Source: Leucocoprinus leucothites (lineage: Eukaryota; Basidiomycota; Agaricomycetes; Agaricales; Agaricaceae). Taken from it: DNA of 64,000 nt. Made by a program: the position numbers and the translations under genes. Under the pieces are notes generated by a model. That model saw only the letters and a list, made by a program, of their open reading frames with translations. It searched no databases and was not told the origin of the DNA. The DNA lies in the NCBI GenBank assembly GCA_013368445.1, contig JAACJO010000019.1, positions 434,001 to 498,000 on the forward strand. The letters run 5' to 3'. Shown piece by piece: positions 1 to 64,000 of the stretch; the stretch's first letter is position 1; each line of letters begins with the position of its first letter.

Positions 1-342
1 AGCAACACAGACAGAGATGTCTATGGGTCACTATACTCCCACATCATCAATAACGTTCTCACCGACGAACAAAGAGTTGCACTCAAGAGAGGAGAATGCT
101 TCTTCTGCCACAAGAAAGGACATTTCGCTAAATCTTGTCCGGCAAGGAAGGTTTGGTTTAAGTCAAGAGGAAAGACAAACATGGGATCGAAGCAGATGCA
201 GAAGTCCCAGTCCAAACCGAAACAAGGGAATCGTAGACCTTTCAAGCCTAAAAGGAAAGATCCAGATGCCATGGTTTACGAAATAGAACAAGCTAGTGAT
301 GAAGACGACCCATTTCAAGAATACTCAAATGAAAATTTTTGA
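1..342 (+). CDS. Ty3 Gag C-terminal part (copy 1, cut by window edge)
   Basis: The frame is open from the first base to a TGA at 340-342. It contains a CCHC zinc knuckle (C-x2-C-x4-H-x4-C, CFFCHKKGHFAKSC) followed by a long lysine/arginine-rich tail and an acidic end, the usual layout of a retrotransposon Gag nucleocapsid that binds element RNA. The N-terminal capsid part lies left of the window, but the same protein is seen, with stops, in the second copy at about 5,960-8,181. The last codons GAA AAT TTT TGA contain a -1 frameshift heptamer, and pol continues in the -1 frame. Confidence 0.85.
   Translation, partial: SNTDRDVYGSLYSHIINNVLTDEQRVALKRGECFFCHKKGHFAKSCPARKVWFKSRGKTNMGSKQMQKSQSKPKQGNRRPFKPKRKDPDAMVYEIEQASDEDDPFQEYSNENF
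333..342 (+). promoter_or_regulatory. -1 ribosomal frameshift site, gag to pol (copy 1)
   Basis: The gag-frame codons read GAA AAT TTT TGA, so positions 333-339 form A AAT TTT, a canonical X-XXY-YYZ slippery heptamer, immediately followed by the gag stop. The pol frame is exactly -1 relative to gag and opens at 339 with no ATG of its own. The same 10 bases occur in copy 2 at 8,172-8,181. The mechanism is inferred from the motif and frame relation. Confidence 0.75.
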
Positions 343-3300
343 GTACTCACGAAGATCAGATAGACATCATCGATCTTCAATCAAACAAAGGATTAACAGT
401 ACATGTACCAATATTGCTCCATACAACTAGAGCAAAACACAATCTACAAGCACTACTAGACTCAGGAGCTAGTGGAGAATTTATCGACCCACAACTAGTC
501 GATACCTACAACTTGCCAAAATTCAAGATGAAAAAGGCAATCAAAATCCGTAATGCCGATGGAACACAAAACCTATCAGGAAGTTGTACTCACTATACAA
601 AATTAAAAATAGAAGTGAACAACAAAATTATGACGATCTCACCAAGAATAGTCAAACTTGGATCAAACCAACTATTCTTAGGAATCACATGGTTAAAGAG
701 ATTCAATCCCGATGTTGATTGGCAGAAACTGTCATTACGTTGGCGAGATGAAAATTCTCATACAATCAAATTAACCAAAGCGAAAACTGATTCCATCAAT
801 CAGTTGTATTATGAAATCAATGTGAAATCTAACACATCACAACAACTTCACAACTCGGCTACTAAACCTAAAAAGGAATCAGACCCTGTGAAAGCCGTAC
901 CAAAGAAATTTCATCAGTTTCTCAAAGTCTTCAACAAAGACGAATCTGAGAAATTACCACCCAGATGTCCTTGGGATCATAAAATCGAGACTATACCAGA
1001 ATTCGAACCCAAGCGAATGCCAGTTTATCACCTGACACCTCAGGAAAGAACTGAACTTGACAAGTTTATTTCCGAAAATCTACGAAAGGGATATATTCGG
1101 AAATCCAAATCACCAATGGCCTCTTCTTTCTTCTTTGTAGGAAAGAAAGGAGGAGACTTATGTCCATGCCAAGATTATCGATTCCTTAACAAGAATACAA
1201 TAAAGAATGCTCACCCAATACCGAGCATATCACGAATCATGGATAAACTCAAAGGATCTAATTGGTTCACCAAGTTAGATGTCCGACTAGGATATAATAA
1301 TGTTCGAATCCATGAAGGACATGAATGGAAAGCGGCATTCCGCACTCCAAATGGGTTATATGAACCCACAGTCATGTTCTTTGGAATGACAAATTCCCCT
1401 GCTACCTTCCAATCCATGATGGATCACATCTTTAAAGACCTTACTGAGAAAGGCGGAGTTATTATTTACATGGATGACATCCTTATCCATGCGAAAACAA
1501 AGGAACAACTCGAAAGACTTACTAAACAAGTCTTGAAGATTCTACAACAAAACGAGCTGTATTTAAAGACTGAGAAATGCGAATTCGAGAAGCAACGCCT
1601 AGAGTACCTCGGAGTTATCATAACTCCTGACTCTATCGAGATGGACCCCATTAAACTTAAGGGAATACAGGATTGGCCTGTACCCAAGTCTGTCCGAAAT
1701 ATCTGACAATTCATTGGATTTTGCAACTTCTATCGCAAATTCATTCACAACTTCTCAGCTATCGCACAACCACTTAACGCATTACTTTGTAAAACAACGA
1801 AATTCGAATGGAACTCAGAAGCACAGAAAAGCTTTGAGAAGCTCAAGGAACAATTCCTTAAGCAACCTATACTTCAAATAGTTGACGAATCAAAACCATT
1901 CGAAATCGAATGTGATGCTTCCGCATTTGCTACTGGTGCAGTACTACTCCAAAGAGATTCAAATGGAGATAAGCACCCTGTGGCTTATTATTCACAAACC
2001 CTCAACCCTGCAGAACGAAACTATCATGTGTCTGACCAAGAATTCCTTGCTATTATTAGAGCACTAAAGGAATGGCGACACTACCTTGAAGGATCAGCAC
2101 ACCCTATCATCATATGGTCTGATCACGAGAATCTCACCAGATGGCGAGAACCACAACAATTAAATCGAAGACAAGCTAGATGGATGCTATATATGACACG
2201 CTTCCATTACTCCATAAAGCACTTAGCTGGCAACAAAAATACTCTTGCTGATGCATTGAGTAGAAGACCAGACCTAGTCCCAGATGGAAAGGATAACGAA
2301 GATCTAGTTGCGATACCATCAGAAAAATTCATTAACTTCCTTTCTGAGGAAATTAAAGAAGAAATTAAAAATAAACAAAAGAAGATCAACCCATCTGAAA
2401 GATTTACAGAAGATGATGGCATTTATAAATATCAGGGAAGACATGTGATACCTGAAGATGCCGAACTAAAAAGAAGACTTCTACAACGTGTACATGATCA
2501 CGAGACATCAGGACACCCAGGAACAGCTAAAACGTTCCGTAAACTATCTAAATTAGTTTACTGGCCTGGAATGAACACATATGTTCAGAACTACGTGAAA
2601 GGATGCCCTATTTGTCAACAGTACAAAATCAATCGCCATCCAGTTAAACCACCAATGCAACCGATTAAAGGCCCTTCTTCCACAAGGCCCTTTTCCCAAA
2701 TATCTATGGATCTTATCACAGATCTACCACCTGACGATGGATATGATTGTATATTGTCCATAGTGGACCATGGACTTACGAAAGGGATAATCCTAACTCC
2801 AACAAAGAAGACAGTAAATGCTGATGGCATTGCTGAAATTCTTATTGACAAAGTATTTTCGAAATACGGAACACCCAATAAAATAATCTCTGATCGAGAT
2901 CCACGATTTGCTGCTAAATCAATGCAAAAACTATACGAAAAACTCAATATTACCCCAGCCCTGTCTACAGCATACCATCCACAGACAGACGGAACTACCG
3001 AAAGGTACAACCAAGAAATCGAGTTTTACTTAGCAGTTTACACATCACAAAACCCAACCATATGGAAACGAGCACTTCCAATGATTGAATTCGTACATAA
3101 TACGAAACCCCATTCTGGAAGAAAACACTCACCATACGAATTAATCCTAGGATATAACCCACAAGCGTTTATCTCAGACATAGAGACAGACACACCTTCT
3201 ATCAATGAGAAGTCTCTATTCTTGGAACAAGTCCGAGAAGCAGCTTTAGAGGCACATGAACGAACACGTCTCATGATGGCTCAAAGAAAGAACCAACCAT

Positions 3301-3749
3301 GGACACCATTCAAAGTAGGAGACCGAGTTTGGTTAGATAACCGAAATCTCCCTTTACCCTATGCTTCTAAGAAGCTTAATCAAAGAAGAGAAGGTCCATT
3401 TACTATTATTAGAAAGACCTCTCCAGTCAACTACGAACTCAAACTACCACAAAAATGGAAGATTCACAATAAGTTCCATGCTTCACTTCTCATGCCAGTA
3501 ACTGAGAACGACGTTTATGGTAAACATAACCCTAAACCACCACCTGTCCTAGTCTCAGGAGAAGAACAATACGAAGTCGAAGCAGTCCTAAACCATAGAA
3601 CTCGCAGACTACGTTCTGGAACAAAAATAGAATACCTAATTCGTTGGAAAGGATACGGACCAACTGAAGACTCATGGGAACCAGAGAAAAATCTTGAAAA
3701 TTCAGAAGAAATAATTCAAGAGTATAAAAACCAACACAATCTCTCTTAA
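339..3749 (+). pseudogene. pol: Ty3/gypsy chromovirus Pol, one in-frame stop (copy 1)
   Basis: This is the polyprotein that copies and integrates the element. In order: retropepsin (LLDSGASGEF, about 450-480), reverse transcriptase with the YMDD box near 1,470, RNase H (IECDASAFATGA, near 1,905), integrase zinc finger (H-x-H...CPICQQ, near 2,490-2,620), the integrase DDE core (SMDL, ISDRDPRF, and the E of TTERYNQE, about 2,705-3,025), a GPF module and a C-terminal chromodomain (EYLIRWKGYG...DSWEPEKNLE, about 3,570-3,730). The only break is TGA at 1,704-1,706, where copy 2 has AGA; otherwise the frame runs over 3.4 kb. The chromodomain places it in the chromovirus clade. Expression would need the frameshift at 333-339. 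Confidence 0.93.
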
Positions 3750-3764
3750 CATTCCTCAGCTTCA

Positions 3765-5114
3765 ATGACTACTTCAGAAGTCAGTGAACAACCAACAGTA
3801 CCAGTCTTTGGAACTATTATTTGCGAATCGCCCTCACCTATTACCCCTCCTACTACACCGACCAACACCATCAACGATGCGAACAAGGTCGAAGAAAGTC
3901 CTGGTCTTGCCTCATCGCAAGAACAAGGCACCAAATCCCCTGCCGGAGATAGTGCAGGCGGAGACACTAGCGGTGAAAACTCTTCACCCTATAAAGAGAA
4001 TGCCACCCTACGACGAGCATTTCTTCGAGAACAGACAGCCGTTGACTTTCTGTCCGCCTACAGCAGCAATCCTAGACTCACTTCATATGTCTACAACATC
4101 GGGAATCGGATTGATGCTCTCGCTTCTGCAAGAAGTGAATACAAGCGTCTCCAGAAAGAAATGGACTTCCATCTTAGTAACCTGGCACGCCATATCCCTA
4201 GGGGTCCCTATACTCAGAACATCGTCCGACGCATCCAACGTACCGACCCGGACAGAGATTACTTCGCTACGCTCAAGCGTCAACAAGCTCCAGAGCGACG
4301 TGCACAGGATTCTGAGCGCGCCTCAGCTGATGACGAAGGAAAAACTTCCCCACCTAGCGTCAAACCTCAACAACGTCATGATGTGGCTACACACAATGCC
4401 ATATTACCGAATACACCCCCTCCAACGCCTACTAACGAGCCTCCTCGAAATACCAATCGAGACGCGACTCGCCCTGGACGTACTAGTCGAACCTGCGACA
4501 TATGTCACGGAATGGGTCATATCAAGACGCTTTGCCCGGGATATCATTGCACCTGGTGCGACACTTTCGCCCCCGGCCATTTCACCAAGTATTGTTCCCG
4601 AAATCCTTATAAAGGAATTGCTCGACGGGATCTACCCCCAGTCGCCCTGGCAGCACTTTCGATTACCGAAGGAGTCGATGCCGCCAAGGCTCTTGCTCTG
4701 CAGTCCATCTCCGGATCTGCCAGAATACAGCCCCGACAGTCCGGTGTACCAACCGGCAATCACGACGCCCCCATCACCGATGCCGTCGGACTTCGATCCG
4801 AACGACATAATCCAACATCCACGGCCGTTAACACCACCTCCCTCGGCCCAACCTACAACCCTACTTTTACGCCGCGACGAGGTCGTAAACCCGCACCACG
4901 AGGAAGACAATATGGCCGTCTCCAGACCTCAGTCCGTTCCTCCCATCCAAACCATCGAGGACGCAGTCCGAGCGGACGTCCCCATCACGGTCAAACTCCT
5001 CGCATCTATGAAGGAGAACGCCCCCTTACACCCCCATACGAAGATGGCAATTACGAATCTCATTACGATGATGAAGCCAACTTCAACATAGACGGTGAAG
5101 GTAATTTACCTTAG
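3765..5114 (+). CDS. Third ORF downstream of pol, double zinc-knuckle protein (copy 1)
   Basis: A 449-residue ORF starts 15 bases after the pol stop and ends about 50 bases before the 3' LTR. It has an N-terminal Ser/Thr/Pro-rich region, a central helical region (about residues 80-150), then two zinc-knuckle-like motifs in tandem near residues 242-280 (C-x2-C-x4-H-x4-C in CDICHGMGHIKTLC, then C-x2-C-x6-H-x4-C), and an Arg/Gly/Pro-rich tail ending in an acidic patch. I do not recognise it as envelope or any named protein. The knuckles suggest nucleic-acid binding, perhaps a second Gag-like protein. A related product occurs before the LTR of E4 (about 55,290). Almost the same stretch is also open in the +1 frame. 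Confidence 0.7.
   Translation: MTTSEVSEQPTVPVFGTIICESPSPITPPTTPTNTINDANKVEESPGLASSQEQGTKSPAGDSAGGDTSGENSSPYKENATLRRAFLREQTAVDFLSAYSSNPRLTSYVYNIGNRIDALASARSEYKRLQKEMDFHLSNLARHIPRGPYTQNIVRRIQRTDPDRDYFATLKRQQAPERRAQDSERASADDEGKTSPPSVKPQQRHDVATHNAILPNTPPPTPTNEPPRNTNRDATRPGRTSRTCDICHGMGHIKTLCPGYHCTWCDTFAPGHFTKYCSRNPYKGIARRDLPPVALAALSITEGVDAAKALALQSISGSARIQPRQSGVPTGNHDAPITDAVGLRSERHNPTSTAVNTTSLGPTYNPTFTPRRGRKPAPRGRQYGRLQTSVRSSHPNHRGRSPSGRPHHGQTPRIYEGERPLTPPYEDGNYESHYDDEANFNIDGEGNLP
3784..5091 (+). CDS. Overlapping ORF in the +1 frame of the third ORF (status uncertain)
   Basis: A 435-residue ORF lies almost entirely inside the 449-residue ORF in a different frame. Its second half is Pro/Ser-rich and looks protein-like (for example LPEYSPDSPVYQP). 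In copy 2 the same frame stays open except for one TGA at about 12,303 and a lost start, so it survives about as well as the zinc-knuckle frame. It may be a true overlapping gene or a by-product of base composition. No domain is recognised. Confidence 0.3.
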   Translation: MNNQQYQSLELLFANRPHLLPLLLHRPTPSTMRTRSKKVLVLPHRKNKAPNPLPEIVQAETLAVKTLHPIKRMPPYDEHFFENRQPLTFCPPTAAILDSLHMSTTSGIGLMLSLLQEVNTSVSRKKWTSILVTWHAISLGVPILRTSSDASNVPTRTEITSLRSSVNKLQSDVHRILSAPQLMTKEKLPHLASNLNNVMMWLHTMPYYRIHPLQRLLTSLLEIPIETRLALDVLVEPATYVTEWVISRRFARDIIAPGATLSPPAISPSIVPEILIKELLDGIYPQSPWQHFRLPKESMPPRLLLCSPSPDLPEYSPDSPVYQPAITTPPSPMPSDFDPNDIIQHPRPLTPPPSAQPTTLLLRRDEVVNPHHEEDNMAVSRPQSVPPIQTIEDAVRADVPITVKLLASMKENAPLHPHTKMAITNLITMMKPTST

Positions 5115-5151
5115 TGACTTAGATAGTTACTAAGATGTGGACATCTTAGCT

Positions 5152-5160
5152 AGGAAAGGG
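5152..5160 (+). promoter_or_regulatory. Polypurine tract before LTR
   Basis: A purine run (aggaaaggg) lies four bases upstream of the LTR start, the expected plus-strand primer of copy 1. The same run precedes the LTR of copy 2 (12,992-13,000). A related aaaaggg-ataa precedes the E4 LTR at 56,005. Confidence 0.65.
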
Positions 5161-5164
5161 ATAA

Positions 5165-5826
5165 TGTTATGTATATTGATTATATCTAGCATTTGTTCTA
5201 TCTATAACACGAAGTCGATATTAGCTTTACTTAAGTAATATCGCAATTATGTTTCTTCTTATTTGTTCTTGTATTTTCTCATTTGTTTTGACTCGTTTAC
5301 TTTGTATGGTTACGACTCGTTATGACTTGTTTGGTTTTGTTTGTATTTTGATGACATGTGATTGTTAAATATAGCGGCGCTATATTTGGACTTATCTTGT
5401 GATCGATCAGATGATCAAAGAAGAACTTCTTTAGAAGAACTTCTAAAGCTTCTTTGACAGATCGCGTCTTATATAGTTTAATTAGCGTTAAGGAAGCTGT
5501 ACGCTTCTCTTCTTTCATTAGAAGCCCTTAGCCCTAGTTAATAATAGATACCGACTTGTATTGTATATAAGTCGTCGACATCTACCAAGGAGAAACATCG
5601 TTTCTACTTGGTTAGGTGGAGACTCAATACGAGCCTTTATCTATACAAAGTCGAATTGAACTTAAGCTCTAAGATCTCAATTACTAAAGTCTTAACTCTA
5701 TAATCGCCGTATTATAACTCTGACTTAGTAAACGACTTTGTCGCTTACCGAGAAGGAGTCCCCTTTGATAAGATCAACTCGATACTTATCGCGCCAGCTT
5801 AGGACCGGGCCGGCGTCACTATAACA
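5165..5826 (+). repeat. LTR shared by the two tandem Ty3 copies (family L1)
   Basis: This 662 bp LTR begins TGTTAT and ends ATAACA. It is the 3' LTR of copy 1 and the 5' LTR of copy 2. Boundaries are fixed by the solo copy at 30,448-31,078, which has the same ends and a perfect 5 bp target duplication. Two TATA-like boxes (near 5,470 and 5,563) are candidate promoters. Downstream I found no convincing tRNA primer-binding site and no self-primer match. Confidence 0.9.
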
Positions 5827-5959
5827 TCCATAGCAACTATAAACTAATTTTCCAACCACGGCAGAATTAAACTGCAAGTGTGATAATTGTCTTAAGGACA
5901 ATTTACCATTTAAGACCATACCAGGTGTCTCTATAGGCACCCATAAACATAGTCCACAA

Positions 5960-8181
5960 CAGACCCAGCAGAGTTTGCAAGACAAGTTGAAATCTTCACA
6001 AGAAGAGAATTTCCAGAGAAATACTATAGTACCTACTATAGTGAAACCTGAGGAACAAGATTCTACAAAAGTAAAGGATCAGGAAGATTCTATTACATCA
6101 AAGAACATGAAGGGAAAGTTGCCTATGTCCCAATCAAGAAAGAACAAGAAGGGATCCTCGAAGCCAAATTTGCCAAATTTGGTCACAAGCAACTTCATAG
6201 AACTGTCAAACAGCAAATCGAAAGAGGAGCTGGTATTGAAGAACTTTGAGATGTTACCCCAGAACAGTACGCTGAAGAAGCAAGAGGACAGCAAACTCAA
6301 TTTCCAGAAACCCCTGCAGAATTTAGCAGGACCATTGAACCAGAACCAATCCTTGACATTACCCTAAGAATCAGAGAAACCTCTCAGGAAAATAATTCAG
6401 AGCCCAGAGTTGACACTCCAAGCCCAGAAGAATCTGAATCTGACAAAGATGACAAAGAAGAAGAAGAAGACAAAGAAGGAACAGATAGTGGAAATAGAAG
6501 CCAACAAGAATCTGAAGGAAATCAAACAGAAGAGGAAGCAGAAGCACTCGCACGGGCAATCAATAATCTCAAACTCAAATCCCCAAAGAAGCCCAGAGTC
6601 GATAGACCCCCTTCTTACTCCTCGAGCCCAGCCTTTGGACATAGCCCAAGGTTCCTCAGTCCCATTACGAACCCTATCCCCTTTAGCTTTACCAATTCCC
6701 CCACCAGTATTGCCAGTACCAGTACCTTACCAACAACCAATCCCAACATTACTACAGCCAGTACCACCATCACCGTACACGCTAACACCCAAACAAAAGG
6801 GAAAGCAAAAGCAGTTGTCACCAACACAGGAGGTTCTTCAAATCGGAGAAGCCCCACACCACCACCACCAAATCCACAAGGAGGACCACCAAGTCCCAGA
6901 GGTAATCCGCCTGGAGGACCAGGAGGACCAGGAGGACCAGGAGGAGGACCACCAAATCCTAATCCAACCCCCCTGCCAAACCCAATGGCACAACCTCAAG
7001 CAGGATTCCAGCTTAAATACCCAAAGCCCAACAGGTTTGATGGCAACCCAAGCTATTACAGACCATGGATAGCCAAAGTCAAACTCTACTTCGACTCATA
7101 TGGTGTCACAGATGACCAATCAAGAATCAACTACACCCTTGGATTACTCGATGGAGCTGCCAAGTTATGGCAACAGGATTACAGACTTAGTCAAGCAACT
7201 GCAGCTACCTAAGCAGGATACACCCCACACACTTTCGATGAGTTCAAGGATGCACTTGAACAGTCATTCGCTCCAACACAACAGAGCTTTGAGGCTGAAA
7301 GAGAGCTCCACTATTATAGACAACAAAACAAATACATCGAAGAATACATCGCCAACTTTTCCGTCCTTGCCTCACATGCAGGACTTACTGACAGCACTTC
7401 TCTCCGATCCTACTTCACTGAAGGACTCAACAATGATGTCAGATTCAAAGCAATTCGAGCTGACCCCCAAACCCTCACAGAGTGGAAAACTGCTGCAAGA
7501 CAAGCATACAAAGTTGTCCAAGAGCAAAGGAGATACCACATTGGAAATTCTAATCCAGGATCTTCAAACAGATCAAGAAAGACCAAAAAGAATAGTAGAT
7601 CATACGGACCTCAACCACGATATAATGACATCCATAGTCAACCCCTACCTAGACCCAGATGATCCGAGTGGGACATGGATATCGACAGAATATCAAGAGG
7701 TATATACTGATTATCAATCGAAGATGATCGGGAAGCAGACAATGGTGGTATATATGAACTTGGAGCAGAGGATGATGATAATCCTGAAGAAGAGGAGAGT
7801 GAAGGAGAAGACATCAACCAAATGTACAATGAAGGACCAAGCAACACAGACAGAGACGTCTATGGTTCACTATACTCCCACATCATCAATAATGTTCTCA
7901 CCGACGAGCAGAGAATCGCACTCAAGAGAGGAGAATGCTTCTTCTGCCACAAGAAAGGACATTTCGCTAAATCTTGTCCAGCAAGGAAGGTTTGGTTTAA
8001 GTCAAGAGGAAAGACAAACATGGGATCAAAGCAGATGCAGAAGTCCCAGTCCAAACCGAAACAAGGGAATCATAGACCTTTCAAGCCTAAAAGGAAAGAT
8101 CCAGACACCATGGTTTACGAAATAGAACAAGCTAGCGATGAAGACGATCCGTTTCAAGAATACTCGAATGAAAATTTTTGA
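5960..8181 (+). pseudogene. gag: Ty3 Gag (copy 2), in-frame stops
   Basis: The gag frame runs to TGA at 8,179-8,181 but holds stops at about 6,050, 6,250, 7,210, 7,660 and 7,710. Visible parts are an N-terminal basic region, an acidic Glu/Asp stretch near 6,430-6,480, a Pro/Gly-rich linker (GGP repeats near 6,900-6,960), a capsid-like domain from about 6,985 (KPNRFDGNPSYYRPWIAKVK, then the TFDEFKDALEQSFAP region), and the CCHC zinc knuckle near 7,940-7,985. The end overlaps pol through the slippery site at 8,172-8,178. The start codon cannot be chosen with confidence. Confidence 0.75.
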
Positions 8182-11100
8182 GTACTCATGAAGATCAGAT
8201 AGATGTCATTGATCTTCAATCAAACAAAGGATTAACAGTACATGTACCAATATTGCTCCATACAACCAGAGCAAAACACAACCTACAAGCACTACTCGAT
8301 TCAGGAGCTAGTGGAGAATTTATTGACCCACAACTAATCGATACCTACAACTTGCCAAAATTCAAAATGAAAAAGGCAATCAAAATCCATAATGCTGATG
8401 GAACACAGAACCTATCAGGAAGTTGTACTCACTACACAAAATTAAAAATAGAACTGAACAACAAGATTGTGACGATCTCTCCAAGATAGTCAAACTTGGA
8501 TCAAACCAACTATTCTTAGGAATCACATGGTTAAAGAGATTCAATCCTGACATTGATTGGCAGAAACTGTCATTAAGTTGGTGAGATGAAAACTCTCACA
8601 CAATCAAATTAACCAAAGCGAAAACTGATTCCATCAATCAGTTGTATTATGAGATCAATGTGAAATCCAACACATCACAACAACTTCACAATTTGGCTAC
8701 TAAACCAAAACGGGAATCAAACCCTGTGAAAGCCATACCAAAGAAATTTCATCAGTTTCTCAAAGTCTTCAACAAAGACGAATCTGAGAAATTACCACCC
8801 AGACGTCCTTGGGATCATAAAATTGAGACTATACCCGAATTTGAACCCAAATGAATGCCAGTTTATCACCTGACACCCCAGGAGAGAACTGAACTTGACA
8901 AGTTTATTTCCGAAAACCTATGAAAGGGATATATTCGGAAATCCAAATCACCTATGGCCTCTTCTTTCTTCTTTGTAGGAAAGAAAGGAGGAGACTTACG
9001 CCCATGTCAAGATTATCGATTCCTTAATAAGAATACGATAAAGAATGCTCACCCAATACCAAGCATATCATGAATAATGGATAAACTCAAAGGATCTAAT
9101 TGGTTTACCAAGTTAGATGTCCGACTCGGATACAATAATGTCCGAATCCATGAAGGACACGAATGGAAAGCCGCATTTCGTACCCCTAATGGGTTATATG
9201 AACCCACAGTCATGTTCTTTGGAATGACAAATTCACCTGCTACTTTCCAATCCATGATGGATCATATATTCAAAGACCTTACTGAGAAAGGCGGAGTTAT
9301 TATCTACATGGATGACATCCTAATCCATGCGAAAACAAAAGAACAACTTGAAAGACTTACTAAACAAGTCTTGAAGATTCTACAACAAAACGAGTTGTAT
9401 TTAAAGACTGAGAAATGCGAATTCGAGAAGCAACGTCTAGAGTATCTCGGAGTTATCATAACCCCTGACTCTATTGAAATGGACCCAATCAAACTGAAGG
9501 GAATTCAGGATTGGCCTGTACCCAAGTCTGTCCGAAATATCAGACAGTTTATTGGTTTCTGCAACTTCTATCGCAAATTCATCCACAACTTCTCAGCTAT
9601 CGCACAACCACTTAATGCATTACTTCGCAAAACAATGAAATTCGAATGGAACCCAGAAGCACAGAAAAGCTTTGAGAAGCTCAAGGAACAATTCCTTAAG
9701 CAACCTATACTCCAAATAGTTGACGAATCAAAGCCATTCGAAATTGAATGTGATGCTTCCGCATTTGCTACCAGTGCAGTATTACTCCAAAGAGATTCAA
9801 ATGGAGATAAGCACCCTGTGGCTTATTACTCACAAACCCTTAACCCTGCGGAACGGAACTACCATGTGTCCAACCAAGAATTCCTTGCTATTATTAGAGC
9901 ACTAAAGGAATAGCAACACTACCTTGAAGGATCAGCACACCCTATCATCATATGGTCTGATCATGAGAACCTCACCAGATGGCGAGAACCACAACAATTA
10001 AATTGAAGACAAGCCAGATGGATGCTATACATGACATGCTTCCATTACTCCATAAAGCACTTGGCTGGAAACAAAAACACTCTTGCTGACGCATTGAGTA
10101 GAAGACCAGACCTAGTCCCAGAAGGGAAAGATAATGAAGATCTTGTTGCGATACCATCAAAAAAATTCATTAACTTCCTTTCTGAGGAAATTAAAGAAGA
10201 AATTAAAAATAAACAAGAGAAGATTGCCCCATCCGAAAGATTCACAGAAGATGATGGCATTTATAAATATCAGGGAAGACATGTGATACCTGAAGATGCC
10301 GAACTAAAAAGAAGACTTCTACAACGTGTACATGATCACGAGACATCAGGACACCCAAGAACAGCCGAAATGTTCTGTAAACTATCTAAATCAGTCTACT
10401 GGCCTGGAATGAACACATATGTTCAGAACTACGTGAAAGGATGCCCTATTTGTCAACAGTACAAAATCAACCGTCATCTGGTTAAACCACTGATGCAACC
10501 GATTAAAGGCCCTTCCTCCACAAGGCCCTTTTCCCAAATATCTATGGATCTCATCACAGATCTACCACCTGACGACGGATATGATTGTATATTGTCCATA
10601 GTGGACCATGGACTTACGAAAGGGATAATCCTAACTCCGACAAAGAAGACAGTAAATGCCGATGGCATTGCTGAAATTCTCATTGACAAAGTATTTTCGA
10701 AATACAGAACACCCAACAAAATAATTTCAGATTGAGATCCATGATTTGCTGCTAAATCAATGCAAAAATTATATGAAAAACTCAATATTACACCAGCCCT
10801 GTCCACAGCATATCATCCACAGACAGATGGTACTACCGAAAGATACAACCAAGAAATTGAGTTTTACTTAGCAGTTTACACATCACAAAATCCAACTATA
10901 TGGAAATGAGCACTTCCAATGATTGAATTCATACACAATACAAAGCCCCATTCTGGAAGAAAACACTCACCATACGAATTAATATTGGGATATAATCCAC
11001 AAGCGTTCATCTCAGACAAAGAGACAGACACACCTTCTATCAATGAGAAGTCCTTATTCTTAGAACAAGTTCGAGAAGCAGCCCTAGAGGCACATGAACG

Positions 11101-11587
11101 AACATGTCTCATGATGGCTCAACAAAAGAACCAACCATGGATGCCATTCAAAGTAGGAGACCGAGTTTGGTTAGATAACCGAAATCTCCCTTTGCCCTAT
11201 GCTTCTAAGAAGCTCAACCAAAGAAGAGAAGGTCCATTTACTATTATTAGAAAGACCTCTCCAGTCAACTACGAACTCAGACTACCACCAAAGTGGAAAA
11301 TTCACAACAAATTCCACACTTCACTTCTCATGCCAGTAACTGAGAACGACATTTATGGGAAACACAACCCTAAACCACCACCTGTTCTTGTCTCAGGAGA
11401 AGAACAATACAAAGTTGAAGCAGTCCTAAATCATAGAACTCGCAGACTACACTCAGGAACAAAAATAGAATACCTAATTTGATGGAAAGGATACAGGCCT
11501 ACCAAAGACTCATGGGAACCAGAGAAAAATCTTGAAAATTCAGAAGAAATAATTCAAGAGTATAAAACTCAACACAATCTCTCCTAA
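8178..11587 (+). pseudogene. pol: Ty3 Pol (copy 2), frameshifted and with many stops
   Basis: The product is co-linear with the Pol of copy 1 (protease, RT with YMDD near 9,310, RNase H, integrase, chromodomain). A one-base deletion near 8,486 shifts the frame, and stops occur near 8,581, 8,852, 8,922, 9,072, 9,911, 10,004, 10,733, 10,907 and 11,480. At least six stops are TGA where copy 1 has CGA, so the damage is mostly C-to-T at CpG. Confidence 0.92.
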
Positions 11588-11602
11588 CATTCCCCAGCTT
11601 CA

Positions 11603-12952
11603 ATGACTACTTCAGAAGTCAGTGAACAACCAGCAGTACTAGTCTTTGGAACTATTATTTGTGAATCACCCTCACCTCTTACCCCTCCTACTATACCGAC
11701 CAACACCATTGACGATGCAAACAAGGTTGAGGAAAGTCCTGGTCTTACCCCATCGCAAGAACAAGGCACCAAATCCCCTGCCGGAGATAGTGCAGGCAGA
11801 GACACTAGTGGTGAAAACCCTTCACCCTATAAAGAGAATGCCACCCTACGACGCACATTTCTTCAAGAACAGACAGCTGTTGACTTTCTGTCCACTTACG
11901 GCAGCAATCCTAGACTCACTTCATATGTCTACAACATCGGGAATTATATTGATGCTCTCACTTCTGCAAGAAGTGAATATAAGCGTCTCCAGGAAGAAAT
12001 GGACTTCCATCTTAGTAACCTGGCATGCCATATCCCTAGGGGTCCCTATACTCAGAACATCGTCCGACGCATCCAATGCACTGACCCGGACGGAGATTAC
12101 TTTGCTACGCTCAAGTGTCAACAAGCTCCAGAGCGACATGCACAGAATTCTGAGCACACCTCAGCTGATGATGAGGAAAAAACTTCCCCACCTAGCATCA
12201 AACCTCAACAACATCATGATGTGGCTACACACAATGCCATATTACCGAGTACACCCCCTCCAATGCCTACTAATGAGCCTCCTCGAAATACCAATCGAGA
12301 CGTGACTCGCCCTGGACGTACTAGTCAAACCTGTGACATATGTCACAGAATGGGTCATATCAAGATGCTTTGCCCAGGATATCATTGCACCTGGTGCAAT
12401 ACTTTTGCCCCTGGCTATTTCACCAAGTATTGTTCCCGAAATCCTTATAAAGGAATTGCTCAACGGGATCTACCCCCAGTCACCCTGGCAGCACTTTCCA
12501 TTACCAAGGGAGTCGATGCCGCCAAGGCTCTTGCTCTGCAGTCCATCACTGAGTCTACCAGAGTACAGCCCTGCCAGTCCGGTGTACCAACCGGTAATCA
12601 TGGCACCCCCATCACTAATGTCGACGGACTTCAATCCGAATGACATAATCCAACATCCACGGCCATTAACACCACCACTCTCGGCCCCACCTACAACCCT
12701 CCTTTTACGCCACAACGAGGCCGTAAACCCACACCACAAGGAAGACAGTATGGTTGTCTCCAGACCTCAGTCCATTCCTCCCATCCAAACCATCGAGGAT
12801 GCAGTCCGAATGGATGTCCCCATCACAGTTGAACTTCTCACATCTATGAAGGAGACCGCCCCCTTACACCCCCATATGAAGATGGCAATTATGAATCTCA
12901 TTATGATGATGAAGCCAACTTCAACATAGATGGTGAAGGTAATTTATCTTAG
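11603..12952 (+). pseudogene. Third ORF (copy 2), broken by stops
   Basis: This is the counterpart of 3,765-5,114, with the same start context, the same tandem zinc knuckles near 12,330-12,440 and the same acidic end before the polypurine tract. It is interrupted by TGA near 12,641 (CGA in copy 1) and again near 12,830. The +1 frame is also mostly open (about 11,646-12,305 and 12,333-12,929). Confidence 0.75.
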
Positions 12953-13002
12953 TGACTTAGATAGTAACTAAGATGTGGACATCTTAGCTAGGAAAGGGAT
13001 AA

Positions 13003-13665
13003 TGTTATGTATATTGATTATATCTAGCATTTGTTCCATCTACAATATGAAGTCGATATTAGCTTTACTTAAGTAATATCACAATTATATTTTCCTCTTA
13101 TTTGTTCTTGTATTTTCTAGTTTGTTTTGACTCATTTACTTTGTCTGGTTACAACTCATTATGACTTGTTTGGTTTTGTTGTATTTTGATAATATGTGAT
13201 TGTTAAATATAGCTGCGCTATATTTGGACTTACCTTGTGATTGATCAGATGATCAAAGAAGAACTTCTTTAGAAGAACTTCTAAAGCTTCTTTGACAGAT
13301 CGTGTCTTATATAGTTTAATTAGCGTTAAGGAAGCTATATGCTTCTCTTCTTTCATTAGAAGCCCTTAGCCCTAGTTAATAATATATACAGACTTGTAAC
13401 GTATATAAGTCGTCGACATCTATCAAGGAGAAACATTGTTTCTACTTGGTTAGGTGGAGACTCAATACGAGCCTTTATCTATACAAAGTCAAATTGAACT
13501 TAAGCCTTAAGATATCAATTACTAGAGTCTTTACTCTTATAATCGCCGTATTATAACTCTGACTTAGTAAATGACTTTGTCGCTTACCAAGAAGGAGTCC
13601 CCTTTGATAAGATCAACTCGATACTTATCGCGCCAGCTTAGGACTGGGCCGGCGTCACTATAACA
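13003..13665 (+). repeat. 3' LTR of Ty3 copy 2 (family L1)
   Basis: A 663 bp LTR, nearly identical to 5,165-5,826, with the same TGTTAT...ATAACA ends and polypurine tract. The next base (13,666) resumes the interrupted gag of E1 on the other strand. Confidence 0.92.
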
Positions 13666-14982
13666 GGTATTGCAATTGTTGTTGCTGTTGCTGCTACTGC
13701 TGTTGTTGTTGTTGTTGCTGCCCTGATTAAAGTTAGATGGTTGTGACAAAGAGCTGTGCTGAGGATTAGGCTGAGGGTTATTTGAGGAGTTGGAGGGTTT
13801 GGATTGCTTGCACTTGGCAAGATCCTTTTCCATGGCACAGGCATGGGCTCATTTGTGATCATGTTCCCAATAGCAACTGTCAATGAGCATAGCCATGCAG
13901 AGCATTTCCTGGAAGGTATCAGGTTTACCCTGTTTGTGGGTGCTGATCAGGTCCTGGATATGATTTGGAAGACCCTTATAGTAGTGATGGCAGAGGACCT
14001 CATCACCCCAGCTGAGCTGTGCAGCATACTTCATAAAGTCAATGTTGTAAGTGGCAATCTTATTGCCCAATTTCATCTGCAGGTTATCAAGAAGTTCAGC
14101 TGCATCTGACTTCAGGTTGGCAACCCCAAAGTGCATGTGGAGCTTGTGGGTAAAAGCATCCCAATACATGATCCAATCATGGAAGACACCTTGCTCCTCC
14201 TGAGTGAGGGCAATCTCAAACCAGTCTAGAGCTACACCAGTGAGGTAGGTCATTGCAAAGTTGACCTTTTGGCTATCCTCCTGTAACTGGGTTGGGTTGG
14301 CACAGAAATAGAGACAACATTGGATGAGGAAGGTGTTGAGCTTGTCTGGGTCTGTTCTGCTGAACGTATCTGGGAGGCAAGCTTTATTGATGGGAGCTGC
14401 ATTAGGTTGAGGATGGTGGTCAAGGTTATCAGCAAGCCAGGATAACACATCAGCTAAGAGACCTTGAAAGTGATCATGATAACAAGGACAAGGTGGAGGA
14501 GCAGGAAGGTCATCAGATGAGGAAGAGGATGAGTTATTGTCATCTGGGTCATTGTTGTTGGGGTCATCAGGATCCTTGGGGCTACTGAGGTGATCTTCAG
14601 TGTCTTCCCAATTGTCATTCTTGTCATCCTGGTGGAGAGGATCAACATAGTCGAGACCATCTCCATCACCCAGTTCTGAAGGACTGGATGGATTCTGATC
14701 AGGTGGCATACTGCCAGGAGGTGCAGGAGTACTAGGAGGACAAGTGTCATGACAGCAAGGCAACAGATGAGTAGGACAAGGGATTTGAGAGGGTTGGGGA
14801 GTTGAAGGCAAATTGGGATTTAGATAATGTGAATGGTGGATATGACTGAGAATATGATTATTTTCTGAGCTGCAAGTAGAGCTTTCAGCCAGGGTAGCAG
14901 GGACAGAGTTGGAGTATTTTGGCTCCTGAGTGGTGGAAGTGGTGGCAGTGGGCTGATGTCTTACTGTAGTACAGGTGTTTGC
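13666..14982 (-). CDS. gag: Ty3 element E1 Gag, cut by the tandem insertion
   Basis: The minus-strand frame starts at ATG 14,982 (MANTCTTVRHQPT) and stays open to the insertion boundary at 13,666. It shows an acidic Asp/Asn/Ser-rich N-terminal half, then a retrotransposon capsid domain (FSRTDPDKLNTFLIQC...ALDWFE...FTHKLHMHFG, about 14,370-14,120), then a poly-Asn/Ser tail encoded by CAA/AAC-type triplets near 13,673-13,730. An upstream in-frame TTG at 15,036 is less likely as the start because it abuts the primer site. The rest of E1 lies left of the window. The intact capsid frame suggests E1 is younger than E2. Confidence 0.82.
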
Positions 14983-15036
14983 CATGACAAAGACAAGAGA
15001 AGGGAGCAGAGGGATGATGCAACAGTAGCAAGGCAA

Positions 15037-15047
15037 AGTCTGATAAT
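15037..15047 (-). other. Primer-binding site of E1, self-complementary to its own transcript start
   Basis: On the minus strand this reads ATTATCAGACT, beginning two bases after the 5' LTR. Its exact complement AGTCTGATAAT lies in the LTR at 15,290-15,280, 33 nt downstream of the TATATAAG box at 15,323-15,316, where transcription should start. No tRNA-type primer site is seen at this position. Confidence 0.7.
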
Positions 15048-15049
15048 AC

Positions 15050-15652
15050 TATCAAGAACTGGGTTACTAAAGGATGGGGAACAGATCCAATGTTCAAGAC
15101 TGGGTGTCTAGGACAGGAGCAGAGATGACTGATCTGGTCATTGAACATGGGAGCATGTCTTGGCCTCAACTTATGTGTTGTACCACTACTGATGCTGACC
15201 TGGATTTCAGAAATGGATAGAGATGGGAGGGCAAGGAGAGAGCAGAGGTCAGACAAGGTAGTAACATGTGACTTAGTTGATTATCAGACTGAGGAGTACA
15301 GTACAAGTTTGACTACTTATATATGATATGGTGGATAGGGTCGGGTAGTAACAAAACAAAGATATTGCAGAAAAAGGATAAGAGCAGAATTATTGTCCAA
15401 CATTTCAGAAAGGTTCGAAGATAAGAATATCTGAGATATCAGAAGGGAACTAAAAATGACAAGGGAAATGGAACATGACATGACATGGGAAAGTCTGAAT
15501 ACAATGCACAAGAAGTCACAGGGCAAAGAAGAAGAGTGGAGCAAATGAGGTGGAAGCAAGCTGATCCAATGAGACAGAAGACAAAGCATGCATAAAAAGA
15601 TTCTAAGTAAGATATTGACAGCTGGGCTGGTTGGAAGGATCAGGTTATGACA
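15050..15652 (-). repeat. 5' LTR of Ty3 element E1 (family L4-like)
   Basis: Read on the minus strand, this 603 bp LTR begins TGTCATAACC and ends CTTGATA (probably TTGACA originally). The stretch around its TATA box and downstream (ACAACACATAAGTTGAGGCC region) matches the solo LTR at 53,431-53,990. It lies between E1 gag and the older E2 pol fragment, so E1 inserted into E2. Confidence 0.75.
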
Positions 15653-16312
15653 ATGAGGCAAGTTAGTGGTACAACAATATCAGAATAACCATAAATGAAA
15701 TAACAATAGAAGTTTGTGAAACCAAGGAAGGATTGTATATCCTTGACCTTCTTTGGTTTGGGCCAGTCCTGAATAGTTTTTACCTTTTCTTCTGATATTT
15801 TCAGACAGTCTGGAGAAAGAATATAGCCAAGGTATTCAACTATATCAGTATGGAACTCACATTTATCACCACAAGCATAAAGGCCATTTTGGTACAACCT
15901 TTTAAGGACTTCACAAACATGTTTGTGATGTGAATTAATGTCCTCTGAGTATGGGCAATATCATCAAGATAAACAGCTATGCACATATCAAGAAGATCCT
16001 TGAAGATGTTGTTCATAAATCACTGGAAGGTAGCAGGAGTGTTAGTGAGACCAAAAGGCATCACAAGCCATTTGAAGGACCATAGAAAGTGTGGAATGCA
16101 GTTTTCCACTCATTGCCTTCAACAATATGAACTAGATCATAAGCATGTCAGAGATCAATCTTGGTATAAATATCAGCCTTTTGTGGAGAATCCAGCAAGT
16201 CAGAGATGAGTGGTAGTGGATAGTGATCTTTCCTAGTGATCTGGTTAAGACCCCCCTTGAGAAAGGTCATTGCAAAGCTAACCTTTGTATGTTCTGTAGT
16301 GAATTGAAACAG
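15653..16312 (-). pseudogene. pol: Ty3 element E2 reverse transcriptase fragment
   Basis: The minus-strand translation gives typical gypsy RT blocks in order: [20 protein letters not shown], a KIDL-type palm motif followed by a stop, NEWKTAFHT, PFGLTNTPATFQ, a YLDDI box near 15,950, then an HTDIVEYLGYILSPD block and KIQDWPKPK near 15,760. At about 16,250 a Gag piece ([12 protein letters not shown]) is joined directly to the RT, so the rest of gag, the protease and the RT N-terminus were deleted. Stops and frame changes make it inactive. It ends where E1 inserted. Confidence 0.8.
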
Positions 16313-16838
16313 TGACAAGGCAGAAATGTGATTGTTAAGGTAATAAAGGGAATGTAGTCAGATAGTGAATGATAGGTAACAATAATAACAATAACAACCA
16401 ATACTCCTAAACTCAATACAAGTTCATGGGAGGTTAATCAGTAAAGAAGGATGTTTCACAAAAGTGCAAAGGTTGATAATGATAGATAATGGAAGTTGTC
16501 AGTAGACCAGTTTTGTACTGGAATGTCCAGTTTGCAAAAGGTACTCAATGATCCTTGTTATGTGATGCTGCACAACTACAAGTCCCTTAAAATGCAGAAG
16601 TGTAATAGACTAATATTTATAGCTCGTTGCTTTTGCTAACACTTGGCACTATCACAATATAACTGCCACTGACTAGCACTGCTCCTGGATACTGGATGCA
16701 ATATACAGCTTATAAGTCTTTCCAGACTTCTTCACACTCTGAACTTATATGAATCTCACAGTAATGTTCTTTCTCAAAAGGTGTTTTCCAATTCTTTAAT
16801 GGTCTATGACTGAAGAATACTCAATACACTTTTTACTA
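16313..16838. repeat. LTR-like element R, copy 1, left part
   Basis: This begins TGAC and matches 19,614-20,140 over its whole length. The remainder of the copy is at 21,994-22,841, the two halves being split by the pogo-type transposon at 16,839-21,991. The joined copy would be about 1,374 bp, beginning TGA and ending ATAACA, flanked by acag on both sides. It may be a long solo LTR. No coding capacity is seen. Confidence 0.75.
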
Positions 16839-17747
16839 CTGTTGATGACCCTGAACTGGGCCACCCTGGGAACCTAGCCACTTCCTCAATATCTCAAGGA
16901 GGAGGCCATTGTAGTGCAATTAGTGATTTTGTACTATTATAGACTAAAGTTGGTATTGTTTTGTTAAGATTTCCAGTGAGATGAAAGTTATCTTCTATCA
17001 GAAAACTGTCCATCAAATGCCAAAAAAAGCTTGTATTCCGAATTTGGTAAGTGTTTGAGCAAAATGATGCACAATTTGCTCATTTTCCTCCAAATTGATA
17101 CTCCTCAAAGAAGCACTAGTTTTTCTCCCAGGTATGATGATGTTATTATGAAATACATGAGTCTCCAGTGGGTGCCTCCTCCTGATTTTTATATATGTCA
17201 ATAGATTAGATCTTCGAGCTTCTGATTCTGTCATGCTTGTATTTTTATCTTTTTTTTTTCAGTGACTAGATTGACCCACCATTAGATACCATTTATGGCA
17301 TTGTTCTATCAAAAGTCTGCTAGAAAAACCCTTCCTGGCATGCCATACCCCCTGTGAATGATCAGATAATAGTTAGAGGATTCAATATAGATGGTTTTTG
17401 ACCCCACAGTCACCATGCCCACTATGAACACTACAGAGAACTCAACTTGCCCTGCTAATCCAGATGTGGATAATATCCTCAGTCCTGAGGAACATATTCA
17501 ACTGGCAATTCAAGCAATTGATAACTCACCTTTGCTTCCTGATGGGACTCAGGAATACAAAATTTGTGCTGCTACCTGTGATTTCAATGTCCCACCATCC
17601 ACCCTGACTGCTTGTCTTAATGGAGTCCAAACTCAAAAAGAAGCACATGAGCATGAGTGTTGGTTGACTCTTGCACAAGAGAATGTGGTTGTGGAATGGG
17701 TAAAGGTTATAGGGCAGAGGGGCTTGCCAGTTACTGGAGAAATGTTG

Positions 17748-18292
17748 TGTCACAATCTGTGATCACGACCTCTCCAATTTGATCTCCAACTATTTTTTTG
17801 ATTTCCAATTCCCATGATTTTTCATTATCTATCATTTCTATAAATATTTCATAGCCTATCTCCACTCATCATTCTATCCTCCTTTCATTTGCGCTCATAT
17901 TCATTTCTGCCATTCCATTTATGTTTGTTGTTCTCCATCATGTCGCATTTGTTGTTGTCTATTTACTTTTCGTTTATCTGTTTATTCATTTATCGTTGCA
18001 TTGTGAGTTTCACGATATTTATATGTTATTTGTCTAATTTCGTGTTATCTTAAATATGTTGCTACTAGCTCATGTATTATCCATTCTGAATATCGACTAA
18101 GATTCCACTCTGAATTCTCTGTCCCTTATTCCTTCAGTGTTGAATTCCAATTTGCACTGCCTGTCATCTTCCTTGTAGACCAAATCAGTCGACGCAATAT
18201 TGGAAGGGCACAGCACATATGCTGAAGCCAACAACTGACCTCTCGTAACTTTTGTGCACTTAGTAAGTGCTGGTATTTCGCAAATCTTGACA
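17748..18292 (+). repeat. Solo LTR, family L2, inserted in the pogo transposase gene
   Basis: A 545 bp LTR starting TGTCAC and ending TTGACA, flanked by a perfect 5 bp target duplication TGTTG (17,743-17,747 and 18,293-18,297). The same family occurs at 24,391-24,936 and as the 5' LTR of E2. It contains ATTCTGAATAT about 33 nt after an AT-rich TATA-like box, the predicted transcript start of this family. Confidence 0.94.
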
Positions 18293-19355
18293 TGTTGGCA
18301 GATTATGCTCATGATATTTGTGGGAAGGAAGTCGGCAAGAACAGGGCTCAGAAGTTTGTGGAGAGGCATCTGGACCTCAAAGTCAAGTGGACAACTACTC
18401 TGGAAGAGTGCCGTGCTCACTCACTCAATCCCACTATTGTTGCTGACTTCTTTGATGTTTTCAAGATGATCATCTTGGAGTATGATATCCCTCACGAGAA
18501 CATCTATAATGCTGATGAGAAAGGTGTTCAGCTTAGTGTTGGTCACACTGTGGCTGCAATTGTTGATCGAAATCAAAAGACTGTACAACAGGTAGAAAAT
18601 GGGAACAGAGAGATGGTCACAATCATTGAGGCAATCTGTGCAGATAGGAGTGCTCTTCCCCCTTCTGTCATCTTTCAGGGCTCACATTGAAACCTTGAGT
18701 GGGGATGTAATAACCCATGTAGGGCAAGGTACCATTTAGGCTTATCTCTGATCAGCTGAATGGATCACTAATCCCACTTTGTAGCATCTCTGTCTTGCCA
18801 AATGGCTGGACTAACAAGGAGCTCCGTAGGCTCTGGCTTGAGCATGACTTCGAGCCCATGTCTCAAAAGCAGAAAACCTCTGATCATCATCATTTGTTGA
18901 TCCTTGATGGCCATAATTCCCACTGCACCTACAAATTCTGTAAGGTTGTGATGCAGGCATCAATTATTGTGATCTGCCTCCCCTCACATATGACTCATGC
19001 ACTCTAGCCATGTGATATTGGTGTCTTCAGTCCCCTCACACAAATGTGGAAGACTGAAGTCAACCAGTGTACTCGAAATGGCATCTCCATTACGAAAACC
19101 AACTTTCTCGAGCATTACTCAACTGCCCACAGAAAGGCTTTTAAGCCTTCTACAATCATCTCTGTATTTGCAAAGGCAGGAATTTATCCACTTAATCTAT
19201 CCGCAATTCCTCTCTCAGCATTTGAGCCATCCAAACTTACCTCAACTCAGGCAGCCATGCCAATTCCACTAACCTTACCCCAAGTTCTCAAGCCAATGGA
19301 TAATGCAGAAATTATCTCTGCTGACTTTGACACCACTACCAGTGAGATAATTATG

Positions 19356-19385
19356 GCTGCTACTACTACTACTACTACTACTACT
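19356..19385 (+). repeat. ACT trinucleotide microsatellite in the transposase
   Basis: About nine tandem ACT triplets within the transposase frame encode a threonine run. It is an ordinary coding microsatellite with no sign of function. Confidence 0.8.
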
Positions 19386-19613
19386 CCAGTGGCTAGCGAG
19401 GATCCTCTCTCAAGTGCATCAGGTGCACAGGCACATTCTGCCATACCCCCTGAACCAACTCCCCAGTTTTCCATTTCCAGAATGCCTCCTCCCCTAGGCC
19501 CAAAAGCCTCTCGTAATGATCTTCATAGCCAAAACAATCATCTTTGCCTTTTATTGGAATGGTCACACATCGAGCTTGAAAAGGCGTATGCAATCCAGAA
19601 GCTAATGGAACAC

Positions 19614-20989
19614 TGAAGAGGTAGAAATGTGATTGTTAATGTAATAAAGGGAATGTAGTCAGATAGTGAATGATAGGTAATGTTAATAACAATAACAACC
19701 AACACTCCTAAACTCAATGCAAGTTCATGGGAGGTTAATCAATAAAGAAGGATGTTTTGCGAAGCACAAAGATTGATAATGAAAGATAATGGGAGTTGTC
19801 TGTAGACTGGTTTGTAATGGAATGACCAGTTTGTAGAAGACACTTGATGATCCCTGTTATGCAACGCTGCACAACTACAAGTCCCTTAGAATGCAGAAGT
19901 GTAATAGACCAGTATTCATGAATTGTCACTTTCACTAACATGTGGCACTATCACAATACAACTGACACTGACTAGCACCACTCCTGGATACTAGATGCAA
20001 TATACAGCTTATAAGTCTTTTCCAGACTTCTTCACACTCTGAACTTATATGAATCTCACAGTAATGTTCTTTCTCAAAAGGTGTTTTCTAATTCTTTAAT
20101 GGTCTATGACTGAAGGGTGCTCAAGACACTTTTTACTACTCACTCAGATATGTTGTATGGGACAGTCTCTAAGCATAGCCTTAGCAGGTGAGATTTCTTG
20201 CTAGACTATATGCTCGAGAAAGGTTTATATTGGTTTTGCAAAAGTACTAAAGGAGTAATTACATGGATGACACATACATATTGTTAATAATAAAAGGAGA
20301 TTTATTGAAAGGTTGTTCAATAGGAGTATCTCTGGGTTTTCTTTGGGGTTTAAGTGTTAACACATCCTTTTGTGAAGGTGTGCTTACTCCTGCTCCTCTG
20401 ATATCATGAGATCTCTATCACTGCTGATGGTTGTCTTATTCTGCAAAAGCCTGTTCCTGACTGTAACAATGTCTACTAGTCAGTAGTCAAGTGCTGACAC
20501 ATCCTGTTAGTTTCCACTAATCTAGTTCTATAATCAAGTGGGTCATTCAGTGCCCATGTGGAATTTCTCCAGCTTTTGCAAAAGAGTATACTTCTGCTGT
20601 AGCGATGTTAAAAAGATAGGACTTCTGCGAATGTGCACAAGTACCTGTCTGGATCAGAAGGCTAAGCCTTTGATCTCCGATTAGTTAGTCCATCATTGTT
20701 CCTTCAAGAGAGACCTCAACCAGATCAATACCCAGGTTACAGGCTAAGATTACAAAGGGTCATAGGGTACACATCCTGACTGCGTTCGCTAAGTCTTGAC
20801 ATCATCCCATAGCCTCTTGTTACTCTTGATCATTAATGGTCATTTTGTGAATGTGCTGTGCTTTTGCGAGTGTGTGTGTTACACTAGGGTCTTACAGTAG
20901 GGTTCCTAAATGTCTATACAGTTGCCCAATATATTGACTATATAATCGAATTTAATGATTTCACAGCTAATGCCATTTGGGCCATAACA
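19614..20989. repeat. LTR-like element R, copy 2 (uninterrupted)
   Basis: A 1,376 bp element beginning TGAAGAGG and ending CCATAACA, inserted in the pogo transposase between codons that read ...MEH and ...NEQL. The flanks are acac and acgt. They become a matching duplication if each lost a different CpG from an original acgc, which also restores the reading frame. It matches R copy 1 base for base apart from scattered substitutions. No ORF is recognised, so it is probably a long solo LTR. Confidence 0.8.
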
Positions 20990-21993
20990 ACGTGAAAATG
21001 AGCAGCTTTGCATGGTTGCATTTCACAAAGATAAGAGTAAGAAAAAGAAAACTTACAGCAGTTCAGAGGCCTGCCATATGACAAGTGAAGAAACCATGGA
21101 TGAGCTTGCCAAGATGGAATTCATGACCAAATGGAAGGATGTAATGAAGGAGGCTGGGCAACACTTCAAGATTCGGAGGCAGATGATCATCCAACATGAG
21201 TAGGAGGTGGTAAAGGAGAAGAAGAAAGCTGAGCAGGATAGGAAGAGGCAAGAGCGTCAGGAGGAGCAGCAGTGCAAGGCAGAGGCTAAAAGGGTAGAGA
21301 AGGCTACTAAGGCTGCAGCATGAGAGGTGGAGCAGGTATTGAAGGCAACAAAGAAGTGGGGAAAGAAGGGGAGGAAAGCCACAAAAAAGAAGTCAACTCA
21401 AGATCATGATGCCTTTATGGAAGGTTTGAACATACCACTGCCCAACTCCCATCCTTCAACTCCTAGTAGTGAGCTCTCATTCTCATTGTCATTTTCGGAC
21501 CCAGAGACACCAGGTGAGTGCTATGAGCCTTGATTCCTGGATAGTTGATAGACATGTAATTTTAGGTGTTGTAAATGAAGAATCTGCCGAAGAAATCAGT
21601 ACTGGCCATCATAGGAACCCAAGGAGAGCTGTTTGAACCAAGTAGAGCATACCAAGAATGTAGAAATATGTAATACTCACTCAATTGGGTGGTGGATGTG
21701 GATTATTTGATGAAAGATAAACTGATAAGAGCCTATTATTGTGTATTTGGTGTGACTTGATGGGTGGCTCCAACACCCTGGCCAGATACCCAGGTAAGCC
21801 ATGATTTCAAGTACCCCACCTTTAAATATTTGTACAGCTTGTGTATAGCCTCAGATTTTCTTCTTCTTCTACACAATTATATTTGAGAAGCTTCACTATC
21901 AGGCTGCATTGGTTTCAAGGCTAATGCATACTTTACATGACATGTACATACTGCCAAACCCTTATCCGGCCAGATTCAGGGTCATCAACAGTA

Positions 21994-22841
21994 CTCACTC
22001 AGATATGTTGTATGGGACAGTCTCTAAGCATAGCCTTAGCAGGTGAGATTCCTTGCTAGACTATACACTCAAGAAAGGTTTTTATTGGTTTGTCAAAAGT
22101 ACTAAAGGAGTCATTACATGGATGACACATCCACATTGTTGATAGAAAAAGGAGATTATTAAAGGATTGTCCAATAGGAGTATCTCTGGGTTTTCCTTGG
22201 GGTTTAAGTGCTGATGCATCCCTTCATGAAGGTGTGCTTACACCTGCTTATCTGATATCATGAGATTCTTATCACTCCTGATTGTTGTCTTGTTTCACAA
22301 AAGCTTGTTCCTGACTGTAGCAATGTTTACTACTCAGTAGGCAGGTGCTGACATGTCCTGTCAGTTTCCATTAATCTGGTTCTATAGTCAAGTGGATCAT
22401 TCAGTGACCATGTGGAATTTCTCCATCTTTTGAAAAGGGTATACTTCTGCTGTAGTGATGTTGAAATAGTAGGACTTTTGTGAATATGCATAAGTGCCTG
22501 TCTAGATCAGAAGGCTAAGCCTTTGGTCTCTGATGAGTTGGTCTGTAATTGTTCTTTTAAGAATGACCTTGACTGGATCAATACCCAGGTTACAGGCTGA
22601 GATCACAAAGGGTCATAGGGTACACATCCCGACCACATTTGCTAAGTCTTGACATTATCCTGTAGCCTCTTGTTAATCTGATCATTAATGGTCATTTCAC
22701 AAATGTGCTGTGCTTTTGTGAAAGTGTTTGTTACACTGGGGCCTTGTAGTAGGGTTCTCTAATGTGTATACCATTGCCCAGTATATTGACTATATCATCA
22801 AAATTAACAATTTCACAGTTAATACTATTTGGGCCATAACA
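21994..22841. repeat. LTR-like element R, copy 1, right part
   Basis: This continues 16,313-16,838 after the pogo insertion and matches 20,140-20,989. It ends ATAACA followed by acag, which equals the four bases before the left half (16,309-16,312). This defines the whole R copy as an insertion into E2 gag. Confidence 0.78.
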
Positions 22842-23336
22842 ACAGGTTAGTATTGAAATATAAGCAACATTGAAAAGGAACTTGTCTAGTTTCTGAGGCC
22901 TAGAGCCATCAAATGTGTCAGGCTCTTTAGCCTGAATGTGTTCTGTCCTAACAACAGGCTGGGGAGCATGGTTGTGATTTTTGAGGTTGGTTGCAAAATG
23001 ATCCATAATGTGAAGGAATCATTCTTCAGGGTCTGGGGTTTGATGACAGTGGCAATAAGGAGGCTCATCAGGCTCATCCTCTGGTTCACCTTCACCATCA
23101 GGATCATCATTGGGAGGACCTCCATCATCATCTCCACCTCCTGCATCAGCACCATCATTATCCAATTGTTCATCATCCTGGCTCAAATCTTCAGGTTTGA
23201 AGTATTGGGTATTCTCTTCTGGTTCTTGTGCATTGTTCTCCTCTTCTTCCTCATTGTCTTCATTGGGGTCAACACTGACCTGGTTGCACTCAGGCTGGGG
23301 TTCATCTTCTTTGGACTCATGAATAGTCCTACATGA
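22842..23336 (-). pseudogene. gag: Ty3 element E2 Gag, N-terminal part
   Basis: The minus strand encodes an acidic Asp/Glu/Pro-rich leader (near 23,300-23,050) and then KEPDTFDGSRPQKLDKFLFN near 22,920-22,850, a typical start of a retrotransposon capsid domain. The frame changes near 23,020 and breaks at the R insertion (22,841). The continuation [16 protein letters not shown] is found beyond R at about 16,310-16,255. It is a dead relic. Confidence 0.72.
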
Positions 23337-23519
23337 AGCTTCACACCCATTTCAAGGTGGACCTGAAAACTAAGGTGTAGAAGGAACACCACCTCTACCA
23401 CAAGTAGAAGGTGCATGTCAAGAGGGAAGTGGATGCTTCTGGACAGAAATACCATGAGTATGAGCAGTATTGCAAGTAAGAGTTGTAAAATGTTAAAGAA
23501 AATGATACCAAAAGTTGGG

Positions 23520-23530
23520 ATTCTGAATAT
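23520..23530 (-). other. Primer-binding site of E2, self-complementary
   Basis: On the minus strand this reads ATATTCAGAAT, two bases after the LTR end at 23,533. Its exact complement ATTCTGAATAT is in the LTR (23,742-23,732), about 33 nt after a TATA-like box in the intact family members. The layout matches E1 and E3. Confidence 0.7.
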
Positions 23531-23532
23531 AT

Positions 23533-23743
23533 TGTCAAGATTTGTGATTGATAGCACTTATTAAGTGTGCAAAAGTTATGGAGAGATTGGTTGTTGGCTT
23601 CAGCATATGTGCTGCACCCTTCTGATATCACATCAACTGATTTGGTCTATGGGAACAATGACAGGCAGTGTGAATTGGAATTCAACACTAAAGGAATAAT
23701 GGACAAGAGAGACTGAGTGGAATCTTAGTTGATATTCAGAATG
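23533..23743 (-). repeat. 5' LTR of E2 (family L2), inner part
   Basis: This is the downstream end of an L2 LTR on the minus strand (ending CTTGACA at 23,533). The other part is at 29,671-30,014, separated by the E3 insertion. The bases gaatg at 23,739-23,743 are the left target duplication of E3. Confidence 0.85.
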
Positions 23744-24009
23744 TGTTACGACCTTATTAAAACTCAGGTTGCAACTCTGGCAAAGACTTGAGAAAGGGAA
23801 GGGAAAGATACAATTGGTAAAGCATAAGGGATACACTCTACCTAGTAGTCTATATATAGGAGATGGAAAGCAGACCCAGGTAACCATGAGTCAGAGGACT
23901 CAGGTAACTATGATGCAAACTATGACATGGGAACAAGGTAACTACAAGAATAGAAAATGTGACATGGGACCGAGTAGGAACTGGGTAGATGGGTGATCAA
24001 GTCATAAGA
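23744..24009 (-). repeat. 3' LTR of E3
   Basis: A 266 bp LTR matching 29,404-29,670. On the minus strand its first bases are TCTTATGAC instead of TGTTATGAC, a single change at the terminal TG. It is preceded on that strand by a purine-rich stretch (gaagaggtaa). Confidence 0.9.
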
Positions 24010-24101
24010 TTACCTCTTCTTTAGGTTCATGTCCTCATGAACTACTGTAAAGGTCTAAGTAAAGTACAGCATAGGGAAGTTAAAGAAATGATTACAACTT
24101 C

Positions 24102-25573
24102 TTAGAAACCTTGGATGGTGGCATGAGTGGCTGCTTTCTTGGTGGAGCCAACAACAAATCCTCTATTGTCAAGTACTGTAACTATGAAGAAAGGAGCATT
24201 TGGGGGACCACCTTGGAAGCCTTGCATAGTGTAACTACTATAGGTAATCTGGAGATTACCATAGTTATTTATGAGTGTGTGTATGACATTGTCCCAATAG
24301 GCTGCATCATTTTCTCTATCGTACTTCATTGTATAGAAGCCTGCTGGTTGGAACCAGGTTGCTTCTCTACTGTGTTGGAAGGTATGAAGGTGTCACGATC
24401 TGCAATCACAATGTCTCTGATTTGATCTCCAACTATTCTTTCAATTTCCGATTCCTGTGATTTTTCATTATCTACTATTTCTATAAATATTTCACAGCCT
24501 GTTTCCACTCATTATTCTATCCTCTTTTTATTTGCACTCATATTCATTTCTGCCATTCCATTTATGTTTGTCATTCTCTGTCACATCGCATCTGTCATTG
24601 TCTATTTACCTTTTGTTTATCTGTTTATTCATTTATCGTCACATTGTGAGTTTCGCAATATTTACATGTTATTTGTCCAATTTCGTGTTATCTTAAATAT
24701 GTCACTACTAGCTCATGTATTACCCATTCTGAATATCAACTAAGACTCCACTCTTACTCTCTGTCTGATTATTCCTTCAGTATTGAATTCCAATTTGCAC
24801 TGCCTGTCATCTTTCTTGTAGACCAAATCAGTCAATGCAATATTGGAAGGGTGCAGCACATATACTGAAGCCAACAACTGACCTCTCCATAACTTTCACG
24901 CGCTTATTAAGCGCCGGTAATTCGCAAATTTTGACAGAAGGTACTTTAGTAGGTGTTCTACTTTGTGTGATAAGGCAGGTTCTGATATTTCATCTGGTGG
25001 GGGATGTATAAGTACCAGCTTGTCAGTGGATTTGTATGATAGGTGTGAGTCTGAGGAAGTAGATGGCATGGGGGAGTGAGGGCATTTTCATTCATTGATT
25101 TCCATGGAGGGTAGCAAGCATTTGGCTTTGAGGATTGGCTCTCTCATCTTGTTGGTGTGAGAGTAGGAGGATTGGACTTCATCTATGTGGCTGCAGATGT
25201 CTGTGATGCTGAGATATTGATATTTTCCTAATTCTTGAATCAGCTGAAATTGGGATTATGGATTGTTAGAGTGTAGACCTTGGAGGTGGTTGACAGTTCA
25301 CATGGTGCCTCTTTCCACATCATAGAGGGAGAGGAGTTGAATGAGATTGGGCTTGATGGCAATGAGGAGGACTATGGCTTCAGTGGCAATTTCATTAATT
25401 GTATTGATGTGATCTTTGACTGCAATGAGCTTTTGGATTGCATCAATAGTGGTATTGTACTCTATGATGCCATCTTTGTGTGCTTCATTGCATCTATTGA
25501 CATTGTCCATGTTGAGGTATGTGATGGTGTTAGAGTTCATGTTGGAGGTAGAAGTAGTGTGGGTGGATTTCAT
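24102..25573 (-). pseudogene. E3 ORF downstream of the chromodomain, interrupted by a solo LTR
   Basis: After the integrase chromodomain, a different minus-strand frame opens at 25,573 (MKSTHTTSTSNMNSN) with a helical Ile/Leu-rich region to about 25,298, runs on with stops, is split by the LTR at 24,391-24,936, and resumes to a C-terminal piece ending at 24,102 (AYWDNVIHTLINNYG and GGPPNAPFFIVTVLDNRGF). I recognise no family. Its place, between chromodomain and 3' LTR, equals that of the third ORF of the L1 elements, but no zinc knuckle is seen. Confidence 0.45.
24391..24936 (+). repeat. Solo LTR, family L2, inserted in E3
   Basis: A 546 bp LTR, TGTCACGATC to TTTTGACA, with a perfect 5 bp target duplication gaagg (24,386-24,390 and 24,937-24,941). 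It is closely similar to 17,748-18,292. The insertion postdates E3, which itself postdates E2, whose own LTR belongs to the same family. Confidence 0.94.
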
Positions 25574-25774
25574 GATCTTATGGCATTAGATGACTGTGTC
25601 TGTGGATGGGTATGTGGTGGAGGGGTACATGATTGGTTGGTTGGAGTCAATGTAGAATATTGTGGTGTAGAAGCTTTGGTTGAGATGCATTGCTTTGGTA
25701 TTTTACCCCCCTCTTTTAAAGGTTTTGTTCCAGAAACCTCCAATGGTATTCTTGGATCAATTCCTGTGTATGTT

Positions 25775-28150
25775 CTAGGTTTGACTTGGTGACCCATTGA
25801 TTGTGTTTGTTTCTATAGCCTTTCTAGTGTACCAGGTATTGGGCTCCACATCCCTTCTTGCAGTATTCACAGATTTCATCAACTTTGTACTCTTCTTCTC
25901 CTTCCATGAGGTTGGGTGGCAGTGGAGTGGGAAGTTTCTATGTGTCAAACTCTGGTCCATGATAACATGTCAGGAGGTTTTCATTGAATACTTCATGTAT
26001 CACCCATCCTTCTGGCTACTCCAACCAATATGCTCCTTCTTCAATTGGCTCTTTAATCTTGAAGGGTCCATACCTCTTGTGATTGAGCTTCTTTGTTGGT
26101 CAGTTCATTGTAATATGGGTGCCTTTGACCCATATGAGTTTTTCCTGTTTGAGGTTGAGGGCTTGACCCTTCCACCAGTTGTATTGTTCTTCTATGGTGT
26201 TTCAGTTGTTGTTTAACACTGCTGATACTTCCTTTCTCATTTTCTCTAGTCATTTTAGCCAATCTTCTAGGGATGGTACACCTGTTTTGATTGCTAAGGT
26301 CCCTTTCCAGGGGTGTCATCCATAGTTGACATAGAACAGATTGACCTGTTGCTAAATGTGCCTTGTCATTGTATTGGAATTCTGCTGCTGCTGGCTATGT
26401 TACCCAGTCATTTTGCTCATAGTTGATGTAGTGTCACAGGAATGTTTCAACCCCTCAGTTAATTCATTCTGTTTGTCCATACATTTGGGGGTGATAGGCT
26501 GTTGAAAGGTGTTGGTTAACCCCTATTGCTTTGCATAGATCTTTCATGAATGTTGATGCAAATTGTGGTCCTCTGTCACTGACAATTCCTTTTGGAATCC
26601 CATAGAGTTTCCATATTTTGTCCCTATAGATTTCTGCAAGTTTCCCTAATGATAGGTTTGTTGTTGTGGAGATGAGTCAAATCATTTTGGAGTATCTGTC
26701 AACCACTACTAGAATGGTATTTTTTTCTTGTGATGGTGGGAGTGGTCTGATCATATCAATGCTGATTTCTTCCCAAGGGTGTGACAGCATTGTTAGGGGG
26801 TGTAGGGGTCCTACTGATCAGGTATGTGAGGCCTTGTTCTGTTGGCAGGTGCAGCATCCTTTGACAAATCCTAAGCTTTCAACACCTTTGGTGGTCTTTG
26901 GTGTTTTCCAATTTCCAACTGTTGAGACTTTGTTGTATTCCATTTTTACTTCTCCCCCTCCTACCCATACTCTAAGAATCAGTATCTCTGTGGCATTGAA
27001 TTTGCATTTGGATCATTTGAAGCACAGGTTGTGCTTTTCTGCTACTTTGAGGAATTGGACTATTTGTTCTTGGAGTTCTTTTGTGGATGAGGCAGGTACT
27101 ATGAAGTCATCCATGTAGTTGGCCAGTACTTCTTCATGGAGTAGTTCCCAGAATATGCCTGTCATCATCCTTTGAAACATTTCTGGTGAATTGCACATTC
27201 CAAAGAACATGACCTTTGGTTCAAAGAGTCCCTTGTTTGTTAGGAATGTGGCCTTCCATTTGTCTCCTTCTTTGATCTGGACATTGTTGTATTCCCAGAT
27301 GAGGTCAAGTCTGTTGAAGTATTTAGCATCTTTCAGCTTGTCAATAACTTCTCCTATGAGTGGCAGTGGTGTTTTATCCTTAATTGTGTGTTGGTTTAAC
27401 CATCTGTAGTCCTGTACTAGCCATAGTGATCTATTTTTCTTTGGTATGAAGAAGTATGGGGAGGCATATTGGGATTTGGATTCTGTAATTAGCCCTGCTT
27501 TCAGTTGTTCATTGTTCCATGTGTGTAGTTCCTTTTCCTCTTTCAGTGTCATGGGATAGACTTTTGTGTTTAGTTCCTTGGGTGCTTCATCTACTAAGTT
27601 AATCTCATGGTCCCATTCCCTCCTTTCTAGTAGTGTTTCAAATTTCTTTTTGTTGAACAGATGTGTGAATGGCTGTATATAGTCTGGCAGGTCTTCTGGG
27701 TTGGTTAGGTCTGGTTCCTTTTCTGTGTCATCATTTTCTGTGGTGAGTTTCTTAGGGAATAATTGTCAGATGTGTGTCATGAATGGGATTGATTTTGCAG
27801 TTATCTGGACATCTTGTGATTTGCACCATTCCTTCTTTCCAGTCTACCTCTGGGTTGTGTTTGACCAGTCAATCATTATTCTTTGTGTCCATTGGAATCT
27901 AGTGTGATTGGAACTATCTTTGTGATTGTTCCCTGGCTGTTTGGTGTACCATCTGTGTTAAAGACCTGTAGAAGTCTCTCTAATTGCTTTGTCAGGATCT
28001 TTTCTTCTTCCACTAGTTTTTTGTTGATTGCTGTATGTGAACAGCCTGAATCCACTAGTGCTGTTACTTTGATCCTTCTCTTGTCCTTTGTTTCAATTGT
28101 TGGTCATATCATTAGTTCACACTTAGAGTTCCTTCATTGTGGGATGGTAT
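25775..28150 (-). pseudogene. pol: E3 Pol: protease, RT, truncated integrase, chromodomain
   Basis: On the minus strand: retropepsin with ALVDSGCSHT near 28,070-28,040, then RT in a clean 179-residue stretch at 27,552-27,013 (QYASPYFFIPKK, VQDYRWLN, FFGMCNSPEMFQ, the YMDD box near 27,120). Soon after the RT thumb (GVESLGF) the sequence jumps straight to an integrase zinc-finger end (CCTCQQNKA, about 26,860-26,830), so RNase H and the first half of the zinc finger are deleted. The integrase core follows (AYHPQ...GQTERIN near 26,500) and then a chromodomain (YLVHWKGY-like, with a stop, near 25,930-25,780). Several stops make it inactive. Confidence 0.85.
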
Positions 28151-28198
28151 AACAATTTGAATTTGGTCCACTAGTTACATGTGCTTGTAAGATTGCAC

Positions 28199-29296
<1,098 letters not shown>

Positions 29297-29390
29297 TATT
29301 GTGCATAGATGTTGTTGCCATTCAGTTACTTCTTCAAATGAGTGGTATTGCTTGTGACATTGGCAATGTTCTGTTGCAAGGTGAGTGGTA

Positions 29391-29401
29391 ATGCTTTACC
29401 A
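29391..29401 (-). other. Primer-binding site of E3, self-complementary to its transcript start
   Basis: On the minus strand this reads TGGTAAAGCAT, two bases after the 5' LTR. Its exact complement ATGCTTTACCA lies in the LTR at 29,486-29,476, 33 nt downstream of the TATATATA box (29,519-29,512). This is the arrangement expected for Tf1-type self-priming, in which the RNA 5' end folds back as primer. Confidence 0.78.
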
Positions 29402-29403
29402 AA

Positions 29404-29670
29404 TGTTACAACCTTCATTAAAACTCAGGTTGCAACTCTAGCAAAGACTTGAGAAAGGGAAGGGAAAGATACAATTGGTAAAGCATAAGGAATACACTCT
29501 ACCTAGTAGTCTATATATAGGAGATGGAAAGCAGATCCAGGTAGCCATGAGTCAGAGGACTCAGGTAACTATGATGCAAACTATGACATGGGAACAAGGT
29601 AACTACAAGAATAGAAAATGTGATATGGGACTGAGAGGAAACCAGGTAGATGGGTGATCAAGTCATAACA
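29404..29670 (-). repeat. 5' LTR of E3
   Basis: A 267 bp LTR, TGTTATGACT to GTTGTAACA on the minus strand, with a TATATATA box near its middle. It is followed at 29,671-29,675 by the target duplication gaatg. Confidence 0.94.
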
Positions 29671-30014
29671 GAATGGGTAATACATGAGCAAGTAGTGACA
29701 TATTTATATTTAAGATAATGCATAGTCAGACAAATAACATGTAAATATTGTGAAAATCACAATGCAATAATAAACAAATAAACAGATAAATGAATGATAA
29801 ATAGACAATGACAGACATGATGTGACAGAGAGCAATAAACAGAAATGGAATGGTAGAAATGAATATAAGTGCAAATGAAAAGAGAGATAGAATAATGAGC
29901 AGAAACAGGCTGCAAAATATTTATAGAAATACTAGATAATAAAATTGTGGGAATCAGAAGTTGAAAGAATAGTTGGAGATGGAATCAGAGAGGTTGCAAT
30001 TACAGACCATGACA
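29671..30014 (-). repeat. 5' LTR of E2 (family L2), outer part
   Basis: The start of the L2 LTR on the minus strand (TGTCATGGTC at 30,014), broken off at 29,671 by E3 and continuing at 23,743. The E2 target duplication cannot be checked because its other end is outside the window. Confidence 0.85.
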
Positions 30015-30447
30015 AGGGTAACTGACTGTCATACAATGGCATATGCTAATTTGAAAGTTTGCTTGATAGCTGTGAATGCCAAGTGCTGTTCTTCAAGATG
30101 CAAGACACTGTTACTTAGTTGGGACTACATACTCCCATTCAACACAAAGAGCCAGGGAGCTTGGTGAACTACCTCATAATGTTGTAAATGTTCTTTAGCC
30201 AATGCAACAATGAGACAATTGCCTCCTTGCCAGAGTAGAATTTATCACCAAGGTAGCTTTTATGGGTTCTACTGATGATTGATTCCATATTCCACAAAGC
30301 TTCTTGGCAGCAGATCTCAGCTTTTCACTTGTGATTTGGAATGCTCACTGTGCATTTTGCAGATACTATCAGTGGTATAGATCTTAGAATACTTAGTTCA
30401 GCCATTGTCTTATGACTAGTCTGAACTTTCAATTATGTACTTGTCAG
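30015..30447. repeat. Segmental duplication, copy A (AT-shifted), first part
   Basis: This stretch aligns with 38,477-38,583 plus 39,773-40,090 in the same orientation. Differences are mostly C/G in copy B versus T/A in copy A. The hAT-like insertion of copy B is absent here; its empty site is ggactaca at 30,122-30,129. No gene was recognised. Confidence 0.7.
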
Positions 30448-31078
30448 TGTTATATATATTGATTATATCTAGCATTTGTTCTATATACAACGTGAAGTTG
30501 ATATTAGCTTTACTTAAGTAATATTACAATTATGTTTTCCTTTATATTTGTTCTTGTTTTCTTTAGGTTGTTATAACTTGTTTTGTCTTGTCTGGGTTTA
30601 TTTATCTTTTAATAATATATGATTGTTAAATATAGCTGTGCTGTATTTGGACTTATCTTATAATCATATCAGATAATCAAAGAAGAACTTCTAAAGTTTC
30701 TTTGACAGATTGTGTCTTATATAGTTTAATTAGAGTTAATGAAGCTGTACACTTCTCTTCTTTCATTAGAAGCCCTTGACCCTAGTTAATATTAGATACA
30801 GACTTGTATTGTATATAAGCCAATGACATCTACTAAGAAGAAACATTGTTTCTACTTGGTTAGGTAGAGACTCAATATGAGCCTTTATCTTAACAAAGTT
30901 GAATTGAACTTAAGCTCTTAAGATCTCAATTACCAAGTCTTTAAACTCTTATAATCACTATATTATAACTCTAACTTTGTAAATGACTTTGTTGCTTACT
31001 GAGAAAGGAGTTCTCTTTGATAAGATCAAGTTGATACTTATTGCACCAGCTTAGGACCAGGCCAGCACCACTATAACA
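30448..31078 (+). repeat. Solo LTR, family L1, in duplication copy A
   Basis: A 631 bp LTR with TGTTAT...ATAACA ends and a perfect 5 bp target duplication gtcag (30,443-30,447 and 31,079-31,083). It is more diverged than the LTRs of the tandem Ty3 array and so older. Confidence 0.94.
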
Positions 31079-31173
31079 GTCAGTGCTACTACCACTTAAT
31101 ACAAGGGCATTGTTATATTCTAATACTAGACAAACATGGATGTCAGGCTACCATGCAAGGATTAGAGTGCCCT

Positions 31174-31874
31174 TGTTAAGATTTCAGTCAGAGCATCTGG
31201 TAATGTCATGTGTCACAACATGTGATTAGGTTATATAAGATAGCAGCTGACTGGGTCTTTAACCTACTTCAATTAATGAACTTGAGTATTCTCAAAAGTC
31301 CAATAAAAGAAGGCCAAAATGACTTACAAAGGTCAAAGGGAGTGCAAGGTTCAAGACAACAATAATATGAGTGAATTCAAGGTAGGGTGAGTAAACACAA
31401 GTAGCCCAGGAAACAAAGGGAAGATTAAATTCATGTTTAATCTTCATACAATGAAGTCCTTAAATATTAACTAGATGAGATGATATCAAACTATGAAACT
31501 ATAAGTACAAGTCCAGTATCACTATCACAATTCTGTTAATTATAAAAATGATCTGTCTGCCAATGTAACAGCTATCATAGTTATATATCTTACTATTCAA
31601 GTCCAAATGCAATATACATAAAACAATCAAATGTCTGTTGAACAAATTCTGTTAGTCCATCCTTCATCATATCATGTATCCATTCCTCCAGATTCTCTTG
31701 ATCACATCTGTCCAGTTGTACTCATCACAGTCTATGATAAATTGTTCTCCTTCCATATCAAACTTGCTGATGTACTCTTCCCAATCTAGTAATGTTGCTT
31801 CAGACTGTGTGGCTGTGTCAGCATCTAGAATAATCAAGTCACAATGGATGTCAATCAAGTCAATGTTTATAACA
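31174..31874 (-). repeat. Solo LTR, family L3, in duplication copy A
   Basis: A 701 bp LTR, TGTTATAAAC to CTTAACA on the minus strand, with a perfect 5 bp target duplication gccct (31,169-31,173 and 31,875-31,879). Its first ~207 bases keep an open frame (VINIDLIDIHCD...) shared with the other L3 copies. Confidence 0.94.
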
Positions 31875-32035
31875 GCCCTGGCCAATGTCTTCATCAATAG
31901 AGTGACCCAATGGTTCATACCAGTAAGATAAAATAAGTTTACAGATATTTTCTACATGAAACAGAAGATCATTGTGATTGATCTATCTATTGCACCCTTC
32001 CTTTTTTTGGCTTCTTCAATCACTTTTACATCTCC

Positions 32036-32630
32036 TCAAACTCCTCTGGATTCCTCTTCAGTTAGTCTTGTGCCATTTGATTTCTTGGCAGGAGGGAGGT
32101 GTTCAAGCACATCCTTCAATGACTCCCTTGTGTTAGCTGTTTCCAGCAGCCTGTTAACAATACACCATGCTTCTTCCTCGGTGCTACCTGCCAGACGGTG
32201 AACACATGCACCATGTGCAATCAAATCCTTCCATGGTCCTTCTTTGAGCTGAACCTCCCACTCATCAGCAGAAATGAGATCTATCTTCCACTCATTCATC
32301 ACAAGAAGCATGCAAGCTGCTGCCAGGTCACTACAGAGACCATCAAATGCCTGAAGAACATCTGAAGGAGATGCAATAGTATGGCTATTTGTGAAGGAAT
32401 GCACATAGATGATTCCACCAATCTTGAAATTATTCCCATATCTGAAAAAAAACTATCAGAACTTCCTAGAAGTCAGTGGAATGAGTGCTTACATATTTTC
32501 TAGCCAATTACGGGTGTGTGAGAGGGCCACCTTGTCTGATTTTATGCCATAACCAAACTCTGGGGGTGTGACAAGTACTATTCTTCTACCATATTCAGGA
32601 TGAACAGCACGAACAGCGCAAGGATCACGG
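32036..32630 (-). pseudogene. G-domain (P-loop GTPase) gene fragment, duplication copy A
   Basis: Two minus-strand exons are seen. The upstream one (to 32,493) has HPEYGRRIVLVTPPEF, a decayed form of the G3 block that usually reads VDTPGF. After an intron of about 51 nt (GTAAGC...TTTCAG, 32,492-32,442) the downstream exon (32,441-32,036) has the FKIGGIIYVHS and LCSDLAAACMLLVMN blocks of fungal G-domain proteins of the AIG1-like type. No Walker A motif is found upstream, so it is a remnant. Its counterpart is at 40,273-41,030, and it lies just downstream of the NACHT gene on the same strand. Confidence 0.65.
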
Positions 32631-32725
32631 ACAACGGTATAATACCGTACAAATTGCAAAGCATGGTGAAATACCTCCCTGATAAGGAGATCAGTAAACT
32701 GTATGAAGGCTTAAGCATTTTGATT

Positions 32726-35223
32726 TTATTCAATGATGATAAATTCACATACGTAGCTCTCCCCAGATTCTGTGGTACTATAAAATGAAAGGTGAGATGC
32801 AGTATTGATATTTTCAAGGAGAAACAACATACACAATGACGATGTCATCTTCCCGTGCCTGACACTTCTCTTCGATGTCAGTGCTCAGGACAAGATGGAA
32901 AGATGCTTTTGTACGAGTCCGGAGCCGAAGATGGATTGAAAGATAGCAGTCAGTGCATCCTGCGTCAGTGAGAAAAGGCTTGACAAAAGTGTGAGGGTCC
33001 CCCTCGTCCCAGATTATCCCTATCTCATCCTTCGTCCCAGGCTTTTCTGAGTGCTCATGATCAACGGAAGCAAAAGTCTTTGCATCCTAGAGTGAAGTGT
33101 ATCAGAATGAATGATTGGGCATGTCCAGGAGGGCTCACCGATGACACAAGCCAACGAATGAAATATGCAAATTCTTTCGCCTTGTCCTCCCACTTGGAGT
33201 AAGTAACGTTGAAGTCAAAGTCCTTCAGCACCTCTATCAATATAGACAGAAAAGATTTGGGCACTCGGGGGAAGGCCCTCCAACAATGGGTGAACGCAAA
33301 CTCGCCCACAGAGTCAAGAATACTTTCGTTCTGAGGCGATGTTATGTCCTCGGACCATGCCAGTTTTGGCAATGTTCGTCGGTCTGGGGAAGTGGTTAAT
33401 CAATGACATCAATAACATAAGTCATTAGAACTACCTGAAGGCTCTTTACAAAAGTGGCTGAGCCACTCGAGACCCCGGGTCGCAACGTAAAGGTGGATTG
33501 CTCCCTCGTCCAAAACAAACTCCCCAGAACGTGTTTTGTCTCTCAGGTAGTCGGAGAAGGATGCGTGGTATATCCGAATCGGCTGGGTGCTAGCCTCAGA
33601 AGCAGGAGGAACAAGAACAACTGAATGTAGACGCTGAAGTGAATGATAAAAGGCGGCTTGATCAAGGCCTAGAAAGTTGGCGTGGATAAGAGCGGTGAGT
33701 CCCTCGTTACCATACAAAGTGAACAGTCCAAGGATACGCTTAGTGGTGGGAAGCGTAGCCTTTGGGATGTCAGATAAAATTTGGGTGTAAAGGAGGTCGA
33801 GGGGGTGAAGAGGGTTGAGGTGACCACTGGGGCCAGTGTGCTCAAGAAATTTGAGGCAGACCTCGAGTTGACCAGAAGGGTTGTCGTACTCCTCGTCGCC
33901 GATGAAGCGGATGATGAATGATGCAAATCCAAGGTGACCCGATGCACGATCCGCAATGAAATAAATATCACCAGGATGCGGCCAGTCGCTTGCAAGCTGG
34001 TCTGGGTATCTTTCTCTGATGTCCGCGAATCCCTTCCTGAGAATGCAGAGTGCATCCTTCCGTGCCTCGTCATCGTCAACTTCCAACTCCGTATGGAGGC
34101 AGATCTTTTGACAGTCTTTACTGGAAAATGCTGACGTGAGATGGGGTTCAGGGCGACTGCAAATCATCCACCGCAGCCGGGAATCTCGGTCCCTCTGTGC
34201 ATGGTGTATGATCATCTCTACAAATTCGCGTTGAGCAGCACGGTCCTTGCATTCATCAAGTCCATCGAGAACAATCAAGAGGGGACGATGAAATAAGGAC
34301 ATAAGAAGCTGTTCAGATAGATGCGATAAGAGCGTAAGAGGTCGATGGGATAGGTCAGGGAGAAAGGGATCACTGATAAGTGCTTCAAATTGGGAACGAC
34401 GACTTTGGTCAAAGATCAGCGGGTCGTCCTTGAATTGTTGGCCAATGATGAGTTTGTATTCCGGGAGGAGCACGGCTAGCTGATAGACCAGAGTGGGAAT
34501 GACGACATTGGGGTTGTCACGATTGTTAGGTCGAGAGAAAAAAAATACACCGCCTAAGAGTTCCGCTTTCTTCAGTTCCTCTGCAACATTCTGTGCAACT
34601 GCGGACTTTCCAACTGCAGCAGGACCCGACAGCCATAATAAGGGATAGATCTCTCCGTTGTTTCGTCCCCATTCCACGATATGGTTACGGAGACTCTGGC
34701 GAGTACCCTCGTCGCACCGTGGAGCATATACTCGCGCTTCAGAGTGGAGCATAGCACCTGGCATTGCTCTTGCTAAGAGTTTCACGACAGCTGCACGCGA
34801 ATATCATCGAACGACATTATTTCAGCTATAACACTACTTTGACTCACCGTCATCTGCTTTTCTCCACCTATCATACTCCTCCGCCTTCCTCGCATCCTCG
34901 GTCTGGCTGAAGCTGATAAAGTTTTCAATGACAAAGTCGTGTGCATTCGTAAAAATATCTATAATGTTCGTCAGATATAGGTCGTTATTCTCGCAATCCT
35001 ACCTCCCCTCACCTTCTTGGGTATTCACAGCGGGGAGACTACGAGCAGGGTCGCGACATTCAGCCTCCTTATGGGGATGGAAATAGATTTTCACCAATTT
35101 CCAAGCCAGGGTGATCATGACAGTTGTAAACAACTGGAGGAGGGAAAACATCATGAGAGAGAAGGGGGAGGAGTACCACGAGGTGGGAGGGAAGGACCAC
35201 CAGGCAGAGCGTTCAACGGACAC
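32726..35223 (-). CDS. NACHT-domain NTPase (STAND family), six exons
   Basis: Model: complement(32,726-32,777; 32,833-33,086; 33,139-33,383; 33,435-34,790; 34,848-34,958; 35,013-35,223), 742 residues, all introns GT-AG of 51-57 nt and all phases consistent. Exon 1 holds a hydrophobic segment (about residues 20-47) that could anchor the protein in a membrane. Exon 3 carries Walker A GPAAVGKS (about residue 165), Walker B LLIVLDGLDE (about 285) and a sensor RWMICSRPEPH, diagnostic of NACHT NTPases. Family members act as NTP-driven switches in non-self recognition and programmed cell death; a role here is inference. No WD40 or ankyrin repeats follow, so the sensor part is short or lost. The C-terminal exons recur, broken, at 41,160-41,515. 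Confidence 0.82.
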
Positions 35224-35808
35224 TTCCGCTGGTGCCCATCACTGACAGATGCACTAGCGTCTGAAAGCAGTTTTCTCCCCAAAAACATAAATAATAGAGA
35301 GTGACCCATAGGAGCTTGCATGATGGTCAGAGTTTCAGGAGGTGTTGGGCGACAAGCATTGTCTTAGAGCACTTAGCGTTAAACGAATGTGAACGAGATA
35401 AAACAATATTGACTTGACGGGAGTCGAAAGGATCGCCCAAATTCCCACAGAACTGGAGCTGATCCGACTTTACGTTCAGATATCAGAAGTACGGTAGGGC
35501 AGTGGAGCTCTTGATGATAAGTTACAGTACATTCAGAAGGTCTACCAGACAAATGAATGCTAGAACACAAGTATTGGTACGAGACCCATATCTATTATAT
35601 GTCTATGTGATCTCCCCAAACCATCCACCTTCACACCTAACTGGACCCAAGAGTCGGTGCGAGAGCAGAGAAAGCGATAAAAAGGTAGGCGAAGGTACAG
35701 GACAAGGCTGATGTAGCAAATCATCGTAAAGCTTCTCCGACGACTTGACATACAGGTCACGATACCTCGACCAGCAACCGTTGCAGCCTGAGGCCGAGCT
35801 CCTCCAGG

Positions 35809-36850
35809 TTATGTGCCTGGATCATCTAATCCTTCGAGGCCTCCTGCTGCGAATTGTTGAAGTGTGCCACCGCCCATTGCCATGGAGCAATCCTCGAAGG
35901 TAAAATAAATGGTGACATATCTATCACCCTCCCTAAGTCCAGGACCGATTGGTATTGGAATGGTAAGTGTCATTCCTGGTAGCCCACCTGCGTCTCCAGC
36001 TCCTGCATTAGCTTTTTGAGTGGCAATTTCACATCACCTGCCCATAGAATGATGACTGGAAGTTCAAGGTGTTAGGGAGGTGTGACTCGTACAAGAGGTA
36101 AGAACGGTAGTACGCACTGGAAAGACCAGCAGCGCCGCCAGCGAGCATTAATGGTGCATGTAGCTCAACACCAACCTCTCCACCATCAGCTGGGCTATCA
36201 TCTTGAGGTACATCACCACTTCTAACATACACGACACGAATAAGATCCGCAGGGTCATTCTTCCGATACTGCTGCTGCTCATTGGGTATCGTCAATACTA
36301 ATCATGGCAAATGTGGCCCCTAGCGGCCCGCGTGCGTCTCCAGCACCTGCACCCGCTTGAGTGTTTGCGGTTGCACTGTTCCTCTGACTTGTCGTGTCGG
36401 CGGTGTTGTTCCCCCAACGTTGGACGCTCTAATAAGAGGAAAGTTAGTACAAGTGGGGCGACCAGGGACAGGATTCCGAAAGATGTTGGGCCTCCCAGGG
36501 ACAAGGGGGTGGACTTCGATCAGTAAACACTTTGAAGCTGGTAGTGACAATAGCATTCGCACTGGTGTTGGTATCCTTGACCTGAGCGTCCGTACCTGTC
36601 GCGGCGGGTGCAGCTAGGAGTGCTGAGTCTGGGTCGCCTGCAGTGCCTCCCAGTGAGAATTGATTGGGGGAACAAAAATGTGAATATGAGCATCTTGAAG
36701 TGCGGTTTTCGCTGTGCACATGTCGATTTGAATATAACGCTGTTGTATCTGACCAGCTGGATGACAGTCAGACCATGCATTGTAGTACAAGAATGGAGAA
36801 GGCGGAGAGGGTGAGCAAGTTATGGACGTACCACTTAGCGAATGTACCGA
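35809..36850 (-). CDS. Unidentified spliced gene with repeated Ala/Gly-rich modules
   Basis: On the minus strand several short exons join plausibly. One (about 36,295-36,120) contains EQQQYRKNDPADLIRVVYVRSGDVPQ in part and ELHAPLMLAGGAAGLSS. An intron GTGCGT...TTCCAG follows, then SSFYGQ, a second intron ending CTAATGCAG, then GAGDAGGLPGMTLTIPIPIG and an end at 35,809 (GLDDPGT). A similar AGAGDARGPLG module lies at about 36,320-36,350, suggesting an internal duplication. Upstream exons are unclear. I do not recognise the family; exon borders are tentative. Confidence 0.4.
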
Positions 36851-36989
36851 CATTTCTTCGACAGTAAAGTCTTTTGTTGAACGGATATGATCAAGACCCC
36901 AGGAGCAAAGCCTCTAAAAAAGTTTTGCACGAGCTACCGATATCCATCACGCGTTGTACTGGGCAACTGCAATGGGCTGTCAAATATAA

Positions 36990-37290
36990 CAAACACATCG
37001 TCAGCGTCTTGTAGTCAAAGGCAAAAACAGTGGCAAAAGAGAGAAATGCACCAATAGAACAACTGTATTATGTGCCGACTTCTTCACCTTCCGCCACTGA
37101 CGCCATGTTGAGTTTTTGAGGAACGGATCGAGGAATCGCCACCAGTACTTCTTGGGACATGCTCGGTGGTGTGTTGAGAAGCTGGTCGGTAATGCCCTGA
37201 AGAGTGAGGCGACGAGAACGTCGCTTTGATGATGGTCTGTAGCCTTGTCACTGAGTGGAGGAAACAAACAAACAAGGACAATCAACGCGA
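36990..37290 (-). other. Possible exon, unidentified
   Basis: The minus-strand frame at 37,281-37,060 reads SDVLVASLFRALPTSFSTHH and KKYWWRFLDPFLKNST, which looks protein-like rather than random. Flanking splice signals are present but no confident gene model could be drawn. It could be a 5' exon of the gene at 35,809-36,850 or separate. Confidence 0.25.
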
Positions 37291-37564
37291 CATGGATCAA
37301 AATGTCACCGACATCAGCCCTAACGAGGACATTTACCAGCTGATCCGTATGTCCACTGTCTCCTAGACAAAGTAGTGCCTAGGCTTATGCATAACGAATA
37401 CAGGGCCTTGATACCCCGACGCTGTTCCCTCAGTTCTCAGACAGAGGACGACATTAGAACCTCGGCTCAGAACTCGTGTTCTCGGATGGTAAAGATATCG
37501 TTAGTGGTATATATGAACGCGCATATCGTCTTGATTAATGATAATCGATAATCCTCTACCAAGA

Positions 37565-37789
37565 TGTATCGACATGTCAGACAAAATACACGTCTCGACG
37601 GCTTTGAATTGCACCGCATTCAAAGAAGATTAACTCCGACCAAGAGGAAATCCAGCGTCCTCAGCTCTAGATCAACCTCAACTGGCACTTGATGCGGTCG
37701 ATGGCATTAAACTCGAAAGCGGAGATACTATGGACATCGACGATGACACGCCGGAATACATCAAATTGGACATGGACCCTCTACTCTAG
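37565..37789 (+). other. Possible C-terminal exon of an unidentified gene
   Basis: A plus-strand frame gives an acidic stretch ALDAVDGIKLESGD followed by DIDDDTPEYIKLDMDPLL and a stop at about 37,789. A basic stretch in another frame just upstream (RLTPTKRKSSVLS, near 37,630) may be a preceding exon. There is no recognisable domain. Confidence 0.25.
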
Positions 37790-38476
37790 GAACCTCTTGG
37801 TCAACTTCTCGTCTGCCTATCGTAGCTCCCTTCCATTCCCATTCCCCCGCCTTCAACCCCATCCCCTCCGCCAGTACCAACATGCCCCTCAGCGCCCGTC
37901 GTGTCCTTCGCACCCTCCATCACCATTAGCAAAGACAGGCGAAGACATAATCAGATGTTTCAAATCCGACTGCAATTGTCAACGTTGCAGAGGTACTGGG
38001 CTACCTCTGCTGCGGATTAATATGTTGACAGGAATTTCGCCACCGCTCATAAAAGCACCGGAAGCGTCCAAGGTGACTAGTACCTTCTACGGAGTTTGTG
38101 ATTGGTTCGACGGTGATGAAGTGCAAGGCAAAGGAGGACGAGTGTGGGATGGACACGACTGGGGATCATGAGCTATATGGGTATTGGGGCCCTTTACATG
38201 GTATGGCCTTCTAGTCCTGCATATAGGCGGTGTTCTCGGTATGAGGGTATACATCCGACCATTCTCGGGTAGCCCCTCGTAACGAGATTCTTGTAGTCTT
38301 CGAGCAGTGGTGTCCTGGCCATCTCCCCTCTTTGAATAAATCCATGTGTTAACCATCTGACCACGGGTTGGAATCCATAATGGTACAGCCGAGACGATTG
38401 TATGTTCTCTCGTCAGCTGGGTTCTTCGTCTGCAGCCACAAGGAGCTTCGAGATGCGAAGTCTTTTGTGTCAGGAA

Positions 38477-38583
38477 CTGACTGTCATGTAACGGCACACG
38501 CTGGTTTCAGGGCCCGATCGGTGGTTGTGAGCGCCAGGCCCTGTTCTTCGAGGTGCAGGGCGCTGGTGTTGGCGGGGACTGCA
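38477..38583. repeat. Segmental duplication, copy B, first part
   Basis: This aligns with 30,022-30,129 of copy A and is more GC-rich. It is followed by the hAT-like insertion, after which the alignment resumes at 39,773. Confidence 0.7.
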
Positions 38584-39764
38584 AGGACCCCCCTTAATTA
38601 GGCGCTAGGCCTGATCAAAAACGGATAAAAATTGGGCGATTTCGAAAAATGCCCCATGTATTTCCGGATAAAAATTGAGGGTTTGGGGCAAAACGCCTAA
38701 TAAGCGCTTGCGGATAAAAACTAGCAGTCCGAGGGGAGGTCTGATAAACGCATGCGGATAAACTTTCCACTTTCAGCTGACCCTACCCAGGTTACAATAT
38801 ATTCCCAGGGTACTAAGACCCCCAGGTGTCAGTAAATAAATTTGTAAGAGGCTTTAGTGTATTGATGCCCAAGGATGGCTGAAAATTGAAAGTCAACCTT
38901 TGAGGGTTGAACAATTTGCCTCACATTTCGATCCATAAAGGACTTCTTCCCCGAATCTGAGAGAAAGCTTCCGGAGGTGATGGAAGCTGTCATCGAACTC
39001 CCCGACGAATCCACCACCTTTCGACAAAAATGAATGGATTGGCAAGGGCAAGAAATACCCACGAGACCCCGTCGACGTAAAAACTGGAGTTCAGCACTAC
39101 TGCAAGACATTACGCGAAATACCCAAAGTATTTGTTTGCAAACATTTCCCTATTCCCACCTTGCCTGCTAAATCCTTCCTCGAATTCCATCTTCCTGAAA
39201 TCAGGGAAGAACTTGGCAATGTTAAAGCATCGCGATGCTTCAGTCTTCGACCCCCGAACGATGATGGACATCAGGTCATGTCACCCACACTGCCTAGCAA
39301 GCAAGCATTTCTTTATTCCTTAACATATATTCCGGAATCAAACAGTACATTACTGAAGGTCAATCAAGCTGATTTTGAGGTCCCTCGGTCCCTGCAAAAT
39401 CAGACCCAAAATGTAGTTGCAGCTCTGGAGCTTTTTTGGCAGAGGATCACAAACGAGGATTGATGTCTGATAGGTTTTCTTGCAATGTCTATTTTACACC
39501 CGCAATTTGACTTACTAAATAATGCTACATGCAGACTTTAATGGCGGTCCTGCCCATGAAAACAAAGCAGAGAACTAGGGGGAAAAAAAGAAGGAAAAAA
39601 AAGGACAATTATAACTTAAGCACTTTGACCCTGAGTTCATATGCAGATAAAAATTTGGGGTCCAGGATGGCTTGGTGCCGATGCAGATAAATTTTGACCA
39701 AAAAGCATGCGGATAAAAATTCAAAATCTGGGATCAGGCCTAGCGCCTAATTAACGGGGGTCCT
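38584..39764. mobile_element. Non-autonomous hAT-like DNA transposon with 8 bp target duplication
   Basis: A 1,181 bp element with 33 bp terminal inverted repeats (AGGACCCCC...GGCCTGATC; 32 of 33 match) and an 8 bp target duplication ggactgca (38,576-38,583 and 39,765-39,772). Duplication copy A holds the empty site ggactaca at 30,122-30,129. Near both ends the motif GCGGATAAAAATT recurs in direct orientation (about 38,622, 38,662, 38,710, 38,753; then 39,643, 39,680, 39,709). No transposase is visible. An 8 bp duplication fits hAT, though the TIR is not a textbook one. Confidence 0.82.
38940..39463 (+). pseudogene. Coding-like fragment carried by the hAT-like element
   Basis: The plus strand reads SIKDFFPESERKLPEVMEAV up to about 39,030; then, after a frame change, KYPRDPVDVKTGVQHYC and, from 39,161 to 39,463, LPEIREELGNV...VVAALELFWQRITNED. 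This is protein-like and continuous across about 500 bp apart from the frame change. I do not recognise it. It could be a remnant of the transposase or a captured host gene piece. Confidence 0.4.
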
Positions 39765-39772
39765 GGACTGCA

Positions 39773-40200
39773 TACTTGCTTTCAAACTAACAAGCCAGGG
39801 AGCTAGATGAAGTGCCTCACAATATTGTAAATGATCTTTAGCTGACGTAACAACAAGAAGGTTGCCTCCTTGTGGTAGTAGAAGTCATCTCTAAGGTGGT
39901 TTTTACAGGTTCCACTGATGATTGATTCTATATTCCATAAGACTTACAGGCAGCATCTCGGCCTTTGACTCGCAATTCGGAACACTCACTGTATATTGTG
40001 CAGATGATGTCGATGGTATGAGCATTAGAACATCCAGTTTTGCCACTGACTTGCGACAACCAGTCCGAACCTGCGTTGATATGATTGAAAGGACGTCATT
40101 ACATTCTGATACAAGATGAACATGAACGTCGAGCTACCGCCTTACGACGGCCAGGGTACTTGGCTTGGCTAGCGTTTTTGCCAATGGAACGGCACAATGC
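39773..40200. repeat. Segmental duplication, copy B, second part
   Basis: This aligns with 30,130-30,442, 31,084-31,168 and 31,880-31,900 of copy A, lacking both solo LTRs found there. No gene was recognised; it may be the 3' part of the neighbouring GTPase gene family. Confidence 0.65.
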
Positions 40201-40272
40201 TTGATCTCAATGAGGTAAAATTAGTTGAGTACAGAGTCTTTCTATTCGAGACAGGGGGTCATCCTAATCAAT

Positions 40273-41030
40273 CTATTTGGTGGGCTCCGCCTTTTTTCGG
40301 CCTCTTGGATCACCGCGACATCTCCTCAAAACCCCTTGGATTGGTTTCTGGCAAGTCAGATCATTCGATTTCTCAGCAGGAGCGAGGCACTTGATCACAT
40401 CCTTCAAAGACTTCCCTTTGTTAGCCGGCTCCAGCAGCTTGTCAATGATATGTAGCGCTTCTTGTTTAGTGCCAATCGCCGTGTGATGAACACTTGCACC
40501 ATGTGCAATCAGATGTTTCCAGGGCCCTCTTTTGAGCTGCACCGTCCAACTCGCCAGGTGGTCGTCGCTATCACCCTGCGCAATCAGATCTTTCAGTGCC
40601 CTTTTTTGAGTCGTGCTTCTCTCTCCGTCATGAGAATCAAGGTTTATCTGCTCCCCATCACTCATCACGAGAAGCATGCGAGCTGCTGCCAGATCACTGC
40701 ATAGACCACCGAACATTTGAAGAACATCTAAGGGGGATTCAGCCGTAGGGTGGTCTGCGGTGGGGTGGATGTAGATGATTCCACTAATCTTGACAGTGTG
40801 CCCATACCTGCAAAACAATTATTAATACTCCTTCAAGCTGATGGTAACCGGCGCTTAACATGTTGCTGGTCAATCAATGATGGATGAGTGGGGCTCCAAC
40901 TTTGTGCCAGGAGCAAACCCTGGGCAATCCACAACTATGACTCATCTACCATCTCAAGGTGAATATAGCGGGTGGCCTGGAGCTGAGTTGGGCCCGTGGA
41001 CTGGCTCAAGCATCCGAGCATGTTCACCGG
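40273..41030 (-). pseudogene. G-domain GTPase gene fragment, duplication copy B
   Basis: The downstream minus-strand exon (40,807-40,273) contains VKISGIIYIHPTADH and LCSDLAAARMLLVMS, matching 32,441-32,036. The upstream exon (about 41,000-40,860) has VIVVDCPGFA, a better preserved G3 block than copy A, but with stops around it. The intron is GTTAAG...TTGCAG. There is a short internal duplication in the product (the KDLIAQG and KHLIAHG blocks). No Walker A motif is visible, so this is also a remnant. Confidence 0.65.
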
Positions 41031-41149
41031 GCCACTTGCTCTAGTTGGCAAATGGATAAGCTGCTCATGAGCTTGAGCATTGCTGCTTTGTTTGATGTTA
41101 ATAGTTTCACATACCTGACTCCTCCCAGGACCTGCAGCACGAGAAAATG

Positions 41150-41515
41150 AAAGACGGGGTGGGGTATTGATGCTTTAGATGGCAGAAATTACATACAAAA
41201 CAATGGCGTCATCTGCGCGCATCTGAGACGTGTTTCTGACATCTGTAGTCGGTATAAGGTGGAAGGAGGTTTTTGAAGCGGGATTCTTTACACCCTACAG
41301 CAAAACATGTTAGGATGGTTGCCACTGGGCATATCCAGGAAGAGCTCACCGACGACTCGATCCACTCAGAAAGAGCATGAGTTCTCATGTCTCATGCCTC
41401 CGCTTCAAGCAGCCGACATTGAAATCAGAGCTCTTCAGCGCTTCTACCCATGTAGACAGAGAATCTTTGCGCACTCAGGAGAAGGCCCTCCACCCGGGAG
41501 TGAGCACGAATATGT
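41150..41515 (-). pseudogene. Truncated copy of the NACHT gene 3' end
   Basis: This aligns with exons 4-6 of the NACHT gene (32,726-33,330): the WRAFPRVPKSFLS region, the intron after ...VSSV, and the last intron GTATGT...CAG followed by a short exon ending in ESGM-stop. Frame breaks are present. The similarity stops near 41,515, marking the right edge of the duplication inside the equivalent of exon 4. Confidence 0.65.
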
Positions 41516-41529
41516 ACACGGAGGTGAGA

Positions 41530-42190
41530 ACGCCCTTTAGCGATGTGCTTAAGCTTAGTCGGCTCAGCTGCCTGGGCTTCTTCGGGCTTCTTGTGCCACC
41601 TCTTTGCGGAGTGCTCCTTTTGTTTTCGAGCCGCGTTAGAGAGAGGCGTGGGAGGAGCAGGTAGTCTTCAATGGATACGGAGGTTCTTACAAAGGATGCC
41701 CCTAGTGGCAGCATGCATGCGGTGGGATCTGTCAAGGTATGAAGTCCATGTCAGCAATGCGAAGCGGTCTCATGAAGTCAGAGGTGAGCAAAGAAAGAAG
41801 TGGCGTGCCCAGCCGCTTTGCATCAGCTCGGAGTCGGCGGCTGGCCTCGGCATCCTCGAACAACGGTGCCAAAGTCGGCTCCAGCTGCCGTGCCAACTGA
41901 TTCTGAACCTTTGCCTTCGAGCCTTGCAAGGGTGCCAGAGGCAGTGGGGTAGAAAGGGCGTCAAAACAAAGGTCAGGGTACAGACGTGCCTTAATGATGA
42001 CATGATGAGTCGAAGAGGGTGGTTCTTGAGGCATTTCAAGCTCGCAAAGACGAGGCGTGTTGAATCGCACTGCGAATTTGCTGATGGGTTGCCTGAGCTG
42101 GTTGCTAGAGGGTAGAGAAGAGATCAGAGCTGCATCCGTGGGACTGCTATTTTTCTTGCGCTCATGTGTGCTTGCTGGCTCACATGACAT
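41530..42190 (-). CDS. Hypothetical protein, probably spliced
   Basis: A 152-residue minus-strand ORF (42,190-41,732) reads like a real protein: ISKFAVRFNTPRLCELEMPQ, then LEPTLAPLFEDAEASRRLR. Downstream, a basic segment (ARKQKEHSAKRWHKKPEEAQ, about 41,640-41,580) and a KLKHIAKG piece suggest a further exon ending near 41,530. It is GC-rich compared with the transposon regions. I do not recognise the family. Confidence 0.4.
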
Positions 42191-44600
42191 GCTTGGGCTT
42201 GGCGCTCGAAGCGCTATTTGTTGGGGATGATGGTTTCACTGGCAGAGGGTGGGAGGGATTCCATCTAAACCCCTTGCAGCCGCACTGATTTAGCTTGAAG
42301 CTGGGATACCGAATGCATGAGACAGTAGATAACTCACCATTTCCCAAGTGCATTACGCAAAACAGCCTGGTTTCGCGCAAATACAGACCCCAACATTCAC
42401 CACTAACGCACAAAATTGTGCATAGTACCACAAGCAAGAAGCAACTAGGCCCATTAGCCCATTAGCCCCTCGAAACCACAAGAAAAAATCCTAAAGTAAA
42501 CACCAATCCTCAGCGTCAGTCCCATTCCAAGAGCCCTAACGAACATCGCGTTTAGCCAAATACAACTCAGAGTGAGTTATGGAGGATAAAGCAGGATGCA
42601 GGAGATTGGTGGTGGGGGGAAACGGGCGATTGGTTTAGATGAAATAGGAAATCGAACTATGATTATGAGCACCCTGGGCTACAGCAGGATTGAACTATAA
42701 GATATACTAAGTGACATTGGGTGATTCTTCATGTAAGGTTGGTAACTTGTACGGTGTTCAAATGCACAACACACAACCAGCCATAATTTCACTCCAGAGA
42801 CTGCAGGATGGAACAGTGTGGCAAGTTGAGGACAGCTGACAGTAGAATTGGTGCGAAAGAGGGGAGTTCGAGGCTGCCCACTACCATGCGTTGTTCTTCC
42901 TACATAGGGATTTCGATTCATCTGGCTGAAGACACCACTCGGGCTCAATAGTGGGAGCGGATTGTTTGTCGAATGTTCTCTTCAACAAGAATACATCAGC
43001 AAGCGTCAACCTCACATTGAATATATCTAATCAACGAAACAAGGACCCGGTATGTCGAGACACCTACTAACTGCAAGAGGAGCACTCTGGACCAAAAAAC
43101 ATTTGCAGCCTGTGCTTAACATTTCTCGCTGTGTATGTACTGCATAGCACGGGTGGTACTGACTGCCTGACGTGTATGTGGCCTTGTGATACTATCGGGA
43201 CTGGAGTCGGTGTCAGGAAGTGATGACCATGCATGTACTCGACACAATGGCAAAGCCGTTCTCATAGCATCGTAGTTGCCACACGCGGCGTTGGGTGTCG
43301 GTTTGGCGGTCTGCATTGGTACCAGTTGGGAAATGGATGCCACACACATCCACATGAACGAGAGGAGGACAATGTAGCAGCCACGAGCCCTGAAGAAAGC
43401 AAGAAAAAGGAGATGGCAGATGAGCATTGTTGGTCGCGCTCAAGCTGACGGTGATGGGTGATCACATATGTTATTGAGGCGTGTTCTTTCGTCGCCATTG
43501 TTAGGGGTGCAGCGGTACTGCCATGGCGGTTTTCTGATATTGAGCCTCTGTGGGCTGCTCCGGAGCCGGGTTAAGGTGATGTAGGGCACTGTGGTTGTTC
43601 CTGCAATTGAACGACGGGCGGATCGCTGATACAAAAGCCTCAAGCTTCATTTGCCGCAGAAAAAAAAGGGAGATGTTGTGTTAGATGTGTCGTATGGGGT
43701 CACTTGCCACCTACCAGGTTATTCCTCCTCTCTATGTGCGGTCTTGTTAATTCTTTTTGGTTCCTTGTGTCGTTGGGCAAGTCTGCGGGTTGGGCCTTGG
43801 GGTTGTTTGCTTGACAGGTCCTTGGGCTGGTATAGGGCATTCGCATGGTCGAAACAGGATAGGGGCAAGGTGGAAGCGTCTGAGTTCAACCACATATCCT
43901 GCCGGAAGAGAACAAGTGATGGCTATAATCCTGTAAGCAAATTGGAAAGTGAAGCCTCTGGATTGGAAAGCCTACCGCAGAACGGTCATGACTTCAAGCC
44001 ATGGAGGGTTCAGAGAGGGGATGAAAGAAAGAGAAAAACTCATTCCTCAGAATGCCTCGGCACAAGCAACCAAGTGATTATCTGCTGTATGGTTAGAGAG
44101 GCGAGGTCAATGGTGGCAATCCAGATAAAATGGAGGGGGGGGATCAACTACCATGGGCAGCTTGATTATCATGGACCACTCCGAGTGGTAAGACGGCAGA
44201 GGTGATGAGCATAGGGTTTTCAAGTTCAATAAAGGGGGTGAGATTGTGATGCCATTCATCGTATCTGCAGAATGCGTCCGGTGAGATCTGAGTGAGATCG
44301 AGATATACTGCGAGGAAGGGTACTAGTATTGGTGCGGGAAGCGGCAGTGTCAAACTACCTGGCTCGCAGGCTGAGCGGTGAGGACCATAGTTGGTGGATG
44401 GGGAAAAGTTGGGAGATCAACGGAGGTCATGTCGATGTAGTGGGCAGATTTTTCACACGTGCGGGCCAGCGTCATACTCAGTAAGTCAAATATACAAAGA
44501 ACCTATCATACATCCCAGCTAACAATACGAAATTTTTGTGGTTATGAAATCGATAGGGCAAGCAAGCTACATCAACAATTGAATTCAAGATCTGTCCCCA
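42191..44600. other. Region without a supported gene
   Basis: Only short ORFs occur, including a 184-codon plus-strand ORF at 43,651-44,205 with no recognisable domain and mixed composition. No repeats, LTR ends or transposase motifs were seen. Confidence 0.5.
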
Positions 44601-44607
44601 TTCCCAA

Positions 44608-46230
44608 TTATCCCTCCACCAATGCACAAACCTTCTCATCAAGGCCATCTGCAGTTAGGATTTGTTCACCCTGCGGCACTTTTGAGGGAATGATATCGCA
44701 GATGCATTGATGAGAGGATGAGCGCTCATATGCCTCAAATGCCTCTCTTAGCTCTTCCCACATTGTTGTCAAAGCCAGGGCAGGTTTGAGTGTAAAGTCA
44801 AAGAGTTCTCTCAAAACATTGATGGGATCCACAGTGTAAGTGATTAGAAGACATTGAACCTCAGGTCTAGGGGTCGTCAATGATTATCAGGTCATGCAGA
44901 TAGGCAAAGACATGTACATGTTTTCCAGAGCAGTGGTTGAAAGCCATTGCAGAAAGATATACATCAAGCCTAGGATGGCAACAGGCAGCCCAATAGGAGC
45001 GGAGGCAGCAGTGACGAGGCTCACAAACTGAGAAATCTTGTCAATGTTCGGAGAACCGAGAGAAACATCAAAACTCATCAAGTAATATACACCAGTACAT
45101 ACGTCGAGACATCAGTTTTCGTATGAACATCTTGGACAAGATGTACCATCAGTTGCTTGAGTTTGTCAGTGTTGAGGACCTACGATGAGGACGTGAGTTG
45201 AGCAGGTGTCGCATAAAACAAAGTTAATCTGCCTCGCCCTCAAAGCTCCAACATTTGGTGATGTAGTCATGGACTTCCATGGGACAGCTGCGAAAGGTCT
45301 ATCTGAATCCAGGTACAGTACCAGTAAGGACACGGCTGTAATCTAAGATACTGTTAATGAGTGCGACGAGACTAACACTTGGGTTACATACAACTCATAC
45401 CCTTGCTTCCCAGCCGGAAATCAATGTGAATAAATGCTACTACCCCGAAAAGGTGGATGAAACCTACGTGATGCAAGCTTTGATTTTGACTGGGAGACTT
45501 GCCCATTGTGCTATCACCCACATGATCCAAACTTTTAGAATGGAGTGTCATAAAGGAGAGGTTGAGAGCATACTCTGGTTTTTACACACAGTTTCGAGCA
45601 ACTTCTCATATCCTACTCGAAAACACGACCCCCGGCCGTGGGTGCCTTTGTACAGAGCCTGATGATGGTGAAAGAAGCACCGGCAGGCCAAAGAGAAATA
45701 TACGTACCACAGACCGTGGATTCGGTCCTTCAGGGATATTCCCTGTTTGAATCGTTGCTGGATAATTCATGTACAGTCTCATAATTGGCAGCGTCTCCTG
45801 GTTCGAAGCCCTTTGACTTGTGAACAACAAGAATGAGTTGTCATAAGAGGTGTATTCTTGCTCAATATCCGATTTTCCAGGTTCCAAGTGTGAAACACTC
45901 TACAACAGAAGACCACCAGTGGTAGTTAACCCGCATTCATGCAGCATGAGAGCCTCTTACTGCATTGTTGATGCTGAATACATGGTTAATCAGCGACGAT
46001 TTCCCAACACCAGACTGATAGGCGATTAACATGGTGGTAAGAGAAGGCAGGACTGCAGGTAACTGACCCGACCGACTGACAGGATGCGGAATCTAAATCG
46101 CCTACATGAGTAGAAATGACTCGGTCCCTGAAAGCTGTACCTACCGTGCCACAGTTTTGCTGATATCATCGATTGTGGACTCGGGTTCCACATTAGCCGA
46201 GGCTGGGAGTACCGACCAACGCACTTAAGT
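44608..46230 (-). pseudogene. G-domain GTPase gene with C-terminal hydrophobic segment, probably decayed
   Basis: Minus-strand exons in order: an N-terminal piece near 46,190 (ANVEPESTIDDISKTVA), the P-loop YQSGVGKSSLINHVF at about 46,023-45,978, a GT-AG intron, then SVSHLEPGKSDIEQEYTS starting at 45,899, a middle part with unclear exons, a hydrophobic segment (GLPVAILGLMYIFLQWL, about 44,990-44,940), and a C-terminal helix-rich part VDPINVLRELFDFTLKPAL ending at 44,608. Order and motifs match agaricomycete G-domain proteins of the AIG1-like type. Stops between the last two parts and the lack of a clean DxxG block suggest decay. It is divergent from the related gene at 46,593, with about 360 bp between them. 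Confidence 0.6.
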
Positions 46231-46592
46231 CACCACTGCCCTTATATGGTTGATAGCTCAGTCACAGGATTACGATTGGTCGATAGTGACTGCTATACTT
46301 AGGTAGCGAGAAATAGAATTAACATTGACAGAGGGAATGAATGGCATGTCCGAGCCCCAAGGCAATGATTGGTTGATTGGAGAGATCACATGCCCAATTT
46401 GTGAAGAGTTGTAGGACTCATGACTATGGGTGTGATAACTATTGATTGATAGTGAGGCACCCACGACTCTTATCCCTCACCATTGGCGGATAACCGATGG
46501 GCGTGAATTCCATCCCACTGCCAAGAAAGTCATTTGGAGGCTCCTTCTTGCATAACTCACCCTTGTCTTCCTTCCCAAACCCCGTTGCTGCA

Positions 46593-49433
46593 ATGGATAC
46601 ACAGTACAAGTTCCGAGTCCTCATCATCGGAAGGGCAAATGCTGGCAAGACATCTATCTTACAGAGAGTCTGCGACACTATGGAAAGTCCAGTTATTTAC
46701 AGGCAAAGCGACTGGGAGGAAGAGCAGGTAGGGTATCTAAGTGTTGTAAACTCTGCTAGTTTGGGCTAACCACCTGACTAGGGTCCAAAACTCGACCCGT
46801 CCATGAATGTTGGTGATATAGTACCATTTGTTGGTTACTACTGATCCTTGAGCCAGTGTGGTGAACACGAGATTGAGGACGAAATCATTTTCTCCAGTCA
46901 TGACGGTTATGTTTTTCATGATTCCCATGGATTTGAGGAGGGGGTTGAAGAGGAATTGAGGATTGTGCAGAACTTTGTGCAAAAGAAGTCTACAGAAGAG
47001 CAATTGGAAAATAGATTACATGCAATATGGTTCGGAGTTCGGAGTGTTTACAATTGCGACTACTGATGGTCATATTTCAAGGTACTGCATCCCCATGGAT
47101 AACCAATGGCCGGAGCTTGAGTTGAAGCATTTCAAAGATATCTGTCCTGATCAAAATGGTGTGTCAGTATGAAGCATTGCAATAAAGATTAACTCATGAC
47201 CTTGAAGTTCCTGTTATTGTGGTGTTCACGGAATGTGATCAATTCAAGTGGGACATGGAGATGGATTTGGAGGACAGGGATGTCAATGAGCTGCAGGCCA
47301 TGTCTAAGACACAGTTTCAGGAGAACTACCTCTGCCACCTTGATGCTGGAGCAAAGTATGTGCGATTAGAAAGTAAGTTGAGGATTTTTTAAATAGATGT
47401 ATGCTGATGCTTGTTGGTCAGGGATGCACAAGCCAGATGGATGCTGCAAGAGCCTTATTGAAGAGACAGCAAGAGCATTGACACAAGATGTGGTCAACTT
47501 CATGCTTGTAGCAGTGCAGAAGAGCAATCTGGAATTGAGTATCAAGCTAGCTGTTGAACAGTGAGTATGCTTACATAAGAGATGTGGAGTATTATGTGAT
47601 ATTCCCCCAATGCAGTACATATCCATATTTAGAGAGTTCAATGGGAAATATTGTGGAGAAATGTCTGAGGCCATTCCCATATATCTTGGTGGGTGCATCT
47701 GCTCACTCATGTGCCCCAGCTGATATTGCCTGTCCTCCCCTCTCCAGTTGGTGAGTCCCTCTGCTTGTTTGCTCACTTGCCCCTGCTGATGTCACTCATC
47801 CTGCTCTTGCTAGCCTGTGAGGGGGTCTGTTTATTTATTCTGGATTTGCCCCTGCTAACATCACCCATCCTCCACTCTCCAGCCTATGAGTGTCTCTGCT
47901 TGTTTGCTTTAAATTTGCCTCTACTGATGTTGCTCATCACCTACTCTCCAGAATGTGAGTGCCTCTATTTGCTTGCTCTAGACTTGCCTCTGCTGATGTT
48001 GCCCATCCACTGCTCTCTAGCCTGTGAGTGCCACTGCTTAATTGCTCTGGATTTGTCTGGGCTGACATTGTCCATCTACTGTTCTCTAGTCTGTAAGTGC
48101 CTCTACTTGCTTGTTCTGGATTTGCCTAGGCTGACATTGTTGTTCCTCCACTCTTCAGTCAGTGAGTACATCTACTTGCTTGCTCTAGATTTGCCCTACT
48201 GATGTTGCCCATTGCCTACTCTCAAGAATGTGAGTGCCTCTGTTTGCTTGCTCTATATTTGCCCCTACTGATGTTGCCCATCCTCTGCTCTCCAGCTGGT
48301 AAGTGCCTCTGCTTGCCTGCTCTGGATTTGCCCCTGCTGATGTTGCCCATCCTCTGCTCTCTAGCTGGTGAGTGCCTCTATTTGCTTACTCTAGATTTTC
48401 CTGGGCTGACATTGTCACTTCTCCACTCTCCAGTCAGTGAGTGCTTCTACTTGCTTGCTCTGAATCTGCCCTACTGATGTTGCTCATTGCCTACTCTTAA
48501 GAATATGAGTGCCTCTGTTTGCTTGCTTTGGATTTGCCTCTGCTGATATTGCCCATCTTCTGCTTTTCAGCTTGTGAGTGCCTCTGCTTGCTTGCTCTAG
48601 ATTTTCCCCTACTGATGTTGCCCATCCTCTGCTCTCCAGAAAGTGAGTGCCTCTGCTTACTTGCTCTGGATTTGCCCCTGCTGATGTTCCCAATTTTCTG
48701 CTCTCTAGGATGTGAGTGTCTCTGCTTGCTTGCTCTAGATTTGCCCCTGCTAATGTTCCCAATTCTCTGCTCTCCAGGACGTGAGTGCCTCTGCTTGCTT
48801 GCTCTGGATTTGCCCCTGCTGATGTTGCCTATTCTCTGCTCTCCAGGATGTGAGTGCCTCTACTTGCTTGCCATAGATTTGCCCCTGCTAATATTCCCAA
48901 TTCTCTGCTCCCTAGCCTATCTGTGCATCCACTTGTTCACTTGTTTTGCTCTTGCTGAATTCAATATCCAGTGCAACATATTATATCAATGTCAATCACC
49001 AAACAGGTATCACTCTTATATAAAGTCATATCCTCAATCTGCTAATATCTATATCTTCCTAGTTTTCTGGAACTACTGGATTTCATCTTATGATTGGTAT
49101 TTCTGTTTACTCCCCTCAATGCACCTTTTAACTTTGATGTAGCTATTATCATTCTTTTGAAGCAAGCTATTCCTTTATGTTCTTCTGGCTTTTCAGGCCA
49201 GGATACTCTATCCTATGCAGGTTTAGTCTTCCAGGAGTTGAATATTGGATCTAAAATCAGACAACACTTTAACATACCTCTCCAAGACTATTCTGTTAAG
49301 GATTATGTGGACTTTATTATGGGTGTTACAGTTGGTCTACTCTTACTCTATCAAGATAAAATCTAAAATTATTTCTAGCTCTGATCTTCATGCTAGTCTT
49401 ATTAAACTTGGAATAAAGTGGGGTAAAAAATGA
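46593..49433 (+). CDS. G-domain (P-loop GTPase) gene containing a tandem intron array
   Basis: Exons: 46,593-46,727; 46,782-46,808; 46,857-47,029; 47,082-47,158; 47,208-47,372; 47,422-47,560; 47,616-47,688; then micro-exons in the array; 48,972-49,006; 49,063-about 49,330; last exon about 49,372-49,433. Phases agree throughout. G1 is GRANAGKTS (residues 14-22), G3 is HDSHGFE, followed by HAIWYCIPMD, and G4 is TECDQ. These define a GTPase related to AIG1/septin-like P-loop proteins common in agaricomycetes; the C-terminal part (DTLSYAGLVFQELNIG) is typical too. One in-frame TGA near 49,091 (perhaps from TGG) may make this allele non-functional, or lies in an unrecognised intron. Confidence 0.72.
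47689..48971 (+). repeat. Tandem array of 19 intron-like units with 3-nt micro-exons
   Basis: Unit donors lie at 47,689, 47,751, 47,817, 47,886, 47,955, 48,024, 48,093, 48,162, 48,230, 48,299, 48,368, 48,437, 48,505, 48,574, 48,643, 48,712, 48,781, 48,850 and 48,919; the period is 69 bp (68 in two units, 62 and 66 in the first two). Each unit begins GTGAGT or GTAAGT (exceptions: GTGGGT at 47,689, GTGAGG at 47,817, ATGAGT at 47,886 and 48,505, ATCTGT at 48,919), has a branch-type CTGAY or CTAAY about 26-29 nt before the end (CTGAA in the last), and ends in NAG; then three bases (ttg, cct, aat, tct, tca, ctg, ctt, aaa, gat, gac) precede the next donor. The array is in the sense strand of the GTPase gene, entered and left in phase 0. 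Confidence 0.9.
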
Positions 49434-49527
49434 TAAATGAAATAAATAGTTGATTGAATCTAAGAATCATCTAGAATTAGGTTGAAATAAGAGACTATGA
49501 CAAGGACAATATCTTCCTGACTGTGGA

Positions 49528-50224
49528 TGTTATAAACATTGATTTGATTGATACCCACTGTGACTTAATCATCTTAGATGCCAACACAGCCACATGGTCC
49601 GAAGCTGTGGTTCTTGATTGGGAAGAGTATGTTAGTAAGTTTGATGTGGAAGAAGAATGATTCAATGTCGACTGGGATGAGTATAACTGGACAGATGTCA
49701 TTAGGAGGATCAGAAGGAATAGTTTTGCTGTTTGATTGTTATAGACTAATACAATTGATAAACAGACAATGATGGTTTTAAGGACATCGTGTTTGGATTG
49801 GAACTATTCGATATCTAACTATGATAGCTGTTACATTGGCAGACAGATATGTATTTATCAGAATTGTGATAGTGATTTCAGAATTGTAGTTGTAGTTTCA
49901 TAGTTTGATATCATTTCATTTAGTTAGTATTTAAAGACTTTGTATTTGGAAGATTAAATGCAAGTTTAATCTTTCCTTTGTTTCCTGGACTACTTGTGTT
50001 TACTCGCCCTGACTGGAATTCACTTGTATCATTGTTGTTGTCTCAAACCTTACACTACCTTAGACTTATCTCAAGTCTTCTTGGCCTTCTCTTATTGAGC
50101 TTTTGAGAATACTCAAGCTTATGAATTGAAGTAGGTTAAAGACCAGTTAGCCGCTGTCTTACATAACCCAATCACGTGTTGTGACACGTGATGTTACTAG
50201 GCGCTCTGACTGTAAATCTTAACA
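49528..50224 (+). repeat. Solo LTR, family L3
   Basis: A 697 bp LTR, TGTTATAAAC to CTTAACA, with a perfect 5 bp target duplication gtgga (49,523-49,527 and 50,225-50,229). It lies 94 bp downstream of the GTPase gene stop. Its U3 end has the conserved reading frame described for this family, here with one stop (TGA near 49,658). Confidence 0.95.
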
Positions 50225-51298
50225 GTGGATTTTTATTTTACTACAGCTGGTTCTGCTTTGGATGTGCAACTTATGGTGAGCATATGTATGTCAGAAATTG
50301 CCAAAAGCCATTATATTGCTATAGGAGCATCAGAATAGTGATATAAGCTCATTAATTTAGTAACCAAAGGTTATAACTGGGCAAATACTGTAACAATATT
50401 ATACTCGGGGTTACTATAACTATCTAGGAAATTATTACAGGATCAGGGATATCGTCACTAGTGTTATAGTGATGCTGGCCTGGTCCTAAGCTGGCACAAT
50501 AAGTATCAACTTGATTTTATCAAAGGGGACTCCTTCTTGGTAAGCAACAAAGTCACTTACTAAGTCAGAGTTATAATACAGTGATTATAAGAGTAAGACT
50601 TCAGTAATTGAGATTTTAAGGGACTTAAGTTTCAATTCAACTTTGTAGATAAAGGCTCATATTGAGTCTCCATCTAACCAAGGAGAAACAATTTTTCTCC
50701 TTGGTAGATATCAACAGCTTATATATGATACAAGTCTGTATCTATTATTAACTAGGGTCAAGGGCTTCTAATGAAAGAAGAGAAGCATACAGCTTTCTTA
50801 ATGCTAATTAAACTATATAAGACATGATCTGTCAAAGAAGCTTTAGAAGTTCTTCTTTGATCATCGGACTAGATCACAAGGTAAGTCCAAATATAGCGTA
50901 GCTGTATTTAACAATCACATGTTGTCAAAAGGTAAATAAAACCAAACAAGACTAAACAAGTCATAATGAGACAAAGTAAATGAGTCCAAATAAAATAAGA
51001 AAATACAAGAACAAATATATGAAAACATAATTGTGATATTACTTAAGTAAAGCTAATATCGACTTCATATTGTAAAGGAAACAAATGCTAGATATAATCA
51101 ATATACATACCTGTTCAAGAAAAATGCTCAAAGCATATTGAGATATAATACTACTATATCTGAGATATTATTGACAAAGGTTCCATTGAGTTAGAATTTA
51201 TCAAGGGCACAAACAACCCTGTTGATATTCTAACAAAAAACCTCAGTTCAATTCTCTTCAATAAATTTGTTCTTTCCTTGGGTATTGAATTTCTTTAG
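50225..51298 (+). pseudogene. Ty1/Copia RNase H fragment, split by an L1 LTR
   Basis: After the LTR at 50,462-51,108, the plus strand reads VQEKCSKHIEI, two stops among YYYI and DIIDKG, then SIELEFIKGTNNPVDILTKN and LSLGIEFL with a stop at 51,298. This is the hallmark C-terminal RNase H block of Copia Pol (KHIDIRYHFI...ADILTK). A few upstream codons (GISSL) lie just left of the LTR, and 50,225-50,461 is probably more RNase H, too decayed to read. A purine-rich stretch and the Copia LTR follow. Confidence 0.78.
50462..51108 (-). repeat. LTR, family L1, inserted in the Copia relic
   Basis: A ~647 bp minus-strand copy of the L1 LTR. The 3' end on that strand is intact (ATAACA at 50,462), but the 5' terminal bases are lost near 51,108. 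No clean target duplication can be read. Confidence 0.85.
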
Positions 51299-51373
51299 TA
51301 CTTTATAGCTGCTTCTCTTAGTACTTTCACAGTCGCTTTTATGCATACTCCCACTATTTTGAGTAAGGAGGAG

Positions 51374-51667
51374 TGTTGAATCACATGCATGTCTATATGC
51401 TACTATTAGTGTTCACTCTCAATTATGTCATATGCATTCTATGATTAGATACTACTATGTTCATGCACTGATACTTTGTGTGGATAATACATGTTTTACT
51501 ATACATTTTACTTGTACCCTTTACCACCTCAAAACCATGGTGTAATGTTCTTCTTATGGTAGTAACAATACAGACATTTTAGTATAAATACTTTGTATTT
51601 TCTGCAATATTCTACAGTCAATTCTACTCTCTCAGTCACAACTCTACTACTAAAACAACCCATAACA
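51374..51667 (+). repeat. Probable Copia 3' LTR
   Basis: A 294 bp stretch beginning TGTTGAATCA directly after a purine tract (gagtaaggaggag) and ending CATAACA, with a TATA-like box near 51,590. The start is well supported by the tract and the upstream RNase H; the end is inferred from the terminal inverted bases. Confidence 0.6.
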
Positions 51668-53430
51668 GTTAGCTGCCTAGCAAAGTAAGTCATCAACTAC
51701 ATTATCTACCTTCACTGCTACACTCTCCGTTGCTGCTTTGACATCCATTTCTATTCTTAGATCCTTATGACTCATTCTTCTAGTATATAAATCTTGTACC
51801 TACACTGTAGTACCTCATGCTTTACTAACTCGTTCTTCTTCCCTTTGCTCTCTCATCACTTTCAAGTCCTTACACACTTGTCACAGCCTGAGTTCCAGCT
51901 TAGGTCATAACAACCATTGCAGTCATACAGTCCTCTTCTCCAATCATAGAAGATTCTCCACCAGAAGAAAGCTACACCAACCCTACTCAAGCTATTTGTA
52001 CCTTCCAACTCTATGATACCTCCTTCACTGAAGCTAGGGTCACTCCCCACAAAGATTCACTCAACACTGTCCAATTTGACTTATTCAGAGAGGACTAGAC
52101 TACTCTCCTATTTCTTAAACACATGCTGCTCCACCACTCATACAAGTTTTTTTACCCATGCCTTTGGCATGGGGGCTGTGTTATGTTTAATCTGAGTTTC
52201 AAAATTAAGAATAATTCCTAAATTCTTTGCCTGTGTCTTGGGTGCAGGGGAAAGGTTTTCTATGTAAATCTTAATTTGTGAGATCTTTGGCCTTCCTGCG
52301 CCTAAATCTATGTCAAGTGCCTGTGTATGTAAGGCAGGTATGTAGCTTTATTTTATTTTATTTTAAACTTATCAAGTGCTTAAGTGCTGGTATACAATCT
52401 GATCCTTTTTAAAATACATTTTGATTTTTAAGTATAGGCAAGCCACTCCCATTTCCCATGCTTATCACATGTCTAAGCACCTGTGCACATGCAATATTAA
52501 GTCTGAATTTTGAACTTGAATAAACCTAAGGTAGAAGCTCTGTCCTCTCCCTATACCTCCAAATTTAATTGGTTTGTGAGATCACTGACCCTCCCATACC
52601 CAAGTCTATTGACATGCCCATGCCTGTGCCCATGCTTGAGTGGTGTATGGACTTTGATCTACTTTCTTGTCCTTATCAAGCATTTAAGCACCCACCTGTG
52701 CACATTGTACATTAGAGCATAGCTATTCATATTTATCACATAAATTTATCTCCAACTCAAATACTCATGAAAAAATTTACAGTAATTGACTGCTCTTATA
52801 TACACCATCACTCATTTGTATGCTGCCCTTTTCTTGGCAATATTAGCTGTTTTCCATGGGGTTTTTTGGTGTTCTCATGTTACAGAGGCCATCCAGATAG
52901 GTTCCCAACAAAAAAAATGCTCAGCAATGTATTTCTTCATATGGAGTCAGTTGTTCTCTAAGTTTTTCATGATTCCCCAAATATTATAAAGTAAATTCCT
53001 GACCCAGGCATGTACTTAAAGCCACAATATTTGGCTTTATGAATTATATCCAATGTGTTGATTGTATGGGCAAAATTTGGTAACTATTGGGGTTCTACTC
53101 CATTGTCAAGATTAGAATCCTTGTTTTAAGGTCACCCATACATGGAACATGACATCACTTAACCCATTTTTAGCAGGTGCAGCAGTATGACAGGAGCTGT
53201 TGTTACAGTATACAGATGACTTAGTTTTGTTTAAATAGACATTTCAACAACTTCTGCCTCATTGATATTCAATGTACTGTAGGATCCTTAATTCAAAAAG
53301 CAGAGGTTGTAGCTGTGACTAAAAAATAGGTTTGATCATGAAAAGCAACAGGCCTGGGGACCATGACCAACCAAAAGTGTTGATAGAAATTGTGAATAGG
53401 ATTGAGATTTGATTACCTAGAGATTGTGCC
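51668..53430. other. No supported gene; relic repeat DNA
   Basis: AT-rich sequence with only short ORFs. A stretch at about 52,779-53,305 is inverted relative to about 54,205-54,388 (shared acagtaattga and gatccttaattcaaaaagca motifs), suggesting the remains of a foldback or inverted-repeat element. Short phrases such as cctgtgcacatgc recur (52,480, 52,690, 54,490). Confidence 0.4.
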
Positions 53431-53990
53431 TGTCATGAGCTGATCCCCAAGAATAGCTGACAGTTCGAACTTGGTATTATTTTCATGAACTCTTATCTGC
53501 TTTCACATATCAGTTGCTTTGGTTTTTATCGGTCTTTTCCTTCAGACTTATTCTGACATCTTCCATTTTATTAATTCATACTACCTTGTCAAAATTTTCT
53601 GACAACCATTTAATAGTAAATTTTATATCTTCTAGCCTTGTAAAATTTGCAGACTCCACTTTGATTATTTCTCCATTTACTACCTTGCTTGTTTTCCTTA
53701 TCCGATCCTATATTCTGCATTGTATATAAGTAGCACAATTTTGTACTTGAGTTTCTCAGTCTGATAATCAACTTAGTGATATGCTAGTTTTACCTCTGCT
53801 CTCTATTCGTCCTCTGCTCTCTTCCCTTGTCTGAAATCCAGGTCAAGCATCAGTAGTTGGCACAACACATAAGTTGAGGCCACGACCTGCTCCCATGCTC
53901 GACAACCGACTTCTGTCTTATCTCTGTCCCACCTCTGCCCATCTGGTCCTGAATGTTGGCTCCCTACCTATAGTGTTTACGCACTTAACA
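53431..53990 (+). repeat. Solo LTR, family L4
   Basis: A 560 bp LTR, TGTCATGAGC to CACTTAACA, with a perfect 5 bp target duplication gtgcc (53,426-53,430 and 53,991-53,995). It is related to the E1 LTR: both have TATATAAG followed about 33-35 nt later by AGTCTGATAAT (53,758-53,768). Confidence 0.92.
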
Positions 53991-54909
53991 GTGCCAAGAA
54001 ATGGGCAGAATTGGCTATGACAGGTGTGTAAAGGGTAGACAAAAACAGAGAGGGTGTTGGAATCAGGAAGCAATCTGAGAGGGAAAGGCAGCAATGTGTT
54101 TTTACTCAAATAAAATTCTGTGACATTTTGGTCCCACTGTGAAAAGCAGGGCAAATTTTGGGCATGACTCCAAGATGACCAAACACCAAAATGGCTTTTT
54201 GTGATGTGACTTGCTTTTTGAATTAAGGATCTTACAGTACCAACTTATGAAGGGATTTTTTATCTCAATGCATTTGTAATGATATATTCTACACATATGC
54301 AAGTTTTTGCAGCAAAAAAGTAAAATTTGGACTTGAAACAGCCAAGGAGAAATTGGGCATACATAAGAACAATCAATTACTGTAATCACTACATGTGGAT
54401 AAGACTCCCCTTTTTTCCATGCATATAACACCTACTGTAAGTGGGTGTGATATCTAATGTGTGTGGTTTTCCATGCCTAAGAGCCTGTGTGCATGCACAA
54501 TAGCCTAGAGCCTCCATCAGCCCAATTGATGACTTTCTCGCAGTTGATGCGTAAATAAGCGCTCATTGATGCATTCTGATCCAGCCATCAGTAAGCTTCT
54601 TGTCTTGTGCTTGATGCATGCACATTTCACCCTTCAGAACCCATTTTCTTGTGTTCAAATGTGACTTTAGGGCTAGAAAGCATATAAATTACCCACCACT
54701 GGTTACTGTGCAGTGTCCATCAGTGTTTCAACATCAGCAGCAGCCATTTGGACTGTGGAAGGCCTCATCACTTACTTTCCCATGCCCATAAGTGACATAG
54801 CACTTACAGTGAGAAAGGGTCCAGGCTGCTGACATAACCCATGGAAACTTGAGTGCTTGCCCAGGTATAGTATTTACAGGACAACTTTTGCTGACCTTTT
54901 GCTGACCAA

Positions 54910-56004
54910 TTCTGACTAAGCTTACAAATCCTTCCCCTATGTCCCATTCTTTATAGATTCCTTCGAATGTCACACTGACTCACTTTACCAAACTATCAAA
55001 TCACCTGTCATCAGGAAGATCATGTCAGTGGCTGAACAAGCCCTTCATGCTTTCCCAAAGGCTCCAGATCTAAGTGAGCCTAGTGAGACTCAATAAGGAT
55101 CTGAACTCCCTGATCTCCAGTACCTGGATGGACCCAATGATGGAACCAATGGAGTTCCCTCTGAACTTCCTAATGTGACTCAATCTGACATCCCTTAGAG
55201 AGCAGAACAGACTGGAACATCTAATAATGGATTATAATTGCCACAAACAGAATCCAACTCAGTTCCTACCCCCAAAGTTCCTACACTGAGAGACTACTGC
55301 TCAATCTGTAGGGTCAATGGTCATTTCATGGACCAATGTGAATGTTACACCTGCAACTACTGCTGACACTCAGCCCCTGCACACCTCAGGCACTACTGCT
55401 TCCTCAACAAACACCAAGCCTGTACTACTCAAGAGTTCACACAAGTCCTCCAACAATGAGCTGTTTCAAAGTTCCCACAATTGCACCTCTTCCCACTCAC
55501 TGCATTTATCAATGGAGTCTCTGATCAAGAATGACAATGGCTCAAACCTATCCTTGCCCACAAACATCCATCCCAAGTATTTAGACCCAGAGACCTCCCC
55601 TTACCTTCTTCCCAAACCTCTCCAACTCAAGAAATCTACCTGATCCAACCCATTCAATGTCAATGACAAAGGCAAAATGAAGTTGTCCTCCATGTGGGAC
55701 TCAACTCAATAGACACAAGTAGAACATGGATTCTACCACCCCATTCTCCAGCTCATCCAACTCCTGACACCTGACATACACATTACAAAATGCCTCACCC
55801 TTGACCTCATATCCAACACCACCTCAGACCCCAACAAGTCTCAGATGGAGGTTATGATCACCAGGACACTTATGGAGAAGAGTATGATATGACCCCTATG
55901 ATGACATTGCCTGGGCCAACATCACCAGGAAGTACTATGAAGACTACTGAACGAGTTTTGGATGAAGACATTGATGAGGACATCAAGTCTTACAAAAGGG
56001 ATAA
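54910..56004 (+). pseudogene. E4 third-ORF remnant with zinc knuckle, upstream of the 3' LTR
   Basis: The plus strand gives, with several stops, a Ser/Pro/Thr-rich sequence, then a knuckle YCSICRVNGHFMDQC (C-x2-C-x4-H-x4-C) followed by CYTCNYC near 55,290-55,370, a Pro-rich middle, and an acidic end (LDEDIDEDIKSY) at 55,990. Layout and knuckles match the third ORF of the L1-family elements. The frame continues without a break into the LTR. No gag or pol of this element is present upstream within the window. Confidence 0.6.
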
Positions 56005-56702
56005 TGTTATAAACATCAACCTGATTGACACCCACTGTGACTTGATTGTTCTAGATGCCAACACAGCCACCCAGTCCAAAGCAACCCTACTTGATTGGGA
56101 GGAATACATTGGAAGGTTTGACATAGAAGAAGAAAGATTTGATGTTGATTGGGATGAGTACAATTGGACAGATGTCATCAGAAGGATAAGAAGGAATGGT
56201 TTCACAGTTTGATTCAGAATGGACTAACAAGATAGATGAACAGACAATGATTGTTTTATGGACATCATGTTTGGGTCTGAACAATTGGATATCTAACTAT
56301 GATAGCTGTTATATCAGTGGACAGATTAGTATTTATCAGAATTGTGATTGCGATATTGAACTTGTAGTTATAGTTTTGTAGTTTGATATTGTTTTCACTA
56401 TTTAGTATTTAAGGACCTTATATTAGGAAGATTAAACTTATGTTTAATCTTTCCTTTGTTTCCCAGAATACTTGTGTCTACTTGCCTTGCCTTGAATTCA
56501 CTAGTATCATTATTGCTGTCTCGAACCTCATGCTACCTTTGACTTACCTTAAGTCATCTTGGCCTTTTCTTACTGGACTTTCAAGAATACTCAAGCTCTT
56601 TAATTGAAGTAGGTTAAAGACCAGTTAGCCACTGTTTTACATAACCCAATCATGTGTTGTGACATGTGACATTACTAGGCACTCTCACTGTAAATCTTAA
56701 CA
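56005..56702 (+). repeat. 3' LTR of E4 (family L3)
   Basis: A 698 bp LTR, TGTTATAAAC to CTTAACA, preceded by a purine tract (aaaagggataa). It is unlike the two solo L3 LTRs in that internal sequence lies directly upstream, so it is the 3' LTR of a truncated element. Its first ~207 bases extend the preceding ORF to TGA at 56,210-56,212. Confidence 0.88.
56006..56212 (+). CDS. LTR-encoded peptide (U3 end of family L3)
   Basis: About 68 codons starting with VININLIDTHCDLIVLD and ending at TGA 56,212, rich in acidic residues and Trp (DWEEYIGRFDIEEE, DEYNWTDVIRRIRRN). The same frame, same length and same stop position are kept in the L3 LTRs at 49,528 and 31,874 with mostly third-position differences and no indels. 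It is in frame with the E4 third ORF, so it is probably the C-terminus of that protein. Function unknown. Confidence 0.6.
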   Translation, partial: VININLIDTHCDLIVLDANTATQSKATLLDWEEYIGRFDIEEERFDVDWDEYNWTDVIRRIRRNGFTV

Positions 56703-57153
56703 CACAGTTTTGCATGATTTTTTGTGCAAAATAAAGCATGAACAAGGCCTCTTCTTGTTTCCAAGAACAGATTTTTTCTCAGTGCTTTGAGAAATTTGTG
56801 GGATGTGTTTTACCCCAGATCACACCTTCAGCTCAACAATTGATAAGGACCTCTCTCCCAATATCAAACAGCAAGACAGCTATAACTAGGATAGAAGTAT
56901 AGGAATATTATGTAGCAACCTCTGTGCAAAATTTGGCTATAATACATACATCAAATCCTGAGATATCCATCAAAGACTATTTGGATGTACAGTTGTAGCT
57001 GTGAGTATGACAGCATCTGATGCTCAGACATAATACTTCACTTCTGCTGCCTCTGTCACATGAGCAAGGTCCAATACTTGTAGTAAACTTCAAGAATATA
57101 TGTAAAGTTGTTCTGACTCTCTATTCTGACATGTCCTCAGCCTGCTTCACATA
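56703..57153. other. Intervening sequence, no gene recognised
   Basis: AT-rich, only short ORFs. The Tc1-type element inserted at its right end, so this sequence continues at 58,747; it may be the upstream part of the decayed pogo-type element there. Confidence 0.4.
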
Positions 57154-58746
57154 CAGTGGCTCAAAAAACTGTCCCAATGTTTTCGCATTTTGGACATATT
57201 TGCTAATACCAGGGCAGATATATGGCCTAGCATCCTGAAAATATTCACACAGGTACCTTGACATATTGGGCGCATATATTCCCATGATCACATGACCTTG
57301 TCCATCAATGAATTAATAATGAATTATCGAAAATATCTACTCATTGGGACAGTTTTTTGACCCTCTGTTATCTACCTACTCAATACTTTGTATGACCTCC
57401 TCTTGCCCTGATAACTGCCTCAATCCTTCTGGGCATGCTTTCTATCAGCCTTTGGCACCTTTCTGCTGGAATCTTATTCCACTCCTCTACTAGCCTCTCC
57501 CACAATTCAAATACTCCCTTGGGTGGTCTTTCATATGCCTTCAGCTGGTCCTTCAGGTAGGTCCAGAGGTGTTCAATGGGATTTAGGTCAGGGGATTGTG
57601 CAGGCCATGGTAGAACTTGAATGTTGTTGTCCACAAACCATTGTTGTCCCAGTTTTGAGGTGTGTTTTGGGTCATTATCCTGCTGGAATATCCTCTCCTC
57701 CTCCTCCATCTCCAACTTTTCAAAGCTTTCCACCACCCCATTGTCCAAAATCTCGCAGTATTGCACTGCATCCATATTCCCTTGAACCTCTATCAGTTTT
57801 CCTACCCCATTCCACCCCATACATCCCCACACCATCATGTTACCACCTCCTCCATGTTTGACAGTAGGGAGAGTGGTCCTATCTGACAGTGGTTCCCCCC
57901 TCTCCTTCCAGGTATACACCTTTCCATCTGACCCAATCCTGTTGATCTTTGTTTCATCTGTCCACAACACCCTCTTCCAGTCCTCCACTGTCCAATTCCT
58001 ATGTTCATGTGCAAAGTCAAGGCGTTCCTCACGATGTCGCTTTTTGAGTAGAGGTCGTTTGATCTTGGTTACAGAGCGAAATCCATTATCCTGAAGGGTA
58101 TTTCTGACAGTTTGGGGTGTGACAGGGTCAGACAGAGTAGAGTTAATGAAAGTTGTAGCCTGGACAGCATTGTCTAGCTTTCCAGAGGTTATTTGGTGAA
58201 TTATTGCTTTTTTATCACGAGGAGAAAGCTTGGAAGGATGTCCTCCCTTGTTGTTTTCCTTGTCCCCATCAACTTCTTTCTTGATCCTCCCAACAGTAGA
58301 CTTTCCTAGACCAGTTTTATGTTCAATCTGGCACAAGGAATAGCCATCTTTGAGAAGAGAAGTGACTTGGGAGTATTGGGTAGAGGAGATAGCTTTCATG
58401 ATGTAGTGGCAGGAAGAAAGACAGTTGTAGCCATCTCAACATGTCAACCAAGGTCACATGATCTTGTTTATTACTCCCACGCCTGCCCTGATGCTCCCCT
58501 GGCATGTTACAAGGTAGATACTGGGAGGCTGACAGGGGGTCAAAAAACTGTCCCAATGAGTAGATATTTTTGATAATTCATTATTAATTCATTGATGGAC
58601 AAGGTCATGTGATCATGGGAATATATGCGCCCAATATGTCAAGGTACCTGTGTGAATATTTTCAGGATGCTAGGCCATATATCTGCCCTGGTATTAGCAA
58701 ATATGTCCAAAATGCGAAAACATTGGGACAGTTTTTTGAGCCACTG
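57154..58746 (-). mobile_element. Complete Tc1-type transposon with 214 bp inverted repeats
   Basis: A 1,593 bp element flanked by TA (57,152-57,153 and 58,747-58,748). Terminal inverted repeats span 57,154-57,367 and 58,533-58,746 and are nearly identical. Each arm itself starts and ends with inverted copies of a 26 bp motif (CAGTGGCTC... outside, CAGAGGGTC... inside, sharing AAAAAACTGTCCCAATG). It encodes an intact transposase. Confidence 0.95.
57380..58399 (-). CDS. Tc1/mariner transposase, intact, DD34E
   Basis: A single uninterrupted 339-residue ORF between the inverted repeats. The N-terminal half has two helix-turn-helix regions (YSLCQIEHKTGLGKSTVGRI near residues 20-40, and the SPRDKKAIIHQI region near 60-75) followed by a Tc1 linker. 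Catalytic residues: Asp in LWTDETK, Asp in IFQQDNDPKHTS, and Glu in SPDLNPIEHLW, with 34 residues between the last two, the Tc1 spacing. Length is typical of the family. It is the only transposase in the window with all key motifs and no stop, so this copy may be active or very recent; it inserted into a decayed host element. Confidence 0.96.
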   Translation of the reverse strand: MKAISSTQYSQVTSLLKDGYSLCQIEHKTGLGKSTVGRIKKEVDGDKENNKGGHPSKLSPRDKKAIIHQITSGKLDNAVQATTFINSTLSDPVTPQTVRNTLQDNGFRSVTKIKRPLLKKRHREERLDFAHEHRNWTVEDWKRVLWTDETKINRIGSDGKVYTWKERGEPLSDRTTLPTVKHGGGGNMMVWGCMGWNGVGKLIEVQGNMDAVQYCEILDNGVVESFEKLEMEEEERIFQQDNDPKHTSKLGQQWFVDNNIQVLPWPAQSPDLNPIEHLWTYLKDQLKAYERPPKGVFELWERLVEEWNKIPAERCQRLIESMPRRIEAVIRARGGHTKY

Positions 58747-58748
58747 TA

Positions 58749-60597
58749 AAAGAACATGTTGATAAGATTGCATATGCACAATGGGGTCCCAAGTTTCCAG
58801 AAGCTGGTGTTGGAAAAGAATGGACATACTGTTTTGTCAAGAAGCATAGTGACAGGCTTCACATGTTCAGGGCTTGACCCCTTGATACTCAATGGGGACA
58901 GGCAGGAAATGAGGTCATACACAAGCAGTATTCTGAACTGGTTGAGGAGGTGCAGTTGCATAGAGACAATAGAGAGCCAATCACACCAGAGTGCATCTGG
59001 GCTATGGATGAGAGTAGATTCCAGGCTAATGGAGGTGAAGGATATTAACAAGTTATTGGGAAGATAGGCAAGAAAATCCAGTATCAGCAACAAGGCAGCT
59101 CTTATGAGAACATTACTGTTTTGGTTACAATTGGCACTGATGGAAGTGCTCTTTCTCCAGCAGTTTTATTTGCTGGAAAGGGGTATCTTGTGAAGTGAAA
59201 ACAAGATAACCTTGCAAATGCATTGTGAGTAGTATAATGGTCAGATTAATAGTTTTATTAACTATTAAACCCATTACAGCCTTGGGTACTCCAAAAAGGG
59301 ATAGACTGACAATACCATTGGTCTTGAGTATGCAAAGCACTTTAAACTTCAAACTTGCACAAAAGCTCATAGCCACACCTATATGCTCTATATTAATGGA
59401 CATTGTTCCCATCTTACCTGATCTTTCTTGGAACACTGCTGAAATTATAACATCAAAGTCATTTGTTATCCCACACACACCACACACCTTTATCAGGGTC
59501 TGGACATTGTTGTCTCTAGTCCCCTCAAAACAGAATTTGGTAAAGCTTGAGATTGTCTTCTCTGAGAAACTGGAAGTATTGTCTCAAAGGAGAATTTTCT
59601 TACTGTGTATGGAAAAGCACATCTTTCCATTTTAAAGCCAGATCTTGTTAAGAAGGCATTCTCTCTCACTGGTCTGGTGCCATTCAATCATAATGCTATT
59701 AACAAAGACAAGTTTGCCCCAAGTCATGACACTTCTTTTCACTACATCAGTCCTGTCGAGCCACCAACACCAGTGTACACTGTTTCTGACCTATTTATCA
59801 ACATTATACAACCAAGTACATCACCTGAGCATGAATCAACAGCAATACATGAAACAATGATCTAACTGCTTTGACTCACACTCCCCCAACTCGCTTTGAC
59901 AACTACTTGCTCACTCATCTCCGAGTCACCCATTAAATCCACCATGCCACCTCCTGACATCCAGACCCTTCAACTGTCACCTGTTAAGCATCATGGTTCT
60001 CATATGAAGAAGTCTTCAGTTGATGACCTTCTTGGCATAGAAGCAACAACTACTCTTGAGAGGGACTTGCAGGCTATGTTGCTTGAAAAGAGCAAGGAGG
60101 AAGACATCCTATGAAGCCATGTCATGCAGCTTCAGGCCTCTATGGTGCTTCAGCATATCTATTGTAGTCAGTTGTGTTGTCAGCTAAATGCTTGAGAATC
60201 CAAGGCTCAGAAGGGAAGGGCAAAGGGGAAGCGGTTCTTAAATGATGGGCTTGCAAAGCTGCTCACTAGCAATGAGTGGTACAAAGCAATTAAACCACAC
60301 AAGGAGGACCTAGAGGAGGAAGAGCATGCTCAGGCTGCCAAAAGGGATGTCAGAGCATTATTCAATCAAGAGCTTGTGAAATGGGCCAAAAACAAGGAGG
60401 AACAAAAGCAGTGGAACAAGGAGGGGATCCTGAGATGGCAGAGTGACTTAGAGAGATGGAATACAGCAAGGCAAGTGGCAAAAGCGAAGAGAAAAAAGCT
60501 GAATGAGTGGGAAAAGGTCAACCCCAAGCCAAAGAAGGCTGATTATGAGGAAAAGGGCATACCTAAGCCAAAAGTGAAGGATTTCAATTCCTCATAG
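58749..60597 (+). pseudogene. pogo-type DDE transposase, decayed
   Basis: The plus strand reads, with stops and frame changes, WAMDESRFQANGGEG (first Asp, near 59,000), ITVLVTIGTDGSALSP, LYINGHCSHLT (the second catalytic Asp appears as Asn, near 59,390), HTTHLYQGLDIVVFSPL (third Asp, near 59,500), then a Ser/Pro-rich linker and a long Lys/Glu-rich C-terminal coiled region ending at 60,597. It differs clearly from the transposase at 17,391-21,533. Its N-terminus was separated by the Tc1 insertion at 57,154-58,746 or lost. Confidence 0.78.
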
Positions 60598-61241
60598 GGT
60601 GATAATGGAGATGGAGATGATTCAGAGTGGGAGGACATCAGTGGGAAGGAGGAATGAAAGCCTGAGTCATTGATCAGCCAGATTGGTGATGAAATTGGAC
60701 AATGTGACATGGGAATCGTCATGCTGTACAAATGACTCAACTTTGCCCAAATAATTGCTCTGGTACGGTTCATCACACAGTACCTCTGTTCCATTTCCCC
60801 CGTACTCTATTTTTTATATATGCACAGTATACATGATTCTACATAATCATACCAAGTTATGGAGCATTATGCGCTCATTTTGACTTATGATAATTGATTT
60901 ACTAATTTGGCATACAACTGAGTAGTGTATTACTGTAGGCCAGGAAAAGTACTACCAACCCGGGTTTTCCTCTCCCACGGTCAAACTTATGGGAGAGTCA
61001 ACCACTTGTATGACATCAGTGAATACTAATCACCCAACATATTTCCTGGGCATGTGACTTCTCATATGCTGGGAATTTTCCGTAGAGTACTGGCAATCAG
61101 GGTATATACATACTTGCTGGGGATAGTTATACAGGGATTGAAACATAACAGTAATAACATATCATACAACACAGGACCCAAAATGGGTGTGAGTCAATGT
61201 GTTGCAACGCATCAAAAATCTCTAGTTATTCTTATTGCTGT
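60598..61241. other. Intergenic sequence, no feature recognised
   Basis: AT-rich, no long ORF and no LTR or TIR ends identified. It may hold the left end of the MULE, whose terminal repeat cannot be identified without the other end. Confidence 0.4.
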
Positions 61242-64000
61242 ATGGCAGACCCAAGCAGTCCTCATCATGTCACATCACAATACTGTACCAGCTGCAAGAG
61301 GGATCATGATATATCACTATTCAAGTCACACAAAACTGGCTATTCAAAGACATGTAAAGATTACTCTGTATGTAATGCTCAGCACTATGCAGCCTCCAAG
61401 AAAGGGTCAAATAAACACAAGAGCAACGGTGCCAATCCTACGACTATCAACACACAGGATGACAGTGGGAGCCCTGACATCGAAGAAGTTGATGGATTAT
61501 CAGAGCTGTCAGTCAACACATTTCTTGAAGTAATTGAGGCTGGGATGGAAGAACTGGTCAAGCTAGAAGCCAAGGTGGATCTGTCAGGAGTCATAGATGA
61601 GGTGGGGCACAAGAAGGAGCTGAGAGAGTATGCAGAGTGAGTGGCAGAAAAAGTTTATGAGATAAGTCAATATCACTTCTGGTACAATTATCAAATTCTA
61701 TTTATGACTTGATATGAGAAACTAACAATGTAACAATCCAGTTACCACAGCTACTATTGTTCAAAGAGTGAAAGGAAAATGCAGTTTGCATTTGATTGTG
61801 CTCAGTCAAGGGAGCGTCAACACAAATCCAAAAAAAAGGAAGATGGGGTCAACTTATGAGACTGAGGTTCAATGAGCCAGTTTGAATGCCACGGTTGGCT
61901 TTATATCACCCTATCTAATGAAAGCCCCATTGCCCATATCAAAATCACTCATGTAGATGCTCATATTCCATATTGTTGCATGGAGGTCCCCATGCATATT
62001 AAGGAGCTGGTCGAAAGGAATGTACATCTGTACCCATCACAAGTGAGTGGTGTGACATTAATTATGTATTAAGGGACCGATATATAATCTGATGTCAAAA
62101 CCATGATCTAGATCTGGGATCTTGTCCTTGAGAGGACTGGACTAAACCTAAACTTTGGTCGAAAGGCCATTCATTACCTATGGTCCAAACAAAATAAATC
62201 TCAGTAGCAGCTCAACCTAGAAGATGAACTTCTGTCATCAATCAAGCTTGTTAAACATGCACAAATGGACAAAAAGGTTAAGCTGGTGCATTTGTCACAG
62301 AAGCCTGGATACAAGGCAGTTGCCTTGTCACTACCACTAATTCTTGCACAATGGGGTTCTCATATACATGAGGTATCTTTGGATTCAGCATGTAAGTCTA
62401 TATTTGATGTGATTATTCTATTCTAATTATAGACTCTAGGGAAAACCAACAGCTCGAATTATGAGGTCTTTGCACTCCTAGGAGAGATACATGGCTCTGG
62501 ATGCCCAATTGGTTATCTCTTCATTAAATCAATGGGCCAAGGCATTACAGGGGTCAAGGAATACTTTATTAAACAACTTCTTGTGCACTTTCAGGACAAG
62601 TGGGAACTCAAGCCTATCATCACACTCACAGACAAAGACCAAGCTGAAATTAATGCTTGTCAAAACACCTTTCCTGAAGCAAAGCATCAGCTCTGTTTCT
62701 GGCATTGCTTACATGCTGTGAAAACTCGACTCTCTGTCTTACACTAACAACCCCACCACTACAATGTACTAGATGCCAAGAAGGAGTTTCCATATATAGA
62801 CAAGGACTTTGTACCTGTCACACAGATACCGGGTCCATTATCTGTGCGTACATATACTCATACAGTCACTTGAGGTTCATATTTTTCTGAATTATTATAG
62901 GAGAAAGAGACTGTTGTGCCACAGAAGACAATCCCTCACTTGAAGGTTGTATTTGGCAACAAGTTAATTTAGCCAAAGCCACCCCTACCGCAACCTCCAG
63001 CTGGTCACACTCCAAGTCATCTCACTATTCGGCTTGGTGGAGTCATCAAATCTATTGTATCGCTACCTGAAGGTATCAACCTGGGTGATGGGTTAGAGAA
63101 AATGGACAACCCTACTGATGACATGGAGGACAGTGACTCATCAGATGTACTCAAACAGGTCGAGAAACTGATAACAGCATCTGCAAATGAACAGGACATT
63201 GAAGATGGCCCTGATTGGATGTTTAATCAGGACAAAGTTGTATCAAAGAAATCTGACTATGTCTTTTGCCCAGCTGCCCATCGCGCTCAGATCCTGAGAC
63301 TTTTCACCTCCCACTTTTGCCAACACCCAATGTTCCCACAGCGACGAGGAACCAATGCCACATCCGAGGAAATTCGCCAGAATGCAGTCTGGGAGATGTA
63401 CTCGTTTTGTCATGAACGGAACTTACGTGAGGTTTGGGGATACATGTGGACCTCATGGTATTCTCCTCCAACGTGGAAGCTTTGGGCATGGGCGGCTGCA
63501 TCATTTCTCTCCCGGCTTCGAACAACCATGAACGTTGAAAACTTTTGGCGGCAATTCAAGCACATTTTCTTACAGCATGTGCGGCGTGCACGACTTGACC
63601 AAACCATATGGATTCTCATCAATCGGGTAACACCATCATATATTAACCGGATGGAACAACTTTCAGCTACGTATCGTCTCGGGCGAAGTAAATCACTAAC
63701 AACATATCAGAAAACCTTCAAGAAGGTATGGCGCAAATTGGAGAAGGCATCTGTGTCAAAAACCATATATGATGTTGACATCAGCAAATGGTCGTGTAAC
63801 TGCGGTACCCAGAAATTTAACTCACATCATTTGTGCAAGCACCTGGTCCAAGCCGTTGAACCTCCGTCGGTTGAATTTTGGGGGCAAGTAACAAGGCGAC
63901 GGACTGTACCAATATACCGTCATCGTTTGCTGGTCCTGCGCGGGACATTGTCTGATTCGCATAATCGTCCCATGTTCGAGGGTTCTATAACAGATGGGGA
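61242..64000 (+). pseudogene. MULE (Mutator-like) transposase with SWIM zinc finger, runs off the window
   Basis: ATG at 61,242 (MADPSSPHHVTSQYC) opens an N-terminal zinc-binding region with paired cysteines (YCTSCKRDHDISLF, KTCKDYSVC). After introns, the core follows: EVFALLGEIHGSGCPIGYLF near 62,470-62,530, ITLTDKDQAEINAC (catalytic Asp, near 62,635), CFWHCLHAVKTRL near 62,695-62,730, then a long exon from about 62,900 with NVENFWRQFKH and a SWIM finger WSCNCGTQKFNSHHLCKHL near 63,790-63,850. Order and motifs are those of fungal MULE transposases. Stops near 61,638, 61,858, 61,864, 62,204 and 62,970 indicate decay, though the SWIM exon is open to the end of the window. Confidence 0.82.

Follow-up and report, generated by a model that had tools for sequence, protein, structure and literature searches.

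We analysed a window of DNA (C19:434001-498000, the whole stretch under study, 64,000 nucleotides) and searched the 47 Mb genome of 110 contigs to which it belongs (Leucocoprinus leucothites, Agaricales). The window contains a GTPase gene with a tandem array of introns inside it. Exons 1 to 7 were placed by aligning 13 paralogs and following the splice sites they conserve. The array was then divided by cutting at splice junctions. The features are as follows.

46593 to 49366, plus strand: GTPase gene, with its ATG at 46593-46595 and the stop codon ending at 49366 (exon model and translation)
46593-46727, 46782-46808, 46857-47029, 47082-47158, 47208-47372, 47422-47560 and 47616-47688, plus strand: exons 1 to 7
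47689 to 47747, plus strand: intron by which the array is entered, 59 nt, donor GTGGGT
47748 to 48849, plus strand: 17 one-codon exons and 16 introns of 63-66 nt
47748, 47814, 47883, 47952, 48021, 48090, 48159, 48227 and 48296, plus strand: starts of one-codon exons 1 to 9, 3 nt each
48365, 48434, 48502, 48571, 48640, 48709, 48778 and 48847, plus strand: starts of one-codon exons 10 to 17, 3 nt each
47886 to 47891, plus strand: ATGAGT at a donor position; the preceding exon may be skipped
48505 to 48510, plus strand: second ATGAGT at a donor position
48850 to 48915, plus strand: last full-length array intron, 66 nt
48916 to 48922, plus strand: exit exon CCTATCT, 7 nt, which shifts phase 0 to phase 1
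48923 to 48971, plus strand: final array intron, 49 nt, donor GTGCAT, acceptor CAG
48972-49006, 49063-49096 and 49143-49366, plus strand: conserved 3' exons (C-terminal region), ending YQDKI and stop

Six ordinary introns of 48-55 nt separate exons 1 to 7, and the last residues before the array are CLRPFPYIL. The gene enters the array in phase 0, as originally predicted. Cutting 47689-48971 at its junctions yields 17 exons of exactly 3 nt, one of 7 nt and 19 introns. The introns measure 59 nt, 63 nt, then 65-66 nt (65 nt twice), with a final intron of 49 nt. Tandem Repeats Finder reports a period of 69 and 17.4 copies at 47712-48910. In order, the one-codon exons spell L P P N P S S N L L S N L K D D D. 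With every array codon included, the predicted spliced model encodes 379 amino acids.

Pfam GTPase matches to the window gene are weak and fall below the cutoff. The gene has the G1, G3 and G4 motifs, which we take to be hallmarks of P-loop GTPases, and a G-domain fold. A sequence search against solved structures returned three weak matches, to Der/EngA. In structural comparison, immunity-related GTPases (IRG), which combine a G domain with an IRG helical domain, lead but are tied with plain G domains; the G-domain fold itself is clear. An AlphaFold2 model of P0018 has a mean pLDDT of 77.8. Its segment from about residue 281 to 335 is predicted mostly at pLDDT 52-65; the GTPase part precedes it, and C-terminal helices that are well predicted follow.

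Arrays in paralogous genes and their splice signals

A 45-residue N-terminal query found 14 GTPase paralogs in the genome, a number that may miss distant copies, and 13 of them carry arrays. The claim that introns and one-codon exons are arrayed head to tail inside a GTPase gene is thus borne out, with 12 further arrays in the same genome. The arrays contain between 14 and 77 junctions, their introns are mostly 65-66 nt and their exons one codon; L018 has 76 one-codon exons. The main period is 68 in ten arrays and 69 in three (window gene, L009 and L010). In the 14th paralog, L021, a copia-type element breaks up the gene, and 9.9 kb there yielded no junction matches. We also searched the genome with a 31-place junction pattern, allowing up to 2 mismatches. 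There were 334 matches, compared with none in a reversed control, and all 334 fall inside the 13 GTPase arrays. The introns are therefore unlike introner-like elements, which are near-identical introns in many unrelated genes.

Junctions were defined as AG, 3 nt, then GT or AT; the remaining splice signals lay outside this rule. The 391 triplets counted comprise 383 one-codon exons and the first three bases of eight 7-nt exons. The total is at least 393, since the junction chain passed over two units (one in L015 with GTGAGC and one in L020), both uncounted. Among 383 donors, 380 begin GT and 3 begin AT, with GTGAGT in 363 and GTAAGT in 14. Acceptors (n=391) are CAG in 324, TAG in 65 and AAG in 2. 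A CTRAY branch site occurs in 386 of the 391 introns across the 13 arrays, consistent with tandem units of intron plus codon, as had been proposed; in 378 the last G follows the branch A by exactly 24 nt. Nearly every unit has its own complete splice signals. With GT-AG ends and consensus donor, branch site and acceptor, these are predicted U2-type spliceosomal introns. They are not stwintrons, in which one intron is nested within a splice element of another, as the units lie head to tail and 3 nt apart. Divergence between units was expected to spare the splice signals. This holds generally, but the window array has exceptions in two ATGAGT donors and one GTGAGG.

Paralogs that are otherwise almost identical differ in their codon strings. 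L016 and L017 are on one contig, about 197 kb apart. Flank identity is 99.05% across 3693 bp upstream of the array and 96.8% across 2158 bp downstream of it, and their intron consensus differs at none of 65 sites. The two codon strings (23 and 35 codons) have a longest common subsequence of 10, compared with a mean of 9.8 (sd 0.85) after shuffling. All four pairs tested (L016/L017, L009/L010, L011/L012 and L014/L016) are alike: flank identity is 96-99%, the intron consensus is identical and the codon strings are no more similar than shuffled ones. Within arrays, blocks of residues recur. These include DWADDL in L015, where the codon string in genomic order begins LWAVDWADDLDWADD, and DPFFSEEL in L018. 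Such repeats suggest that several units were duplicated together in these two arrays.

Codon-like behaviour of the triplets

None of the 391 triplets, which are of 29 types, is a stop codon. Positional base composition predicts 36 stops, and 9.3 are expected if neighbour dependence is included. Among the 98 distinct codon-array combinations the expectation is 8.5 (P about 1e-4; units share ancestry by duplication, so this and the other P values for stops and NAG are optimistic and are guides only). With TAG left aside, the deficit among distinct triplets is weaker, with 4.6 expected and P, again a guide, of about 0.009. Of 188 triplets whose middle base is A, one is NAG, compared with 81 of 195 ending in G among those with another middle base. 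For distinct triplets the counts are 1 of 35 and 21 of 55. Avoidance of NAG fits coding triplets, because a second AG just past the acceptor could remove the codon.

Sequence diversity was calculated from units having the commonest intron length of each array. In the ten tidy arrays, diversity per site is about 0.4-0.75 in the triplet, while intron means are 0.03-0.09 with a median of 0. In seven of the eight intact arrays of period 68, even the least diverse triplet site is not surpassed by any intron site. The number of intron sites that surpass it is one in L015, three in L009, two in L010 and three in the window array. Position by position, as the original prediction proposed to examine it, constraint rests on the splice signals and not on codon positions.

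Ten arrays contain 375 pairs of units with identical introns. Their codons differ in 239 pairs, and in 156 of these at all three bases. Within ten arrays, residues differ in 71-87% of pairs. Conversely, where two units encode the same residue, a different codon is used in only 8 of 1391 pairs. For example, D is GAT in 96 of 97 cases, E is GAA in 46 of 46, F is TTT in 55 of 57 and L is TTG in 57 of 62. Synonymous change is almost absent and, hence, the triplet is not simply mutation-prone; on this scarcity a general mutation hotspot was rejected. It seems instead, from the sequences, that a small codon vocabulary is kept and shuffled. The scarcity of synonyms could come partly from splice-site preferences; C is the final base of 3 of 383 one-codon exons. 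We conclude that array triplets are codon-like. The earlier reading of the window had overlooked where the hypervariability lies, namely in the triplets, and that the same organisation is found in 12 more genes.

Reading frame and the proteins of relatives

The gene was thought to leave the array in phase 0. This was wrong: exit is in phase 1, by way of the 7-nt exon CCTATCT. The 3' exons of the window gene are in frame only with the one extra base that this exit exon supplies. Likewise, the idea that any pairing of donor and acceptor keeps the frame is right within the array but fails across the 7-nt exon. In 8 of 13 arrays the last triplet is followed by ATAAGT or ATGAGT. Where several paralogs have ATAAGT here, a broken donor was considered, and resolved as a 7-nt exit exon with donor GTGCC or GTGCT. 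Read as AG, then TCCATAA, then GTGCC, the sequence is an ordinary exon extension instead of a broken donor. A 7-nt exit tail is readable in all 13 arrays.

In 11 of the 13 genes a single frame, opened by the ATG, takes in every array codon and then the 7-nt exon and continues into the conserved C-terminus. These are all the genes with an intact GTPase part (11 of 11); the GTPase frames of L019 and L020 are broken. Nine of the 11 stop at the common YQD[NK]I, L010 ends a few residues earlier and L009 reads on.

The GTPase family is large: of 7995 candidates scored, 1219 proteins match at E up to 0.001, and the best 120 are mostly from Lactarius. Among the matches listed in three protein searches, up to 120 in each, are 31 jgi/lgn proteins, from contigs of 0.9-3.0 kb. 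A single read-through rule was applied to all 31, replacing 14 peptides picked by eye and trimmed by hand. In 18 of the 31 listed proteins, an FPYIW motif is followed by 26-59 variable residues and then the conserved C-terminus. Examples of the variable peptide are DDHHHFLLLDGDLLFDDDDFLFLDDDFLFDDLDL (P0011) and YYYDLSDSDDFDLHLHHDDDDLLSDFSSFLSDFDDLDDDDFEPS (P0122). All 18 contigs are shorter than 68 bp per peptide residue. They are too short to hold an array and, on this ground of length, are probably cDNA. To judge from their sequences, the peptides would derive from one-codon exons of array genes. Consistent with this, the composition of the variable peptides (699 residues) correlates with that of the genomic codons (Pearson 0.81; GTPase part 0.44). 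The match is not exact. I, T, M, Q and C together account for 0 of 383 genomic codons, 46 of 699 transcript-like residues and 352 of 1820 residues in the GTPase part.

Of the 13 listed jgi/lgn proteins that do not read through, five run into what looks like the translation of an array-type intron. P0073 has LFEEEGDTFIE then VSGCNGLI, and P0153 has LNLFSSS then VSGCGAVTLR. In P0163, 18 residues (VWKDKDFYEDDKDFNEEY) precede VSGHDALLQF. P0033 and P0100 pass into intron translation after 2-4 residues. Hence, these partly spliced proteins link the variable peptide to the array. The other eight of the 31 listed show neither read-through nor intron translation. A loose regular expression detected array-type intron translation in 27 of 138 other proteins, all 27 from Lactarius by name. 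Forms among them such as VSGCDASLRFEPADDACPRLSS would fit a 65-nt intron starting GTGAGT. The arrays are therefore probably present in Russulales too.

A hypervariable segment probably encoded one codon at a time

The best interpretation of our data, to which we give a probability of roughly 0.87, is that the exons of the array encode a hypervariable segment residue by residue, in a form that keeps the frame safe. This figure includes the splicing, recombination and selection proposed here. Briefly, the segment between the GTPase part and the conserved C-terminal part would be encoded one codon per exon. Introns would be removed one at a time, each tiny exon joining the growing upstream exon. 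Since the small exon is then fused to an exon of normal size, the next donor would be presented in a normal context. In this way, 14-76 single codons would give a peptide of that many variable residues, and the 7-nt exon would close the array and set the frame of the C-terminus. Each unit is an intron plus a whole codon, so single residues could be added, dropped, duplicated or reordered without a frameshift. Unequal recombination in the identical introns would edit the codon string, and selection for varied residues would keep the codons different while the introns are homogenised. The partly spliced proteins fit removal of introns from 5' to 3'. They do not prove this order, because translation ends within the first intron left in place.

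The role of the segment is a guess. According to one account, fungal NLRs have homogenised repeats in which a few sites are hypervariable (PMC12222747). By analogy with these repeats, the segment might be an interaction or recognition surface. In the highly conserved WD40 repeats of the fungal NLRs het-d and het-e, what is conserved belongs to the protein; in the arrays it belongs to the intron and would be discarded. More speculatively, and on balance we incline against it, the array might be a DNA-level device. Codons would then be letters between identical introns, and recombination would freely rewrite a fast-evolving recognition surface in many mushroom GTPases of this family, leaving frame and splice signals undamaged, perhaps in self/non-self distinction or defence. 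The fixed vocabulary, and three-base codon changes beside unchanged introns, might even reflect active and programmed codon exchange.

The codons might never, or rarely, reach mRNA. The repeat would then be a minisatellite inside one large functional intron, or an array that is always skipped. Skipping the whole array also preserves the frame, and all six NCBI gene models fetched for L. leucothites (P0002, P0003, P0004, P0010, P0012 and P0013) skip or truncate it. However, triplets that are not read would not be expected to lack stops, avoid NAG and use about one codon per residue. Nor would nearly every unit be expected to keep its own donor, branch site and acceptor, or variable peptides to appear at the array site in 18 transcript-like proteins. 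We regard this explanation as improbable, and the copy-number-neutral minisatellite that had been suggested is not favoured; the triplets look coding, and variable peptides are found in transcript-like contigs of relatives. The absence of the segment from six of six NCBI models is better taken to mean that the hypervariable part of a large GTPase family is probably misannotated. A different possibility, akin to the splice isoforms raised in the original prediction and to what has been proposed for schistosome micro-exon genes, is that one-codon exons are optional, with any donor joined to any acceptor to give a repertoire of peptide isoforms. This is compatible with the residue-by-residue array as an addition to it. 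The frame survives any pairing inside the array, and 5 of the 31 listed jgi/lgn proteins look partly spliced. Near-identical introns, however, offer no obvious means of choosing between sites, and the long peptides in 18 of the 31 suggest that inclusion is common. Optional use is rather unlikely, though the most plausible of these alternatives.

Direct translation of the repeat, as a repetitive protein, has in its favour that the window period of 69 is 23 codons. Furthermore, L010, also of period 69, has one plus-strand frame open for 309 of 321 codons, and L009, L012 and L016 have stop-free frames on the minus strand, which we put down to base composition. Against this, the main period is 68 in 10 of 13 arrays, and it is splice signals, not codon positions, that are conserved. 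No plus-strand frame is open through the array in any of the 13, and the longest stop-free plus-strand run in the ten arrays of period 68 is 34-56 codons. No translated repeat of several units occurs in the 31 transcript-like proteins listed. A translated array was the outcome that would have overturned the original prediction, and the period of the paralogs together with the lack of an open plus-strand frame led us to reject it; we give it almost no weight. It is scarcely more probable that the introns are the product, as an array of intron-encoded small RNAs like SNORD115/116 in SNHG14, with the exons as spacers. The tandem introns are near-identical in sequence, and CTGATG resembles box motifs. 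Spacers, however, need not be hypervariable and yet stop-free and in frame. A search of the window gene, L018 and L009 against Rfam gave no family that reached the gathering level. At E up to 1, one minus-strand match (0.7) was found in the window gene and none in L018 or L009. Two units folded no better than shuffled sequences (z 1.8 and 0.17). A small RNA of a known family was rejected on these results.

To our knowledge, dozens of consecutive 3-nt exons would be by far the finest exon structure known. The exons of schistosome micro-exon genes (MEGs) are mostly longer than one codon. Those genes have a coding region made mostly of very small symmetrical exons, said to enable protein variation by alternative splicing (PMC4350168). 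The arrays resemble MEGs in having many very small exons in a row with lengths divisible by three. They differ in that the exons are single codons, dozens of them consecutive, between near-identical tandem introns in a fungal GTPase, and in that variation is seen in DNA, among units and paralogs. Moreover, most of the coding region is not in micro-exons here; the window gene takes 17 of its 379 residues from them, and L018, at the upper end, 76 of 446. In some hypervariable domains the shuffled units are multi-residue coding motifs, whereas each unit of the arrays is one codon with the intron that carries it. A system of the multi-residue type is described as having a central hypervariable domain in which the number and order of motifs vary between alleles, apparently without error (PMC11228951).

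The original prediction knew of no intron amplified head to tail. This is too broad, because SNHG14, host of SNORD115 and SNORD116, is described as having 29 and 48 tandem introns in one transcript (PMC11608373). The likeness is in the tens of tandem introns; the difference is that SNHG14 introns carry the product, as hosts of snoRNAs. The combination with one-codon exons does stand apart. In searches of the open-access PMC literature, tandem one-codon exons between homogenised introns were not found described, although a description may exist elsewhere. Introner-like elements and stwintrons are multiplied, near-identical introns in fungal genes (PMC4457414, PMC8469720, PMC9024468). Those lie at different genes or are nested, whereas the present introns follow one another head to tail at a single site, separated by one codon. 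Micro-exon genes, tandem introns, multiplied introns and shuffled hypervariable domains are each known singly; it is their combination that was not found described. L018, with its 76 one-codon exons between near-identical introns, would be an extreme case in which to see how the spliceosome copes with introns and sets their order. If our interpretation is true, introns gain a concrete evolutionary use, as identical arms for shuffling residues without damage to the frame.

Few members of the array family are less tidy than the window copy. Its G4 motif is TECD, while that of all ten other intact paralogs is TKYD. Two of the 17 donors after its one-codon exons are ATGAGT. Intron diversity is 0.21, similar to the 0.195 of the pseudogene L020, and pairs of units with the same residue use different codons in 8 of 16 cases. 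From these sequence features, namely the TECD motif, lost donors, L020-like divergence of units and mismatched codons, the window copy may be decaying. The tidy paralogs are better subjects.

Arrays in the GTPase family and their gene models

The longest array of one-codon exons and near-identical introns occupies positions 4032–9200 of L018, a GTPase paralog locus of the same genome. This array has 77 junctions, each being an intron acceptor AG, three bases and then GT or AT. Spacing between junctions is exactly 68 bp in every case (76/76), and the one-codon exons number 76. For the window gene (46593–49366), NCBI model P0012 (D9756_009633, 317 aa) reads into the first array intron and then stops. 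Model P0002, the protein of which matches paralog locus L016, skips the array. A further GTPase paralog, L021 (C30:284500–294400), has no array; its coding part is split by a copia-type element.

Possible array entry in Lactarius proteins

In four Lactarius models (P0022, P0053, P0063 and P0067) the FPYIW-type motif is followed by AS[VI], giving FPY[ILV]W-AS[VI]. Such a reading would be compatible with array entry through a GC-AG donor (GCAAGT).

Other features of the window

339–15036, both strands, retroelement fragments (reverse transcriptase, integrase with chromodomain, Ty3-type capsid)
33412–34785, minus strand, NLR-like gene, ORF of 458 aa (NPHP3_N/NACHT domains)
57383–58399, minus strand, transposase-domain ORF (DDE_3 and Tc3-type transposase domains)

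The NLR-like ORF lies ~12 kb from the GTPase gene.
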